In this document: in pieces, positions 1 through 50,876 of the stretch
How the letters are laid out: every line of letters begins with the position of its first letter
Numbering within the stretch: position 1 is the first letter of the stretch
Origin: Desulfobotulus pelophilus
Lineage (GTDB): Bacteria; Desulfobacterota; Desulfobacteria; Desulfobacterales; ASO4-4
Assembly (NCBI RefSeq): GCF_026155325.1
Contig: NZ_JAPFPW010000021.1
Coordinates: 1-50,876 of the forward strand
Reading direction: 5' to 3'
DNA: 50,876 nt
The notes under the pieces: model-generated
What the model was told of the DNA's origin: nothing
Seen by the model: the letters and a program-made list of their open reading frames with translations, nothing else
The model's database searches: none
Translations under genes and position numbers: made by a program

Positions 1-1
1 C

Positions 2-245
2 GGGGTTCACCGGATCAAGCGGATCCGCAGGAACCTGGGGCTTCGCTGCAAACAGGTTAAAAAATTCAAGGCAACCACGATTCAAACCACAAGCTGCCGA
101 TTGCCGAAAACCTTTTGGAGCAGAGTTTTGTAGCGGAGGCACCGAATCAGGTCTGGGTAACGGATATCAACGTACATTCCTACGGCAGAGGAGGCTTGGT
201 TATCTCTCTCCTGCAGCCCATGAGAAACAATTTTTCAAAGCGCAG
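2..245 (+). pseudogene. Decayed IS3-family transposase (orfB) fragment
   Basis: Read across frames, this stretch resembles the start of the DDE region of an IS3-type OrfB. It begins GVHRIKRIRRNLGLRCKQ, continues in another frame as KLPIAENLLEQSF and EAPNQVWVTDI, and then in a third frame as TYIPTAEEAWLSL. The phrase PNQVWVTDIT.I is the hallmark around the first catalytic Asp in this family. The frame changes near 79 (one base missing) and near 169 (one base extra) show that it cannot make a functional enzyme. The 5' part lies outside the window, and the second and third catalytic residues are absent. It marks old insertion activity at the left edge of the glycan cassette. Family assignment is from motif memory only. 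Confidence 0.75.
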
Positions 246-333
246 CAGGCGGCTTAAATATTTTGGTGTCCGCTATTGACGACCGACCCTAGAGGTTGTG
301 TTTTGGATATGATTTTATAATGAGGCCATCGCA
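246..333. other. Gap between transposase remnant and glycan cassette
   Basis: No gene is seen. The sequence TTTGGTGTCCGCTATTGACG at about 262-281 resembles the terminal region of IS3-type elements, so the right end of the remnant may lie near 290. A perfect TATAAT lies at 316-321 but has no convincing -35 partner and sits too close to the ATG at 334 to be a confident promoter for that gene. Confidence 0.35.
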
Positions 334-1395
334 ATGTATTTTAATACGAAATTGATGCAAATTGTGGTTTTGGGTTTGTCACCTCAAGGATTAGCGCTTT
401 TGAGAGCATATGCAAGATCCGGTTTTAGCGTTGTTGCTGTCGGGTTCCCCGAAGATGTAGGTATTTATTCTAGATATGGTAAAGTTGTGGTTATACATCA
501 CTGTAGTGAAGTGCCTATGGTTTTGAGCCGATTTGCACGCAGTGGGTGTAAAATCCATATAACAAGTGACATTATGTTGAATTATATCATTGATAGTCTC
601 GTTGAATTGTTTGATATATATAATATTTCTCCTCCTTTAAATGCAGCCATCTTGCTAAGAGATAAGGCAGAAACATATAAGTATTTTAGTGTCTATGGAG
701 TTATCGCCTGTCCAAAGTCATATACATTAAACGATAGTATAAATTGGCATTTCCCAGTTATAGCAAAGTGGAATAGAACGAATAGAGTAACTTCATTTAA
801 AACAGCGACAATAGAATCCCATAAAGATTTAACAAAATATCGATATATTGACGGTTTGATTTTTCAAGAATACATTGAAGCAGAGAGGAGTTCAAATGTA
901 AGTTATTGTGGTTATTATGAAAATGGCACAAAAAAAATAGATGCTCTTGTTTGTCAAAAGCGCCAGTATCCAATCGGTATTTCTAGTTGTGTGGTCCTGC
1001 TGGGTAATGAGCATAGGATTGTAATTGATGTATCGAGGCGAATTCTTGAAGATCTCAGATTTGATGGTTTTGTTGAAATTGAATATAGAATTTCTTCTCT
1101 GGATCAGAAGTATTATTTGATAGAAGTTAATCCAAGGGCGTGTGGTTGGATTAAATTTTTAATGCCATCCTTTTCACATAAAATCTTGGGAAATAGTTCA
1201 GAAAAGTTTAATAGCAAAAAAGTTTGGATTAATATTATAAGGGATATAAGGGCAATATGGCACTCAAAAGAAATGTCTCTTAATAACCTGAGAATGTACT
1301 TCAGGGAATACTTTATTGATTCAATCAAGGATATATATGATGTTAAAGACTTTAAGCCTTTTCTTTTTCAATTTTTTAAAAGGCTAAAAAAATAA
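334..1395 (+). CDS. ATP-grasp family enzyme of a glycan cluster
   Basis: The protein has 353 residues. It opens with a Rossmann-like pre-ATP-grasp segment (QIVVLGLSPQGLALLRAY, residues 9-26). A central ATP-grasp fold follows, and the C-terminal part carries the metal/ATP-binding strands FDGFVEIEY and YLIEVNPRACGW (about residues 246-276). EVNPR is the characteristic carboxylate-binding motif. Family members ligate a carboxylate to an amine or thiol at the cost of ATP. The substrate cannot be read here, but in surface-glycan clusters such enzymes are suspected of amidating sugars with amino acids. ATG 334 was chosen because TGAGG lies ahead of it, while the in-frame ATG at 355 lacks a ribosome site. 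The gene is strongly A+T-rich, unlike the housekeeping genes to the right, which suggests transfer. Confidence 0.75.
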   Translation: MYFNTKLMQIVVLGLSPQGLALLRAYARSGFSVVAVGFPEDVGIYSRYGKVVVIHHCSEVPMVLSRFARSGCKIHITSDIMLNYIIDSLVELFDIYNISPPLNAAILLRDKAETYKYFSVYGVIACPKSYTLNDSINWHFPVIAKWNRTNRVTSFKTATIESHKDLTKYRYIDGLIFQEYIEAERSSNVSYCGYYENGTKKIDALVCQKRQYPIGISSCVVLLGNEHRIVIDVSRRILEDLRFDGFVEIEYRISSLDQKYYLIEVNPRACGWIKFLMPSFSHKILGNSSEKFNSKKVWINIIRDIRAIWHSKEMSLNNLRMYFREYFIDSIKDIYDVKDFKPFLFQFFKRLKK

Positions 1396-1426
1396 AATTA
1401 TAATTTTGGCGAAGGAGGGAGGAGGA

Positions 1427-2095
1427 ATGGTTTTTTTTTTGAAAAGAGCTTTTATAAGTATTAAAGATGAAGGGCTTCTGAATTTTTTAAAAAATATTAT
1501 AAATTTCATTTTATTTCAAATGGGTATGCGTCCATCTCATACATTTTTTTTTGTTTACGACTTCCAAGATAAAGATTTAATCCCGACTGAACAGAATAAT
1601 TTGCTTTGCTTAAATTTTTCCTTGTCTATAGTAAACACGGTAGATGCCTGTAATGATTATGAGATACCTGATAAGTTAAAGCAATTGCCTCTGAGAGAAT
1701 GGTTTGAAAAAAAATCTATTCTTTTTTTTGTCTTGCGCAACAATAAGATTGCCGCGTATGCGTGGGTTCACTTTGATTTTTATGATAATCTCGGTCCAGC
1801 TGGTACTCTCTACCTGGATTCTCAAGAAGTTTTCATAGGGCCATTTTTTACGGTAACAGAACATAGAAAAAAGGGGCTGTATGATTTGCTAATGAAACAG
1901 ATACTTTGTTTTTTGAGAGTGCAAGGGATTCAAAAAGCCTATGGGTCGTCAAATATTGAAAATATGGCCACCGTTCGTGTTTTATTGGTTAAGAATAAAT
2001 TTAAATTGATAGGGCTTGTTACTGCAGGATCCCAAAAAAAGAACATTATTGATTTTGCAGCTTCTGATAAACCTTTTTCAGAGAAAGTCATATAA
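1427..2095 (+). CDS. GNAT-family N-acyltransferase
   Basis: The protein has 222 residues. ATG 1427 is preferred because a very strong purine-rich ribosome site (GGAGGGAGGAGGA) lies directly before it; the upstream in-frame TTG at 1406 would put that site inside the gene. The C-terminal half holds the GNAT core: VFIGPFFTVTEHRKKGLYD has the beta4 strand and a variant of the acyl-CoA pyrophosphate loop, followed by a helix and ENMATVRVLLVKNKFKLIG, which matches the usual asparagine-bearing beta5-alpha4 part. The likely role is acylation of an amino sugar or lipid-linked intermediate made by the neighbouring genes. The amino-terminal 50 residues are hydrophobic and basic and could associate with the membrane. 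Composition is A+T-rich like the gene before it. Confidence 0.65.
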   Translation: MVFFLKRAFISIKDEGLLNFLKNIINFILFQMGMRPSHTFFFVYDFQDKDLIPTEQNNLLCLNFSLSIVNTVDACNDYEIPDKLKQLPLREWFEKKSILFFVLRNNKIAAYAWVHFDFYDNLGPAGTLYLDSQEVFIGPFFTVTEHRKKGLYDLLMKQILCFLRVQGIQKAYGSSNIENMATVRVLLVKNKFKLIGLVTAGSQKKNIIDFAASDKPFSEKVI

Positions 2096-2100
2096 TTGTC

Positions 2101-3264
2101 ATGATAAGAATCATTTTTACTAGATCTTTTGAATCCTTGAGGATCGGAGGGGTAACCGTTTATGTCAAGATGTTACTGAAACAATTTGATGATAGCAAGT
2201 TCAAGGTCTTGAATTATAATAGTATGAATAAAGAATCTTTTCTTGCTGATGAACCTTTAACAAGATGGAATGAAAAGGTTGTTAGAATAAGACTTCTTTT
2301 TTTTATGCTGTTGTTCCCATTTAGGCTGGTTTTTCAAGGTGCTGATATAGTGCATGCAAATCCATCTATGAATCAAAGAGCTATATTAAGGGATGGTATT
2401 TTTATTTTAATGTCTAAGATTTTTAGAAAAAAAATCCTTGTATTTATTCATGGGTGGGATGATCGAGAGTTTGAGAAAATCAGTACCTGCAGGTTAAGAA
2501 AGTTTCTTTTTTTAAAGGTTTATAATTATTCGGATCTTTTGGTCGTTTTATCGGAACAGTTTTCAGAAAAGTTGTTGAAAATTGGCATAAATAAAGAAAT
2601 TTCGGTAGAAACTACGATGTTGGATGAATCTTTTATTGTAGATGCAGAGATTAAAAAAAAGATTGATAATCTTTTTGATAAAAAAACAATTAATATCCTT
2701 TTTTTATCCCGTATAGAAAAAACGAAAGGTATTTATGAGGCTATTGATGCCTATACTATTTTAAAATCAAAGGGTTTTGATGTTGCTCTGACTGTTGCTG
2801 GAGACGGGAATGAGCTTGCAAAGATTAAACTATATGTGTCAGGAAAAAAAATTCAAAATGTTACTTTTGCAGGGTTTGTTTCTGGGCGAGATAAGCATCG
2901 GGTTTTTATGCGGGGGGATGTATTTCTATTTCCAACTTATTTTGAAGGTATGCCGATATCTATGCTTGAGGTAATGGCTTATGGAATGCCTGTCATTTCA
3001 AGATCTGTAGGCGGTATTCCAAGCGTTTTGTCTGATGGAATCAATGGATTTATGACTTATTCTAAAGATCCTGAGATTTTTTCTTCGTTTGTAATTAAAT
3101 TATTAGAAAACAGGTGTCTTTTTCACTCGATTGCACGGAACAATGCTAGGCTGGCAAAAGAAAAATTTTATTCTGCGGTAGTCGGCAAAAGAATTGAAAA
3201 AAGATACGAAAACCTTCTTGGCGAAAACATACCTAAATCATCTGAATGTAAGCGATTGTCATAA
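2101..3264 (+). CDS. Glycosyltransferase family 4 (GT-B fold)
   Basis: The protein has 387 residues and a GT-B layout. The N-terminal acceptor domain includes VHANPS and FIHGWDD. The C-terminal nucleotide-sugar domain begins near residue 196 with INILFLSRIEKTKGIYEAI. It contains VAGDG, FAGFVSG and the signature EGMPISMLEVMAYGMPVI (about residues 282-299), in which the E-x7-E pattern of retaining GT4 enzymes is intact. The next segment, GGIPSVLSDGINGF, also fits. It should transfer a sugar from a nucleotide donor to a lipid-linked acceptor at the cytoplasmic face of the membrane. It starts six bases after the acyltransferase stop and abuts the next gene, so it belongs to one transcription unit. 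Donor and acceptor cannot be inferred. Confidence 0.85.
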   Translation: MIRIIFTRSFESLRIGGVTVYVKMLLKQFDDSKFKVLNYNSMNKESFLADEPLTRWNEKVVRIRLLFFMLLFPFRLVFQGADIVHANPSMNQRAILRDGIFILMSKIFRKKILVFIHGWDDREFEKISTCRLRKFLFLKVYNYSDLLVVLSEQFSEKLLKIGINKEISVETTMLDESFIVDAEIKKKIDNLFDKKTINILFLSRIEKTKGIYEAIDAYTILKSKGFDVALTVAGDGNELAKIKLYVSGKKIQNVTFAGFVSGRDKHRVFMRGDVFLFPTYFEGMPISMLEVMAYGMPVISRSVGGIPSVLSDGINGFMTYSKDPEIFSSFVIKLLENRCLFHSIARNNARLAKEKFYSAVVGKRIEKRYENLLGENIPKSSECKRLS

Positions 3265-4332
3265 ATGTTAGAATTGATAATTAGCCTTGATTATGAAATT
3301 CTTGGTAACGGCGGCGGTGATGTCCGCACCATGGTTATTGAGCCTACCCGTCGTATTTTGGATATCTGTGACCGGCATGAAGCTAAATTGACTATCATGT
3401 TTGAAGTTGCAGAATATCTTGCTTTTAAAGCGGCTTCTTTAAAAAAAAAGAGGGCCTTTGGGTATGATCCGGCATTTTTGATGGAGGAACAGGCCAAGGA
3501 TGCAATACGCAGGGGGCATGATGTTCAGCTTCATATACATCCACAGTGGATGGGAGCTGAATTGCATGATGGATTATGGCATTTAAATATGCAGCATTAC
3601 CGAATTGCGGATTTGCCAAATGGCTATGGTAGTGAGGAAGACCCTTTATCTATTCTTGGTGCTTTGTATATTGGACGCAAGACCCTTGACGATATGCTCA
3701 AACCAATTAAGCCTTCCTATGAGTGCCGGATTTTTCGTGCGGGAGGTTATTATGTGCAGCCTGCTTCTTTAGTAATTCAAGCCATGCGCCATGCCGGTTT
3801 ATGGGCGGATAGTTCTGTGGTTAAGGGGCTGCATATAACAGAACCATGGGAACTGGATTATAGAACCGCAGAAAGTTGCTGTAATTATTGGTGGACAGGG
3901 CTGGATGATGTGGCTGTTAAGGGTGAAAAGGGTAAAGGGGTTCTTGAGTTTCCAGTTTATTCCTTTGCTGCTCCTTATTATAAAAACTTCACATTCCCTA
4001 AGCTTTTTTCTACCCTTAAACGCAGAACCATAGAAAAAAAAGACCCTCATTTAAAAATAAATAAGTTTCAAAGCACACCGCCAATAAACTCTTTGCGGGA
4101 TAGATTCTTTGGTGAGCATACCCATGTTTTTGATTTTTGTAAGCTTTCAGCGTCTGTCATGGTAGATATTGTGAAAAAAGAACATGAATCAGAAATACTT
4201 GTGGTTAATGGGCACAATAAGGATTTCTGGAATGACAAAAATTTTGACAGGTTTCTTTATGAAGTAAAAAATATGAGCCTTGTTCGTTTTGCCACGTTCT
4301 ATGAAAGTGTTTACCCGATTTATAATGGATGA
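3265..4332 (+). CDS. Polysaccharide deacetylase-like (NodB-fold) protein
   Basis: The protein has 355 residues and begins directly after the preceding stop codon. The N-terminus LIISLDYEI provides the Asp of a NodB-type metal site, and GHDVQLHIHPQW near residue 90 gives the H-x-H-x2 pattern typical of the polysaccharide-deacetylase superfamily. The region FRAGGYYVQPASLVIQAM looks like the conserved R-x-G/GG motif 3, and a late histidine in VVNGHNKDFW may complete the site. This longer variant is commonly found in surface-glycan clusters and may remove an N-acetyl group from a sugar of the growing chain. There is no signal peptide, so action in the cytoplasm is inferred. The last four bases overlap the next gene (ATGA), indicating translational coupling. 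Confidence 0.65.
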   Translation: MLELIISLDYEILGNGGGDVRTMVIEPTRRILDICDRHEAKLTIMFEVAEYLAFKAASLKKKRAFGYDPAFLMEEQAKDAIRRGHDVQLHIHPQWMGAELHDGLWHLNMQHYRIADLPNGYGSEEDPLSILGALYIGRKTLDDMLKPIKPSYECRIFRAGGYYVQPASLVIQAMRHAGLWADSSVVKGLHITEPWELDYRTAESCCNYWWTGLDDVAVKGEKGKGVLEFPVYSFAAPYYKNFTFPKLFSTLKRRTIEKKDPHLKINKFQSTPPINSLRDRFFGEHTHVFDFCKLSASVMVDIVKKEHESEILVVNGHNKDFWNDKNFDRFLYEVKNMSLVRFATFYESVYPIYNG

Positions 4333-5486
4333 AAATGGAAATTAAAGAGTTAGTAACAGAACTTTCTGACTATTGCCGCTCCTACAGCTACGCAGGCCAT
4401 GACCCCTACGATGCCCTGAACAGCCCACTTATCCAGCGTCTGACTTTTAAAAACAAGTATCTGCGTATCATCGCAACCCAGCTTGTCCGGCGTTCTCCCA
4501 TAAACATCCGTCCGCTTCTGGGTATTCAAAAGGGTGAAAACCCCAAAGGCATCGGTTTGTTTCTGTGGGGCTATACCAAGCTTCACCGCATGGATCCAAA
4601 GAAGGAATATAAAGAAGAGATGGGCTATCTCTTCTCAAGGCTGGAAGCTTTGGAATCTCAAGGATATTCTGGTAGCTGCTGGGGTTATAATTTTGACTGG
4701 CAGTCTCGTACTTTTTTCAGGCCCAAGGGTACTCCCACCATAGTAAATACATCCTTTATCGGTCATGCCCTTCTGGATGCCTATGAAACCTTTGGTGAAA
4801 AGACTTATCTGGAAAAAGCTCTTTCCATAAGGCATTTCATGCTGAAGGATCTTAAGCGCACCCGTCTGGATGAGGACAGTTTCTGCTTTTCCTATACGCC
4901 AGTGGATACCGCTGTGGTGCATAATGCCAACATGCTCGGCGCATCCCTTCTCATCCGCCTTTATGCCCATTGCAGAGAAGAAGAGGTGAAGGTTGCCGCC
5001 CTTTCTGCCCTTTCCTATTCCATGAAACATCAGCGTGAGGATGGTTCATGGTATTATGCGGATACATTTTCAGAAAAATGGATAGATTCCTTTCATACGG
5101 GCTTTAATCTCCAGGCCCTTCGTTGGTTTATTCAGGAAGGTCACGGAGAAAGCTACCGGGAAGCTTATAATAAAGGGGTGGATTATTACGCTAGTAATTT
5201 TTTTCTGGAAGATGGAACGCCCAAGTACTTCCACAATCAGGTGTATCCCATAGATGTCCATGCCCCTGCCCAGGCCATCGTCTTTTTTTCCGGTGAAGGT
5301 GAAGAATATCGTGACCTGACGGAAGGAATACTCCGTTGGACAGTAAGGCATCTTTATAGTGGAGAAGGTTGGTTTTATTTTCAGAAAAACCGCCATTGGA
5401 TGAACCGGATTTCCTATATGCGCTGGACACAGGCTTGGGCCTTTCATTCTTTGACTGAGTATCTTCGTAGAAAGACAATAACATGA
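4329..5486 (+). CDS. Alpha/alpha-toroid protein of glycan clusters, function unknown
   Basis: The protein has 385 residues. Repeated helix pairs and aromatic motifs such as SCWGYNFDWQSR, NTSFIGHALLDAYE, REDGSWYYAD and SFHTGFNLQALRW are what one expects of an (alpha/alpha)6 barrel, as in glycan-active lyases, hydrolases and epimerases. Relatives in databases are often given the misleading name delta-aminolevulinic acid dehydratase. It overlaps the deacetylase-like gene by four bases, so the two are probably made in fixed ratio and act on the same glycan. No signal peptide is visible. Base use is richer in G+C than both flanking genes, which makes it a composition island in the A+T-rich cassette. 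No reaction can be assigned. Confidence 0.6.
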   Translation: MKMEIKELVTELSDYCRSYSYAGHDPYDALNSPLIQRLTFKNKYLRIIATQLVRRSPINIRPLLGIQKGENPKGIGLFLWGYTKLHRMDPKKEYKEEMGYLFSRLEALESQGYSGSCWGYNFDWQSRTFFRPKGTPTIVNTSFIGHALLDAYETFGEKTYLEKALSIRHFMLKDLKRTRLDEDSFCFSYTPVDTAVVHNANMLGASLLIRLYAHCREEEVKVAALSALSYSMKHQREDGSWYYADTFSEKWIDSFHTGFNLQALRWFIQEGHGESYREAYNKGVDYYASNFFLEDGTPKYFHNQVYPIDVHAPAQAIVFFSGEGEEYRDLTEGILRWTVRHLYSGEGWFYFQKNRHWMNRISYMRWTQAWAFHSLTEYLRRKTIT

Positions 5487-5502
5487 AATGATAGGTGTTA
5501 GA

Positions 5503-6516
5503 ATGAAGATTTGGTTTGAAATAACAAACTCACCACATATCAATCTTTTTATCAATATCATGAAGGAATTAGAAAAAGATCATGAAGTGATGATAACATG
5601 TAGGGATCTTGCCAATACTATAGATCTTTTAAAACTGCACGAGCTAAAATTTGAAATAGTCGGTTCGCATTATGGCAAAAGTCTATTTAAGAAAATTTGG
5701 GGTTTTCCTATCCGTGTTTTAAATCTGATATCCTTTATTAAAAGAAAAAGGCCTGATGTTGCCATAGGGCAAAGTTCGTTTCAGCAGCCAATAGCTGCAA
5801 GATTAATGGGTGTGCCTGTCATATACATGAACGATAATGAGCATGCGTGGGGCAACATACCGTCATTTCTTTTTGCGAATAAAATACTGATCCCTGAATA
5901 TTTAAGCATGCAGACGGTAAAAAAGCAGCTCGCCTTTCCAGGAAAAGTGACGAAATACCCTGGCTTGAAAGAAGGGATTTATCTTTGGCGATTAGTGTCC
6001 AATCGCAATAAGGCAAAAAAGAACGGCAGAAAAGTAGTCTTTTTTAGGCCAGAGCCTAGGACAGCCCAGTACTATCATGGTGATACCTCTGATTTGGATG
6101 CTTTTCTTATCAAGCTTAAGGATATTTTTGATGTTGTGATTTCTCCAAGGGATTTATTCCAGAAACAGTATTATGAGCAGGAAAAGTTTTATGGAATTTA
6201 TGTTCTGGATAAACCCTTGCCAATAAAAAAAATAATAGAAATATGTGATGTGTTTATTGGTGCTGGCGGGACTATGTCCAGAGAAATGGCCGTAGCGGGC
6301 ATTCCAACAATATCCGTTTACCACGGTGCCATGTTGGAAGTGGATAGTTATCTTTTGAAAAACAAAATGCTGTTGCATAAGACATCGCTTGACATTGATT
6401 TTTTTCAATCGTTTATTGCTGAATATAAAGAAGATAAGAATTTTAAGCTTTTAGCAAAAGGGAAAGAAGCAGAAATGCTTATAATAAAAATAATTTTGAA
6501 TAAAGGAGACGTTTAA
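5503..6516 (+). CDS. DUF354 family GT-B-like protein
   Basis: The protein has 337 residues from the ATG at 5503. That start puts the family-typical opening MKIWFEITNSPHINLF at the N-terminus and has AGGTG seven bases upstream; the ATG at 5488 is an alternative. DUF354 proteins have a GT-B fold related to UDP-GlcNAc 2-epimerase and lipid A disaccharide synthase. The first domain carries HEVMITCRDLANTIDLL and RPDVAIGQSS. The second carries VFFRPEPRTAQYYHG and the glycine-rich CDVFIGAGGTMSREMAVAGIP sugar-nucleotide-type loop. Family members occur widely in surface-polysaccharide and archaeal glycan clusters, but their reaction is not established to my knowledge. The gene is A+T-rich and follows the toroid gene almost without a gap. 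Confidence 0.7.
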   Translation: MKIWFEITNSPHINLFINIMKELEKDHEVMITCRDLANTIDLLKLHELKFEIVGSHYGKSLFKKIWGFPIRVLNLISFIKRKRPDVAIGQSSFQQPIAARLMGVPVIYMNDNEHAWGNIPSFLFANKILIPEYLSMQTVKKQLAFPGKVTKYPGLKEGIYLWRLVSNRNKAKKNGRKVVFFRPEPRTAQYYHGDTSDLDAFLIKLKDIFDVVISPRDLFQKQYYEQEKFYGIYVLDKPLPIKKIIEICDVFIGAGGTMSREMAVAGIPTISVYHGAMLEVDSYLLKNKMLLHKTSLDIDFFQSFIAEYKEDKNFKLLAKGKEAEMLIIKIILNKGDV

Positions 6517-6517
6517 T

Positions 6518-7540
6518 ATGCTTAAGGCGGGGGTGGTAGGTATAGGAAAAATGGGACTGTCCCATTGTGCCATTTTGAGAGCGCATTCTGATATTGGCTC
6601 TCTCGCAGTTTGTGATACTTCAGGTTTTTTATTGTCTGGAATAAAAAAATATACAGACTTCAGTTGTTATACTGATTATAAAAAAATGATTAAAGAAAAT
6701 AAGCTTGACTGTCTTTTTATTTCGACGCCTTCTAAATTTCATAAAGAAATAATTCTATTTGCGTTACAGAATAATATCAACGTTTTTTGTGAAAAACCAT
6801 TAACTCTTTCCCATGAAGATTCTGAGGAAGTTTCTGAACTTGCTGAGGCCAGGGGGCTTGTGACTCAAGTTGGATATCATAATAAGTTTATAGGTACGTT
6901 TCAGGCAGTTAAGAGATTTCTTGATGCAGCACTTATTGGCGATGTCTATCATATTAATGGATCTGCCTATGGTCCAGTGGTTATAAATGAGGAAGGTGAA
7001 ACGTGGCGCTCTGACCCGAAGGAAGGGGGGGGGTGTCTTCTTGACTATGCGGCACATGTCGTTGATTTAATGATTTACATGGTTGATATGCCAGAAAAGG
7101 TTTCTGGTACGATTTTAAAAAAAGTGTACTCTAAAAAAGTAGAAGATGCTGTTTATTCGAATCTTTTCTATGCAAATGGCATGACGGGCCAGCTTTCCGT
7201 AAACTGGAGTGAAGAAACGTACCGGAAAATGACTACAAAGATAGAAATTCTTGGGAAGAGAGGGAAAATTGTTTCCGATGCTCAGGAATGTCAGGTGTAT
7301 TTAAAGGATCAATCACCATGCGGTAAATTTGAAAAAGGTTGGAATAGTTTTTGGATAACGGATCAGACGGAGCCTGTATGGTTTAATTTAAGAGGTGAAG
7401 AATATTCCGCACAGATTGATTGCTTTGTCAAAAGAGTTGTTGAGAAGAATTCGGCAGGGGTGAATTCTTTTAAGAACTCTTTAAAAACGGACAAGGTTAT
7501 TTCAATGCTGCAAAATGACGGGGCAGGGGGGAAAGCTTGA
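6518..7540 (+). CDS. Gfo/Idh/MocA family NAD(P)-dependent oxidoreductase
   Basis: The protein has 340 residues. It has an N-terminal dinucleotide fold (GVVGIGKMGLSHCAI, residues 5-19) and the superfamily motif NVFCEKPLTLS (about residues 87-97), whose EKP lysine takes part in catalysis. After VTQVGYHNKF comes a C-terminal alpha/beta substrate domain with GGGCLLDYAAHVVDLM, where the conserved histidine of the D-x3-H pattern is present. In sugar clusters such enzymes oxidise or reduce a hydroxyl of a UDP- or lipid-linked sugar, for example at C3 ahead of amination. There is no aminotransferase beside it, so a 3-keto or uronate-type reaction cannot be chosen. GGAGACG lies ahead of the ATG. The next gene starts at its stop codon. 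Confidence 0.8.
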   Translation: MLKAGVVGIGKMGLSHCAILRAHSDIGSLAVCDTSGFLLSGIKKYTDFSCYTDYKKMIKENKLDCLFISTPSKFHKEIILFALQNNINVFCEKPLTLSHEDSEEVSELAEARGLVTQVGYHNKFIGTFQAVKRFLDAALIGDVYHINGSAYGPVVINEEGETWRSDPKEGGGCLLDYAAHVVDLMIYMVDMPEKVSGTILKKVYSKKVEDAVYSNLFYANGMTGQLSVNWSEETYRKMTTKIEILGKRGKIVSDAQECQVYLKDQSPCGKFEKGWNSFWITDQTEPVWFNLRGEEYSAQIDCFVKRVVEKNSAGVNSFKNSLKTDKVISMLQNDGAGGKA

Positions 7541-8394
7541 TGGATAAAGTTATTTTTGGTGATAACCAGTTTTTTGGTGTCAATCATCTGTCGGAGGAAA
7601 AAGCCAGGCAGCAGATGAAAAAATTTAAAGATATAAAGAATATATTGAGAGTTCTTGATGATGTAAATGATATGGGAATCAAGACTTTTATGGTGACAAC
7701 CTATGAAAGCGTAGAACAGATTTGTGACCATGTCCGGATTAATTCGGATCAGTATAAAGATTTTAAAATTAACCCCTGCCTTCCTTATGCCCATAAATAT
7801 GCTAATTCCGTTGCAGCTATGGGCATTTTTGGTACTTTAAAGAAATATTTAAAAGGAAATATTGTTCAGTCAATTTCAAAGGGGGGGGTTGCCTTAGCTA
7901 GAAAAGATTTTGAGAAAATAATGGAAATTCTAATAGATGCGGAACTTTCGATTTTTAAGGGAGTCACTGTAGAGGCTGTCTTTTTGCAAAATGTTGTGAC
8001 GGATCTTTTGCTTGGTCTTGGTATGTTCGATTTTTTTGAAGCCTTTGTTCGTTATGTCGAAAACAGATATAAGGTCAGGGCTGGATTTATTACTATGAAT
8101 ATGCCGATGCTGTACGATGTTCTTGAATCCAGGGGTATCAGCAATCCTGTTATTTGTTCTTCCATCAATAAAATAAACTTTAGGATGTCGGGCGGTATAG
8201 AACAATATAAAACATATCTGGCTGAAAAAGAGTTCCATGCCATTGCCATGCAGGTCTTGGCAGCAGGTGCCTTGAGGCCTAAAGAAGCAATGGAGTTTAT
8301 TGGAAGCCTTGAAGGGGTAGATTCTGTGCTTTTTGGTTCATCGACAAAAGAACATATTTTGGATACCAAGCTGCTTATAGAGCAGTACCTATAA
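7540..8394 (+). CDS. Unrecognised TIM-barrel-like protein of the glycan cassette
   Basis: The protein has 284 residues from ATG 7540, which shares a base with the preceding TGA; the in-frame TTG at 7537 is less likely. I do not recognise a named family with certainty. The N-terminus (VIFGDNQFFGVNHLSEEKA) and the C-terminus (AIAMQVLAAGALRPKEAMEF, then VDSVLFGSSTKEHI) look like the first and last strands of a TIM barrel, and the end recalls aldo-keto-reductase-like proteins. The usual aldo-keto-reductase catalytic Tyr/Lys/His pattern is not evident. Tight coupling to the Gfo/Idh/MocA gene suggests that the two work on the same sugar intermediate. A+T-rich, as its upstream neighbour. Confidence 0.55.
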   Translation: MDKVIFGDNQFFGVNHLSEEKARQQMKKFKDIKNILRVLDDVNDMGIKTFMVTTYESVEQICDHVRINSDQYKDFKINPCLPYAHKYANSVAAMGIFGTLKKYLKGNIVQSISKGGVALARKDFEKIMEILIDAELSIFKGVTVEAVFLQNVVTDLLLGLGMFDFFEAFVRYVENRYKVRAGFITMNMPMLYDVLESRGISNPVICSSINKINFRMSGGIEQYKTYLAEKEFHAIAMQVLAAGALRPKEAMEFIGSLEGVDSVLFGSSTKEHILDTKLLIEQYL

Positions 8395-8433
8395 TGCAAT
8401 AATACTATGACGATATAAGGATTTGTAATCAAA

Positions 8434-9522
8434 ATGAAAATCTGCATTATAGCCGGTGCCAGGCCCAATTTTATGAAAATTGCTCCCCTGATCCGAGAGA
8501 TTCAGCGTCATGATACCTTGGATTTTATTCTGGTCCATACCGGCCAGCATTATGATTATGAAATGTCCGAGGCCTTTTTCAAGGATCTTGAAATTCCAAG
8601 GCCGGGTTATTTTCTGAATGTGGGTTCTGCCAGCCATGCAAAACAGACAGCCGCCATCATGTCTGCTTTTGAAGATGTCTGCCTTGCGGAAACGCCGGGT
8701 CTTGTGCTTGTGGTGGGCGATGTGAACTCCACCATGGCGGCCTCCATTGTGGCCAAAAAGCTTGAAATCAAAGTGGCGCACATAGAGGCAGGTCTGAGAA
8801 GCTTTGATCTTTCCATGCCCGAAGAAATCAACCGCATGGTCACCGATGCCATCACGGATTATTTTTTTACCACGGAAAAAGCGGCGGATGACAATCTTGT
8901 CAGGGAAGGCAAGCCCCTGTCTGCCATCCATTTTGTGGGCCATGTGATGATTGATAATCTTCTCTATCAGAAAGAACGGCTTGGAGATCTGCCGGGTTTT
9001 TTGGGTAAGGAATTTAAGGAAAAGTATCCGGAATATTTTTTCATGACCCTGCACCGGCCTTCCAATGTGGATGACAAGGCGGTTTTGCAGGGCATTTTTG
9101 ATGCCCTGAATGAGATTGCAGAGGAAACGCCCTTTATTTTTCCCGTGCATCCCAGAACAAGAAAGCAGCTGGATGCCTTTGGTATAAGGGTTTCGGAGCG
9201 CATAGAACAGGTTCCTCCTTTGGGCTTTAAGGAATCCTTGTATCTGTGGAAGGATGCAAAGGCGGTGTTTACGGATAGCGGCGGTCTTCAGGAAGAAACC
9301 ACAGGCCTTGGGGTACCCTGTTTCACCTTGCGGGATAACACGGAGCGACCTGTCACAATTGAGGAGGGAACCAATCTGCTTGTGGGTAGTAAAACGGAAG
9401 ATATTCTTAAGGCATGGCAGGATATGAAGGAAGGCCGGATAAAAAAAGGCCGGATTCCTGCCTTGTGGGATGGCAGGGCTGCGGAGAGGATTGTGGATGT
9501 TTTGTTTGAGCATAAGGTATAG
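8434..9522 (+). CDS. wecB: UDP-N-acetylglucosamine 2-epimerase, non-hydrolysing
   Basis: The protein has 362 residues, close to the usual 370-380. It interconverts UDP-GlcNAc and UDP-ManNAc in the cytoplasm. Recognisable motifs are GARPNFMKIAPLI (8-20), HTGQHYD (35-41), VVGDVNSTMA with Asp96, AHIEAGLRS with Glu118, MPEEINRMVTDAI with Glu131, the HRPSNVDD histidine near residue 205, and DSGGLQEETTGLGVPC near 277-292. The three acidic catalytic residues are all present. It is the last gene of the cassette and its base use is richer in G+C than the genes just upstream, resembling the chromosome backbone. UDP-ManNAc could be a building block for the glycan. No epimerase-linked dehydrogenase (WecC type) is visible in the window. 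Confidence 0.93.
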   Translation: MKICIIAGARPNFMKIAPLIREIQRHDTLDFILVHTGQHYDYEMSEAFFKDLEIPRPGYFLNVGSASHAKQTAAIMSAFEDVCLAETPGLVLVVGDVNSTMAASIVAKKLEIKVAHIEAGLRSFDLSMPEEINRMVTDAITDYFFTTEKAADDNLVREGKPLSAIHFVGHVMIDNLLYQKERLGDLPGFLGKEFKEKYPEYFFMTLHRPSNVDDKAVLQGIFDALNEIAEETPFIFPVHPRTRKQLDAFGIRVSERIEQVPPLGFKESLYLWKDAKAVFTDSGGLQEETTGLGVPCFTLRDNTERPVTIEEGTNLLVGSKTEDILKAWQDMKEGRIKKGRIPALWDGRAAERIVDVLFEHKV

Positions 9523-9723
9523 GTCGTATTTTTGTGTGCTGGTCTTTTGGTTGCCGGGGTGAGTTTTCGAAAAAAGAAGTGTTCAAAAATAGGGTTGTGC
9601 TTTTAACATAACATGATAAAAATACTTCATTGTGATTTGGTTTATAATTTTTTGTTGTAAAATAAGGTAGCGTTTGAATTGCTGTATCCCTTCCAATTTT
9701 TGAGATAGAGAAAGGGTAAAGAC

Positions 9724-10101
9724 ATGACCGAAGCTGGATCGTCTGGCGTGGAAAGGCGGCGGGCTCCGCGTTTTGAGGCTAAGCACAAAGCCATTGCCGT
9801 TTTGAACGCAAAACCGGTTCGCATAGGGCAGGTGCTGGATATCAGCGATATAGGGCTTGCCTTTTCCTATATGGAAAATATTGAATGGCCCCCTCTGCCC
9901 TATTACGATGATGCTTATCTGGAGTTGAGTTGTGAGGATCTGTATCTGAGCATTCCTTCTTCTCAATATCGTGTAGTGGCGGATATGCCCATGAAGCCAC
10001 AGAGCCCGGCATGCAGCATACCCATGCGCAGGGTATCCATCGCGCTGTGCGATCTTGCTCCTGAAGATACGGCCTTCCTTGCCTGCTACAGAAGCTATTG
10101 A
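9724..10101 (+). CDS. PilZ domain protein, likely c-di-GMP receptor
   Basis: The protein has 125 residues and consists of a single PilZ domain. Both c-di-GMP-binding elements are visible: RRAPRF near residues 12-17 (R-x3-R) and DISDIGLAF near residues 39-47 (D-x-S-x2-G). The ATG follows GAAAGGGTAAAGAC. It ends just before galU and is probably cotranscribed with it, which suggests that c-di-GMP influences polysaccharide precursor supply or the export machinery downstream. The link to a particular partner is inference. A perfect TATAAT at 9643-9648 lies about 75 bases upstream, but no good -35 element was found. Confidence 0.75.
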   Translation: MTEAGSSGVERRRAPRFEAKHKAIAVLNAKPVRIGQVLDISDIGLAFSYMENIEWPPLPYYDDAYLELSCEDLYLSIPSSQYRVVADMPMKPQSPACSIPMRRVSIALCDLAPEDTAFLACYRSY

Positions 10102-10190
10102 TTCACGCTGCTAAGGGGTCCGGAGTTGTGGAGCCGGAGTTCTCCTGTTCTCTTTTGCGTACTGTTTGCTATAACAAAGAAAGGTTGCTC

Positions 10191-11033
10191 ATGATTCAGA
10201 AGTGTCTGTTTCCGGCTGCTGGGTACGGAACCCGTTTTCTTCCCGCAACCAAAGCCATGCCCAAAGAAATGATGCCCGTTGTCAACAAGCCGCTCATTGA
10301 GTACGGTGTTGAAGAAGCACTGCAGGCCGGTATGGTGGATATGTGTATTGTGACGGGGCGGGGTAAAAATGCCATTCTGGATCATTTTGATATGAATTAT
10401 GAGCTGGAGCACCAGATCTCCGGCACCAGCAAGGAAGACCTTTTGGCCGGTATTCGTGCTGTTATTGAGAAAGCCAACTTTACCTATATCCGTCAGCGGG
10501 AAATGAAGGGGCTGGGGCATGCCATATTAACAGGCCGCGCCCTGGTTGGGGATAACCCCTTTGCCGTGGTACTGGCGGATGATCTCTGTATTCATCCGGA
10601 AGAAGGCGTGCTGGCCCAGATGGTTGGGCTGTACAGGCAGTTCCGGTGCTCCATTGTGGCCGTGGAGGAAGTGCCGGCGGATGAAACCCATAAATATGGT
10701 GTTATTGCGGGGAAGGCACTTACCAACTCCCTTGTGTGTGTGGAAGATATGATAGAAAAGCCGGAGCCGGGCAAAGCCCCCAGCAATCTTGCCATCATCG
10801 GTCGCTATATTCTTACGCCGGATATTTTCGATATCCTGGAACAGACCCCACCCGGTAAAAATGGTGAAATACAGATCACAGACGCCCTGCTGCAGCAGGC
10901 GAAAACGGGGTGTGTGCTTGCGTACAAGTTTAAGGGAAAACGATTTGACTGCGGAACCGTAGACGGCTTTATTGCCGCAACCAACTATTGTTATGAAAGA
11001 TTTTGTTCCTGTCGGCCGAACGGACACGGCTAG
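10191..11033 (+). CDS. galU: UTP-glucose-1-phosphate uridylyltransferase
   Basis: The protein has 280 residues from ATG 10191, which has AAAGG about seven bases upstream. The longer in-frame ORF from 10098 adds non-conserved sequence, so that start was rejected. The nucleotidyltransferase signature FPAAGYGTRFLPATKAMPKE begins at residue 7. KPLIEYGVEEAL, ILDHFD, QREMKGLGHAIL, VLADDL and MIEKPEPGKAP follow in the order expected for GalU. The enzyme makes UDP-glucose from UTP and glucose 1-phosphate. With galE at 22963 it can supply UDP-Glc and UDP-Gal to the exopolysaccharide pathway, and it lies directly upstream of the export operon. Confidence 0.93.
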   Translation: MIQKCLFPAAGYGTRFLPATKAMPKEMMPVVNKPLIEYGVEEALQAGMVDMCIVTGRGKNAILDHFDMNYELEHQISGTSKEDLLAGIRAVIEKANFTYIRQREMKGLGHAILTGRALVGDNPFAVVLADDLCIHPEEGVLAQMVGLYRQFRCSIVAVEEVPADETHKYGVIAGKALTNSLVCVEDMIEKPEPGKAPSNLAIIGRYILTPDIFDILEQTPPGKNGEIQITDALLQQAKTGCVLAYKFKGKRFDCGTVDGFIAATNYCYERFCSCRPNGHG

Positions 11034-11324
11034 TTTTTCTGGTAGTTTTTCCTGCCTCCCATTATTCTGATTTTATGATTGACATGCTGCCTTCTTTTGC
11101 ATTATCGTCATGGTAATCAATGTAAAAAGTGCGCTGAAAAGGTTCGTTTGCGTACAATAAAAACTTCTGAATGGTTTTCTATAGCCCTGAAACGGCATCT
11201 GTCCTGTTTGATGTATACATCCTGTGCTGGCGGTTTGTTGGTCGCCTGTGCCTGTAATGCCTTTGGGAGAGCTTTCGCCGTGTGTTGTTTTTTTGTCGTA
11301 GCCTGGAAGTGAGGGTGCTGGCTT
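11034..11324 (+). other. galU-to-exopolysaccharide operon intergenic region
   Basis: No convincing gene is present. A 77-codon plus-strand ORF at 11079-11312 is rich in cysteine, has no ribosome site and resembles nothing known. The region probably holds the promoter of the exopolysaccharide operon; one candidate is listed separately. No GG-N10-GC sigma-54 type element stood out. Confidence 0.4.
11079..11108 (+). promoter_or_regulatory. Candidate sigma-70 promoter of the exopolysaccharide operon
   Basis: A perfect TTGACA at 11079-11084 is followed after 18 bases by TATCGT at 11103-11108. The -10 element is weak, so the call rests mainly on the -35 match and on its place upstream of the phosphoglycosyltransferase gene. 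Confidence 0.35.
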
Positions 11325-12764
11325 ATGCTGCGTGAAAATTCCGATACCTTGAACAGCTTTCACAGGCTTGCGGATCTCGTTTTAACGGCGTTTTCGTTTT
11401 TGATTGCCTACGGGATTAAAAAGAACGGATTTTTTGGCTTGGGAGGCCTGTCTCAGGAGCCGGATTACAGGCTCGTAGTGCTGTTTATTCTTGTGATATG
11501 GTATTTTGTCTTCGATTGGAACCGGGTGTATGCACCTTTCAGGAATCAGAATATCGCAGAAATTCTCCTGCGTCTTTATAAATCTGTTTTTGTTTCGCTT
11601 ATGGTGTTTTCTCTTGCGATCTATCTCTTGAAAATAGAGGGGTTGAGCCGGGCACTGATTCTTCTTTTTGTGTCTGTGAACCTGACCCTTCTGACCTTTT
11701 CTAAGGTTGCCGTATTTCGCATGCTGGCATCTGTGCGATCAAACGGATATAATTATAAAAATATACTGGTGGTTGGCAGCAGGACAAGGGCAGCCATCTT
11801 CATGCGTTCCATTCTGGATAAGGCGGAGAAAGGGTACAGGATCTGCGGGTGTCTGGAAACAGACCGCGACCGGCTGGGTGTCTGGGTTGCCGGTTCCATT
11901 CATGTGACGGCCCACGTAGATGAGCTGAAAAACATTTTGGAAACCCAGGTGGTGGATGAGCTGGTTTTTGCCATGCCCCTGAAAAAAATAGACAACGCGG
12001 ATGAGCTGATTGTCATGGCAGAGGATATGGGAGTAAAGTGCCGTATCATCCCGGACTGGCAGCTTCATTATCTTATGTATAAACCGGATACGGCAACCAT
12101 ACGATTTGAGTCCTTTCTGGGAACTCCCAGTATTGCCCTGCACATGATCACCGGTAATGACAGGTTACTGATGTATAAAACGGCCATTGATTACATATTC
12201 TGTGTTCTGGCCTTTATCTTTTTGCTGCCCCTTTTTGTGCTGATCGGGGCAGCCATCCGAATTTGTTCGCCGGGCCCGGTTTTCTATAAACAAAAACGGA
12301 TAGGACTGCACGGCAGGGTATTTGAGGTCTATAAGTTTCGGACCATGGTGATGGATGCGGATGCCATGCTGGATCAGTTGAAAGACCTCAATGAGGCGGA
12401 TGGACCGGCTTTCAAGATCAAAAACGATCCGCGAATTATTCCATGGGTAGGAACCTTTCTGAGAAAAACCAGCTTGGATGAATTGCCCCAGATTATGAAT
12501 GTGCTGAAGGGAGAAATGAGCCTTGTTGGGCCACGTCCGCCTTTGCCCTCAGAGGTAGGCGAATATTCCGTGTGGCAGCGCAGACGCTTATCCATGAAGC
12601 CGGGGCTTACCTGCATCTGGCAGATCGCGCCCGGAAGAAATGATATCCGGTTTGACGACTGGATGCGGATGGATCTGGAATATATCGATAACTGGTCCTT
12701 GTGGCTGGATATGAAGCTGGTGATGAAAACCATTAAGTCCGTGCTGTTGGGTGCGGGGAGATAA
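11325..12764 (+). CDS. Polyprenyl-phosphate phosphoglycosyltransferase (WbaP type)
   Basis: The protein has 479 residues. Four N-terminal hydrophobic helices (about 17-33, 49-66, 87-103, 109-130) precede a Rossmann-like CoA_binding_3 domain that starts with ILVVGSRTRAAIF near 147. A fifth membrane segment near 287-309 leads into the catalytic bacterial sugar-transferase domain. That domain contains CSPGPVFYKQKRIG, VYKFRTMVMDAD, TSLDELPQIMNVLKGEMSL, GPRPPLPSE and MKPGLTCIWQI. The Asp-Glu pair expected for the phosphoglycosyltransferase reaction is in SLDELPQ. It transfers a sugar 1-phosphate from UDP-sugar to undecaprenyl phosphate and so starts each repeat unit. The length and layout match the WbaP/EpsB-type enzymes of Wzx/Wzy pathways. 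It is the first gene of the operon. Confidence 0.92.
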   Translation: MLRENSDTLNSFHRLADLVLTAFSFLIAYGIKKNGFFGLGGLSQEPDYRLVVLFILVIWYFVFDWNRVYAPFRNQNIAEILLRLYKSVFVSLMVFSLAIYLLKIEGLSRALILLFVSVNLTLLTFSKVAVFRMLASVRSNGYNYKNILVVGSRTRAAIFMRSILDKAEKGYRICGCLETDRDRLGVWVAGSIHVTAHVDELKNILETQVVDELVFAMPLKKIDNADELIVMAEDMGVKCRIIPDWQLHYLMYKPDTATIRFESFLGTPSIALHMITGNDRLLMYKTAIDYIFCVLAFIFLLPLFVLIGAAIRICSPGPVFYKQKRIGLHGRVFEVYKFRTMVMDADAMLDQLKDLNEADGPAFKIKNDPRIIPWVGTFLRKTSLDELPQIMNVLKGEMSLVGPRPPLPSEVGEYSVWQRRRLSMKPGLTCIWQIAPGRNDIRFDDWMRMDLEYIDNWSLWLDMKLVMKTIKSVLLGAGR

Positions 12765-12780
12765 AACAAGGGAGGTAGTT

Positions 12781-13341
12781 ATGAAACAGTTTATCGTCAT
12801 ACTGGCCGTGTGTTTTTTGGTTGCCGTACCGGTTTGGGCGGCGGAAACCTGGCAGCAAAATTTTTTTAACACGGTGCAGACGGAAGGCTATGATGCAGCC
12901 CTTATCAATGCCATTCAGGATGGTGTGCCATTGGAGGACGTGTGCCAGCTTTCTTCGCAGCTGGGGTTCGATAAGGTCTATATTCTTGCCAAGGTTGTTG
13001 TGATTACGGAAAGCATGGGTATGGATTCCACCGCTGTTCTTGCAGGCCTTCTGAACTCAGACTTTGGAGCGGGCGTGGATGCGGTTGCGGTGACGTCTCT
13101 GGCCGCTTCCAATATTGAGTCTGCTGTGGCCGCTGGTGTGGTCCGTGCCCCCAGCAGCAATGAGGTAGCCATGAACTTTGCACGGTTTTATGGCGATATG
13201 GGAATGGGCGAAGGAGCACCCGGTGGAGAGCAGGGCCTTGGGTTTGGGGATGAACCGGGGCTTGGTTTTGGAGATCTTGTCATGGGTGAAGTGGGTTTTG
13301 GTTCCGGTGGTAATATTGAGGCATCGCCCTCGGCATTCTGA
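12781..13341 (+). CDS. Small secreted glycine-rich protein, unknown
   Basis: The protein has 186 residues from ATG 12781, which is preceded by GGGAGGTAGTT; earlier in-frame starts lie inside the phosphoglycosyltransferase gene. Residues 1-20 are a signal peptide (FIVILAVCFLVAVPVWA, cut before AETW). Residues 25-135 look helical and alanine/valine-rich (YDAALINAIQDGVPLEDV, LAASNIESAVAAGVV). The C-terminal 45 residues are glycine-rich, with two exact copies of GLGFGD near 152-165. I do not recognise a family. Its place between the initiating enzyme and the outer-membrane barrel suggests a periplasmic or secreted accessory of polysaccharide export, possibly a plug or chaperone of the barrel. That role is inference from context only. 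Confidence 0.6.
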   Translation: MKQFIVILAVCFLVAVPVWAAETWQQNFFNTVQTEGYDAALINAIQDGVPLEDVCQLSSQLGFDKVYILAKVVVITESMGMDSTAVLAGLLNSDFGAGVDAVAVTSLAASNIESAVAAGVVRAPSSNEVAMNFARFYGDMGMGEGAPGGEQGLGFGDEPGLGFGDLVMGEVGFGSGGNIEASPSAF

Positions 13342-13417
13342 GTGCGTTTTGCCTGCTGAGGCATGAGGGCAAGGGCCTTACAATCAACGGCTGGATTTAT
13401 TGGGGAAGGAAGCTGGG

Positions 13418-14695
13418 ATGAAAAAGTTAATGATAACAGGTCTTCTGGCCTTTATCTTTGTGCTGCCCGTTATGGCGGAAGAAGGTCGTTTTCCGGGTGT
13501 TTCCGGTGATGGCATCTCCGGTGATGTATTGGGCATGCAGCGGCGGAATGTGCATTCTGCCGTGGCCCTGGGTTTTCAGTATACGGATAACCTGTATAAT
13601 TCTAAAAATAATAAGGAAGCTGACACATCCTTTATTTTTTCACCTTCCATCGCCCTTGCATTGCCGGGAACCCGGCGGGTGGATGTGGCTCTTTCACCGG
13701 ATACGGCAGCACCGGGGGGGCTTGGTTTCTCCAGAGAACGGGTAGATTCCACGGACCGCTACCTTGCCTACCTGGTGTATAACCCCAAGGCGGAGTTTTA
13801 TGCGGATAACAGTGATGAAAATTTTACCAGCCACAATGTGAAAGGTGCTGTGCAGTACAATGCTCCCGGAGGGCTCACCCTTGATCTGGCAGCCAAATAT
13901 GCCAAGGCCAGTGAAGCCAGGGGAGAGGTGGGTAACCGGTATCTGGATGAGTATGAGGACATGCTTTATGATTTTATTGTTCGCTACGATTTTTCTCCCA
14001 AACTTTTTGTAAGGGGCACGGCATCCGGTTATAATCTGGAATATGACCGCACGGAATCAGACTTTAGAAACCGTACGGACATGGCCTGGTCCATGGCAGC
14101 GGGTTACAAGTTCAGCCCGAAAACCGAGCTTTCCATGGAATACCAGAAGGTCTGGGTGGATTATGATAAGCTGCTGGAGAACCCCGGTACCCATTTCCGT
14201 AGAGACAGTGATGAACAGCGGTATGCTCTGAATCTGGCATGGCGCATGACAGCCAAATCCCGTGGTCGCTTTAAGATTGGTCAGGTGGAAAAAAGTCTGG
14301 ATGGAGGCAAGGATGATACGGCCCTTTTTATGGAGCTTCAGCTGGTCCACAACATAACCACAAGATCCCAGATTATGCTGGAAGCATCCCGGCGATTTTA
14401 TGAAACAAACTTTAAGGAAGCCAGTTATTATATTTCTGAAAGAATCAACCTGGCCTATCGCCAAGAGTTTACACCGCGCATCACCGGCAAGGTTCGCCTG
14501 GGCTGGAGTGCGGATGATTATTCCGGAATTACCCTTGAAAACGATACCTATCGTTTCAATCCTTCCTGCGAATACAGTTTCAATAACTGGCTGGCCATAG
14601 AAGGCGGGTACTCCTATGTAAAAAGAACTTCCGACAGGAATGATCTGGAATATGACACCAATACCTTTACCCTGACCGTAATCGGGCGTTTTTAA
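13418..14695 (+). CDS. Outer-membrane beta-barrel protein of the export operon
   Basis: The protein has 425 residues from ATG 13418, with AAGGA eight bases upstream; the in-frame TTG at 13400 was rejected. A signal peptide (MKKLMITGLLAFIFVLPVMA) is followed by alternating-polarity strands with aromatic girdle residues, such as AVALGFQYTDNLYN, KLFVRGTASGYNLEY, TELSMEYQKVWVDY and SQIMLEASRRFYETNF. The protein ends TLTVIGRF with a terminal Phe, the classic signal for barrel insertion. About 18 strands seem possible by eye. It resembles the outer-membrane proteins found beside OPX genes in exosortase and myxobacterial exopolysaccharide loci. It may form the outer-membrane exit for polymer exported through the next gene's product. 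Confidence 0.75.
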   Translation: MKKLMITGLLAFIFVLPVMAEEGRFPGVSGDGISGDVLGMQRRNVHSAVALGFQYTDNLYNSKNNKEADTSFIFSPSIALALPGTRRVDVALSPDTAAPGGLGFSRERVDSTDRYLAYLVYNPKAEFYADNSDENFTSHNVKGAVQYNAPGGLTLDLAAKYAKASEARGEVGNRYLDEYEDMLYDFIVRYDFSPKLFVRGTASGYNLEYDRTESDFRNRTDMAWSMAAGYKFSPKTELSMEYQKVWVDYDKLLENPGTHFRRDSDEQRYALNLAWRMTAKSRGRFKIGQVEKSLDGGKDDTALFMELQLVHNITTRSQIMLEASRRFYETNFKEASYYISERINLAYRQEFTPRITGKVRLGWSADDYSGITLENDTYRFNPSCEYSFNNWLAIEGGYSYVKRTSDRNDLEYDTNTFTLTVIGRF

Positions 14696-14722
14696 AATGC
14701 CGTGAGGGTTATGAATGATCCG

Positions 14723-14757
14723 GCTTGCCGCACGTTCTGCGGCAGGCTTTTTCTTTT
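14723..14757 (+). terminator. Intrinsic terminator inside the exopolysaccharide operon
   Basis: GCTTGCCGCA at 14723-14732 pairs with TGCGGCAGGC at 14738-14747 (one G-T pair, loop CGTTC) and is followed by TTTTTCTTTT. This strong rho-independent signal lies between the barrel gene and the wza-like gene, so it could separate or attenuate the two halves of the operon. Confidence 0.8.
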
Positions 14758-14768
14758 AAGGAACAGGC

Positions 14769-15581
14769 ATGTACGTGAGATGGAATGTAGTTGTTTTTTG
14801 TGTGCTGTTGTGGTGTTTGGGCTTTTCCGTTCCAGCTCCGGCTGATGATTACACCGTTGGCCCCGGAGATACCCTTGACATCCGTGTGTATAATCACGCG
14901 GATCTTTCCGTAAAGGCCAGTGTTTCCGGAGAGGGAACCATCCGTTATCCCCTGTTGGGTGAATTCAGAATCAGCGGTAAAACCCCTTCAGAAATTTCTG
15001 TGCTGATCGAAAACATGCTGGCAGACGGGTACATCCTGAATCCCCAGGTATCGGTGTTTCTGAACGAGTACAGAAGCCGGAAGGTAACCATTCTGGGCGA
15101 GGTGGATAAGCCGGGACTCTATGAACTGGCGGGTCGTATTTATCTTCTGGAGCTGATTTCAAGGGCGGGCGGCCTGACTCTGGATGCCGGGCGCTCCGTT
15201 TACGTTACGCGCTCCAACGGGACAACAGAAAATGGAGATGCCGGGCAGGAAGTGCTGCATGTGGATCTCCACCAGCTCATTGAGCAGGGTGATGTGGGCC
15301 AGAATATCCTGATACGAAACGGAGACAGTGTTTTTATTCCCAAGGTGGAAAAGATTTATGTGACCGGCGAGGTCCGGCGACCGGCTGCCTACAGTTACGA
15401 TGCGGATCTTACCCTGATTAAGGTTCTGACCAATGCAGGCGGTTTAACGGATAAGGCCTCTTCCAGAAACATACGGATCATACGGGATGTGAATGGAGAA
15501 AAAGTGGTGCTCCAGCGGGTCTCCATGGATCAGAGGGTGCAGCCCAATGATGTGATTGTTGTGCCGGAAAGTTTTTTTTAG
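14769..15581 (+). CDS. Polysaccharide export (OPX) protein, Wza-like, short form
   Basis: The protein has 270 residues. After a signal peptide ending near APADD there is a Poly_export domain (YTVGPGDTLDIRVYNHADLS, then GTIRYPLLGEFRISGKT, about residues 28-105). Two SLBB domains follow, starting at VTILGEVDKPGLYEL and at IYVTGEVRRPAAYSY. It is much shorter than E. coli Wza (about 380 residues) and lacks the C-terminal amphipathic helix that forms Wza's outer-membrane pore. No lipobox cysteine is evident; the LLWC in the signal region is a poor match. It therefore probably forms a periplasmic conduit and needs another outer-membrane channel, for which the adjacent barrel is the obvious candidate. 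AAGGAACAGGC precedes the ATG. Confidence 0.88.
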   Translation: MYVRWNVVVFCVLLWCLGFSVPAPADDYTVGPGDTLDIRVYNHADLSVKASVSGEGTIRYPLLGEFRISGKTPSEISVLIENMLADGYILNPQVSVFLNEYRSRKVTILGEVDKPGLYELAGRIYLLELISRAGGLTLDAGRSVYVTRSNGTTENGDAGQEVLHVDLHQLIEQGDVGQNILIRNGDSVFIPKVEKIYVTGEVRRPAAYSYDADLTLIKVLTNAGGLTDKASSRNIRIIRDVNGEKVVLQRVSMDQRVQPNDVIVVPESFF

Positions 15582-15677
15582 TCGGAAGTTTTTGTATTCC
15601 CTGCCCGCTGGAAAAGGTTCCGGCCTGAAACCGCTGGAGCTCAACTGGTCTTGATCAAATAAGGATGTGTTCTGATT

Positions 15678-17852
15678 ATGGAAGTGAAGGAAAAGGAAAT
15701 TCATTTAAAGGATTATCTGCGGGTTGTGATGAAAAGGAAAAAAATGATACTTCTTTTCTTTTTCATTACGGTGGTCACCGTAGTTCTGGGAACCATAGGC
15801 ACAACCCCCCTGTACAAGGCATCCGTTAAGCTGAAGGTGGAAAAAAATGATGCCAACCCCCTTTCCGCAAACTATGGATATTCCCGATATGATCCGGAGT
15901 TTCTGCAGACACAGACAGAAATTATCCGCTCCAAGGCCGTTGCCGAGAAGGTGGTGGCCTTTCTGGATCTTGAAAACACCTATGGCTCCTTTTTTCCGGA
16001 AATGGAAAATCCACCCTTTTCCCTGAGCGTGTTTGTGAAAGATCAGATCCGGATGGTGAAGGGGTGGCTGATCAGTTCGGAAGAGGAGGAAGGCGCTGCA
16101 CGGAACCTGCGGGCCCTTTATTTCGGGGAAGAAGCTTCCCCTGCCTCTGTCATTGCCGAAGCCTTGCGGGAGAATATTCGTGTGGCACCCGTAAAAATGA
16201 GTCGGGTGATAGATGTTTCCTATGCATCGGAACATTCTGTCTTTGCCGCTCTTGTGGTGAATTCCATTGCCAGGGCCTATATAGAGCGCGTTCTTGAAAT
16301 GAGAATGGAGAATATCGGGTATACGCTGGACTGGATGAAGAAAAAGGCAGAAGAGGAAAGGGGGCGGCTGGAAAAATCCGAAAGACGCCTGCAGGAATAT
16401 CTGAAAGATAATAATATTATAACCATAGAAGACCGTATTGCCATTATTCCTCAGAGAATCAACCAGCTGAGTGCCGAGTTGACCTCCCTTGAGTCCGAGC
16501 GGAAACGGCTGGCAACGGTTCTGGATATGATTGCCGCCACCTCTGCGGATATGCTGGAATCCATTCCTGTGGTAGCGGCCAATCCGAGATTTCAGGAAGT
16601 GAAGGCCAATCTTTTTACCAAGGAGCAGGAGATTCTGGAGGCCAGCCAGCAATATGGCCCGCGTCATCCCGTGATGATGCGGCTGGAAAAGGAGATTGCT
16701 GCACTGAAGGCCAATCGGGATCAGGAAGTAAGAATGATACTGCAAAAATTGAGAAACGAGTATCAGCTCACCCTGGCCAATGAAAAAAATCTGGAAGAAC
16801 AGTTTAAGCGAACCACGTCCGAAGCCATGAGGCTGAATGAGGCCTTTGGTCAGTATAAGATTCTGCAGAGGGAAGTGGAAACCAACAGCCAGCTCTATCA
16901 GGCCCTTGTGGCAAGAATAAAAGAGCAGACCATTACGGAGCAGATCCGCGATGTGGATGTATGGGTGATTGAAAATGCCGAAGTTCCGGAGCATCCCTTT
17001 AACCGGGGATTGAAAAAGAATTTTCTTCTGGCTCTGGTTCTCGGTGCCTTTGGCGGTATTGGGCTGGCTTTTTTTCTGGAGTATCTGGATAACCGAATCT
17101 CCCTTGCCGAAGATGCCGAAGAAAAAACAGGTCTCCCGGTTTTCGGTTCCATAGGCATGCTGACCGGTGATGAAATGGCCAGGCAGAAGGTTCTTATCGA
17201 AGCGCCCCATTCGGTGGAGGCGGAAGCCTATAAAGCCATTCGGGCCTCTCTTTTACTGGCTACCTCAAAGGGGCTTCCTTCATCCATCATGATTACAAGT
17301 TATACTTCCGGGGAAGGAAAAACCCTTACCTCTTCCAATCTGGCCGTTGCCATAGCCCTTTCCGGTAAACGAGTGCTGCTGGTGGACGCGGATATGAGAA
17401 AACCGAAATTGCATAAGGTGTTTAACCTCAGCAATGAGAAAGGGTTTTCCGGTATTCTTGCTGGTGAAGACTGTAAGAAAGGTTTTATTGTGAATACCGG
17501 TGTGGAAAACCTCTATGTCATTCCTTCCGGTAAAAAACCAGTGAATCCATCGGAACTCATTTCCTCGGATCTGGTAAAAGATATGGTTGCCGCTTTTGAA
17601 AAGAATTTTGATGTGGTCATTTTCGATGCTCCGCCGGTGGGACTGGTCTCTGATCCCATTGTGCTGGGGCAGAGGGTGGAATCCATTCTTCTTGTAACGA
17701 GGTCTGAGGTTACAAAGTATGATGATGTGAAAACCTGTATCCGGAAGCTGGGCGGTCTGGAAACCAGGATACTGGGGCAGATTGTGAATGCCGTGGACCT
17801 GAAGAAGCAGGGGTACTCGGAGAGTTATTACTATTCAGAATACTACAAATGA
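15678..17852 (+). CDS. Wzc-like chain-length regulator and tyrosine autokinase
   Basis: The protein has 724 residues. An N-terminal Wzz domain with a first membrane helix (residues 23-43) is followed by a long periplasmic coiled-coil region (about 200-420), the G-rich segment before the second helix near 448-468, and a cytoplasmic BY-kinase domain. The kinase shows Walker A (TSGEGKTLTSSN, about 541-552), Walker A' (VLLVDADMRKPK, about 563) and Walker B (VVIFDAPPVG, about 645). The C-terminus YSESYYYSEYYK is the tyrosine cluster that is autophosphorylated in trans. Cycles of phosphorylation control polymer length and export through the OPX protein. The stop codon overlaps the phosphatase gene that follows (ATGA), as expected for a kinase/phosphatase pair. 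Confidence 0.93.
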   Translation: MEVKEKEIHLKDYLRVVMKRKKMILLFFFITVVTVVLGTIGTTPLYKASVKLKVEKNDANPLSANYGYSRYDPEFLQTQTEIIRSKAVAEKVVAFLDLENTYGSFFPEMENPPFSLSVFVKDQIRMVKGWLISSEEEEGAARNLRALYFGEEASPASVIAEALRENIRVAPVKMSRVIDVSYASEHSVFAALVVNSIARAYIERVLEMRMENIGYTLDWMKKKAEEERGRLEKSERRLQEYLKDNNIITIEDRIAIIPQRINQLSAELTSLESERKRLATVLDMIAATSADMLESIPVVAANPRFQEVKANLFTKEQEILEASQQYGPRHPVMMRLEKEIAALKANRDQEVRMILQKLRNEYQLTLANEKNLEEQFKRTTSEAMRLNEAFGQYKILQREVETNSQLYQALVARIKEQTITEQIRDVDVWVIENAEVPEHPFNRGLKKNFLLALVLGAFGGIGLAFFLEYLDNRISLAEDAEEKTGLPVFGSIGMLTGDEMARQKVLIEAPHSVEAEAYKAIRASLLLATSKGLPSSIMITSYTSGEGKTLTSSNLAVAIALSGKRVLLVDADMRKPKLHKVFNLSNEKGFSGILAGEDCKKGFIVNTGVENLYVIPSGKKPVNPSELISSDLVKDMVAAFEKNFDVVIFDAPPVGLVSDPIVLGQRVESILLVTRSEVTKYDDVKTCIRKLGGLETRILGQIVNAVDLKKQGYSESYYYSEYYK

Positions 17853-18532
17853 TTGATATACACTGCCACATACTGCCCGGTCTGGATGATGGCGCAAAAG
17901 ATATGGCAACGGCCATTGAAATGGCTGCCATTGCCGTCCGTGACGGGATAGATACGGTGATTGCAACGCCCCATGTGAACCCTTCCCTTTCTCTGGAGAA
18001 GATCCATGGGGCGGTTGCAGGCCTGCAGCAGGTTCTGGATGGGGAGGGGATTCCCCTGAAGCTGCTGTCCGGCGGAGAAGTTCCCTTTGGTCTGCTGAGA
18101 GAAGAAAAAAGCCCTCTGACTCTGGGGGAATCCAATGCCATTCTGGTGGAGTTTTTGCCGGATTTTATACCTGACGATGCAGAAGATGTACTGATGGGTC
18201 TGATTCGCCGTGGTTATGTCATCATTATAGCCCATCCGGAACGAAACAGGGTCTTCATGCGCCATCCGGATACCTTGAACCGTCTTCTGGTTCCTGGCGT
18301 TTTCCTTCAGGTAACGGCCATGGGATTCAAGGGAAGTTTTGGGCCGGATGTGAGCATATTCGCCCATACCCTGCTTAAAAAGGGGATGATCCGTTTTATT
18401 GCATCCGATGCCCATGATACGGCGTTTCGGAGGCCGGAATTTTCCTGGCTTCTTTCTTCTGCCAGTAAGAAAAAATACAGGCAAGCCCTGTATGCAATCA
18501 TTCACCATCATCCGGAGACGATGTTCTGCTGA
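17849..18532 (+). CDS. CpsB/CapC-type PHP-fold tyrosine-protein phosphatase
   Basis: The protein has 227 residues. The PHP metal-binding motifs are visible: MIDIHCHILPGLDDGAKD at the N-terminus (H-x-H), VIATPHVNPS near residue 48, IIIAHPERNRVF near 128 and IASDAHDT near 190. Members of this family remove phosphate from the tyrosine tail of Wzc/CpsD-like kinases. It overlaps the kinase gene by four bases and its own stop overlaps the next start (TGATG), so the three proteins are translationally coupled. It acts in the cytoplasm. Confidence 0.92.
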   Translation: MIDIHCHILPGLDDGAKDMATAIEMAAIAVRDGIDTVIATPHVNPSLSLEKIHGAVAGLQQVLDGEGIPLKLLSGGEVPFGLLREEKSPLTLGESNAILVEFLPDFIPDDAEDVLMGLIRRGYVIIIAHPERNRVFMRHPDTLNRLLVPGVFLQVTAMGFKGSFGPDVSIFAHTLLKKGMIRFIASDAHDTAFRRPEFSWLLSSASKKKYRQALYAIIHHHPETMFC

Positions 18533-20892
18533 TGCAAGCTGCCCGTACAAGAGCCTGGTTTTTCTATATGCTCTCCCTCATGTTTGCCCCTCTGGCCTTC
18601 GGAACCACCGAAGAGTGGTCTTTTTTTCTGCTGCTGCTGTTTCTGGGGCTTTCTTTTGTTCTGTATATGGTTGCCATATGGAAGGAAACGGGTACTTTAT
18701 ACCGGGTACCGGGTACCCGGTTCTTTGCTCTGGGCTTTCTGTATGTTGCGCTGCAGCTTCTGCCCATGCCCGAAGGGGTGCTGCGACTTCTTTCGCCTTC
18801 CGCATCGGATATCTGGTGGGGGCAGCTGGGGGAAGATATTTCCGGAACTATGGGAACCCTTTCCCTGCACATCCATGGAGGCTGGATCACCCTATCCCTG
18901 CTGACAGCTTTTTTTCTTGTTTATTTTCTTACCATTCAGTTCTGTGCCGACTACAAAACCCTGAAAAAGACCCTGCACATTCTGGCTGTCTTTGCCGGTC
19001 TTCTTGCCATTTCCACCATTTTTCAGGCCTTGTTTACCAAAGACACCGCTTTATGGTTTCGACAGGTGGAGCGCCATTCCATGGTGTTTGGTCCTTACGT
19101 GAACCATAACCACTATGCCGGTCTCATGGAAATGCTGCTGCCTCTGGTTCTGGCACTGTATCTTCTCCATAAGCCGAGCTTTGATCAGCTTTCCCTGCGC
19201 GAAAAAATCATTCTTTTTTTTGAAGGGGAAAGGGCTCATATTTATATTTTATACCTGTTTTTTGCGGTTATGATCATGCTGTCCGTATTCATGAGCCTTT
19301 CCCGTACAGGTATTGCCGCCATGCTGGCATCCCTTTGTCTTTTTGCCATACTGATAGGGAGAGTGGGCGGAAGAAAAAAGCATGCGGCGGGGTCTGTGAT
19401 GTTTCTTTTTGCCGCCATGATGATAACCCTTTCCTGGTATGGATGGCAGAGTTTGGATGTGCGTTTTGGAAAGGGTATCGCCCAGTTTCAAAATGATCAT
19501 TTCTGCCGGATGAATTTTTGGGTTGATGCGGTGAGTATCTGGAAGGATTTTTTCCTTACCGGAAGTGGAGCGGGTAGTTTTCGTGAAGTTCATCCGGCCT
19601 ATCAGTCCTATGTCTCCAGTGTTCTGGCCGGTTATGTCCACAACGATTATCTGGAGCTTTTGTCTGATACGGGTCTTGTGGGCTTTGGACTTTTCTTCTG
19701 TTTTCTGTTGTCTGTTCTGCGGAGCATTGTCAAAAAACTGCGCACCCGCAAAGAACCGTATGCTGGGATGGGAGTGGCGGCGGTGCTGACCGGTGTTGTG
19801 GCCATGGCCATTCACAGCGTGATGGATTTTAATCTGCAGATACCAGCCAATGGTTTGATCTTTATGGTACTGCTGGGCTTGGGTGTTTCCTTTTCCCACA
19901 CAAGGTTCCAAAGACGCCTTATACCCAGTTATCTTGCAAAATCAGACGGTCCCTATGCCGTATGGCTTCCCCTTGTGTTTTTTGTGCTGCTATGGACCCC
20001 CGCTGTTCTCTTCAGTGGCAGCTCTGCCATGGCCAGGGCCTTTGCCTCTGGCCTGCCTGCCGAAAAGGTCACAACCGGTCTTTCGGCCGAGGTTCTGCAA
20101 CGATATGCCATCTCTGCCGGGAAAGCGGCTTCGTTTAATCCTGTTTCGGCGGATTATGCGGTTGCCATGGGGGATGTGTATTTTTTCACCGGTGATTTTT
20201 CCGCTGCAGGAAGGGAGTATGCCCGCGCCATCAGGCTGCAGCCCCTTTCCGGAGATCTTGTGCAGAAACTGGGGCTTGTGGAGTATTCGGCGGGAAACAG
20301 GGAAAAGGGAGAAAAGCTTCTGGAACTGGGGCTTGTGTTTCGCCCAATGGATGTTGCCATGTACCGCAGGCTGGCAGCTTTTTATCTGGAAACAGGGGAA
20401 AAGGAGAAAGCGCTGGCAGCCATTGCCCGTGGCATTACCATGCGTCCGGGCAGTACCGGATCCTTTCTGGAAATTATGTGGAGGGCTGGCTTGAGTTTTA
20501 CGGATATGGGCAGGGCCATGCCGGATCTTTCCGAGGCATGGTTTCGTTATTATGCCTTTCTCCATGGCAAAGGTTACAGAACGGCTTATCTTACGGAGCT
20601 TCTTGAAAAAGGGTTCCGTGCCGCGCGGTCTGAAGAGCGCCCCCACAGAAATCTGTATTCCCGGCTTTCTGCCCTGTATCTGGAAGGCGGCAGAGGAGAT
20701 GATGCCTTTTATGTCATTGAGGAAGGGGTGCGGCTCTACCCGGAAGATCCCTGGATACTGTATCAGGCAGGTCTTGTCTGTGAACGCCTGCATCTGTATG
20801 CGCGGGCAAGGGAGTATTACCAGAGAGCTTTGAACATACGGCCCGCCATGACACAACCCATGCAGAGACTGGAGCGTTTGCGGGATACCTGA
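18532..20892 (+). CDS. O-antigen ligase/Wzy-like polymerase fused to TPR repeats
   Basis: The protein has 786 residues. The first 480 or so hold about a dozen hydrophobic segments. Between them lies the Wzy_C/ligase-type periplasmic loop, with LSRTGIAAMLASLCLF and the conserved YVHNDYLELLSDTGLVGFG (His plus acidic residues, about residues 367-385). The C-terminal 230 residues are soluble and carry TPR-like repeats, for example AMGDVYFFTGDFSAAGREYA, QKLGLVEYSAGNREKGEKLL and YQAGLVCERLHLYARAREYY. The protein probably polymerises or ligates the lipid-linked repeat units in the periplasm, and the TPR part may dock partners. Such fusions are common in deltaproteobacterial exopolysaccharide loci. 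It is the last gene of the operon and faces the minus-strand operon without a clear terminator between them. Confidence 0.85.
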   Translation: MQAARTRAWFFYMLSLMFAPLAFGTTEEWSFFLLLLFLGLSFVLYMVAIWKETGTLYRVPGTRFFALGFLYVALQLLPMPEGVLRLLSPSASDIWWGQLGEDISGTMGTLSLHIHGGWITLSLLTAFFLVYFLTIQFCADYKTLKKTLHILAVFAGLLAISTIFQALFTKDTALWFRQVERHSMVFGPYVNHNHYAGLMEMLLPLVLALYLLHKPSFDQLSLREKIILFFEGERAHIYILYLFFAVMIMLSVFMSLSRTGIAAMLASLCLFAILIGRVGGRKKHAAGSVMFLFAAMMITLSWYGWQSLDVRFGKGIAQFQNDHFCRMNFWVDAVSIWKDFFLTGSGAGSFREVHPAYQSYVSSVLAGYVHNDYLELLSDTGLVGFGLFFCFLLSVLRSIVKKLRTRKEPYAGMGVAAVLTGVVAMAIHSVMDFNLQIPANGLIFMVLLGLGVSFSHTRFQRRLIPSYLAKSDGPYAVWLPLVFFVLLWTPAVLFSGSSAMARAFASGLPAEKVTTGLSAEVLQRYAISAGKAASFNPVSADYAVAMGDVYFFTGDFSAAGREYARAIRLQPLSGDLVQKLGLVEYSAGNREKGEKLLELGLVFRPMDVAMYRRLAAFYLETGEKEKALAAIARGITMRPGSTGSFLEIMWRAGLSFTDMGRAMPDLSEAWFRYYAFLHGKGYRTAYLTELLEKGFRAARSEERPHRNLYSRLSALYLEGGRGDDAFYVIEEGVRLYPEDPWILYQAGLVCERLHLYARAREYYQRALNIRPAMTQPMQRLERLRDT

Positions 20893-20923
20893 AAACGCAG
20901 TACGAAGAAAATGGGGTGGAAAC

Positions 20924-21508
20924 CTAGTTTCCGAGATGCCTTTCCGCAAACTGGGCCAGTACTTCGTGAATTCTTTCCGGCGGGCTGATATCAAAAAAAT
21001 TCTCCACCACAACATGGCCGATTTCATGGGCCAGGATGGTGATATTCAGCCTGTCTGGAGAAATATATACCGTATTGAGCTGGGGAGAGTAAAAAGCCGT
21101 GAAGTTTCTCTGGCTCCTGTAAAGGGTCTGGTAAGTATCCATAACCTCTTTTTGATTCGCCAGCAGATAGATATTGTATCTCATCTGGTCCGGGTACATG
21201 TCCAGCACGCTCTGAACCCTATGGGTGATGAGGTCCACTTTGGCCTTGACCTCTTCCATTGTGCTGCCGTCTGTCTGGGGCATGTGAAACCTCAGGCGAC
21301 CGAGGTTGATGCGTCTGTTGAACCGTTCCAGTGTTTCCATATCCTGGTAGATGATATTGGCATAGGCTGTTTTCAGCTCATAGGCCAGGGTGCGGGGAGC
21401 CGTTATCCAAAAGAAGCAGGGGCTGAGCAGGAAAATGAAAAAAAGCAAACCCCGTTTTCTTTCCGCAAAAGGCGGGTGGCCGTATGTCAGGTAAGCATCT
21501 GTGTGCAT
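20924..21508 (-). CDS. Membrane-anchored HEIGH zinc metallopeptidase-like protein
   Basis: The protein has 194 residues from the ATG at 21508; the longer in-frame start at 21553 overlaps the upstream gene. A hydrophobic segment (LLFFIFLLSPCFFWI, about residues 19-33) ends near APRTLAYE and is a signal anchor or signal peptide. The C-terminal part holds SPQLNTVYISPDRLN and ILAHEIGHVVVENFFD, a complete HExxH zinc-binding motif. EVLAQFAERHL about 20 residues later could supply a gluzincin-type third ligand. The product is predicted in the periplasm. It is the last gene of a three-gene minus-strand operon with a HAMP protein and a SurA-N-like protein. Substrate unknown; control of envelope or exopolysaccharide proteins is only a guess. 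Confidence 0.65.
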   Translation of the reverse strand: MHTDAYLTYGHPPFAERKRGLLFFIFLLSPCFFWITAPRTLAYELKTAYANIIYQDMETLERFNRRINLGRLRFHMPQTDGSTMEEVKAKVDLITHRVQSVLDMYPDQMRYNIYLLANQKEVMDTYQTLYRSQRNFTAFYSPQLNTVYISPDRLNITILAHEIGHVVVENFFDISPPERIHEVLAQFAERHLGN

Positions 21509-21524
21509 AAAGGTCTTTCGTCCT

Positions 21525-22112
21525 TCATTGGAGAGGCCCTGGATCCTGTGCATGAAAAGCCTGTAGGATGGTTTCCACTTCTTTGTTTTTGTCCATAAGA
21601 GCAGCCTTATCTTCTTTGTTCAGCGGCATGGCCTGTATGCGTTCTTCCATTTCTCTGTTATGTTTTCTCAGGTCGTCCTGCCTCTCTGCGATGAGAATGG
21701 AAAGGGCTGTCACCTGCCGGGCAATGGGCTTTAATTCGTCATATTGCCGTAAAATGGTTTTTCTGCCAAAGGAGCCTGCAAGCATTTCGCTGAGGGATTT
21801 TTCGATTCTGTAGGCAGGCCCGGCAACCCTGTGAGTCATGAGGATGGAAAAAAGAAAAAGAAGAAAACCGCCAATGGTAACAACAATCCAGCCGGATCCA
21901 AGCATTCTGCTCAGAAGTATATGGGGCGTGCTACCCACGCTGATCTCATTGTTGGCATAGACTATGGTGGTTGTGTTCATGGACATAAAACTGAAAAGAC
22001 AGGAAAAAACAAGAAGACTCAGGCAAAAGAGAATGAAGTAGGAAAAAATATATTTGGGTTGGGATGTCTGCGCCAGTATGTACGTTCGCCTTTTGTGTCC
22101 TGTAACGGCCAT
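21525..22112 (-). CDS. Two-helix membrane protein with HAMP domain, no output domain
   Basis: The protein has 195 residues. Two membrane helices (about residues 22-44 and 73-92) flank a short periplasmic loop. A HAMP domain follows: THRVAGPAYRIEKSLSEM holds the conserved proline, and a second amphipathic helix follows after RQYDELKPI. The rest is charged coiled coil (RQDDLRKHNREMEERIQA and so on). No kinase, cyclase or chemotaxis output domain is present, so it probably passes a signal by protein contact. AAGGTGA precedes the ATG and the gene lies 15 bases from the upstream gene and 16 from the downstream one. Similar proteins occur in sulfate reducers but I know of no assigned function. Confidence 0.6.
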   Translation of the reverse strand: MAVTGHKRRTYILAQTSQPKYIFSYFILFCLSLLVFSCLFSFMSMNTTTIVYANNEISVGSTPHILLSRMLGSGWIVVTIGGFLLFLFSILMTHRVAGPAYRIEKSLSEMLAGSFGRKTILRQYDELKPIARQVTALSILIAERQDDLRKHNREMEERIQAMPLNKEDKAALMDKNKEVETILQAFHAQDPGPLQ

Positions 22113-22127
22113 GGTTCACCTTTTTCC

Positions 22128-22817
22128 TTACTCTGAAATGATAATGGAAGCTCTGGCTTTGAGATCGTCAATCCATGCGTCCCAGAGCTGTCTGTTTTTC
22201 ATATCCTCCATCTTCATGAAAAGATCCTGCTGGTGGAGGCCTTTTGTCATCTCTGCCTTGCTGTCCGTGAGGGTATAGAGCAGGCTGTGGTTTCCGTCCG
22301 GATCTTCCTGCTGAACTTTTCTTTCCGGAGAGTTGAGAATGCGGTATTGAAGATGGCTGGGTAAAAAGAGGAACGGTTGTGCAGCAGGAGATATGGCCGG
22401 GTTATCCGGGCTTGTGATGAGCACTTCCTTGTCGGCCGATGCCATAAAGCTGCTAAGAATAGGGTCCGGAATCTGGATGGAGGCGAATTCTTCATATTTT
22501 ATTTCCATGAGGAGCTGGACAAGATTTTTTTCATAAAAGTTTTTAACCGTTACGGCAAAGGCATCGTTCTGGTGCAGTTTTTTTTTCATGGCGCTCTGCA
22601 CCAGAAGTTCCGTTTCTATGAACTGCTCCATAAAAGCCCTGTCCGAAAGGTAGTAGGGTTTGTGCTTTCGGGCTTTTTCATAAACATCATGGGAAATTTT
22701 TTTTCCATTGATGACGATAAAGGGATCGGATACGCTGGGTTTTTCATAAAAAAGGAAAAAAGCACTTACGGCAGAAAAAAGGATGACAATAAGATGGATG
22801 GAGACAATATGTTTCAT
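22128..22817 (-). CDS. SurA-N-like periplasmic protein
   Basis: The protein has 229 residues. An N-terminal hydrophobic helix (residues 4-23) acts as a signal anchor. Next comes FIVINGKKISHDVYEKA and FMEQFIETELLVQSAMKKKL, the pattern of the N-terminal chaperone domain of SurA/PpiD-type proteins. No parvulin domain follows; the C-terminal half is short and non-conserved. It may be a periplasmic chaperone for the membrane proteins encoded downstream. A good sigma-70 promoter is visible upstream, and the gene is divergent from galE. Confidence 0.5.
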   Translation of the reverse strand: MKHIVSIHLIVILFSAVSAFFLFYEKPSVSDPFIVINGKKISHDVYEKARKHKPYYLSDRAFMEQFIETELLVQSAMKKKLHQNDAFAVTVKNFYEKNLVQLLMEIKYEEFASIQIPDPILSSFMASADKEVLITSPDNPAISPAAQPFLFLPSHLQYRILNSPERKVQQEDPDGNHSLLYTLTDSKAEMTKGLHQQDLFMKMEDMKNRQLWDAWIDDLKARASIIISE

Positions 22818-22873
22818 CTTTCCCTGCTTTCATCATTTTTCAGGTTGGACAATTTGTATGAAAAGTAACAGTA

Positions 22874-22902
22874 TTTATAAAACAAAAGTCTTGAATGCAC
22901 AA
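22874..22902 (-). promoter_or_regulatory. Sigma-70 promoter of the SurA-like/HAMP/HEIGH operon
   Basis: On the minus strand TTGTGC (22902-22897) is followed after 17 bases by TATAAA (22879-22874). The start point would fall near 22867, leaving a leader of about 50 bases before the ATG at 22817. Confidence 0.55.
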
Positions 22903-22962
22903 GAAAGAGTTGGCCGGAGATATTTTTTTGGCCGTACGTGTACCCTTATAACGACAGGTTGA

Positions 22963-23982
22963 ATGATGACAATACTGATAACGGGTGGTGCCGGTTATAT
23001 CGGTACCCACACATGTGTGGAACTTCTTCTTGCAGGCATTCATGTTGTGGTGGTGGATAACCTTGCCAATGCAAGCAGGGAAGCTCTTTCCCGAGTGGAA
23101 AGCATTACGGGTAAGGATGTTGATTTTGTCTACGGAGATGTGCGGGATAAAAAGATGCTGCAGCAGGTTTTTCGGGACCATGCCGTGCAGTCCGTGATTC
23201 ATTTTGCAGGGCACAAGGCTGTGGGAGAATCCACGGAGCGTCCGCTGATGTATTATGATAATAACGTTGGTGGCACCCTGTCTCTGCTGGAGGTGATGAT
23301 GGCAGAAGGGGTGAAGAATATGGTTTTCAGTTCTTCCGCTACCGTGTATGGAGATCCCCGGACCGTTCCCATCAGGGAGGATTTCCCCTTGATGCCTTAT
23401 AATCCTTACGGAAAAACCAAAAGGGTTGTGGAAATGGTGCTGGAGGATGTGCATGCAGCCGATCCAACCTGGAATATTGCCCTGCTGCGATACTTTAATC
23501 CCGTAGGAGCTCATGAAAGCGGGCTGATCGGTGAAGACCCCAGAGGCATTCCCAACAACCTTACACCTTATATAACGCAGGTTGCCGTGGGGAAGCTGGA
23601 AAAACTGGCTGTTTTTGGCAATGATTATCCCACTCCGGACGGAACGGGAGTAAGGGATTATATTCATGTAAAGGATCTGGCAAAAGGCCATGTGAAAGCC
23701 ATCGAAAAACTGCAGGGAAAACCGGGCTTTTTTGCATGCAATCTTGGTACGGGTCAGGGTTACTCTGTGCTGGAGGTATTGGCGGCTTTTGAAAAGGCCT
23801 GCCAAAGGCCCATTCCCTATGAGGTGAAGGCGAGAAGGCCCGGTGATATTGCCATGTGCTATGCAGACACCACCTTTGCCAGAGATTTTCTGGATTGGGA
23901 GGCGGGTTTTGGCATAGAAGAAATGGCGGCCCATGCCTGGAACTGGCAGAAACAGAATCCGGGAGGCTACGGTGCACAGTAA
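22963..23982 (+). CDS. galE: UDP-glucose 4-epimerase
   Basis: The protein has 339 residues. The extended short-chain dehydrogenase fold shows ILITGGAGYIGTHTCVELL at the N-terminus (NAD binding), VIHFAGHKAVGESTERPL, the catalytic serine region VFSSSATVYGDP, the YNPYGKTK motif (Y-x3-K), and YFNPVGAHESGLIGEDP, which is typical of true GalE. GVRDYIHVKDLAKGH also fits. It interconverts UDP-Glc and UDP-Gal and thus supplies galactose units to the glycans. Two adjacent ATG codons (22963, 22966) could serve as start; AGGTTGA lies just ahead. It is followed by a U32-family gene. Confidence 0.94.
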   Translation: MMTILITGGAGYIGTHTCVELLLAGIHVVVVDNLANASREALSRVESITGKDVDFVYGDVRDKKMLQQVFRDHAVQSVIHFAGHKAVGESTERPLMYYDNNVGGTLSLLEVMMAEGVKNMVFSSSATVYGDPRTVPIREDFPLMPYNPYGKTKRVVEMVLEDVHAADPTWNIALLRYFNPVGAHESGLIGEDPRGIPNNLTPYITQVAVGKLEKLAVFGNDYPTPDGTGVRDYIHVKDLAKGHVKAIEKLQGKPGFFACNLGTGQGYSVLEVLAAFEKACQRPIPYEVKARRPGDIAMCYADTTFARDFLDWEAGFGIEEMAAHAWNWQKQNPGGYGAQ

Positions 23983-24050
23983 AGGGTTTTCCTTTCCGGT
24001 GTCTCCGTGAAACAGGAATTTTGTGTGACCTTTGGTCCTGAAAGATAAAA

Positions 24051-26027
24051 ATGATGTCGGATGAATCTTCGGATGTACCTCTTATTCTGGCTCCTGCCGG
24101 AGACAGAGATAGTTTTCTGGCGGCTCTGGCTGCGGGAGCGGATGCCGTATACTGCGGCCTCAAAGCTTTTTCCGCCCGTATGGAAGCGGATAATTTTTCC
24201 CTTACGGAACTGGCAGGGCTGACGGCCCTTGCCCATGCACGGAATGTTCGGGTCAACGTGGCCATGAACAACATGATACGCACCGATGAAGTGGAAAAGG
24301 CCTTTCATCTTGTCCAGCGTCTTGTCCGGGATGTAAAGCCCGATGCCCTGATTGTTCAGGATCTGGCCTTTATCCCCCTTGTGCGTCAGGCAGGCTATGC
24401 AGGGGAACTGCATCTTTCCACTCTGGCGAACCTGAGTTTTCCGGATGGGCTCAGGGTGGCAGAAATGCTCGGTTTTTCTCAGGTGGTAGTACCCAGGGAG
24501 CTGGATGTGGATGCCCTGCGGCTCATGGCCGCATCCTGCCCGAAAGGACTGAGGCTGGAGAGTTTTGTTCATGGAGCTCTTTGTTATGCTGTCTCCGGGC
24601 GTTGTTACTGGAGCAGTTATCTGGGAGGAAAATCTGGTTTGCGTGGGCGCTGCGTGCAGCCATGCCGACGCCTGTATCGCAGTGAAAAAGGGGAAAAGGG
24701 CGGATATTTTTCCATGCAGGATCTGAGTCTGGATGTTCTGACCAAGGTGCTGGCTGATATTCCGGAGGTCGCCTGCTGGAAAATTGAGGGAAGAAAAAAG
24801 GGGCCGCATTACGTTTCCTATACCACCACGGCCTATCGTATGTTGCGGGATGAGAGGGATGTGCCGGGACGTAAAAAAGATGCCCTTGCCCTGTTGGATA
24901 TGGCGTTGGGGCGGCCAGCCATGCATTATCGTTTTCTTCCTCACAGGCCATGGCAGCCCATTTCTCCGGAGGGAGAAACCGCTTCCGGTCTCCTTGCCGG
25001 AAGGGTGAAGGGCGGTGCGCGGGAGATGTTTCTTGCCCCGAGAATTCCTCTTATGGCCGGAGATCTTCTGCGCGTAGGGTATGAGGGAGAGGGGGGGCAC
25101 ATCATGGTCCCTGTGCGGCGCAGTGTTCCCAAGGGGGGGAAGCTTCATCTCAGGGGAAATGGTACTGTGAGGCCAAGGAGTGGTGCTCCCGTTTTTCTGG
25201 TGGACCGGAGGGAGCCTGAGCTTATGGCTTCCATAAGAAAACTGGGTGAAGAGCTGGCTGTCATGCCGGAGTGTGCACCTGCGGCGGTGGAAAAACCCCT
25301 TGTCTTTCCGGTTCCCCTGAAAAAAAAGGATCCGTCACGGGATCTTATGCTTCGGAGGCGGCCCGGAAAAGCAGGAGAAAAGGGCTATGAGTCCGGATTA
25401 TGGATAGATCCTAACAGAGCCCCGGGAATTCCGGATGGAGCCGTTCGTCATGTGTGGTGGTGGCTGGATCCGGTCATCTGGCCCGAATCTTCGGATAGCT
25501 GGAAAAAAGCCATTGCCGGATTGATTCGCAGGGGAGCACGTCGTTTTGTTCTCAATGCGCCATGGCAGATGGGTCTCTTTGACAAACCAGATGGACTGGC
25601 ACTGTGGGCCGGGCCTTTCTGCAACGTTGCCAACCCCATGGCTGTGGATGTGCTGGCCGGGCTGGGTTTTTCCGGTGTAATTGTCAGCCCGGAACTGGGA
25701 GAGGAAGATTTTCTGGCCCTGGGGGCTAAAAGTCCTCTGGCGCTGGGCGCTGTTCTGTCCGGATTCTGGCCCCTTGCCATTTCGCGGGTGGGTACCCTTG
25801 GGCCGGGAGAATCCCTGACAAGCCCCAAGGCGGAAAAGCTGTGGGGACGCTCCTATGGCGACAACCAGTGGCTTTTCCCGGACTGGCCTTCTGATATCCG
25901 TGAAAAAAAACCTCTTCTTGAAAAAGCAGGCTACAGGCTTTTTGTTCATATGGAGGAAACGTTGCCGAAAGGTATGGAGGCCAGAAAACGGCCGGGGCTC
26001 TGGAACTGGAACCTCAGGCTGCTGTAG
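24051..26027 (+). CDS. U32 family protein (RlhA/TrhP-like)
   Basis: The protein has 658 residues. It starts with a TIM-barrel-type segment (LILAPAGDRDSFLAALAAGA, DAVYCGLKAFSARMEADNFS). The U32 signature region SFVHGALCYAVSGRCYWSSY plus GLRGRCVQPCRRLY follows at about residues 174-208, then ACWKIEGRKKGPHYV. The four cysteines in this area match the Fe-S ligands of the U32 proteins that hydroxylate rRNA or tRNA (RlhA, TrhP) with prephenate as oxygen-donor precursor. It is longer than those, having an extra C-terminal region of about 300 residues as in DUF3656-type members. Which RNA it modifies is not decided. The old name peptidase is probably misleading. Confidence 0.8.
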   Translation: MMSDESSDVPLILAPAGDRDSFLAALAAGADAVYCGLKAFSARMEADNFSLTELAGLTALAHARNVRVNVAMNNMIRTDEVEKAFHLVQRLVRDVKPDALIVQDLAFIPLVRQAGYAGELHLSTLANLSFPDGLRVAEMLGFSQVVVPRELDVDALRLMAASCPKGLRLESFVHGALCYAVSGRCYWSSYLGGKSGLRGRCVQPCRRLYRSEKGEKGGYFSMQDLSLDVLTKVLADIPEVACWKIEGRKKGPHYVSYTTTAYRMLRDERDVPGRKKDALALLDMALGRPAMHYRFLPHRPWQPISPEGETASGLLAGRVKGGAREMFLAPRIPLMAGDLLRVGYEGEGGHIMVPVRRSVPKGGKLHLRGNGTVRPRSGAPVFLVDRREPELMASIRKLGEELAVMPECAPAAVEKPLVFPVPLKKKDPSRDLMLRRRPGKAGEKGYESGLWIDPNRAPGIPDGAVRHVWWWLDPVIWPESSDSWKKAIAGLIRRGARRFVLNAPWQMGLFDKPDGLALWAGPFCNVANPMAVDVLAGLGFSGVIVSPELGEEDFLALGAKSPLALGAVLSGFWPLAISRVGTLGPGESLTSPKAEKLWGRSYGDNQWLFPDWPSDIREKKPLLEKAGYRLFVHMEETLPKGMEARKRPGLWNWNLRLL

Positions 26028-26159
26028 CCTCTTTGGGCTTCTGTCCTTACCGGGTTCTGTGCGGTACGTTTCAGAGCTTTTTTCTTCTCCTGTTCAGTTT
26101 TTTCCAACGGTCGCCGATAAGAAGAATCAGGAAGTTATGGAATCGGAAAGGAGGCGGCC

Positions 26160-27185
26160 ATGCAGATTGTTTCTTCATCCCTTCAAATGGTGGGTATATC
26201 CCGTAAGGAAGTGCAGACAACGAGCAGTCTGCGGATGGTACTGGAAAACTCTGCTGAGGAAAAGCAGGCTTCCCGAAGCCGCCAGCAGCTTCCCGTTGTG
26301 AGGGTCCGGGAGCCTGTCTCGGAGGACAATACCAGAAACGCAAGGCGCTTTTTGAAAGATCAGGATTCTTTTCTCAATCTTTCCGGTGTCCGGGATTCCG
26401 GCTATGCCCGGATCGACCTTGATATGAGCAAGCGTCTGGTGCAGATGATACTGGAAGCCCTGACAGGCAGAAAGGTGGAAACGCCATTTTTTCGTCCGGA
26501 ACCTGTGGCAGAGTTCCCTAAGGATATTCTTTCCGGAGGAACCGGTACGGCTTTTCGCTTTGAGGAGAGGGTGCATACCCGAACGGAGCAGGAAAGTATC
26601 TTTATGGCTCAGGGTGAGGTGGTGACCGCTGACGGCCGTACGATCACCTTTTCCGTGGTGCAGATGCAGTACCGCAGGGAGGAAAGTTTTTTGGCAAGGG
26701 AAGTGAACCTTGTGGATCCCCTGGTAATTTCCCTCAACGGCCCCGTAACCATGGATAATGCCCGTTTCACCTTTGATCTCACGGCCAACGGAGAGCAGGA
26801 GTCTCTGTCCATGCCCTCAAAAGGAGCGGGTTTTCTTTTTCTGGACAGCAATGGCAACGGTCGTCTGGATGATGGCAGGGAACTCTTCGGGACCCAGTCC
26901 GGAAACGGGTTCGCGGACCTGGCCCTGCATGACAGCGATGGCAACGGGTGGATTGATGCGGGTGACCCTGTATTTTCTAAACTGAGAATCTGGCATCCCG
27001 AAGATGGTACGGATGGAAGGGGAGTATCCCTGGAAGAAGCAGGAATCGGTGCGATCGGTCTTGCCAGTGTTGCCACTCCCATGGACGTGGGGGGTACCAT
27101 GGGAGGCCGGATTCAGGCTACGGGCATTGTGCTTACAGAAAAAGGTGATGTCGGCACGGTACACCACCTGGATCTGAAAGTATGA
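26160..27185 (+). CDS. Calcium-loop (EF-hand-like) conserved protein of unknown function
   Basis: The protein has 341 residues; AAAGGAGG lies eight bases before the ATG. Residues 80-105 carry SKRLVQMILEALTGRKVE, and the middle contains FTFDLTANGEQESL. The C-terminal third has two dockerin/EF-hand-like loops, DSNGNGRLDDGRELFG (about 231) and DSDGNGWIDAGDPVF (about 260), followed by KLRIW and a glycine-rich end. No signal peptide is visible. The same arrangement is widespread in Proteobacteria as an unnamed conserved protein. Calcium binding is likely, but the role is not known. It converges with a minus-strand unknown gene with only seven bases between the stops. Confidence 0.65.
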   Translation: MQIVSSSLQMVGISRKEVQTTSSLRMVLENSAEEKQASRSRQQLPVVRVREPVSEDNTRNARRFLKDQDSFLNLSGVRDSGYARIDLDMSKRLVQMILEALTGRKVETPFFRPEPVAEFPKDILSGGTGTAFRFEERVHTRTEQESIFMAQGEVVTADGRTITFSVVQMQYRREESFLAREVNLVDPLVISLNGPVTMDNARFTFDLTANGEQESLSMPSKGAGFLFLDSNGNGRLDDGRELFGTQSGNGFADLALHDSDGNGWIDAGDPVFSKLRIWHPEDGTDGRGVSLEEAGIGAIGLASVATPMDVGGTMGGRIQATGIVLTEKGDVGTVHHLDLKV

Positions 27186-27192
27186 GCTGACC

Positions 27193-27849
27193 TTAGGATG
27201 TCTCCCCCGGATGCTTGAAAGCAAAATCGCTGTTCTGACCGCGGGCCTGAATCAGAATGGCCTGCAGGGGGTCCGGGTTTTGTCGCAGGGCATTGTATTC
27301 CTGTACGATGGATGAAAGAGACCGCTCCTCACCCGTGTCGGAAAAAAGCGAAAGGTTCGTGCTTTTATGGCTTTCGCTGGAGATGAGGCCGTTCAGCCGG
27401 GAGTGCATGCTCAGGCTGGCAAGGGCTTCCTTGAAACCCGCATCCTCCTGCAGATCCTTTTCCAGCTCCCATGAGCCTTTCACCCCGGAGTTTACCCGGA
27501 TTTCTCCCTTGCCCGTAAGCCGAACCGTAACTTCTGCCTCATCGGGAATCCCGGCATCATAGCGTGCCTGCCTGAGCTGGCTGTTCACCGCGTCCAGTGA
27601 TTCCTCATACCTTGTTTCCAGCATGGCTTTGGTGATTTTACCCTGTATGGGGAGCCCCAGGCTTTCTCGCAGTCTGGCAGCTTCGACTTCCGGCGAAAGA
27701 CTGACTCTGTCGTAGCGGTTGGCGGCAGAGTTGGTTTCGGTGGTCCTGCTGGCCGTTTCCGATGATTTCACGCCCTGGATGCGCCGGTCTTCACTTCGTT
27801 CCATCAGGGGGTTTTCATTTCTCTGGTATGCCTGTATTCCTGAAATCAT
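27193..27849 (-). CDS. Hypothetical protein facing the calcium-loop gene
   Basis: The protein has 218 residues from ATG 27849, which has AAGGAGAG upstream; the longer frame from 27972 lacks a site. The N-terminal 60 residues are polar and low in hydrophobicity (MISGIQAYQRNENPLMERSE). RVSLSPEVEAARLRESLG and the central region (DAVNSQLRQARYDAGIP, VTVRLTGKGEIRVNSGV) look like a compact alpha/beta domain, followed by an amphipathic helical tail. The N-terminal style recalls small flagellar or surface-export proteins, but I recognise no family. No signal peptide or membrane segment. Confidence 0.55.
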   Translation of the reverse strand: MISGIQAYQRNENPLMERSEDRRIQGVKSSETASRTTETNSAANRYDRVSLSPEVEAARLRESLGLPIQGKITKAMLETRYEESLDAVNSQLRQARYDAGIPDEAEVTVRLTGKGEIRVNSGVKGSWELEKDLQEDAGFKEALASLSMHSRLNGLISSESHKSTNLSLFSDTGEERSLSSIVQEYNALRQNPDPLQAILIQARGQNSDFAFKHPGETS

Positions 27850-28239
27850 GGACTCTCTCCTTTTTTGTATCCTTCGCAGCCCATCGGGCTCTTTTATAAA
27901 GTTTGAGAAAGCAAGGATCGTGCCTTTTTGTATGGCAAGGTCTTTTTCTGCTGAATCCCCTCGTCTGTTCAATGGAGCTGGATCTTTTTTATGGGCGGTG
28001 TGGAAAAAATGGGAAAATTATGTGACCGGAAGTGGGTAAAAAGTGCCGTGCAGGACTTTTTTTCCGGGGTTTGACAGGTGGCAGGCAGGGTTGTAGTCTT
28101 TCCCACGATGCGCCGAAAGTCTTTGGCCGTCGCTATGCCGTACATGAAGCTCCGGTGGAAACATCCGGATAGAAAGGTTGCTGGTTTGTAATTGTTTATG
28201 ATTCAGCCACCTACATAAACAGGGAAAGGAATAGGGAAA
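27850..28239. other. Divergent intergenic region before the reductase gene
   Basis: About 390 bases separate the minus-strand unknown gene from the plus-strand reductase. The region contains a candidate plus-strand promoter (listed separately) and a 27-codon ORF at 28108-28191 without a ribosome site. Nothing else was recognised. Confidence 0.4.
28071..28099 (+). promoter_or_regulatory. Sigma-70 promoter of the persulfide reductase gene
   Basis: A perfect TTGACA at 28071-28076 is followed after 17 bases by TAGTCT at 28094-28099. The leader to the ATG at 28240 would be about 135 bases. Confidence 0.5.
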
Positions 28240-29946
28240 ATGGGAAAAAGAGTGCTGGTGGTTGGGGCCGTGGCTTTGGGATCCAAGGCTGCCTGTCGTC
28301 TGAAGCGGCTGGAGCCGGACGCAGAGGTTCTTCTCATTGATCAGGATGAGCACATTTCTTATGGAGGATGCGGAATTCCTTACTATGTGTCCGGGGATGT
28401 TGCCGATGCATCAGAATTACAGAGTACAAGCTTTCATATGCTCAGGGATGAGCGTTTCTTTAAAGACTGCAAGGATATTGACGTGCTGACCCGAACCCGG
28501 GTCACAGCCATTAATCGCAAAGGGAAAACCATTGATATTGTACGTCAGGATGGTAGCAAAGACTCCCTTGCCTATGACAAGCTTGTGATCGGGACCGGAT
28601 CGCGGGTCAGGGATCTGGCCATTAACGGTCAGAATCTGAAGGGAATCTTTTCAGTGGGATCTCTCCGCGATGCCATTGCCATTAAGTCAACCATTGCAGC
28701 TGGTCAGGCGGGAACGGCTGTAGTGGTGGGTGGTGGCTTCATTGGTCTTGAAATGGCGGAAGCCCTGGCAGACATGTGGGGTATTGAAACCACTGTGGTG
28801 GAAATTGCCGATCAGATCATGCCGGGTTTTGTAGGGCCGGAAATGGCCCACATGGCCCAGCAGCACATGGAAGGGCAGGGTGTTTCCTTCCGGCTGGGAG
28901 AGAGGGTTATCCGCTTTGAAGGGGAAGACGGTACGGTTGCCAGGGTTGTCACGGATAAGGAGTCTCTGGAGGCCGATCTTGTTATCATTGCTGCCGGTAT
29001 TGTGCCCAATGGCGAGCTGGCTGCGGATGCGGGTCTTGAAGTGGGGTGGAACGGCGGGATTGTGGTGGATGCGCATATGCGCACCACAGATCCGGATATT
29101 TATGCAGGGGGTGACTGTGTACTGGTAGCCAACGCCCTGACGGGTAAGCCGGGCTATTATCCTCTGGGCTCTCTTTCCAACCGTCAGGGCCGTGTGATCG
29201 GAGATAATCTGGCCGGCAAAGAGTCTGTGTCTCCTCCCGTGGTGGGTAGTTTCGTGGTTAAACTTTTTGAAACCTGTCTCTGTGGCGCAGGTCTTACCCT
29301 GAAGCGTGCCCTGGAGGAAGGTTTTGATGCGGTGAGTGTTCGTATGTGCCAGCTGGACAGAGCCCATTTTTATCCCACCAAGGAACTGATGTACCTGGAG
29401 CTGGTGGTGGATAGGAAAACGCGACAGATTCTGGGCATACAGGGCTCCGGCAGCAAGGGGGACGCGACCGTGGGGCGGATTAATGCCGTAGCGGCTCTGT
29501 TGCCCCGTAAGCCTGTAGTGGAAGATATTTCCAACATGGAGTTTGCCTACTCCCCTCCTTTTTCCTCGGCCATGGATATTGTCAATGCCCTTGGCAATGT
29601 GGCGGACAACCTGCTGGATGGCCGCATGCACCCCATCGGTTGCGAAGAATTTGCGGAAAAATGGGAGGCCATTCAGAAAGGAGACATCTGTCTCATTGAC
29701 TGTCGGGCCAGGGCGGATGCCAAGGTTTACGAGGAAAAATATCCTGCTTTCTGGAAGGGAATCCCACAGGATGAACTTTTGCAAAGGTTGGATGAGCTGC
29801 CCGAAGGCAAACCCCTTGTACTGATCTGCAACACGGGAGTGCGTTCCTATGAGGCTCAGCTGAATCTGAGGGCCAAGGGTCATACGGATAATGTGACGGT
29901 TTTTGGTGGAGTTGCCATGCTGAAGCACTGGGGAATGGATATCTGA
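28240..29946 (+). CDS. FAD-dependent CoA-disulfide/persulfide reductase with rhodanese domain
   Basis: The protein has 568 residues. The N-terminal FAD-binding fold (RVLVVGAVALGSKAACRLKR) is a pyridine nucleotide-disulfide oxidoreductase. The single redox cysteine is in ISYGGCGIPYYVSGD near residue 45, the pattern of CoA-disulfide reductases rather than the CxxxxC pair of glutathione reductases. A second dinucleotide motif (VVVGGGFIGLEMAEALAD) binds NAD(P)H, and IYAGGDCV closes the FAD site. Residues 460-568 form a rhodanese domain with the active-site Cys in PLVLICNTGVRSYEAQ. Enzymes with this layout reduce CoA- or glutathione-persulfides and polysulfide, which fits sulfur metabolism in a sulfate- or sulfur-reducing host. 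GGAAAGGA precedes the ATG. Confidence 0.85.
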   Translation: MGKRVLVVGAVALGSKAACRLKRLEPDAEVLLIDQDEHISYGGCGIPYYVSGDVADASELQSTSFHMLRDERFFKDCKDIDVLTRTRVTAINRKGKTIDIVRQDGSKDSLAYDKLVIGTGSRVRDLAINGQNLKGIFSVGSLRDAIAIKSTIAAGQAGTAVVVGGGFIGLEMAEALADMWGIETTVVEIADQIMPGFVGPEMAHMAQQHMEGQGVSFRLGERVIRFEGEDGTVARVVTDKESLEADLVIIAAGIVPNGELAADAGLEVGWNGGIVVDAHMRTTDPDIYAGGDCVLVANALTGKPGYYPLGSLSNRQGRVIGDNLAGKESVSPPVVGSFVVKLFETCLCGAGLTLKRALEEGFDAVSVRMCQLDRAHFYPTKELMYLELVVDRKTRQILGIQGSGSKGDATVGRINAVAALLPRKPVVEDISNMEFAYSPPFSSAMDIVNALGNVADNLLDGRMHPIGCEEFAEKWEAIQKGDICLIDCRARADAKVYEEKYPAFWKGIPQDELLQRLDELPEGKPLVLICNTGVRSYEAQLNLRAKGHTDNVTVFGGVAMLKHWGMDI

Positions 29947-29979
29947 CAGGGCAAACCCCGTGCAGAGTGACGCTGCCAT

Positions 29980-30019
29980 GGAGCAGCCCTTTTGGGCTGT
30001 TCCACAGGCTTCTTTTTTT
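29980..30019. terminator. Intrinsic terminator between reductase and PilZ genes
   Basis: GGAGCAGCCC at 29980-29989 pairs with GGGCTGTTCC at 29994-30003 (loop TTTT, one G-T pair), followed by a run of seven T at 30013-30019. It ends the reductase transcript. It also lies just beyond the stop of the minus-strand PilZ gene, though the minus-strand T run is poor. Confidence 0.8.
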
Positions 30020-30031
30020 CGCGCAGTATGT

Positions 30032-30355
30032 CTATTCCTCAAGAACGCGAATGTTGCGAATCATATTACGGAGGGAGTGGATTATTTCCATATCGTCTTT
30101 GCAGAACTCAACGGCAATACCTTTTTCGCCGGAGCGGACCACCACACCGATAAGGCTGATGTAGTTATCGCCCGGAAAGGGCAGGAATAGCCTGATCTCG
30201 GTGTCAGGAGGAAGAATGTGGCGGGTTTTGATAAAAACACCGCCACCGCTGATATCAAGAATATACTCCCTGTATTCCTGATCCTCACTTGTATATACCA
30301 CTGGTTTGAAGACGGTAAGGCGCGGATTTTTCCGTTTTTCTCTGAAATCATCCAT
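30032..30355 (-). CDS. PilZ domain protein, second copy in the window
   Basis: The protein has 107 residues. It has RKNPRL near residue 8 (R-x3-R) and DISGGGVFI near residue 34 (D-x-S-x2-G), so both c-di-GMP-binding motifs are intact. GVVVRSGEKGIAVEFC and the helix ending NIRVLEE complete a classic single-domain PilZ fold. It is a lone gene, with GAGGA ahead of the ATG. A terminator-like hairpin lies in the leader between the gene and any upstream promoter. Target unknown. Confidence 0.85.
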   Translation of the reverse strand: MDDFREKRKNPRLTVFKPVVYTSEDQEYREYILDISGGGVFIKTRHILPPDTEIRLFLPFPGDNYISLIGVVVRSGEKGIAVEFCKDDMEIIHSLRNMIRNIRVLEE

Positions 30356-30381
30356 AGGCGCAGATCCTCAAGGGTATAAGT

Positions 30382-30418
30382 AAAAGAAAAAGGGGCGATC
30401 CGCTGAAGCAATCGCCCC
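30382..30418 (-). promoter_or_regulatory. Terminator-like hairpin in the leader of the second PilZ gene
   Basis: On the minus strand GGGGCGAT (30418-30411) pairs with ATCGCCCC (30399-30392) and is followed by TTTTTCTTTTA. It therefore has the form of an intrinsic terminator reading toward the PilZ gene. There is no minus-strand gene upstream for it to end, so it may be a leader attenuator. Confidence 0.5.
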
Positions 30419-30482
30419 GCACAGCAATATGGGAGGGAGGAGGGAGGTATGAAAACGTAAGAAACACCCTATAGAACATTGT

Positions 30483-30511
30483 TTATCATAGCAATGAGTG
30501 ATTCGTATTAT
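30483..30511 (+). promoter_or_regulatory. Candidate promoter of the short-chain dehydrogenase gene
   Basis: TTATCA at 30483-30488 and TATTAT at 30506-30511 are separated by 17 bases. The -35 matches four of six positions and the -10 five of six. Confidence 0.4.
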
Positions 30512-30574
30512 TTGGTCGGGAAAATTTCCCTTGTGTCTGGGGCCAATGCAGGTCCTCAAAAAAGGAGATGGTTT

Positions 30575-31333
30575 ATGCAAAAAAAAAAGGTGCTGATAAC
30601 CGGGGCCTCGTCCGGATTTGGTGAGGCCTGCGCCCGCTGGTATGGAGAAAGAGGGTGCTCTCTGATTCTTTGCGCGAGGCGAAAAAACCGCCTCGATTTC
30701 CTTGCTGGCGATCTGAATGTTCCCGTTTTTACCGTGGAGCTGGATGTGCGTGACAGGACAGCCGTGGACAGGGTGGTGAGCCGTTTGCCGGAGGATTTTG
30801 CGGATGTGGATATTCTTGTAAACAATGCGGGTCTGGCACTGGGGCTGGAGCCTGCTCCCAGAGCCAGTCTTGATGATTGGGAAACCATGGTGGACACCAA
30901 TGTCAAAGGGCTGATGTATCTCACCAGAGCTATTTTGCCGGGCATGGTAGCCAGAAAAAAAGGGCATATCGTGAACATGGGTTCTGTGGCGGGGAGCTGG
31001 CCTTATCCGGGCGGTAACGCTTACGGGGCTACCAAGGCTTTTGTAGAGCAGTTTTCAAGGAATCTGCGTTGTGATATCCTGGGGAGCGGAGTGCGGGTGA
31101 CCAACATTGCGCCTGGAATGGCGGAAACGGAGTTTTCTCTGGTGCGTTTCAAGGGAGAAGCGGACAAGGCCAGTGGAACATACCGGGGGGTGAAAGCTCT
31201 GACAGCAGAGAATATAGCAGAAATTGTGGGATGGGTGACCATGTTGCCCGCCCATGTGAATATCAATCATCTTGAGGTGATGCCCACCCAGCAGGCCTGG
31301 TCTCCCTTTGCCGTTTCCAGAGACGGGGCATGA
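30575..31333 (+). CDS. Short-chain dehydrogenase/reductase (YdfG-like)
   Basis: The protein has 252 residues from ATG 30575, which has AAAGGAGA eight bases upstream; the longer ORF from 30479 was rejected. The classical SDR motifs are KVLITGASSGFGEA (T-G-x3-G-x-G), DVDILVNNAGLALG (NNAG), NMGSVAGSWPYPGGNAYGAT with the catalytic Ser and Tyr, then Lys (Y-x3-K). VTNIAPGMAETEFSLVRF and HLEVMPTQQ near the end resemble the 3-hydroxy-acid dehydrogenase YdfG. It probably oxidises a short hydroxy acid with NADP. It ends at a bidirectional terminator shared with tRNA-Pro. Confidence 0.85.
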   Translation: MQKKKVLITGASSGFGEACARWYGERGCSLILCARRKNRLDFLAGDLNVPVFTVELDVRDRTAVDRVVSRLPEDFADVDILVNNAGLALGLEPAPRASLDDWETMVDTNVKGLMYLTRAILPGMVARKKGHIVNMGSVAGSWPYPGGNAYGATKAFVEQFSRNLRCDILGSGVRVTNIAPGMAETEFSLVRFKGEADKASGTYRGVKALTAENIAEIVGWVTMLPAHVNINHLEVMPTQQAWSPFAVSRDGA

Positions 31334-31340
31334 AAAGACA

Positions 31341-31369
31341 AAAGCCAATCCCAAAAAAGGATTGGCTTT
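31341..31369. terminator. Bidirectional terminator for dehydrogenase and tRNA-Pro
   Basis: AAAGCCAATCC at 31341-31351 pairs perfectly with GGATTGGCTTT at 31359-31369, with an A-rich loop. The minus strand runs on into TGTCTTTTCA after the stem, and the plus strand into GATTTTGAATC. Confidence 0.85.
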
Positions 31370-31382
31370 GATTTTGAATCTG

Positions 31383-31461
<79 letters not shown>

Positions 31462-31477
31462 ACACAAAACGAAAGAT

Positions 31478-31507
31478 TGTCTACACCACACTCCCTCACG
31501 CTGTCAA
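31478..31507 (-). promoter_or_regulatory. Promoter of tRNA-Pro
   Basis: On the minus strand a perfect TTGACA (31507-31502) is followed after 18 bases by TAGACA (31483-31478). Transcription would start about ten bases before the mature tRNA end. This also argues against the in-frame TTG at 31477 as the start of the plus-strand gene. Confidence 0.6.
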
Positions 31508-31524
31508 GCAATAAGGATAAAAAA

Positions 31525-32481
31525 ATGGCGGAGCCAGAAAAAAAAGAAGGTACAGGAATGGCTGGTAGCCTGTCTGCCGGGTTTTGGTCACTGTCGGCAC
31601 CTGTTCTTCCGGGCAGTTGCATTGGTGTGGTGGCCCCTTCCGGTATTCCGGATCCAGAGGCACTGGAGGCGGGGCTTGATGTGATCCGCTCCCGAGGTTA
31701 CAGGCTGAAGGTGGCGGAACAGGTCTATATGAAAGATACCCATGGTTTTGCGGGTTCCGACAGTATCCGTGCCCGTACTCTCACAGAATTTTTCAGAGAT
31801 CCTTCCCTGGATGCACTGTGGATGGCCCGGGGGGGATACGGGTGTACCCGGCTTTTCCCCTTGTTGGAACCGGATCTGCTGAAACATTTCCCCAAGAGAA
31901 TTATGGGCTTCAGTGATGGAACCGCACTTCTGGCCTTTCTGGGGGAACGCTGCCATATGACAGCGTTGCATGGGCCGGTGATCACCCAGCTGGGCAGGCT
32001 TACCCATGAAGGCAGAAATGCTGCATTCAGGGCTTTGACATGGGTTGGTGAAGTTCAGTCCATGGGCTGGCAGAGGGTGCTTTGTGAGGGCAGGGCTGAA
32101 GGGCATCTGGTGGGGGGCAATCTTTCTCTTCTTACCCGACTGCTTGGCACGCCCTGGTGTCCTTCTTTCGCGGGTAGTATTCTTTTCCTTGAAGATGTGA
32201 ATGAAGCCCCTTACCGTATCGACCGAATGATGTGTCATCTGTCTATGGCCGGCGCGCTGCAGGCCGTGAAGGGGGTGATGCTGGGTGCCTTTATGGGTTG
32301 CGGATGCATGCAGGAGGTTTGTGATCGTATCCTTTCCCACCTTCCCGGTGGCATTCCCGTTGTCTGTGGTATGCCATTCGGGCATGGTGAGAGCAATCAG
32401 CCGCTCGCTCTGGGAGCAAAGGGGGTGCTGGATACGAAAAAGGGATATGTTGAATGGAGCTGGCCCTGTGAAAGTGCTTGA
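31525..32481 (+). CDS. LD-carboxypeptidase (peptidase S66, LdcA/MccF-like)
   Basis: The protein has 318 residues from ATG 31525 with AAGGA seven bases upstream. S66 features are present: GVVAPSGIP near the start, [15 protein letters not shown], the nucleophile region [15 protein letters not shown] (Ser in GFSDGT), the glutamate in [16 protein letters not shown], and the histidine in [15 protein letters not shown]. The enzyme cleaves the terminal D-alanine from murein tetrapeptides in the cytoplasm during recycling, or inactivates peptide-like toxins (MccF). It overlaps the serine hydrolase gene that follows by 14 bases, so both may serve cell-wall turnover. Confidence 0.88.
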
Positions 32482-33538
32482 TGAGTTGCTGCTGGACGGT
32501 GTTCAGCAAAAGGTTTTTTCCGGAGTGACGGCCTGGGTTGGCGTTGGGGGGTATTGTGTCTACGAGGGGGCGGTGGGCAATGCTGGCGGGCCAGGTGCTC
32601 CTGAGGTAAAACCTGAAACGTTGTTTGATCTTGCTTCCCTCACAAAAATTCTTGGAACGGGTCTTGTTATGATGCGTCTGGTGGCTGCCGGACTGCTGAA
32701 GCTGGAAACGCCCCTGTGGCATATTCTGCCGGAGTGGCGGGACGGTATGGACCGGGAAAAAATATCTGTCCGCCACCTTCTGGAACACAGCTCCGGTCTG
32801 CCTGCCCACAGAGCCTTTTACAGGGATCTTGCTTCTGTCCCCCCTGGTTTTCGTGAAGGAGAGAGATTGCGTCGGATCCGTTGTCTGCCCCTTGAGTCCG
32901 TGCCGGGAGAAAGGGTCTGTTACAGTGATATCGCTTACATGCTGCTGAAGAGGGCGGCGGAGATCCGGGGGGGGGAGCCTTTTGCTTCTCAGGTAATGAA
33001 AGCTTTGCCCCCGGCTGTGCGGGACGATATTTTTTTTCTTCCGGCCCGGCCCCGTTCCGGGCAGCCTGTATCTTTTGCTGCCACAGGCTTCAGCTTTGAT
33101 CGTCATTGTTTTCTCCAAGGAGAGGTGCACGACGAAAATGCTGCGGTTATGGGGGGGGTAGACGGGCAGGCCGGACTTTGGGGTACGGCCGCCGCAGTGG
33201 GGAAAGCGGGGTGTTCTCTGTTGGCTGCCTGGCAAGGAGAGGATGTATGGCTGCCGCCTTCCGTTGTGCAGAGCTTTATCTGTTGGCCGGAGGAGGGCAG
33301 GCGTCCTCCGGCCTTTGACAGGCCTTCAGGAACCTTATCTGCCTGTGGTCGCTATTTCTCACGAAAGACGGTGGGGCATCTGGGTTTTACCGGTACCTCT
33401 CTCTGGATGGATATGGAAAAAAAAATAGTGGTGGTACTTTTGAGTAACCGGGTTTACTATGGTAATTTGAATTGGAAAATACGGTCCTTTCGTCCCCGGT
33501 TCCATGATAAGGTAGTGGAAGCCCTTGGAAAGGGGTAA
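32468..33538 (+). CDS. Serine hydrolase, beta-lactamase/class C-like fold
   Basis: The protein has 356 residues with GTG 32468 as the likely start (GGAG ten bases before); ATG 32447 is possible but has a ribosome site too close. The active-site motifs are LFDLASLTKILG (S-x-x-K, Ser near residue 55), CYSDIAYMLL (Y-S-D in place of Y-A-N), and GHLGFTGTSLW (H-x-G type triad end). VRHLLEHSSGLPAH is typical of this family. It may be a DD-peptidase, esterase or amidase acting on cell wall. No signal peptide is present with this start, which suggests cytoplasmic action or a missed N-terminus. Confidence 0.75.
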   Translation: MKVLDELLLDGVQQKVFSGVTAWVGVGGYCVYEGAVGNAGGPGAPEVKPETLFDLASLTKILGTGLVMMRLVAAGLLKLETPLWHILPEWRDGMDREKISVRHLLEHSSGLPAHRAFYRDLASVPPGFREGERLRRIRCLPLESVPGERVCYSDIAYMLLKRAAEIRGGEPFASQVMKALPPAVRDDIFFLPARPRSGQPVSFAATGFSFDRHCFLQGEVHDENAAVMGGVDGQAGLWGTAAAVGKAGCSLLAAWQGEDVWLPPSVVQSFICWPEEGRRPPAFDRPSGTLSACGRYFSRKTVGHLGFTGTSLWMDMEKKIVVVLLSNRVYYGNLNWKIRSFRPRFHDKVVEALGKG

Positions 33539-34959
<1,421 letters not shown>

Positions 34960-34963
34960 TACT

Positions 34964-35815
34964 ATGTTTTCTCGTAAATTTATTCTGGTATGCTTGTTTT
35001 TTGTCCTGCTGGCCGCAACGCTTGCGTCGTTGGTTCTGAGCGGGAGACATCCCCGCCCTGCACAGGGACCGGGCGGGGTGGCCCTTACCCTTATGGGGCC
35101 TTTGCAGCATGCCGCTTCCCGGAGCATTGCGGCGCTGGGATCTGTCTGGCAGGTTTATTTTGACTGTGTCCGTCAGGCCCGGGAAAACAGGGAGCTCAGA
35201 AAAGAACTGGCCCTGGCCCGGGAGAATGAGAATTACTACCTTGAGCTTTCCATTGCCAATGAACGGCTCCGGAGTTTTCTGAATTTCAGGGAAACGCTGG
35301 ACGGTGAAGTCCTTGCCGCAGAAATTGTGGGGAAGGATCCGTCACCGTGGTTTAAAACGTTCATTGTTAACCGGGGTCGGGCAGACGGGGTTCGTGTGGG
35401 CCTGCCCGTTGTGGTACCCGAGGGCATTGTGGGTCAGGTTGTGGAGGTGACGGGAAAGTATGCCAAAGTTTTACTGATCACAGACCGCATGAGTGGCGTG
35501 GATGCTCTGGTGCAGCGTACCCGTGCCCGAGGAGTTGTGAATGGCTCCGGAGCCTCTTTCTGTTCCTTTGCCTATGCCCTGCGCCGTTATGATGTTGCGG
35601 AGGGGGATGTGGTGGTGAGTTCCGGGCTGGACGGTATCTATCCGAAGGGGCTGCGTATTGGCATGGTGGAAGCGGTTGTCAGGGGGGATGAGGGCATTTT
35701 TCAGGATGTCCGTGTCCATCCCTTTGTCGATTTTGAACGCATTGAAGAGGTGATGATTCTTCTCATAAGCCCTGCTGAGGCCATGGAAGAGGACGAAGAA
35801 GAGGACGTTGCATGA
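34964..35815 (+). CDS. mreC: Rod shape-determining protein MreC
   Basis: The protein has 283 residues. A short cytoplasmic start and one membrane helix (ILVCLFFVLLAATLASLVL) are followed by a coiled coil (about residues 65-105, RENRELRKELALARENE) and beta domains with EIVGKDPSPWFKTFIVNRG, GLPVVVPEGIVGQVVEV and GVVNGSG. MreC links the MreB filament to PBP2 in the periplasm. It begins four bases after mreB and overlaps mreD by four bases. The acidic C-terminal tail (MEEDEEEDVA) is unremarkable. Confidence 0.95.
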   Translation: MFSRKFILVCLFFVLLAATLASLVLSGRHPRPAQGPGGVALTLMGPLQHAASRSIAALGSVWQVYFDCVRQARENRELRKELALARENENYYLELSIANERLRSFLNFRETLDGEVLAAEIVGKDPSPWFKTFIVNRGRADGVRVGLPVVVPEGIVGQVVEVTGKYAKVLLITDRMSGVDALVQRTRARGVVNGSGASFCSFAYALRRYDVAEGDVVVSSGLDGIYPKGLRIGMVEAVVRGDEGIFQDVRVHPFVDFERIEEVMILLISPAEAMEEDEEEDVA

Positions 35816-36321
35816 GCCTGCTGCTGCACTATATTGTGATTTCCATGCTGACCCTTGCCATGACCGTTTTTTTTCCCGGGTACCCCTTATGCAACCCTAT
35901 GCTGGTTTATACGGTCTATCTCGGGCTGGAGTCTGATCTGTTTCAGGGGCTGGTGCTGGTGCTGGTGGCCGGGCTGGTACTGGACGGTCTGACAGGTGGT
36001 CCTTTTGGGGTCTTTATTTTTTCGTTTCTGTGGGTTTTCTGCATGGTCCGTTGGCTGGGTGGCTTTCTGCGGACCTCCAGTCCTCTGTTTTCCCTTCTTG
36101 CCGTTCTTTCAGGTGTTCTTCTTGAAAATATGTTCACGATTCTCACCCTGGCATCCGGGACCCATGCTGCGGGAGCTTTGCCTGCGGCAGGTCGTTTTCT
36201 TGTCATTCAGATGCTGAGTGCCCTGGTCTTGAGTCCTCTTCTGTTGCGTTTTTTTCGGAAAGTTCACCATTGCCTGTTTCCGGTCAAGGCGGTGGGGCCT
36301 TTGCGATCCGCATCCCTCTAG
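35812..36321 (+). CDS. mreD: Rod shape-determining protein MreD
   Basis: The protein has 169 residues and is almost wholly hydrophobic, with five or so membrane helices. GLVLDGLTGGPFGVFIFSF is the recognisable MreD core. It belongs to the elongasome in the inner membrane. Its start overlaps the mreC stop (ATGA), and mrdA follows after 15 bases. Confidence 0.88.
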   Translation: MSLLLHYIVISMLTLAMTVFFPGYPLCNPMLVYTVYLGLESDLFQGLVLVLVAGLVLDGLTGGPFGVFIFSFLWVFCMVRWLGGFLRTSSPLFSLLAVLSGVLLENMFTILTLASGTHAAGALPAAGRFLVIQMLSALVLSPLLLRFFRKVHHCLFPVKAVGPLRSASL

Positions 36322-36336
36322 TAAGAAGGAACGGTC

Positions 36337-38181
36337 ATGGCCCCCGGTATGAACTATCTGAAAAGTACGGAATCGGACGGATATCGCCGCAGGCTCATGC
36401 TTCTGTTCTGGGTGGCAGCCTTTTTTTTTCTGGTTCTTCTGGCCAGGCTTTTCTATCTGCAGATTTTCCAGGGGCATGAATATGCCCGTCTTTCAGAGAA
36501 TAACTGTATCCGTCTCCAGAGTATTCTGCCCCACAGGGGTTTGATTTATGACCGGCATGGCAGGCTTTTGGTGGATAACAGGCCGGCCTACGATCTGCTC
36601 ATTGTCCCTGGTGATGTGAAAAATATGGATGAGGTGCTGGAACGACTGGCTGCTCTGACAGGGATTGCTGCGGATGAGTTTCGGGATCGCTTGGAAAGAA
36701 ACCGGGGGCCGGGATACAGGGCCGTGCTGCTGCGTCAGGATCTGGACAGGGATGCGGTGGGCCTGATCAGTGCACGACGCTACGATCTTCCGGGAGTCCG
36801 TATTGATGCGAAGCCACGGCGCCAGTACATGTACCCCGGCCTGGGAGCCCATCTCGTGGGGTATCTGGGTGAGGTGAGCCTGCTGGAGTTGCAGCGGCCA
36901 GAAAATGCGGATCTCCGGGGAGGAGATTTTGTGGGCAAAACAGGTGTTGAGCGGGTCTACGACGGGGTTCTCCGGGGCGAGCGTGGTGGTCGGCAGGTAG
37001 AGGTTAATGCGCGTGGGCAGGTGATCCGTATTCTTCAGACCGTTCCGGCAAAACCCGGTGCCAGCCTCTACCTTGCCATGGACCGGGATCTGCAGGAAGA
37101 GACAGAAAAACTGATGGAAGGAAGGGTGGGAGCGGTGGTGGCCATGGATCCCAATAATGGTCAGGTGCTGTCCATGGTTTCCAGCCCTTCTTTTGATCAG
37201 AATCTTTTTGCAAGGGGAATCCGTTCGGACGAATGGCGGGCTCTTGTCAATAATCCCCACAGGCCCATGGAGAATAAAGTGATTCAGGGTCTCTATCCTC
37301 CGGCATCCACCTACAAGATGATTTCAGCCATAGCGGCTTTGGAAGAAGGTGTTGTGGATAGCGAAACCCGTTTTTTCTGTTCGGGCTCCATTCGGTACGG
37401 GGATCGTGAATTCCGGTGCTGGAGGAGGGGCGGCCACGGCAGTCTGAATTTAAAAGAGGCTTTGGAGCGGTCCTGTGATGTGTATTTTTATCATGTGGCC
37501 CAGCGTTTGAGCGTGGACAGGCTGGCCTGGTATGGAAGGGCTGCGGGCTTCGGGCGCAGAACCGGAGTGGATCTGGACCATGAAGAGGCGGGTCTTGTGC
37601 CTACGGCCGCCTGGAAGAGGCGGCGGACGGGGGTCCCGTGGCAGGGAGGGGAAACCCTTTCGGTTATTATTGGCCAGGGTTATAATCTGGCAACCTGCAT
37701 GCAGGCAGCTGTCATGATTGCCGCACTGGGTAATGGGGGTACCCTTTACCGGCCTCAGGTTGTGCATGAAATCCGTAAGGCCGGAGGCGGTATTCTCCGG
37801 CCATTTACACCGGAAGTGACCGGTCGCCTGCCCGTGGAAGAGGCGCACCTTGAGCTGGTACGGAGCGCCCTGCGGGATGTGGTGAGCAGCCGTTCCGGAA
37901 CGGCAAGGCGGATAAACGATCCGGAGCTGGATATTGCCGGAAAAACGGGTACGGCACAGGTTCTCAGTCGCAAAAGTGATGATGATGAAACGTCTTCCCG
38001 TCCTGGATTTGAGCCCCATGCCTGGTTTGTGGCTTTTGCACCCTATGAAAAGCCTCGCATTGCTGTAGCTGTCATTGTTGAGCACGGGGAAGGTGGGTCC
38101 ACTGTGGCAGCTCCCATCGCTGCGGATGTCATTCGCTTCTATCTGGAAAAACAGATGGCCGATGATAAGGCACTTGAATAG
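36337..38181 (+). CDS. mrdA: Penicillin-binding protein 2 (elongation transpeptidase)
   Basis: The protein has 614 residues. After an N-terminal membrane helix (about residues 24-45) comes the dimerisation/pedestal region (ILPHRGLIYDRHGRLLVDNR, GDFVGKTGVERVYDGVLRG). The transpeptidase domain follows, with the SxxK serine in YPPASTYKMISA, SCDVYFYHVA (S-x-D, as in PBP2 enzymes) and IAGKTGTAQV (K-T-G). It cross-links peptidoglycan during cylindrical growth together with RodA, encoded next. AAGAAGGA precedes the ATG. Confidence 0.95.
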   Translation: MAPGMNYLKSTESDGYRRRLMLLFWVAAFFFLVLLARLFYLQIFQGHEYARLSENNCIRLQSILPHRGLIYDRHGRLLVDNRPAYDLLIVPGDVKNMDEVLERLAALTGIAADEFRDRLERNRGPGYRAVLLRQDLDRDAVGLISARRYDLPGVRIDAKPRRQYMYPGLGAHLVGYLGEVSLLELQRPENADLRGGDFVGKTGVERVYDGVLRGERGGRQVEVNARGQVIRILQTVPAKPGASLYLAMDRDLQEETEKLMEGRVGAVVAMDPNNGQVLSMVSSPSFDQNLFARGIRSDEWRALVNNPHRPMENKVIQGLYPPASTYKMISAIAALEEGVVDSETRFFCSGSIRYGDREFRCWRRGGHGSLNLKEALERSCDVYFYHVAQRLSVDRLAWYGRAAGFGRRTGVDLDHEEAGLVPTAAWKRRRTGVPWQGGETLSVIIGQGYNLATCMQAAVMIAALGNGGTLYRPQVVHEIRKAGGGILRPFTPEVTGRLPVEEAHLELVRSALRDVVSSRSGTARRINDPELDIAGKTGTAQVLSRKSDDDETSSRPGFEPHAWFVAFAPYEKPRIAVAVIVEHGEGGSTVAAPIAADVIRFYLEKQMADDKALE

Positions 38182-38227
38182 GTAATGACAGGGGGAGCCG
38201 TTTTGACTGATGAGGTGAAAGGACCCC

Positions 38228-39331
38228 ATGTTTGATCGTAGACTGATAACATATTTTGACTGGGGGCTTCTGGCCCTGACCGTGCTTCTGGGAGGCATGG
38301 GAGTGGCCGTCCTCTACAGTGCCGTTAATGCCGGAGGCCATGTATCACAGGAAGGCCTGCTTCTGAAGCAGCTTTTGTGGTTTGCCATTGGCGGTGGGGG
38401 AATGCTCCTGTCTTTTTTTGTCAGTTATAAGAAATTCGACCAGTGGGGGCTTGTCATCTATGCGGGCTGCATTCTTCTTCTGGTGGCCGTTATGGTTTTT
38501 GGCCGTTATGGAGGAGGTGCCAGACGCTGGTTGGTTTTGGGTCCTGTTTCCGTTCAGCCTTCGGAGCTGATGAAGATAGCCATCTGTATCGTGCTGGCCC
38601 GCTATTTTGCCAGAAACTTCATGGGCCAGGGTATGGGAGTTAAGGATCTTGTACAACCATTTATACTTGTTTTAATACCGTTCATTCTTATCGTGCAGCA
38701 GCCGGATCTGGGAACAGCCCTGCTGTTGTTTGTGATTGGCGGAAGCCTGACTCTTTTTGTGGGAGTTCAAAAAAAGACCCTGCTGGGCTTTATTGCCGCA
38801 GGCATGGCTGCTGTACCCGTGGTGTGGTTGTTTTTGAAAGACTATCAGAAGCACAGGATTCTGACTTTTCTGGATCCGGGCAGGGACCCCCTGGGTACGG
38901 GTTATCATATTATACAATCCAAGATTGCCATCGGTTCAGGGCAGCTGTTTGGTAAGGGCTTTCTTGGAGGAACGCAGAATGCTCTGGATTTTCTTCCTGA
39001 ACAGCATACGGATTTCATTCTTTCTGTCCTGGCAGAAGAGTGGGGGTTTGTAGGCTGCAGTCTGCTGCTTCTTGTGTATCTGCTTTTTCTTGCGTGGAGT
39101 CTGAATGTCGCTTATCGCTGCCGGGATCCCTTTGGAACCTTTCTGGCTGTCGGTATCACAATCATGAATTTCTGGCATATTTTTATCAACATGGGAATGG
39201 TCATGGGATTGTTGCCCGTTGTGGGGGTGCCTCTTCCCATGGTAAGCTATGGCGGATCCTCAGTGGTGACGACCCTTCTGGGTGTGGGGATTCTTTTGAA
39301 TATAAGTATGCGGAGGTTTCTTTCAGACTGA
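38228..39331 (+). CDS. rodA: Peptidoglycan glycosyltransferase RodA
   Basis: The protein has 367 residues and about ten membrane helices of the SEDS family. Diagnostic segments are RWLVLGPVSVQPSELMKIAI, IVQQPDLGTALLLF, the conserved Asp region FLPEQHTDFILSVLAEEWGF, and GVPLPMVSYGGSSVV near the C-terminus. It polymerises lipid II into glycan strands as partner of PBP2. GAAAGGA lies before the ATG. It is the last gene of the mre-mrd cluster. Confidence 0.95.
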   Translation: MFDRRLITYFDWGLLALTVLLGGMGVAVLYSAVNAGGHVSQEGLLLKQLLWFAIGGGGMLLSFFVSYKKFDQWGLVIYAGCILLLVAVMVFGRYGGGARRWLVLGPVSVQPSELMKIAICIVLARYFARNFMGQGMGVKDLVQPFILVLIPFILIVQQPDLGTALLLFVIGGSLTLFVGVQKKTLLGFIAAGMAAVPVVWLFLKDYQKHRILTFLDPGRDPLGTGYHIIQSKIAIGSGQLFGKGFLGGTQNALDFLPEQHTDFILSVLAEEWGFVGCSLLLLVYLLFLAWSLNVAYRCRDPFGTFLAVGITIMNFWHIFINMGMVMGLLPVVGVPLPMVSYGGSSVVTTLLGVGILLNISMRRFLSD

Positions 39332-39712
39332 AATTTTGAGATCTCTGTCCTTTACAGAAAAGGGTGGCTTGCGGAGAAGAACCGGTCACCGTTGAAGCGA
39401 ATGAATGGCAATGGCGAAGTCTGCGGTTGTAAAATAGAATAGTTTTTTTTATATGAATGTATAGTTTTAGTTAAGAATAAAGACTGAACTCTTTAAAAAA
39501 GTTTGAAAAAGGAGGGTGAATGGCAGAATATGCTTAAAATATCAGGATTTTTTGAAAAACACTTTGACTTTTTTTGCTTTTCGGTGGTAATTAGCCCGGA
39601 TTAAGTTTATGGCTGTGCACATCGACAGATGTTCGGCAATCCGTATATCCGTCCGGTAAAGGCACAGGTAGGCAGAAAAAGGTCTGGGACGCATGAATTC
39701 TGGAGGGCATTT
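39332..39712 (+). other. A+T-rich leader region of the ATP synthase operon
   Basis: No substantial gene is present in these 381 bases. Around 39430-39560 the sequence is strongly A+T-rich. It includes a perfect ribosome site followed by a five-codon ORF (39520-39537) and a candidate promoter, both described separately. No rodA terminator was recognised. Confidence 0.5.
39564..39593 (+). promoter_or_regulatory. Candidate promoter of the ATP synthase operon
   Basis: TTGACT at 39564-39569 and TAATTA at 39588-39593 are 18 bases apart. This leaves a leader of about 110 bases before the first subunit gene. Confidence 0.5.
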
Positions 39713-40141
39713 ATGAACATCAGCGTGGACGGATCCTTAGGAATCCAGATCCTCAACTTTGTTGTGCTGATCGTTGTGCTGAACGTGGTGCTGTATAAAC
39801 CCATTCGTGGGATTCTGGCAAAACGCAGACAAACGGTGGAGGGGCTTGAGTCATCAATTTCACGGATGAGATCCGAGGGTGACGCTTGTCTTGAGGCTGT
39901 GAAGGCGGGAATCAAAGAGGCCAGAACCAGCGGTGTAAGGGAAAAAGACGCCGTCGTTGAACGTGTCAGTGCGGAGGAAAAGAAACGGATAGCTGAGATT
40001 CAGGAAGGTATCCAAAAAGACCTTGAAGCCTTCCGTGTACGTATTGCTGCGGAAGCTGAAGAGGCCAGGAAGGCCTTGACTTCCCGGGCGGATGTATTTG
40101 CTTCTGCCATAGCGGAGAAGATTCTGGGGAGGGCCATTTGA
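39713..40141 (+). CDS. ATP synthase F0 subunit b'
   Basis: The protein has 142 residues from ATG 39713 (GGAGGG seven bases before); the ORF from 39629 is too long. It has the b-subunit layout: one N-terminal membrane helix (LNFVVLIVVLNVVLYKPI) and a long charged helix from LAKRRQTVEGLE to the end, which forms the peripheral stalk. The stop is two bases ahead of a second b-type gene. Two unlike b subunits are typical of deltaproteobacteria, cyanobacteria and purple bacteria. Confidence 0.88.
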   Translation: MNISVDGSLGIQILNFVVLIVVLNVVLYKPIRGILAKRRQTVEGLESSISRMRSEGDACLEAVKAGIKEARTSGVREKDAVVERVSAEEKKRIAEIQEGIQKDLEAFRVRIAAEAEEARKALTSRADVFASAIAEKILGRAI

Positions 40142-40143
40142 TT

Positions 40144-40704
40144 ATGAAGGCAAAGAGAAGAACGCTCCTGTTTACGGGGCTGTTTTTTTTCATGGGTACA
40201 GGAGCTGCTCTGGCAGCAGGTGGTGAGTCGTGGAGTGCCATTGACACCTATCGGGTGATGAATTTTACTGCCCTGGTGCTGATTTTGTTTTTGCTTCTGA
40301 GAAAACCTGTTGCGAAATTTCTGAATAGCCGGATTCAAGGCATTGAAGTTCAGCTTGCGGAGCTGGAAGAACGGAAAGAAGCAGCTGAAAAAGAGCTGGC
40401 TGAGTACAAGCTTCAACTGGAACATATGGATCAGGAAGCGAAAACCATTCTGGAACAGTATCGCAGACAGGGAGAAGCAGCCCGGGAGCGGATACTCAAA
40501 GAGGCGGAGACTTCCGTGGCCAAAATGCGCGAGCAGGCCAGCCGCAATATTGAATATGAGTTCACCCGTGCACGGGCTTCACTACAGGCTGAAATCATGG
40601 AAAAGGCCCTGGATCGGGCAGAATCTCTGATTCAGGAAAAAATTCAGCCGGAAGACCATGAGCGTCTGACGCATGAATATCTTAAAAAGGTGGTGGCATC
40701 GTGA
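40144..40704 (+). CDS. atpF: ATP synthase F0 subunit b
   Basis: The protein has 186 residues from ATG 40144. Unlike the first b-type protein it begins with a cleavable-looking signal segment (TLLFTGLFFFMGTGAALAAG), as in other deltaproteobacterial b subunits. The membrane helix VMNFTALVLILFLLLRKPV is followed by a long charged coiled coil (QLAELEERKEAAEKELAEYK). It forms the peripheral stalk with subunit b' and delta. It overlaps atpH by four bases. Confidence 0.92.
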   Translation: MKAKRRTLLFTGLFFFMGTGAALAAGGESWSAIDTYRVMNFTALVLILFLLLRKPVAKFLNSRIQGIEVQLAELEERKEAAEKELAEYKLQLEHMDQEAKTILEQYRRQGEAARERILKEAETSVAKMREQASRNIEYEFTRARASLQAEIMEKALDRAESLIQEKIQPEDHERLTHEYLKKVVAS

Positions 40705-41252
40705 AAAATCTTGCGGTTGCAAGGCGATACGCCAAGGCTTTGCTTTTGATAGGAAAAGAGGACGGGCAGGTGGAAGCCTACAGAAATGAGCTGGCGGTTT
40801 TCTGCAAGGTTTTTCAGGAGAATGCTGGTTTGCGCCATATTCTTTCCAATCCCCTGCATGCCCGGACAGCGAGGCGGCAGATACTGGATGCGGTATTGCA
40901 AAAGCTTTCTATGTCTTCCATTACCCGGTCTTTTGTCTTGCTGCTTTTTGATAAAGGTCGGCTTGCCAGGATCATGGATGTGGAACGGTCCTACAAGGAG
41001 CTTGCCGATGAGTTTCAGAATATTGCCCGCGCGCGGATTGTCTCAGCTGTTACCCTGAGTGATACGGCTGTCACGGGCATCCGAGAAGCCCTTGTTCGGT
41101 TGACAAGCCGTGAGGTGGTCCTTGATGTGAATGAGGATCCCCGGATTATCGGTGGCATTGTCACTAAGGTCGGGGATCTGGTCTATGATGGTAGTATCAG
41201 AACCCAGTTACGGAATCTGAGAGAATCTTTTAAAAGGGGTGAAGGTATCTGA
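40701..41252 (+). CDS. atpH: ATP synthase F1 subunit delta
   Basis: The protein has 183 residues and starts at GTG 40701, which overlaps the atpF stop. [18 protein letters not shown] at the N-terminus and [20 protein letters not shown] at the C-terminus are classic delta-subunit motifs. It joins the b stalk to the F1 head. Its stop overlaps the atpA start (TGATG). Confidence 0.95.
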
Positions 41253-42769
41253 TGGAAATCAAAGCGGAAGAAATCAGCCAGATCATCCAGGAGCAAATCA
41301 AGGATTTCGACCAGAGCGTTCAGCTCAGCGAAACCGGTGTTGTCCTGTCTGTTGGCGACGGAATTTCACGTGTGTATGGCCTTGAAAAAGCTATGGCCCT
41401 TGAACTTATTGAATTTCCGGGAAATGTGTTCGGTCTTGCCCTGAACCTTGAAGAGGACAACGTCGGGATCGCTCTTATGGGGCCGGATACTGGCATCAAG
41501 GAAGGTGATGTGGTCAAACGTACGGGACGTATTGCACAGGTTCCCGTAGGTGAAGCCCTCCTTGGTCGTGTGGTGGATACCCTTGGGCAGCCCATCGACG
41601 GTAAGGGGCCTGTTGAAAGTAAAGAATCCCGTCGCCTTGAGGTTGTGGCACCGGGTGTTGTTGACAGAAAAAGTGTTCATGAGCCCATGTATACAGGGCT
41701 GAAGGCCATCGATGCCATGATTCCCATTGGTCGTGGCCAGCGTGAGCTTATTATCGGTGACAGGCAGATCGGCAAAACGGCTGTAGCCATCGACGCCATT
41801 ATCAACCAGAAGAACAGTGGTGTTAAATGCGTTTATGTGGCCTGCGGTCAGAAACAGTCCACGGTGGCTCAGGTTGTTGCGGTTCTTGAAGAAAACGGAG
41901 CCATGGAGTATACTACTGTTGTATCCGCCTGTGCTTCTGATCCTGCTGCCCTTCAGTACCTGGCTCCCTATGCCGGGTGTGCCATGGGTGAATACTTCCG
42001 GGACAAGGGTGAGCATGCCCTGATCATTTATGACGACCTTTCCAAACAGGCGGCCGCATACCGGCAGGTTTCGCTTCTGCTGCGCCGTCCGCCGGGACGA
42101 GAAGCATTCCCCGGAGACGTTTTCTATAACCATTCCCGTCTGCTGGAACGTGCTGCCAAGCTTTCCGATGAGCTGGGTGCCGGGTCCCTTACCGCTTTGC
42201 CCATTGTTGAAACACAGCAGGGTGACGTTGCGGCATTTATTCCGACTAACGTTATTTCCATTACAGACGGTCAGATTTATCTGGAACCCAACCTGTTTTT
42301 TTCCGGTGTTCGCCCTGCGGTTAACGTGGGGATTTCTGTTTCAAGGGTGGGGGGGTCTGCCCAGGATAAAGCCATGAAGCAGGTAGCTGGAACTCTGCGC
42401 CTTGATCTGGCCCAGTACCGCGAGCTTGAGGCATTTGCTGCTTTCGGCTCAGACCTGGACGCCGCAACCCAGCGTCAGCTGACGCGTGGTGCCCGCTTGG
42501 TTGAAATTCTGAAACAGCCGCAGTTTAAGCCCCTTAAGCTGGAAAATCAGGTAGCCATCATCTACGCCGGAACAAAGGGCTATCTGGATAAGTATTCCCT
42601 TGATATGATAGCCAAATATGAAGCCGGTCTCCATGCCTTCCTGGAAACCCGGTATGCGGGCCTGATGAAGGGCATTGCCGAAGAAAAGAAACTTTCCGAT
42701 GAGTTGGAAGCGAAGCTGACCGAAGCACTCAAGGCTTACGGTGATGAATTTCAGGATACCATCAAGTAG
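41252..42769 (+). CDS. atpA: ATP synthase F1 subunit alpha
   Basis: The protein has 505 residues, the usual length. The Walker A motif is [15 protein letters not shown] (about residues 170-184). The arginine-finger region is [20 protein letters not shown], and the signature [17 protein letters not shown] is intact. It forms the catalytic hexamer with beta. G+C content and codon use are typical of the window's backbone. Confidence 0.98.
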
Positions 42770-42821
42770 GGTGTTCCCGTTTTTTTCATCAGCAAACACT
42801 GACTCGAAATAAGGTGATTTC

Positions 42822-45174
<2,353 letters not shown>

Positions 45175-45191
45175 CAGACGAAGGGGGCCTT

Positions 45192-45614
45192 ATGGCAGCC
45201 AGTATCAAGCTTGAGATCGTAACCCCCGAGCAGGTGGTGGTGGACGAAAGCGTACAGACTGTTGTCGCGCCGGGCTTTTTCGGGGAGTTCGGTGTGCTGT
45301 CCGGCCATACCTCATTTCTTACGGCGCTGAAGTTGGGTGCTTTGCGGTATGAGGATGGTTCAGGGAAAACAAGCTATGTTTTTGTCAAAGAAGGTTTTGC
45401 AGAGGTTCTGCCGGACAGGGTCACCGTGCTTGCGGAAGCCGCAGAGCGGCGGGAAAATATTGATCTTGCCCGGGCGGAAGCTGCTTATGAGCGTGCAAAA
45501 GAGCGTCTGGAGAAAAAAAGCAGTGAGGAAGCCGTGGACTTTGCCCGTGCCCGTGCTGCTCTGTCGCGTTCTGTAGGCAGGATTCGGCTGGTTTCCGGTC
45601 AGGACCCGGCCTGA
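45192..45614 (+). CDS. atpC: ATP synthase F1 subunit epsilon
   Basis: The protein has 140 residues. The N-terminal beta sandwich (IKLEIVTPEQVVVDE, GEFGVLSGHTSFLTALKLGA) is followed by a C-terminal helical hairpin (RAEAAYERAKERLEKKSSEE). It couples and can inhibit the rotor. AAGGGGG precedes the ATG. It closes the operon, and a strong terminator follows. Confidence 0.95.
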   Translation: MAASIKLEIVTPEQVVVDESVQTVVAPGFFGEFGVLSGHTSFLTALKLGALRYEDGSGKTSYVFVKEGFAEVLPDRVTVLAEAAERRENIDLARAEAAYERAKERLEKKSSEEAVDFARARAALSRSVGRIRLVSGQDPA

Positions 45615-45636
45615 AGCTTCAGAAAGTTGTTATGGG

Positions 45637-45676
45637 AAAAGGGGCAAGTCTCATCAGTGGGCTGCCCCTTTTTCTT
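45637..45676 (+). terminator. Intrinsic terminator of the ATP synthase operon
   Basis: AAAAGGGGCA at 45637-45646 pairs with TGCCCCTTTT at 45663-45672 and the T run continues (TTCTT). The loop of 16 bases is long but the stem is perfect. Confidence 0.8.
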
Positions 45677-45694
45677 GAATAAAAAGGAAAGACC

Positions 45695-45742
45695 ATGTTT
45701 CCGTGTACTGAAAAAAAAGATGCTGCCGGATGGATGCAATGA
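45695..45742 (+). CDS. Short leader ORF coupled to the GlmU-like gene
   Basis: ATG 45695 has a good ribosome site (AAAAAGGAAAGACC) and encodes the 15 residues MFPCTEKKDAAGWMQ. Its TGA (45740-45742) overlaps the ATG at 45739 of the GlmU-like gene, which itself lacks a clear ribosome site. Translational coupling or a leader-peptide control is plausible. Whether the peptide matters is unknown. Confidence 0.4.
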   Translation: MFPCTEKKDAAGWMQ

Positions 45743-46509
45743 CAATCGTTTCGGGTGAGGCCCTTGCCTTTATTATTCTGGCGGCGGGCAAGGGAACGCG
45801 TATGCGTTCAGATATGGCAAAGGTGTTGCATTGTGTAGGGGGGCAGCCCATGGTTGTACGTGTAGCTGAAGCAGCTATGGGGTTGCATCCTGTAGCCTGC
45901 ACGGTGGTTGTGGGCCATCAGGCTGAGGCTGTACGGGAGGCCCTGCAGGATTATCCCCTCTCCTTTGCCCTGCAGGAGGAGCAGCTGGGAACGGGGCATG
46001 CGGTTGCATGTGCTACGGATCACATTCCTCCAGGCTGTTCTCATATTCTTGTAATCTGCGGAGATACTCCTCTTATACGGAAGCAGACTCTTGCCCGGCT
46101 TTATGCGCATCATGTGCATACTGGGGCGACCCTGACTCTTTTGGCTGTCCAGCTTGAAGATCCCCACGGGTATGGCCGGATTCAGCGCGATGCAGCAGGT
46201 CAGATACGGGCCATTGTGGAAGAAAAGGATGCCAATGCGGAAGAAAAAAAAATAGGCCTTGTGAACACGGGGTTCTATTGTTTTAATCGGGAGTTTCTGG
46301 AACGAGAGATTAAAAATCTGCGTTCAGATAATGTGCAGAAAGAATATTATCTTACAGATCTTGTGGCGGTTGCCACGGCTGCCGGTGATAGAGTTGAGTG
46401 TGTCTGTGTGGATTCTCCTGAAGAGGTGATGGGAGTGAATTCGCCCGAAAACCTGGAAGAAGCCAACCGGTTTGCAGGAAGACTGACCTGTCTCCAGCAA
46501 TTCCCTTGA
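45739..46509 (+). CDS. GlmU-like UDP-GlcNAc pyrophosphorylase, uridylyltransferase domain only
   Basis: The protein has 256 residues from ATG 45739, or 259 from ATG 45730. It carries the GlmU N-terminal domain: IILAAGKGTRMRSDMAKVLH, FALQEEQLGTGHAVACA, ICGDTPLIRKQTL, GYGRIQRDAAGQIRAIVEEK, VNTGFYCF and GVNSPENLEEANR. The left-handed beta-helix acetyltransferase half of bifunctional GlmU (about 200 further residues) is absent, and the next gene is unrelated, so this is not a simple frameshift in the window. It should form UDP-GlcNAc from UTP and GlcNAc 1-phosphate. A separate glucosamine-1-phosphate acetyltransferase must exist elsewhere. Confidence 0.85.
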   Translation: MTIVSGEALAFIILAAGKGTRMRSDMAKVLHCVGGQPMVVRVAEAAMGLHPVACTVVVGHQAEAVREALQDYPLSFALQEEQLGTGHAVACATDHIPPGCSHILVICGDTPLIRKQTLARLYAHHVHTGATLTLLAVQLEDPHGYGRIQRDAAGQIRAIVEEKDANAEEKKIGLVNTGFYCFNREFLEREIKNLRSDNVQKEYYLTDLVAVATAAGDRVECVCVDSPEEVMGVNSPENLEEANRFAGRLTCLQQFP

Positions 46510-46560
46510 CTTCATTTCCGCTGGGTGATTATACTGGTAGTCAGGATAAAGAGGTGTAGA

Positions 46561-46791
46561 TTGGAAAGAGATGTGGTTTTAAGCCGATTTGATGCAATAG
46601 AATCCAAGGTGGAGCGTTTGCTTGCGCATTGCAGAGCCCTTGAAGAGGAGCGCGAATCCCTGAAGGTGGAACTTGCGGACACGAATGCCCGGCTTGAAGA
46701 AATGATACATAAAGATTCTGAGCGGGTGCAGGATGAACAGGCAATGCAGAAAAAAATAGATGCACTCCTGGAGCGGCTTAATGCCTTTTAA
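46561..46791 (+). CDS. ZapB-like coiled-coil cell division protein
   Basis: The protein has 76 residues with TTG 46561 as likely start (AAAGAGGTG just before); a GTG at 46525 in the same frame is less likely. Almost the whole sequence is a heptad-patterned coiled coil (RFDAIESKVERLLAHC, RALEEERESLKVELADTN), as in ZapB. Directly upstream of zapA it probably helps align the Z ring and the chromosome. The low complexity of coiled coils makes the family call moderate. Confidence 0.65.
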   Translation: MERDVVLSRFDAIESKVERLLAHCRALEEERESLKVELADTNARLEEMIHKDSERVQDEQAMQKKIDALLERLNAF

Positions 46792-46840
46792 AAGTGTAGA
46801 TAAATCAAGCGTAACCCTAATGGTCTGCATATAGTGAACT

Positions 46841-47149
46841 TTGGATACCATCGTAACAATTCATATGTTTGGCGAGGTGTACAAGTTTAAGGCGGAGGCA
46901 GGTGTTGCCGATGCGAACGAGGTCGCCGAGTTTCTGATGGAAGAGCTTGCACGGGTTGAAAAAGACCTGGGGGCTCAGGCTAAAACCGTTACCAAGACGG
47001 CCAAGCTTCTGTTGGCCACCATGAATATTGCCAATACATATTTTAATCTTAAACGGCAGCATGTGGAAACGGTGTCAGAACTGGCGGAACGATCGGATGC
47101 CTTGCTGCTGGCTTTGGAGTCGGTTTCTGTTTCTCCGTCTGCAGAATGA
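46841..47149 (+). CDS. zapA: Cell division protein ZapA
   Basis: The protein has 102 residues with TTG 46841 as start, which gives DTIVTIHMFGEVYKFKAEAG at the N-terminus as in other ZapA proteins. The C-terminal half is a long helix (AKTVTKTAKLLLATMNIANT) ending in a coiled coil. ZapA bundles FtsZ filaments at mid-cell. The ribosome site is weak. A 6S RNA follows, an arrangement found in many proteobacteria. Confidence 0.88.
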   Translation: MDTIVTIHMFGEVYKFKAEAGVADANEVAEFLMEELARVEKDLGAQAKTVTKTAKLLLATMNIANTYFNLKRQHVETVSELAERSDALLLALESVSVSPSAE

Positions 47150-47167
47150 TAAAAGCCCCTGCTGTGT

Positions 47168-47346
47168 GCGTGATTGATATGCCCTTTGACCCAATGTTGT
47201 AAAAAAGGGAGCTTTCTCTGGTACTGGTGTGCATGTTCTGTACGCTGTCAGAAAAGCCTGAAGGTATCATAAGGCACCCACTTGAACCGAACGGTTCAAA
47301 GGTTTTCCAACACGGCACATGCGGGGGCATGCTTGATCAATCTCCT
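47168..47346 (+). ncRNA. ssrS: 6S RNA (regulator of RNA polymerase)
   Basis: The 5' part GATTGATATGCCC (47172-47184) pairs with GGGGCATGCTTGATCAATC near 47324-47342 to close a long hairpin. The 3' half contains CACTTGAACCGAACGGTTCA, very close to the CACCTTGAACCAAGGGTTCA element of E. coli 6S RNA. The upstream arm GGTGTGCATGTTCTGTACGC then AGAAAAGCCTGAAGG matches the order of its GGTGAGCATGCTCGGTCCG and AGAAGCCTTAAAAC parts. A size of about 180 bases and the place directly after zapA agree with 6S RNA. It binds sigma-70 RNA polymerase in stationary phase. Both ends are estimates to within about ten bases. Confidence 0.9.
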
Positions 47347-47796
47347 CCATCCTTTCTTTTTCTCCCCCTCCTTTCTTTCTTCTGAAAGCAGTCTTTTATG
47401 ATGTTGAAGGATACAGCAGGGCATTGCTGTTTGTGCAGTAAAGGCTCTGGTTGTCTGGTGAGGTTTTTCGTTCTGCATAAATGAATAAAAAATCATACGG
47501 TGCGTGGTTTGCCGTAGCGGTGGCTTTTGGGGTGGGTCTGTGCTGGCTGGAGGAAGGTGTTCCGGACCAGAGCTATGACAGACAGGTAAAGTGTTTGCGT
47601 CTTTTTTTATTTTGATGCTTAGCACCTTGTCGGTGTCGGCATGTTCTGAATTCCAGGTAATAGGAAGGCGGCCGTTGAGCGGGTATGCTTTCATTTGGGA
47701 GTGAGGAGTTTTGCACAGGCACACCAAAGCCACTTGAAGGGATTGAAACTCCCGGCTCTGCGCATCACTGTGGTTTTTGAATGGGGAGATCGGGGA
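47347..47796 (+). other. Intergenic stretch between 6S RNA and rny
   Basis: T-rich pyrimidine tracts at 47350-47380 probably end the 6S transcript. A 44-codon ORF (47481-47615) with a membrane-like N-terminus is discussed as a finding but not annotated. The rest shows no gene. The rny reading frame extends back to 47695 but is not expected to be translated there. Confidence 0.4.
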
Positions 47797-49359
47797 ATGA
47801 CAGGATATGGTATTCTGATAGGGTTTCTGGCTTTTGGAGCTGGTTTCGGGCTTGCCTACTGGGTTCGGCAGCAACTGGATGCCCAGAATGAAAGTGCCGC
47901 CAGAAATGAGGCTGGCCGTTTGCTTCAAGATGCGGCCAGGCGCTCGGAAAGTCTTCTGAGAGAAGCTGAGGTTGAAGCGAAAGACCGTCTTTTCAAGATG
48001 AAAAGCGAGTTTGATGCAGAAACCGCAGAGATCCGTTCTGAGTTGAAGCGCCAGGAACAGCGGCTTATTCAGAAAGAGGAGAATCTGGAAAGGAAGCATG
48101 ACCAGAATGAACAGAAAGAGCAGGATTTACAGGCACAGGAACAAAAGTTTCAGATTCGGGAAGAGGCGTTTGCAAAGCGTTCCGAAGAGTTGGATGAGCT
48201 GATCCAGAAACAGCACAGCGAACTTGAAAAAATATCAGGGCTTACCAGTGAGCAGGCCAGAGAAATTTTGATACGGTCCATGGAAAACGATGCCCGGTAT
48301 GAAGGGGCAAAGCTGGTCAAGCGTATTATGTCAGAAGCTCAGGAAGAAGCTGACAAGGAAGCCAAAAGAATTCTTGCAACGGCTATACAGCGCTTTTCCG
48401 GAGATTTTGTTGCGGAAAGAACGGTGTCGGTAGTGCCTTTGCCCAGTGACGAAATGAAAGGGCGGATTATAGGCAGGGAAGGCAGGAATATCCGCGCATT
48501 GGAAGCGGCAACGGGAATTGATCTGATTATAGATGATACGCCAGAAGCTGTTATTCTTTCGGGGTTCAATCCTGTTCGGCGTGAGGTTGCACGTCTTTCT
48601 CTGACCCGTTTGATTGCGGATGGACGTATCCATCCCGCCCGCATTGAAGATGTGGTGAAGGCTGTGGAAGAAGAAGTGGAACAGACCATTAAGGAAGCAG
48701 GTGAACAGGCCGCTTTTGATCTTGGAGTTCACGGTATTCACCCTGAGTTGATTAAGGTTCTCGGGCGTCTTAAATTCCGGACAAGCTATGCTCAGAACGT
48801 GTTGCAGCACTCCGTTGAGGTGGGTTTTCTTTGCGGGATCATGGCTGCGGAGCTTGGGCTGAATGTCAAGCTGGCTAAGAGAATGGGACTGTTGCATGAT
48901 CTTGGAAAGGCTGTGGATCATGAGGTCGAGGGCCCCCATGCCCTTATCGGATCCAGGCTGGCAAAAAAATTTGGAGAGGCGGCTACGGTGGTTCAGGCCA
49001 TAGCTGCTCACCATGAAGACATTCCGCCCGAATCTGTTTATGATCTTCTTGTACAGGCTGCGGACAGCCTTTCGGGAGCTCGGCCCGGAGCCCGCAAGGA
49101 GCTTCTTGAAAACTATGTGAAGCGCCTTGAGGATCTTGAAACTATTGCCTGTTCGTTCAAGGGTGTTGCTAATTCCTATGCCATACAGGCAGGTAGGGAG
49201 CTGCGGGTTATTGTGGAAAGTGATAAGATATCAGACGAAGAGTCCGTATTGCTGAGCAGGGATATAGCACGTAAAATTGAAGAAAGCCTGACGTTTCCCG
49301 GCCAGATTCGAGTTACGGTTATTCGTGAAACCCGTGCTGTGGGTTATGCGAATAAATAA
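47797..49359 (+). CDS. rny: Ribonuclease Y
   Basis: The protein has 520 residues, the canonical length, from ATG 47797 with GGGGA just ahead. An N-terminal membrane helix ([19 protein letters not shown]) is followed by a long coiled coil (about 25-180). Then come a KH domain ([20 protein letters not shown], about 219-238) and an HD domain with the metal motif [15 protein letters not shown], preceded by [12 protein letters not shown]. It starts mRNA decay at the membrane. Confidence 0.97.
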
Positions 49360-49476
49360 TTTTTTTTAAGATTCCGGCTATAGTATGATTCAGTTTTAGT
49401 GGGAGGAGGAGCTGTAGCTGTTGCAGCTACCTCCTTCAGGTTTATCAATGAAAGATCGGTAGGAAAGGGTTTAGGG

Positions 49477-50757
49477 ATGCATGCTCTGGACGTTCTGAGG
49501 TCACGGGGATTTATCGAAAGTACAACGCATGAAGAGGAGCTGGCATCCTATTTGTCATCTCCCGGACGTTACTGCTACATCGGTTTTGATCCTACAGGAT
49601 CCAGTCTTCATGTGGGACACCTGGTTACGGTTATGGCTCTTTCCCATATGCAGCGGTGCGGGCATCGTCCCATTGCCCTCGTGGGTGGCGGAACGGGAAT
49701 GATTGGTGACCCTAGTGGAAAAACAGAGATGCGCCAGCTCATGACACCTGAAATTGTGGCTGAAAATAAGGCGGGTCTGAAGGGGCAGCTTTCTTCTTTT
49801 CTGGATTTTTCGGATGGAAAGGCTCTTCTGGTTGATAATGCAGACTGGCTTAGTGGCCTTCACTATATTCCCTTTCTCCGGGATGTGGGCAGCCACTTCA
49901 GCGTGAACCGAATGATCAAGGCAGAAAGCTATCGGGCCAGACTGGAATCCGAGGAAGGGCTGAGCTTTATAGAATTTAACTATATGCTGCTTCAGGCCTA
50001 TGATTTTTACGTACTGGCAGAAAAATACGGTTGCCTTCTTCAGATGGGCGGAAGGGATCAGTGGGGGAATATTGTGGCCGGTGTGGAGCTTGTCCGTCGC
50101 AAGGCCCAGAAAACAGTTTTTGGTATTACTTTTCCCCTTATTATGACGTCTTCCGGTATAAAAATGGGAAAAACCCATGCGGGGGCAGTCTGGTTGGATC
50201 CTGAACGTACGTCGCCCTATGATTATTATCAGTTCTGGGTGAATACGGATGATGCCGATGTGGTTCGTTTTCTGAAGCTCTTTACCTTCCTTCCCATGGA
50301 GGAAATTGAGGAGGCATCCGCTCTTTCAGGTAGGGATCTGAATGGTGTGAAGGCGGTTCTTGCCTATGAGGCTACGGCCATAGTACATGGAAGTGAGGCT
50401 GCAGCGCAGGCGCATAGGGCTGCCTCTGCCATGTTTGGCGGGAGGGAAGTCCCCGAGGCTCTTTTCTCTTCCAGCCAGATATCCCGCAGCACCGAAGTGG
50501 ATGGTGATGGTATGCCTTCTACTCAGATTCCAATCGGGGAGCTTGCTGTCGGAATATCGGCCGTCGACCTGTTCTGCCGTGTTGGCTTGTGTGCTTCCAG
50601 GGGAGCCGCTCGTCGTCTTATTGAGCAGGGAGGGGCGTATGTAAACGGACAGCGTGTGGAGGGTCTGGACGCTGTTGTTGTTGCTTCGGGTTCGGACGCT
50701 TCGGGTCTTGTGCTTCGCTCTGGTAAGAAGCACTACCATCGTATTGAAGCTGTATGA
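49477..50757 (+). CDS. tyrS: Tyrosyl-tRNA synthetase
   Basis: The protein has 426 residues from ATG 49477, with AGGAAAGGG upstream; the ORF from 49399 is too long. The class I motifs are YIGFDPTGSSLHVGHLV (HIGH region) and GIKMGKTHAGAVWL (KMSKS loop as KMGKT). GGRDQWGNIVAG fits the tyrosine-activation core, and an S4 RNA-binding domain closes the protein (GAARRLIEQGGAYVNGQRV). It charges tRNA-Tyr. A terminator follows. Confidence 0.97.
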   Translation: MHALDVLRSRGFIESTTHEEELASYLSSPGRYCYIGFDPTGSSLHVGHLVTVMALSHMQRCGHRPIALVGGGTGMIGDPSGKTEMRQLMTPEIVAENKAGLKGQLSSFLDFSDGKALLVDNADWLSGLHYIPFLRDVGSHFSVNRMIKAESYRARLESEEGLSFIEFNYMLLQAYDFYVLAEKYGCLLQMGGRDQWGNIVAGVELVRRKAQKTVFGITFPLIMTSSGIKMGKTHAGAVWLDPERTSPYDYYQFWVNTDDADVVRFLKLFTFLPMEEIEEASALSGRDLNGVKAVLAYEATAIVHGSEAAAQAHRAASAMFGGREVPEALFSSSQISRSTEVDGDGMPSTQIPIGELAVGISAVDLFCRVGLCASRGAARRLIEQGGAYVNGQRVEGLDAVVVASGSDASGLVLRSGKKHYHRIEAV

Positions 50758-50775
50758 TGTCAGTATTATGAGTTT

Positions 50776-50818
50776 TTTCATCGCCTTGATTCCATTGCTA
50801 TCAGGGTGATGAAATTTT
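50776..50818 (+). terminator. Intrinsic terminator of tyrS
   Basis: TTTCATCGCCTTGAT at 50776-50790 pairs with ATCAGGGTGATGAAA at 50800-50814 (two G-T pairs), followed by TTTTATTTG. Confidence 0.85.
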
Positions 50819-50842
50819 ATTTGTGGGTTTTTAAAAAAACAG

Positions 50843-50871
50843 TTGACGTGGATGGCCCAGATCTGTATCTT
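50843..50871 (+). promoter_or_regulatory. Strong sigma-70 promoter at the right edge
   Basis: TTGACG at 50843-50848 and TATCTT at 50866-50871 are separated by exactly 17 bases, preceded by an A/T-rich stretch (TTTTTAAAAAAAC). It points out of the window and resembles promoters of stable RNA genes; the target is not visible. Confidence 0.6.
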
Positions 50872-50876
50872 AATCT

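Follow-up and report, generated by a model that had tools for sequence, protein, structure and literature searches.

Judged from its gene neighbourhoods, the eight-gene glycan cassette at positions 334-8394 of the window (the whole 50,876-nucleotide stretch of Desulfobotulus pelophilus DNA analysed here) joins two independent enzyme modules, genes 1-6 and genes 7-8, and is not one conserved unit. The first base of the window is also the first base of contig C21, and the locus is readable only downstream from there. Its features are as follows.

334..1395, + strand: gene 1, ATP-grasp ligase (353 aa), module 1; true start possibly ATG at 355
1406..2095, + strand: gene 2, GNAT acyltransferase (229 aa), PF00583 22.7 bits, cut-off 20.7; start possibly ATG at 1427
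2101..3264, + strand: gene 3, GT4 glycosyltransferase (387 aa), Pfam 109 bits, over cut-off
3265..4332, + strand: gene 4, deacetylase-like by motif (355 aa; D9/E11, H90-x-H92-P, H317)
4329..5486, + strand: gene 5, alpha/alpha-toroid protein (385 aa), centre of module 1
5488..6516, + strand: gene 6, DUF354 protein (342 aa), PF04007 172.7 bits, cut-off 22; weakly GT-B-like
6518..7540, + strand: gene 7, Gfo/Idh/MocA dehydrogenase (340 aa), Pfam 82 bits, over cut-off; first of the pair forming module 2
7537..8394, + strand: gene 8, barrel (285 aa), second of the pair in module 2; start probably ATG 7540
8434..9522, + strand: WecB, UDP-GlcNAc 2-epimerase, TIGR00236 308 bits, cut-off 210; GC 48%
10098..11033, + strand: GalU, first gene of a block common to the same-genus genome G312, 89% identity
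11325..12764, + strand: polyprenyl sugar-phosphate transferase, TIGR03025 392 bits, cut-off 296
13400..20892, + strand: export/polymerisation block (EpsL-like, EpsE-like, tyrosine autokinase, CpsB-like, weakly O-antigen-ligase-like), most under NCBIfam cut-offs

The eight ORFs lie on the same strand; neighbours are 0-10 bp apart or, in two cases, overlap by 4 bp. Homologues were recovered for genes 1, 3, 4, 5, 6, 7 and 8, so these are not chance ORFs; no relative of gene 2 was found among the fetched ORFs or loci, and its label rests on the Pfam match. The packed cassette described in the initial annotation is real. Its family labels fared unevenly: GNAT, GT4, DUF354 and Gfo/Idh exceed their Pfam cut-offs, whereas the ATP-grasp match of gene 1 is sub-threshold (19 bits, cut-off 23.2) and gene 4 matches no Pfam family, PF01522 included. 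The best NCBIfam matches of gene 1 are CPSase-like ATP-grasp models, far under their cut-offs. No family match was found for gene 8, in agreement with its earlier description as an unrecognised barrel.

The cassette forms the low-GC end (37% versus 49%) of an exopolysaccharide locus, at the contig start. Downstream lie WecB, GalU, the polyprenyl sugar-phosphate transferase and EpsL/EpsE/EpsF-G-like genes, and Wza/Wzc-type export is represented by an autokinase domain above its cut-off and an EpsE-like protein below. The earlier proposal of a decorated surface glycan is supported. In G312 the genes upstream of GalU are different. The cassette is probably the variable, sugar-specifying end of the locus, acquired and foreign-looking. 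WecB may supply module 1 with UDP-ManNAc. Two PF00984 dehydrogenases are encoded in the genome, on contigs C5 and C28, and none on the contig of the window.

Relatives of genes 1, 2, 4, 5 and 6 were found in none of the 11 other Gfo/Idh-barrel loci (three are contigs shorter than 5 kb; L012 carries an unrelated GNAT by Pfam), and no barrel relative was found in the 32 other toroid stretches. Partners were called by blastp at 1e-8 with half of the query or more aligned, so that remote partners are missed. The suggested check, co-occurrence of the eight families, thus yielded no conserved eight-gene set. Measured by the refuting condition of the initial annotation, independent scatter in relatives, the eight genes do come apart, though as two coherent modules. 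Within module 2, a Gfo/Idh gene lies upstream of the barrel in all 11 other loci where the barrel relative is close (44-71%) and sequence upstream is available; it adjoins the barrel in nine, and 0.8-1.0 kb separates them in two. This count leaves out the remote barrel relatives L009/L017 and L025/L032 (about 21-27%), in whose short contigs no Gfo/Idh match was found, and the relative in L031 (36%), which sits at a contig start. The scan of genome contigs yielded a single genuine barrel relative, in L014; L015, where 8 residues of a PanB protein match by chance, was dropped. Neither toroid nor barrel relatives were found in viral contigs or phage records. Gene 7 has UDP-GlcNAc 3-dehydrogenase as its best NCBIfam match, and was not called a member of that family because it scores 110.9 bits against a 450-bit cut-off; its partner is also the barrel, not an aminotransferase. 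CEKP and H180 are invariant in gene 7 and its relatives, and D176 is present in 6/7.

At the centre of module 1, the toroid family occurs near glycosyltransferases in bacteria and archaea, and in 22/33 loci it adjoins WecG, or adjoins or lies one gene from DUF354. WecG/TagA is present in 9/33 toroid loci, DUF354 in 17/33 and both in 0/33 (hypergeometric 3e-4, a figure inflated because some archaeal loci were chosen after DUF354 had been seen beside the toroid). In bacteria alone, WecG occurs in 9 and DUF354 in 7 of the 23 loci, and again never together (0.014). The 33 loci leave out matches in G316, G375, G446, G448 and 17/30 plasmid records; the 13 plasmid loci were chosen by hand, in part once DUF354 matches nearby had been noticed. 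No PF03808 (WecG) match was found in the genome of the window. We predict that DUF354 is the transferase for the toroid's uronic acid, taking the place of WecG/TagA; the published judgement that it is GT-like with few catalytic residues kept counts against this. WecB occurs in 13/33 toroid loci, the window included, and nine of the 33 lack UDP-dehydrogenase, WecB and WecG alike (L123 has a dehydrogenase fragment). The presence of any of these genes is weak evidence too, because 6/12 other glycan loci carry one.

Three unrelated types of carboxylate-activating enzyme recur near the toroid. L084 and L120 have the gene order gene 4 - ligase - GT4 - toroid - WecG in common, and the ligase is CapK in L084 (where an acyltransferase precedes WecG) and ATP-grasp in L120, while an asparagine synthase adjoins the toroid in L126, L130, L131 and L134. 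The CapK gene presumably corresponds to vpsH of the Vibrio polysaccharide cluster. We predict that gene 1, a relative of which (37-38%) lies two genes away from the toroid in L120, activates a uronic-acid carboxylate for amide formation. The amidation step proposed earlier gained plausibility from these ligase slots. The mere presence of an amidating enzyme carries no signal, since a recognised one occurs anywhere in the stretch in 11/33 toroid loci and in 2/12 other glycan loci; the ATP-grasp gene of the window lies four genes from the toroid, which counts against linking the toroid with amidation.

The other genes of module 1 keep some of the same company. Gene 3 relatives (42-43%) adjoin the toroid in L120 and L133. 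Among 291 genomes scanned for genes 1, 4, 5 and 6, taken as one draw from their listings, gene 4 was found in 5, the toroid in 22 and both in 3 of the 290 other genomes of the class (p=0.0035), and in each of these 3 the two genes lie within about 5 kb. D9, E11, GHD.QLH.HPQW, F157-x-AG and H317 are invariant in seven gene 4 relatives (window included), and D9, H90, H92 and H317 are candidates for the Asp-His-His metal triad of CE4/NodB polysaccharide deacetylases. An hhalign comparison of gene 4 with six polysaccharide deacetylases, identified by annotation or by Pfam, gave no match.

In Vibrio polysaccharide, L-GulNAcA carries glycine in amide linkage, and inversion of ManNAcA at C5 has been proposed. 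In the part of a 2015 review available (PMC4432689), the C5-epimerase and the glycine enzyme are listed as unknown, and VpsB, not VpsJ, is suggested as a possible epimerase. The function of vpsJ is unknown in the literature, and another paper predicted an export role for vpsH; this prediction and the VpsB suggestion both count against the present reading. We found the toroid at the vpsJ position in vps-like loci of Vibrio sp. THAF191d (L088) and Pseudoalteromonas sp. THAF3 (L084). Like the window, each brings WecB, a GT4 and a toroid together in an exopolysaccharide locus, with a carboxylate-activating enzyme near the toroid, and L084 has a gene 4 relative. In contrast, the window carries ATP-grasp for CapK and DUF354 for WecG, and reads GT4 - gene 4 - toroid - DUF354 instead of GT4 - toroid - WecG; of the vps-like requirement for WecB and WecC in the cluster it has WecB only, with no linked WecC. 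Neither vps-like locus was found to carry the Gfo/Idh-barrel pair of the window. In haloarchaea (Natronorubrum, Halomarina, Haladaptatus, Halobellus), DUF354 adjoins the toroid as in the window, and Natronorubrum L090 and L170 also carry a polysaccharide deacetylase (by annotation), a glycosyltransferase, a GNAT and WecB, whereas no ATP-grasp or barrel relative was found in these DUF354-toroid loci. Compared by their descriptions, Agl32 and AglQ share with the toroid a single alpha-helical AGE-like domain in a uronic-acid pathway. AglQ is a proposed isomerase of haloarchaeal N-glycosylation, and Agl32 is an alpha-helical haloarchaeal D-glucuronyl C5-epimerase acting on a lipid-linked glycan. 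Homologues of Agl32 have few His/Glu/Tyr in the usual epimerase active-site regions, and its authors separated them from AglQ homologues. Agl32 and AglQ act on GlcA or hexuronic acid, whereas the toroid would act on a HexNAcA.

From the gene content, mosaic structure, recurring neighbourhoods, mutual exclusion of WecG and DUF354 in the examined loci and swapped ligases observed here, we infer every reaction, substrate and step order of the cassette. The polyprenyl sugar-phosphate transferase would start the repeat unit. WecB and a UDP-sugar dehydrogenase from another contig (C28 or C5) would provide a 2-acetamido uronic acid, which the DUF354 protein, instead of WecG/TagA, would add to the lipid-linked repeat unit. 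The toroid, a predicted uronic-acid C5-epimerase, would then invert C5, for example converting D-ManNAcA to L-GulNAcA, and the ATP-grasp enzyme would activate the C6 carboxylate and couple an amine such as glycine. The GT4 may add another sugar, and the gene 4 protein and the GNAT may trade acyl groups. In module 2, the Gfo/Idh enzyme with NAD would oxidise a sugar hydroxyl, and the barrel, lacking two canonical AKR catalytic residues, would convert or re-reduce the keto-sugar. The earlier order of oxidation, deacetylation and amidation is not readable from the genes, and a C5-epimerisation step fits the comparative data better. As a whole, an amidated, C5-epimerised HexNAcA made by genes 1-6 and WecB plus a Gfo/Idh-barrel system has somewhat less than an even chance of being right. 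The broader generalisation is more doubtful: that the toroid is a new C5-epimerase class for 2-acetamido-uronic acids in bacteria and archaea, including the missing Vibrio enzyme at the vpsJ position, that DUF354 replaces WecG/TagA as glycosyltransferase beside it, that three unrelated ligase types amidate, and that the Gfo/Idh-barrel pair is a separate oxidoreductase and tetrad-less AKR for a further rare sugar. Several of the cassette enzyme families have no assigned reaction. If correct, this scheme would provide reactions for the toroid, DUF354 and the barrel, all three uncharacterised as families, two of which occur here in both bacteria and archaea. It would also supply candidates for the two Vibrio-polysaccharide enzymes and reduce the C5-flipping question to a one-protein assay. 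The WecG/DUF354 exclusion and the exchange of one ligase type for another (ATP-grasp, CapK or asparagine synthase) are gene-level rules that lend themselves to tests on large genome sets.

Other assignments of the toroid start from its fold. It is a single domain without extra domains, and its fold was assigned by profile match: against the PDB, a 30-sequence profile matched a GH76 mannanase at 2.4e-5 and cellobiose 2-epimerase at 4.6e-4, both of which have the toroid fold, with weaker matches that include unrelated proteins. The AlphaFold model of the toroid, made from its single sequence in the window, is unreliable (mean pLDDT 42.2). A toroid that works in the cytoplasm as a glycoside hydrolase or lyase, trimming or proofreading lipid-linked glycan independently of the ATP-grasp step, would agree with the mannanase matches and with GH88, the sub-threshold best family match of the single sequence. 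We consider it rather unlikely, since bacterial and archaeal biosynthetic clusters mostly place the toroid beside WecG or close to DUF354, and the AglQ authors found hydrolysis hard to fit with their pathway. Less probable still is an AGE-type 2-epimerase or isomerase, despite the cellobiose 2-epimerase match: WecB, itself a 2-epimerase, is already in many of the loci, and H256 is the only His invariant in the 30 toroid sequences, whereas cellobiose 2-epimerase uses H184, E187, H243 and H374 in catalysis. Improbable to a similar degree is the single pathway of the initial annotation, in which a single sugar is oxidised, deacetylated, amidated and acylated by the eight enzymes in turn. Tight packing with overlaps suggests one transcript, but elsewhere among the loci examined neither module was seen with the other, and genes 7 and 8 travel without genes 1, 2, 4, 5 and 6. 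In haloarchaeal L171 and L172 the Gfo/Idh gene is accompanied by an aminotransferase, and none is found among the cassette genes.

For module 2, the barrel looks, on profile evidence, like a remote aldo/keto reductase relative with the tetrad Asp and His replaced. No PF00248 match was found in any of seven members, nor anywhere in the genome of the window. Compared as profiles (15 barrel sequences against 18 AKRs found by phmmer), the families scored 42.7 over 236 columns, with PanB at 28.3, TrpA at 15.8 and 17 controls at no more than 23.3; with the seven-sequence barrel alignment the order was reversed (PanB 43.3, AKRs only 34.3). The link is visible profile to profile only, since single AKR sequences score 12.7-32.4 against the barrel family. 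An AlphaFold model of the barrel (sequences from the window and L014) is unreliable (mean pLDDT 42.9). That the barrel still works as an NAD(P)H-dependent reductase on the Gfo/Idh enzyme's keto-sugar despite its altered tetrad is a real but less favoured possibility. Tyr88, equivalent to the Tyr of the D-Y-K-H tetrad, and a C-terminal AKR cofactor-like motif are retained, and Lys stands at position 115 in 9/15 sequences. Against this, Asp is replaced by Met52 and His by Gln151, with Met in 13/15 and Gln in 12/15 members, in an alignment that is remote and maybe locally off. The barrel also differs from AKRs in an insertion of about 30 residues and in the motif GDNQFFG.NH.SEEKA, which is invariant in seven sequences.

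The eight tightly packed genes of the initial annotation were borne out: eight ORFs on one strand fill 334-8394, spaced 0-10 bp apart except for two 4-bp overlaps. Because the window is G000:C21:1-50876, i.e. the start of contig C21 of its own genome (G000), the cassette is cut at the contig start. The features are as follows:

334-8394, one strand: ATP-grasp (gene 1), GNAT (2), GT4 (3), deacetylase-like (4), toroid (5), DUF354 (6), Gfo/Idh (7) and barrel (8) genes
Downstream of the cassette, in this order: WecB, a 125-aa ORF, GalU, a polyprenyl sugar-phosphate transferase and an EpsL-EpsE-autokinase export block

The 125-aa ORF, tabulated as PilZ, had no NCBIfam match. The GC content was 37.2% in the cassette, 49.3% across 8434-21598 and 51.8% past 22000. 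The same-genus genome G312 (locus L040) kept the block from GalU to EpsE, with identities of 89, 72, 34, 61 and 66%, and its genes upstream of GalU differed from those of the window. In G312 and in a further same-genus genome, G309, we found no match for the barrel, toroid, DUF354, gene 4 or gene 1. Since the cassette has a low GC content, G312 differs upstream of GalU and neither relative matched the five cassette genes just named, we regard the cassette as a variable block, probably acquired, that specifies the sugars and is joined onto a conserved export block. It is an exopolysaccharide sugar cassette, three families of which now have testable reactions; the evidence for its gene content and mosaic structure is good.

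Conserved co-occurrence of all eight families, proposed as a check on the annotation, was not found. When genes 1-6 were compared by tblastn with 11 other loci carrying the Gfo-barrel pair (genes 7-8), three of them contigs of less than 5 kb, only the GT4 matched. Genes 1-6 make up module 1, centred on the toroid, and genes 7-8 make up module 2.

The toroid was detected in 23 of 291 genomes of the class, own genome included, and in 30 plasmid records, many of them haloarchaeal. All 30 aligned toroids have R61, P136, Y189, N199, W241, Y243, H256 and W366, and the family profile matched GH76 mannanase (2.4e-5) and cellobiose 2-epimerase (4.6e-4). For the partner comparison we used 33 toroid loci: the window (first 25 kb), 19 stretches from 18 genomes of the class, three Vibrio, Pseudoalteromonas and Burkholderia plasmid records, and 10 archaeal plasmids. 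WecG/TagA occurred in nine of these loci (eight directly beside the toroid) and DUF354 in 17 (14 adjacent or one gene off), and never both; the hypergeometric probability of 3e-4 is optimistic because of shared ancestry and because some archaeal loci were chosen after DUF354 matches had been seen beside the toroid. Among the 23 bacterial loci alone the counts were nine, seven and zero (0.014). WecG had no match anywhere in the window's genome. DUF354 showed weak likeness, under the cut-offs, to the PseG, MurG and GT28 models, and in the available text of an earlier study it is predicted to be a glycosyltransferase that retains few of the catalytic residues (PMC4520260). DUF354 would be a transferase occupying the place of WecG. 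Seven toroid loci (L119, L121, L123, L124, L127, L129 and L132) have neither gene; five of these have genes for a UDP-sugar dehydrogenase and a GT4-like protein close by, which suggests a third transferase type. In addition, the bacterial loci L117, L118, L122 and L125 have, next to the toroid or not far from it, a bi-domain oxidoreductase of 709-790 aa that combines zinc dehydrogenase and Gfo/Idh (checked against Pfam for L122).

ATP-grasp, CapK and asparagine synthase all activate carboxylates, by unrelated chemistry. The gene order is gene 4-like, CapK, GT4, toroid, acyltransferase, WecG in locus L084 and gene 4-like, ATP-grasp, GT4, toroid, WecG in L120. CapK lies two genes off the toroid in L088 and L122, while asparagine synthase is directly beside it in L130 (called by Pfam), L126, L131 and L134 (62, 70 and 42% identical to that of L130) and farther away in L117 (Pfam-called) and L129. 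In the window, the ATP-grasp gene is four genes away. Since a ligase of these types was present in 11 of 33 toroid loci versus two of 12 other glycan loci, the argument is one of kept gene order, not of frequency. Gene 4 is rare (6/291 genomes of the class, own included), and three of its five other carriers also have a toroid, about 5 kb away or less (Fisher p = 0.0035).

A chemical anchor comes from the Vibrio polysaccharide, which contains glycine-amidated L-GulNAcA; its authors proposed C5 inversion of D-ManNAcA, with no enzyme named in the text available (PMC3901696). A 2015 review, as far as accessible, ascribes this step to an unknown C5-epimerase, calls the glycine enzyme likewise unknown and suggests that VpsB might epimerise (PMC4432689). 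The portion seen of a 2024 paper about this polysaccharide mentions neither vpsJ nor an epimerase (PMC11637428), and part of another source describes vpsJ as having no known function, lists vpsI as a glycosyltransferase and predicts export roles for vpsE and vpsH (PMC5109742). No C5-epimerase for GulNAcA was named in the literature located in a limited, partial-text search. Toroid locus L088 reads WecB, WecC, VpsD-like, Wzx, VpsF-like, acetyltransferase, CapK, GT4, toroid, WecG. In gene order this resembles vpsA-K with the place of vpsC vacant; we take vpsH to be the CapK gene and vpsK the WecG gene.

Archaeal glycosylation offers a second comparison. Halobacterium Agl32, according to the text available, is a C5-epimerase acting on a lipid-linked glycan, consists of an alpha-helical domain only and resembles cellobiose 2-epimerase (PMC13308652), which the toroid profile also matched; the two are set side by side by description. 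Haloferax AglQ is proposed as an isomerase in the part seen of one study (PMC3827465), and the accessible part of another reports that a Halobacterium homologue can replace it (PMC4335974). Uronic-acid C5-epimerisation plus amidation is the best-fitting reading of module 1, which we hold tentatively, at slightly under an even chance.

For precursor supply, the window's contig has no UDP-dehydrogenase; the genome has two, on contigs C5 and C28. The latter, 33-35% identical to WecC and other nucleotide-sugar dehydrogenases, belongs to the following cluster, which could possibly supply UDP-uronic acid to the cassette:

G000:C28:1-16000: second glycan cluster (L168), with asparagine synthase, UDP-sugar dehydrogenase, DegT-type aminotransferase and Gfo/Idh enzyme

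By annotation, Haloferax (L171) and Salinigranum (L172) loci combine the toroid with dehydrogenase, WecB, deacetylase, GNAT, aminotransferase and Gfo/Idh, a set that would suit synthesis of a diacetamido-uronic acid. At least one of UDP-dehydrogenase, WecB and WecG occurred in 24 of 33 toroid loci versus six of 12 others, a weak contrast. Another WecB-like gene gave N-terminal and C-terminal matches at contig ends (G000:C11:150659-151219 and G000:C43:5301-5735), so C11 and C43 may be genome neighbours.

The barrel of module 2 was matched in three of 297 genomes of the phylum and, with a 7-sequence profile, in eight of 389 of the class (own included in both), in four plasmid records and once, as a real match, in genome_contigs. 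In all 11 other loci with a close barrel relative (44-71%) and upstream sequence (L010-L014, L016, L026-L030), the barrel is closely preceded on its own strand by a Gfo/Idh gene with 36-70% identity to gene 7; the two are adjacent in nine and separated by 0.8-1.0 kb with small ORFs in L013 and L030. Among the hosts are plasmids of Palleronia, Rhodovulum, Novosphingobium and Bacteroides, along with an unclassified MAG and members of the window's phylum. WecG/TagA directly follows the pair in L010, L011 and L029, and L012 has a GNAT by Pfam that did not match gene 2.

As a single sequence, the barrel had no match in Pfam, curated NCBIfam or PDB. Its profile gave 13 weak PDB matches (best E 0.089), all in the C-terminal part: nine Kv-beta2, two named aldo/keto or related reductases, one putative oxidoreductase and one cytochrome c1. 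By hhalign, a 15-sequence family scored 42.7 over 236 columns against 18 aldo/keto reductases (AKRs), compared with at most 23.3 for 17 controls (four barrel/hydrolase sets of 1-2 sequences each, reversed AKR, ten column shuffles and two unrelated alignments) and 28.3 for PanB. Descent from AKRs is likely on these alignments but not proven, because a 7-sequence alignment scored PanB (43.3) above AKRs (34.3). The AKR catalytic tetrad Asp-Tyr-Lys-His aligns with Met52 (13/15), Tyr88 (13/15), position 115 (Lys in 9/15) and Gln151 (12/15; His in three remote members). The Gfo enzymes of the pair keep CEKP and H180. Gene 7 would oxidise a sugar, and gene 8 would then convert or re-reduce the resulting keto-sugar.

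Remote barrel relatives (L009/L017 and L025/L032, about 21-27%) still have the catalytic-site His of AKRs and could stand closer to the ancestral form; no Gfo partner was found within their short contigs. A DUF2334-like gene, possibly a third partner, adjoins the pair at L012:9946-10932 (Bacteroides; sub-threshold Pfam match) and, on the opposite strand, at L030:965-1942 (a member of the window's order), the two being 52% identical. In L028, the gene right after the pair (L028:2236-4026) encodes a heparinase II/III-like protein.
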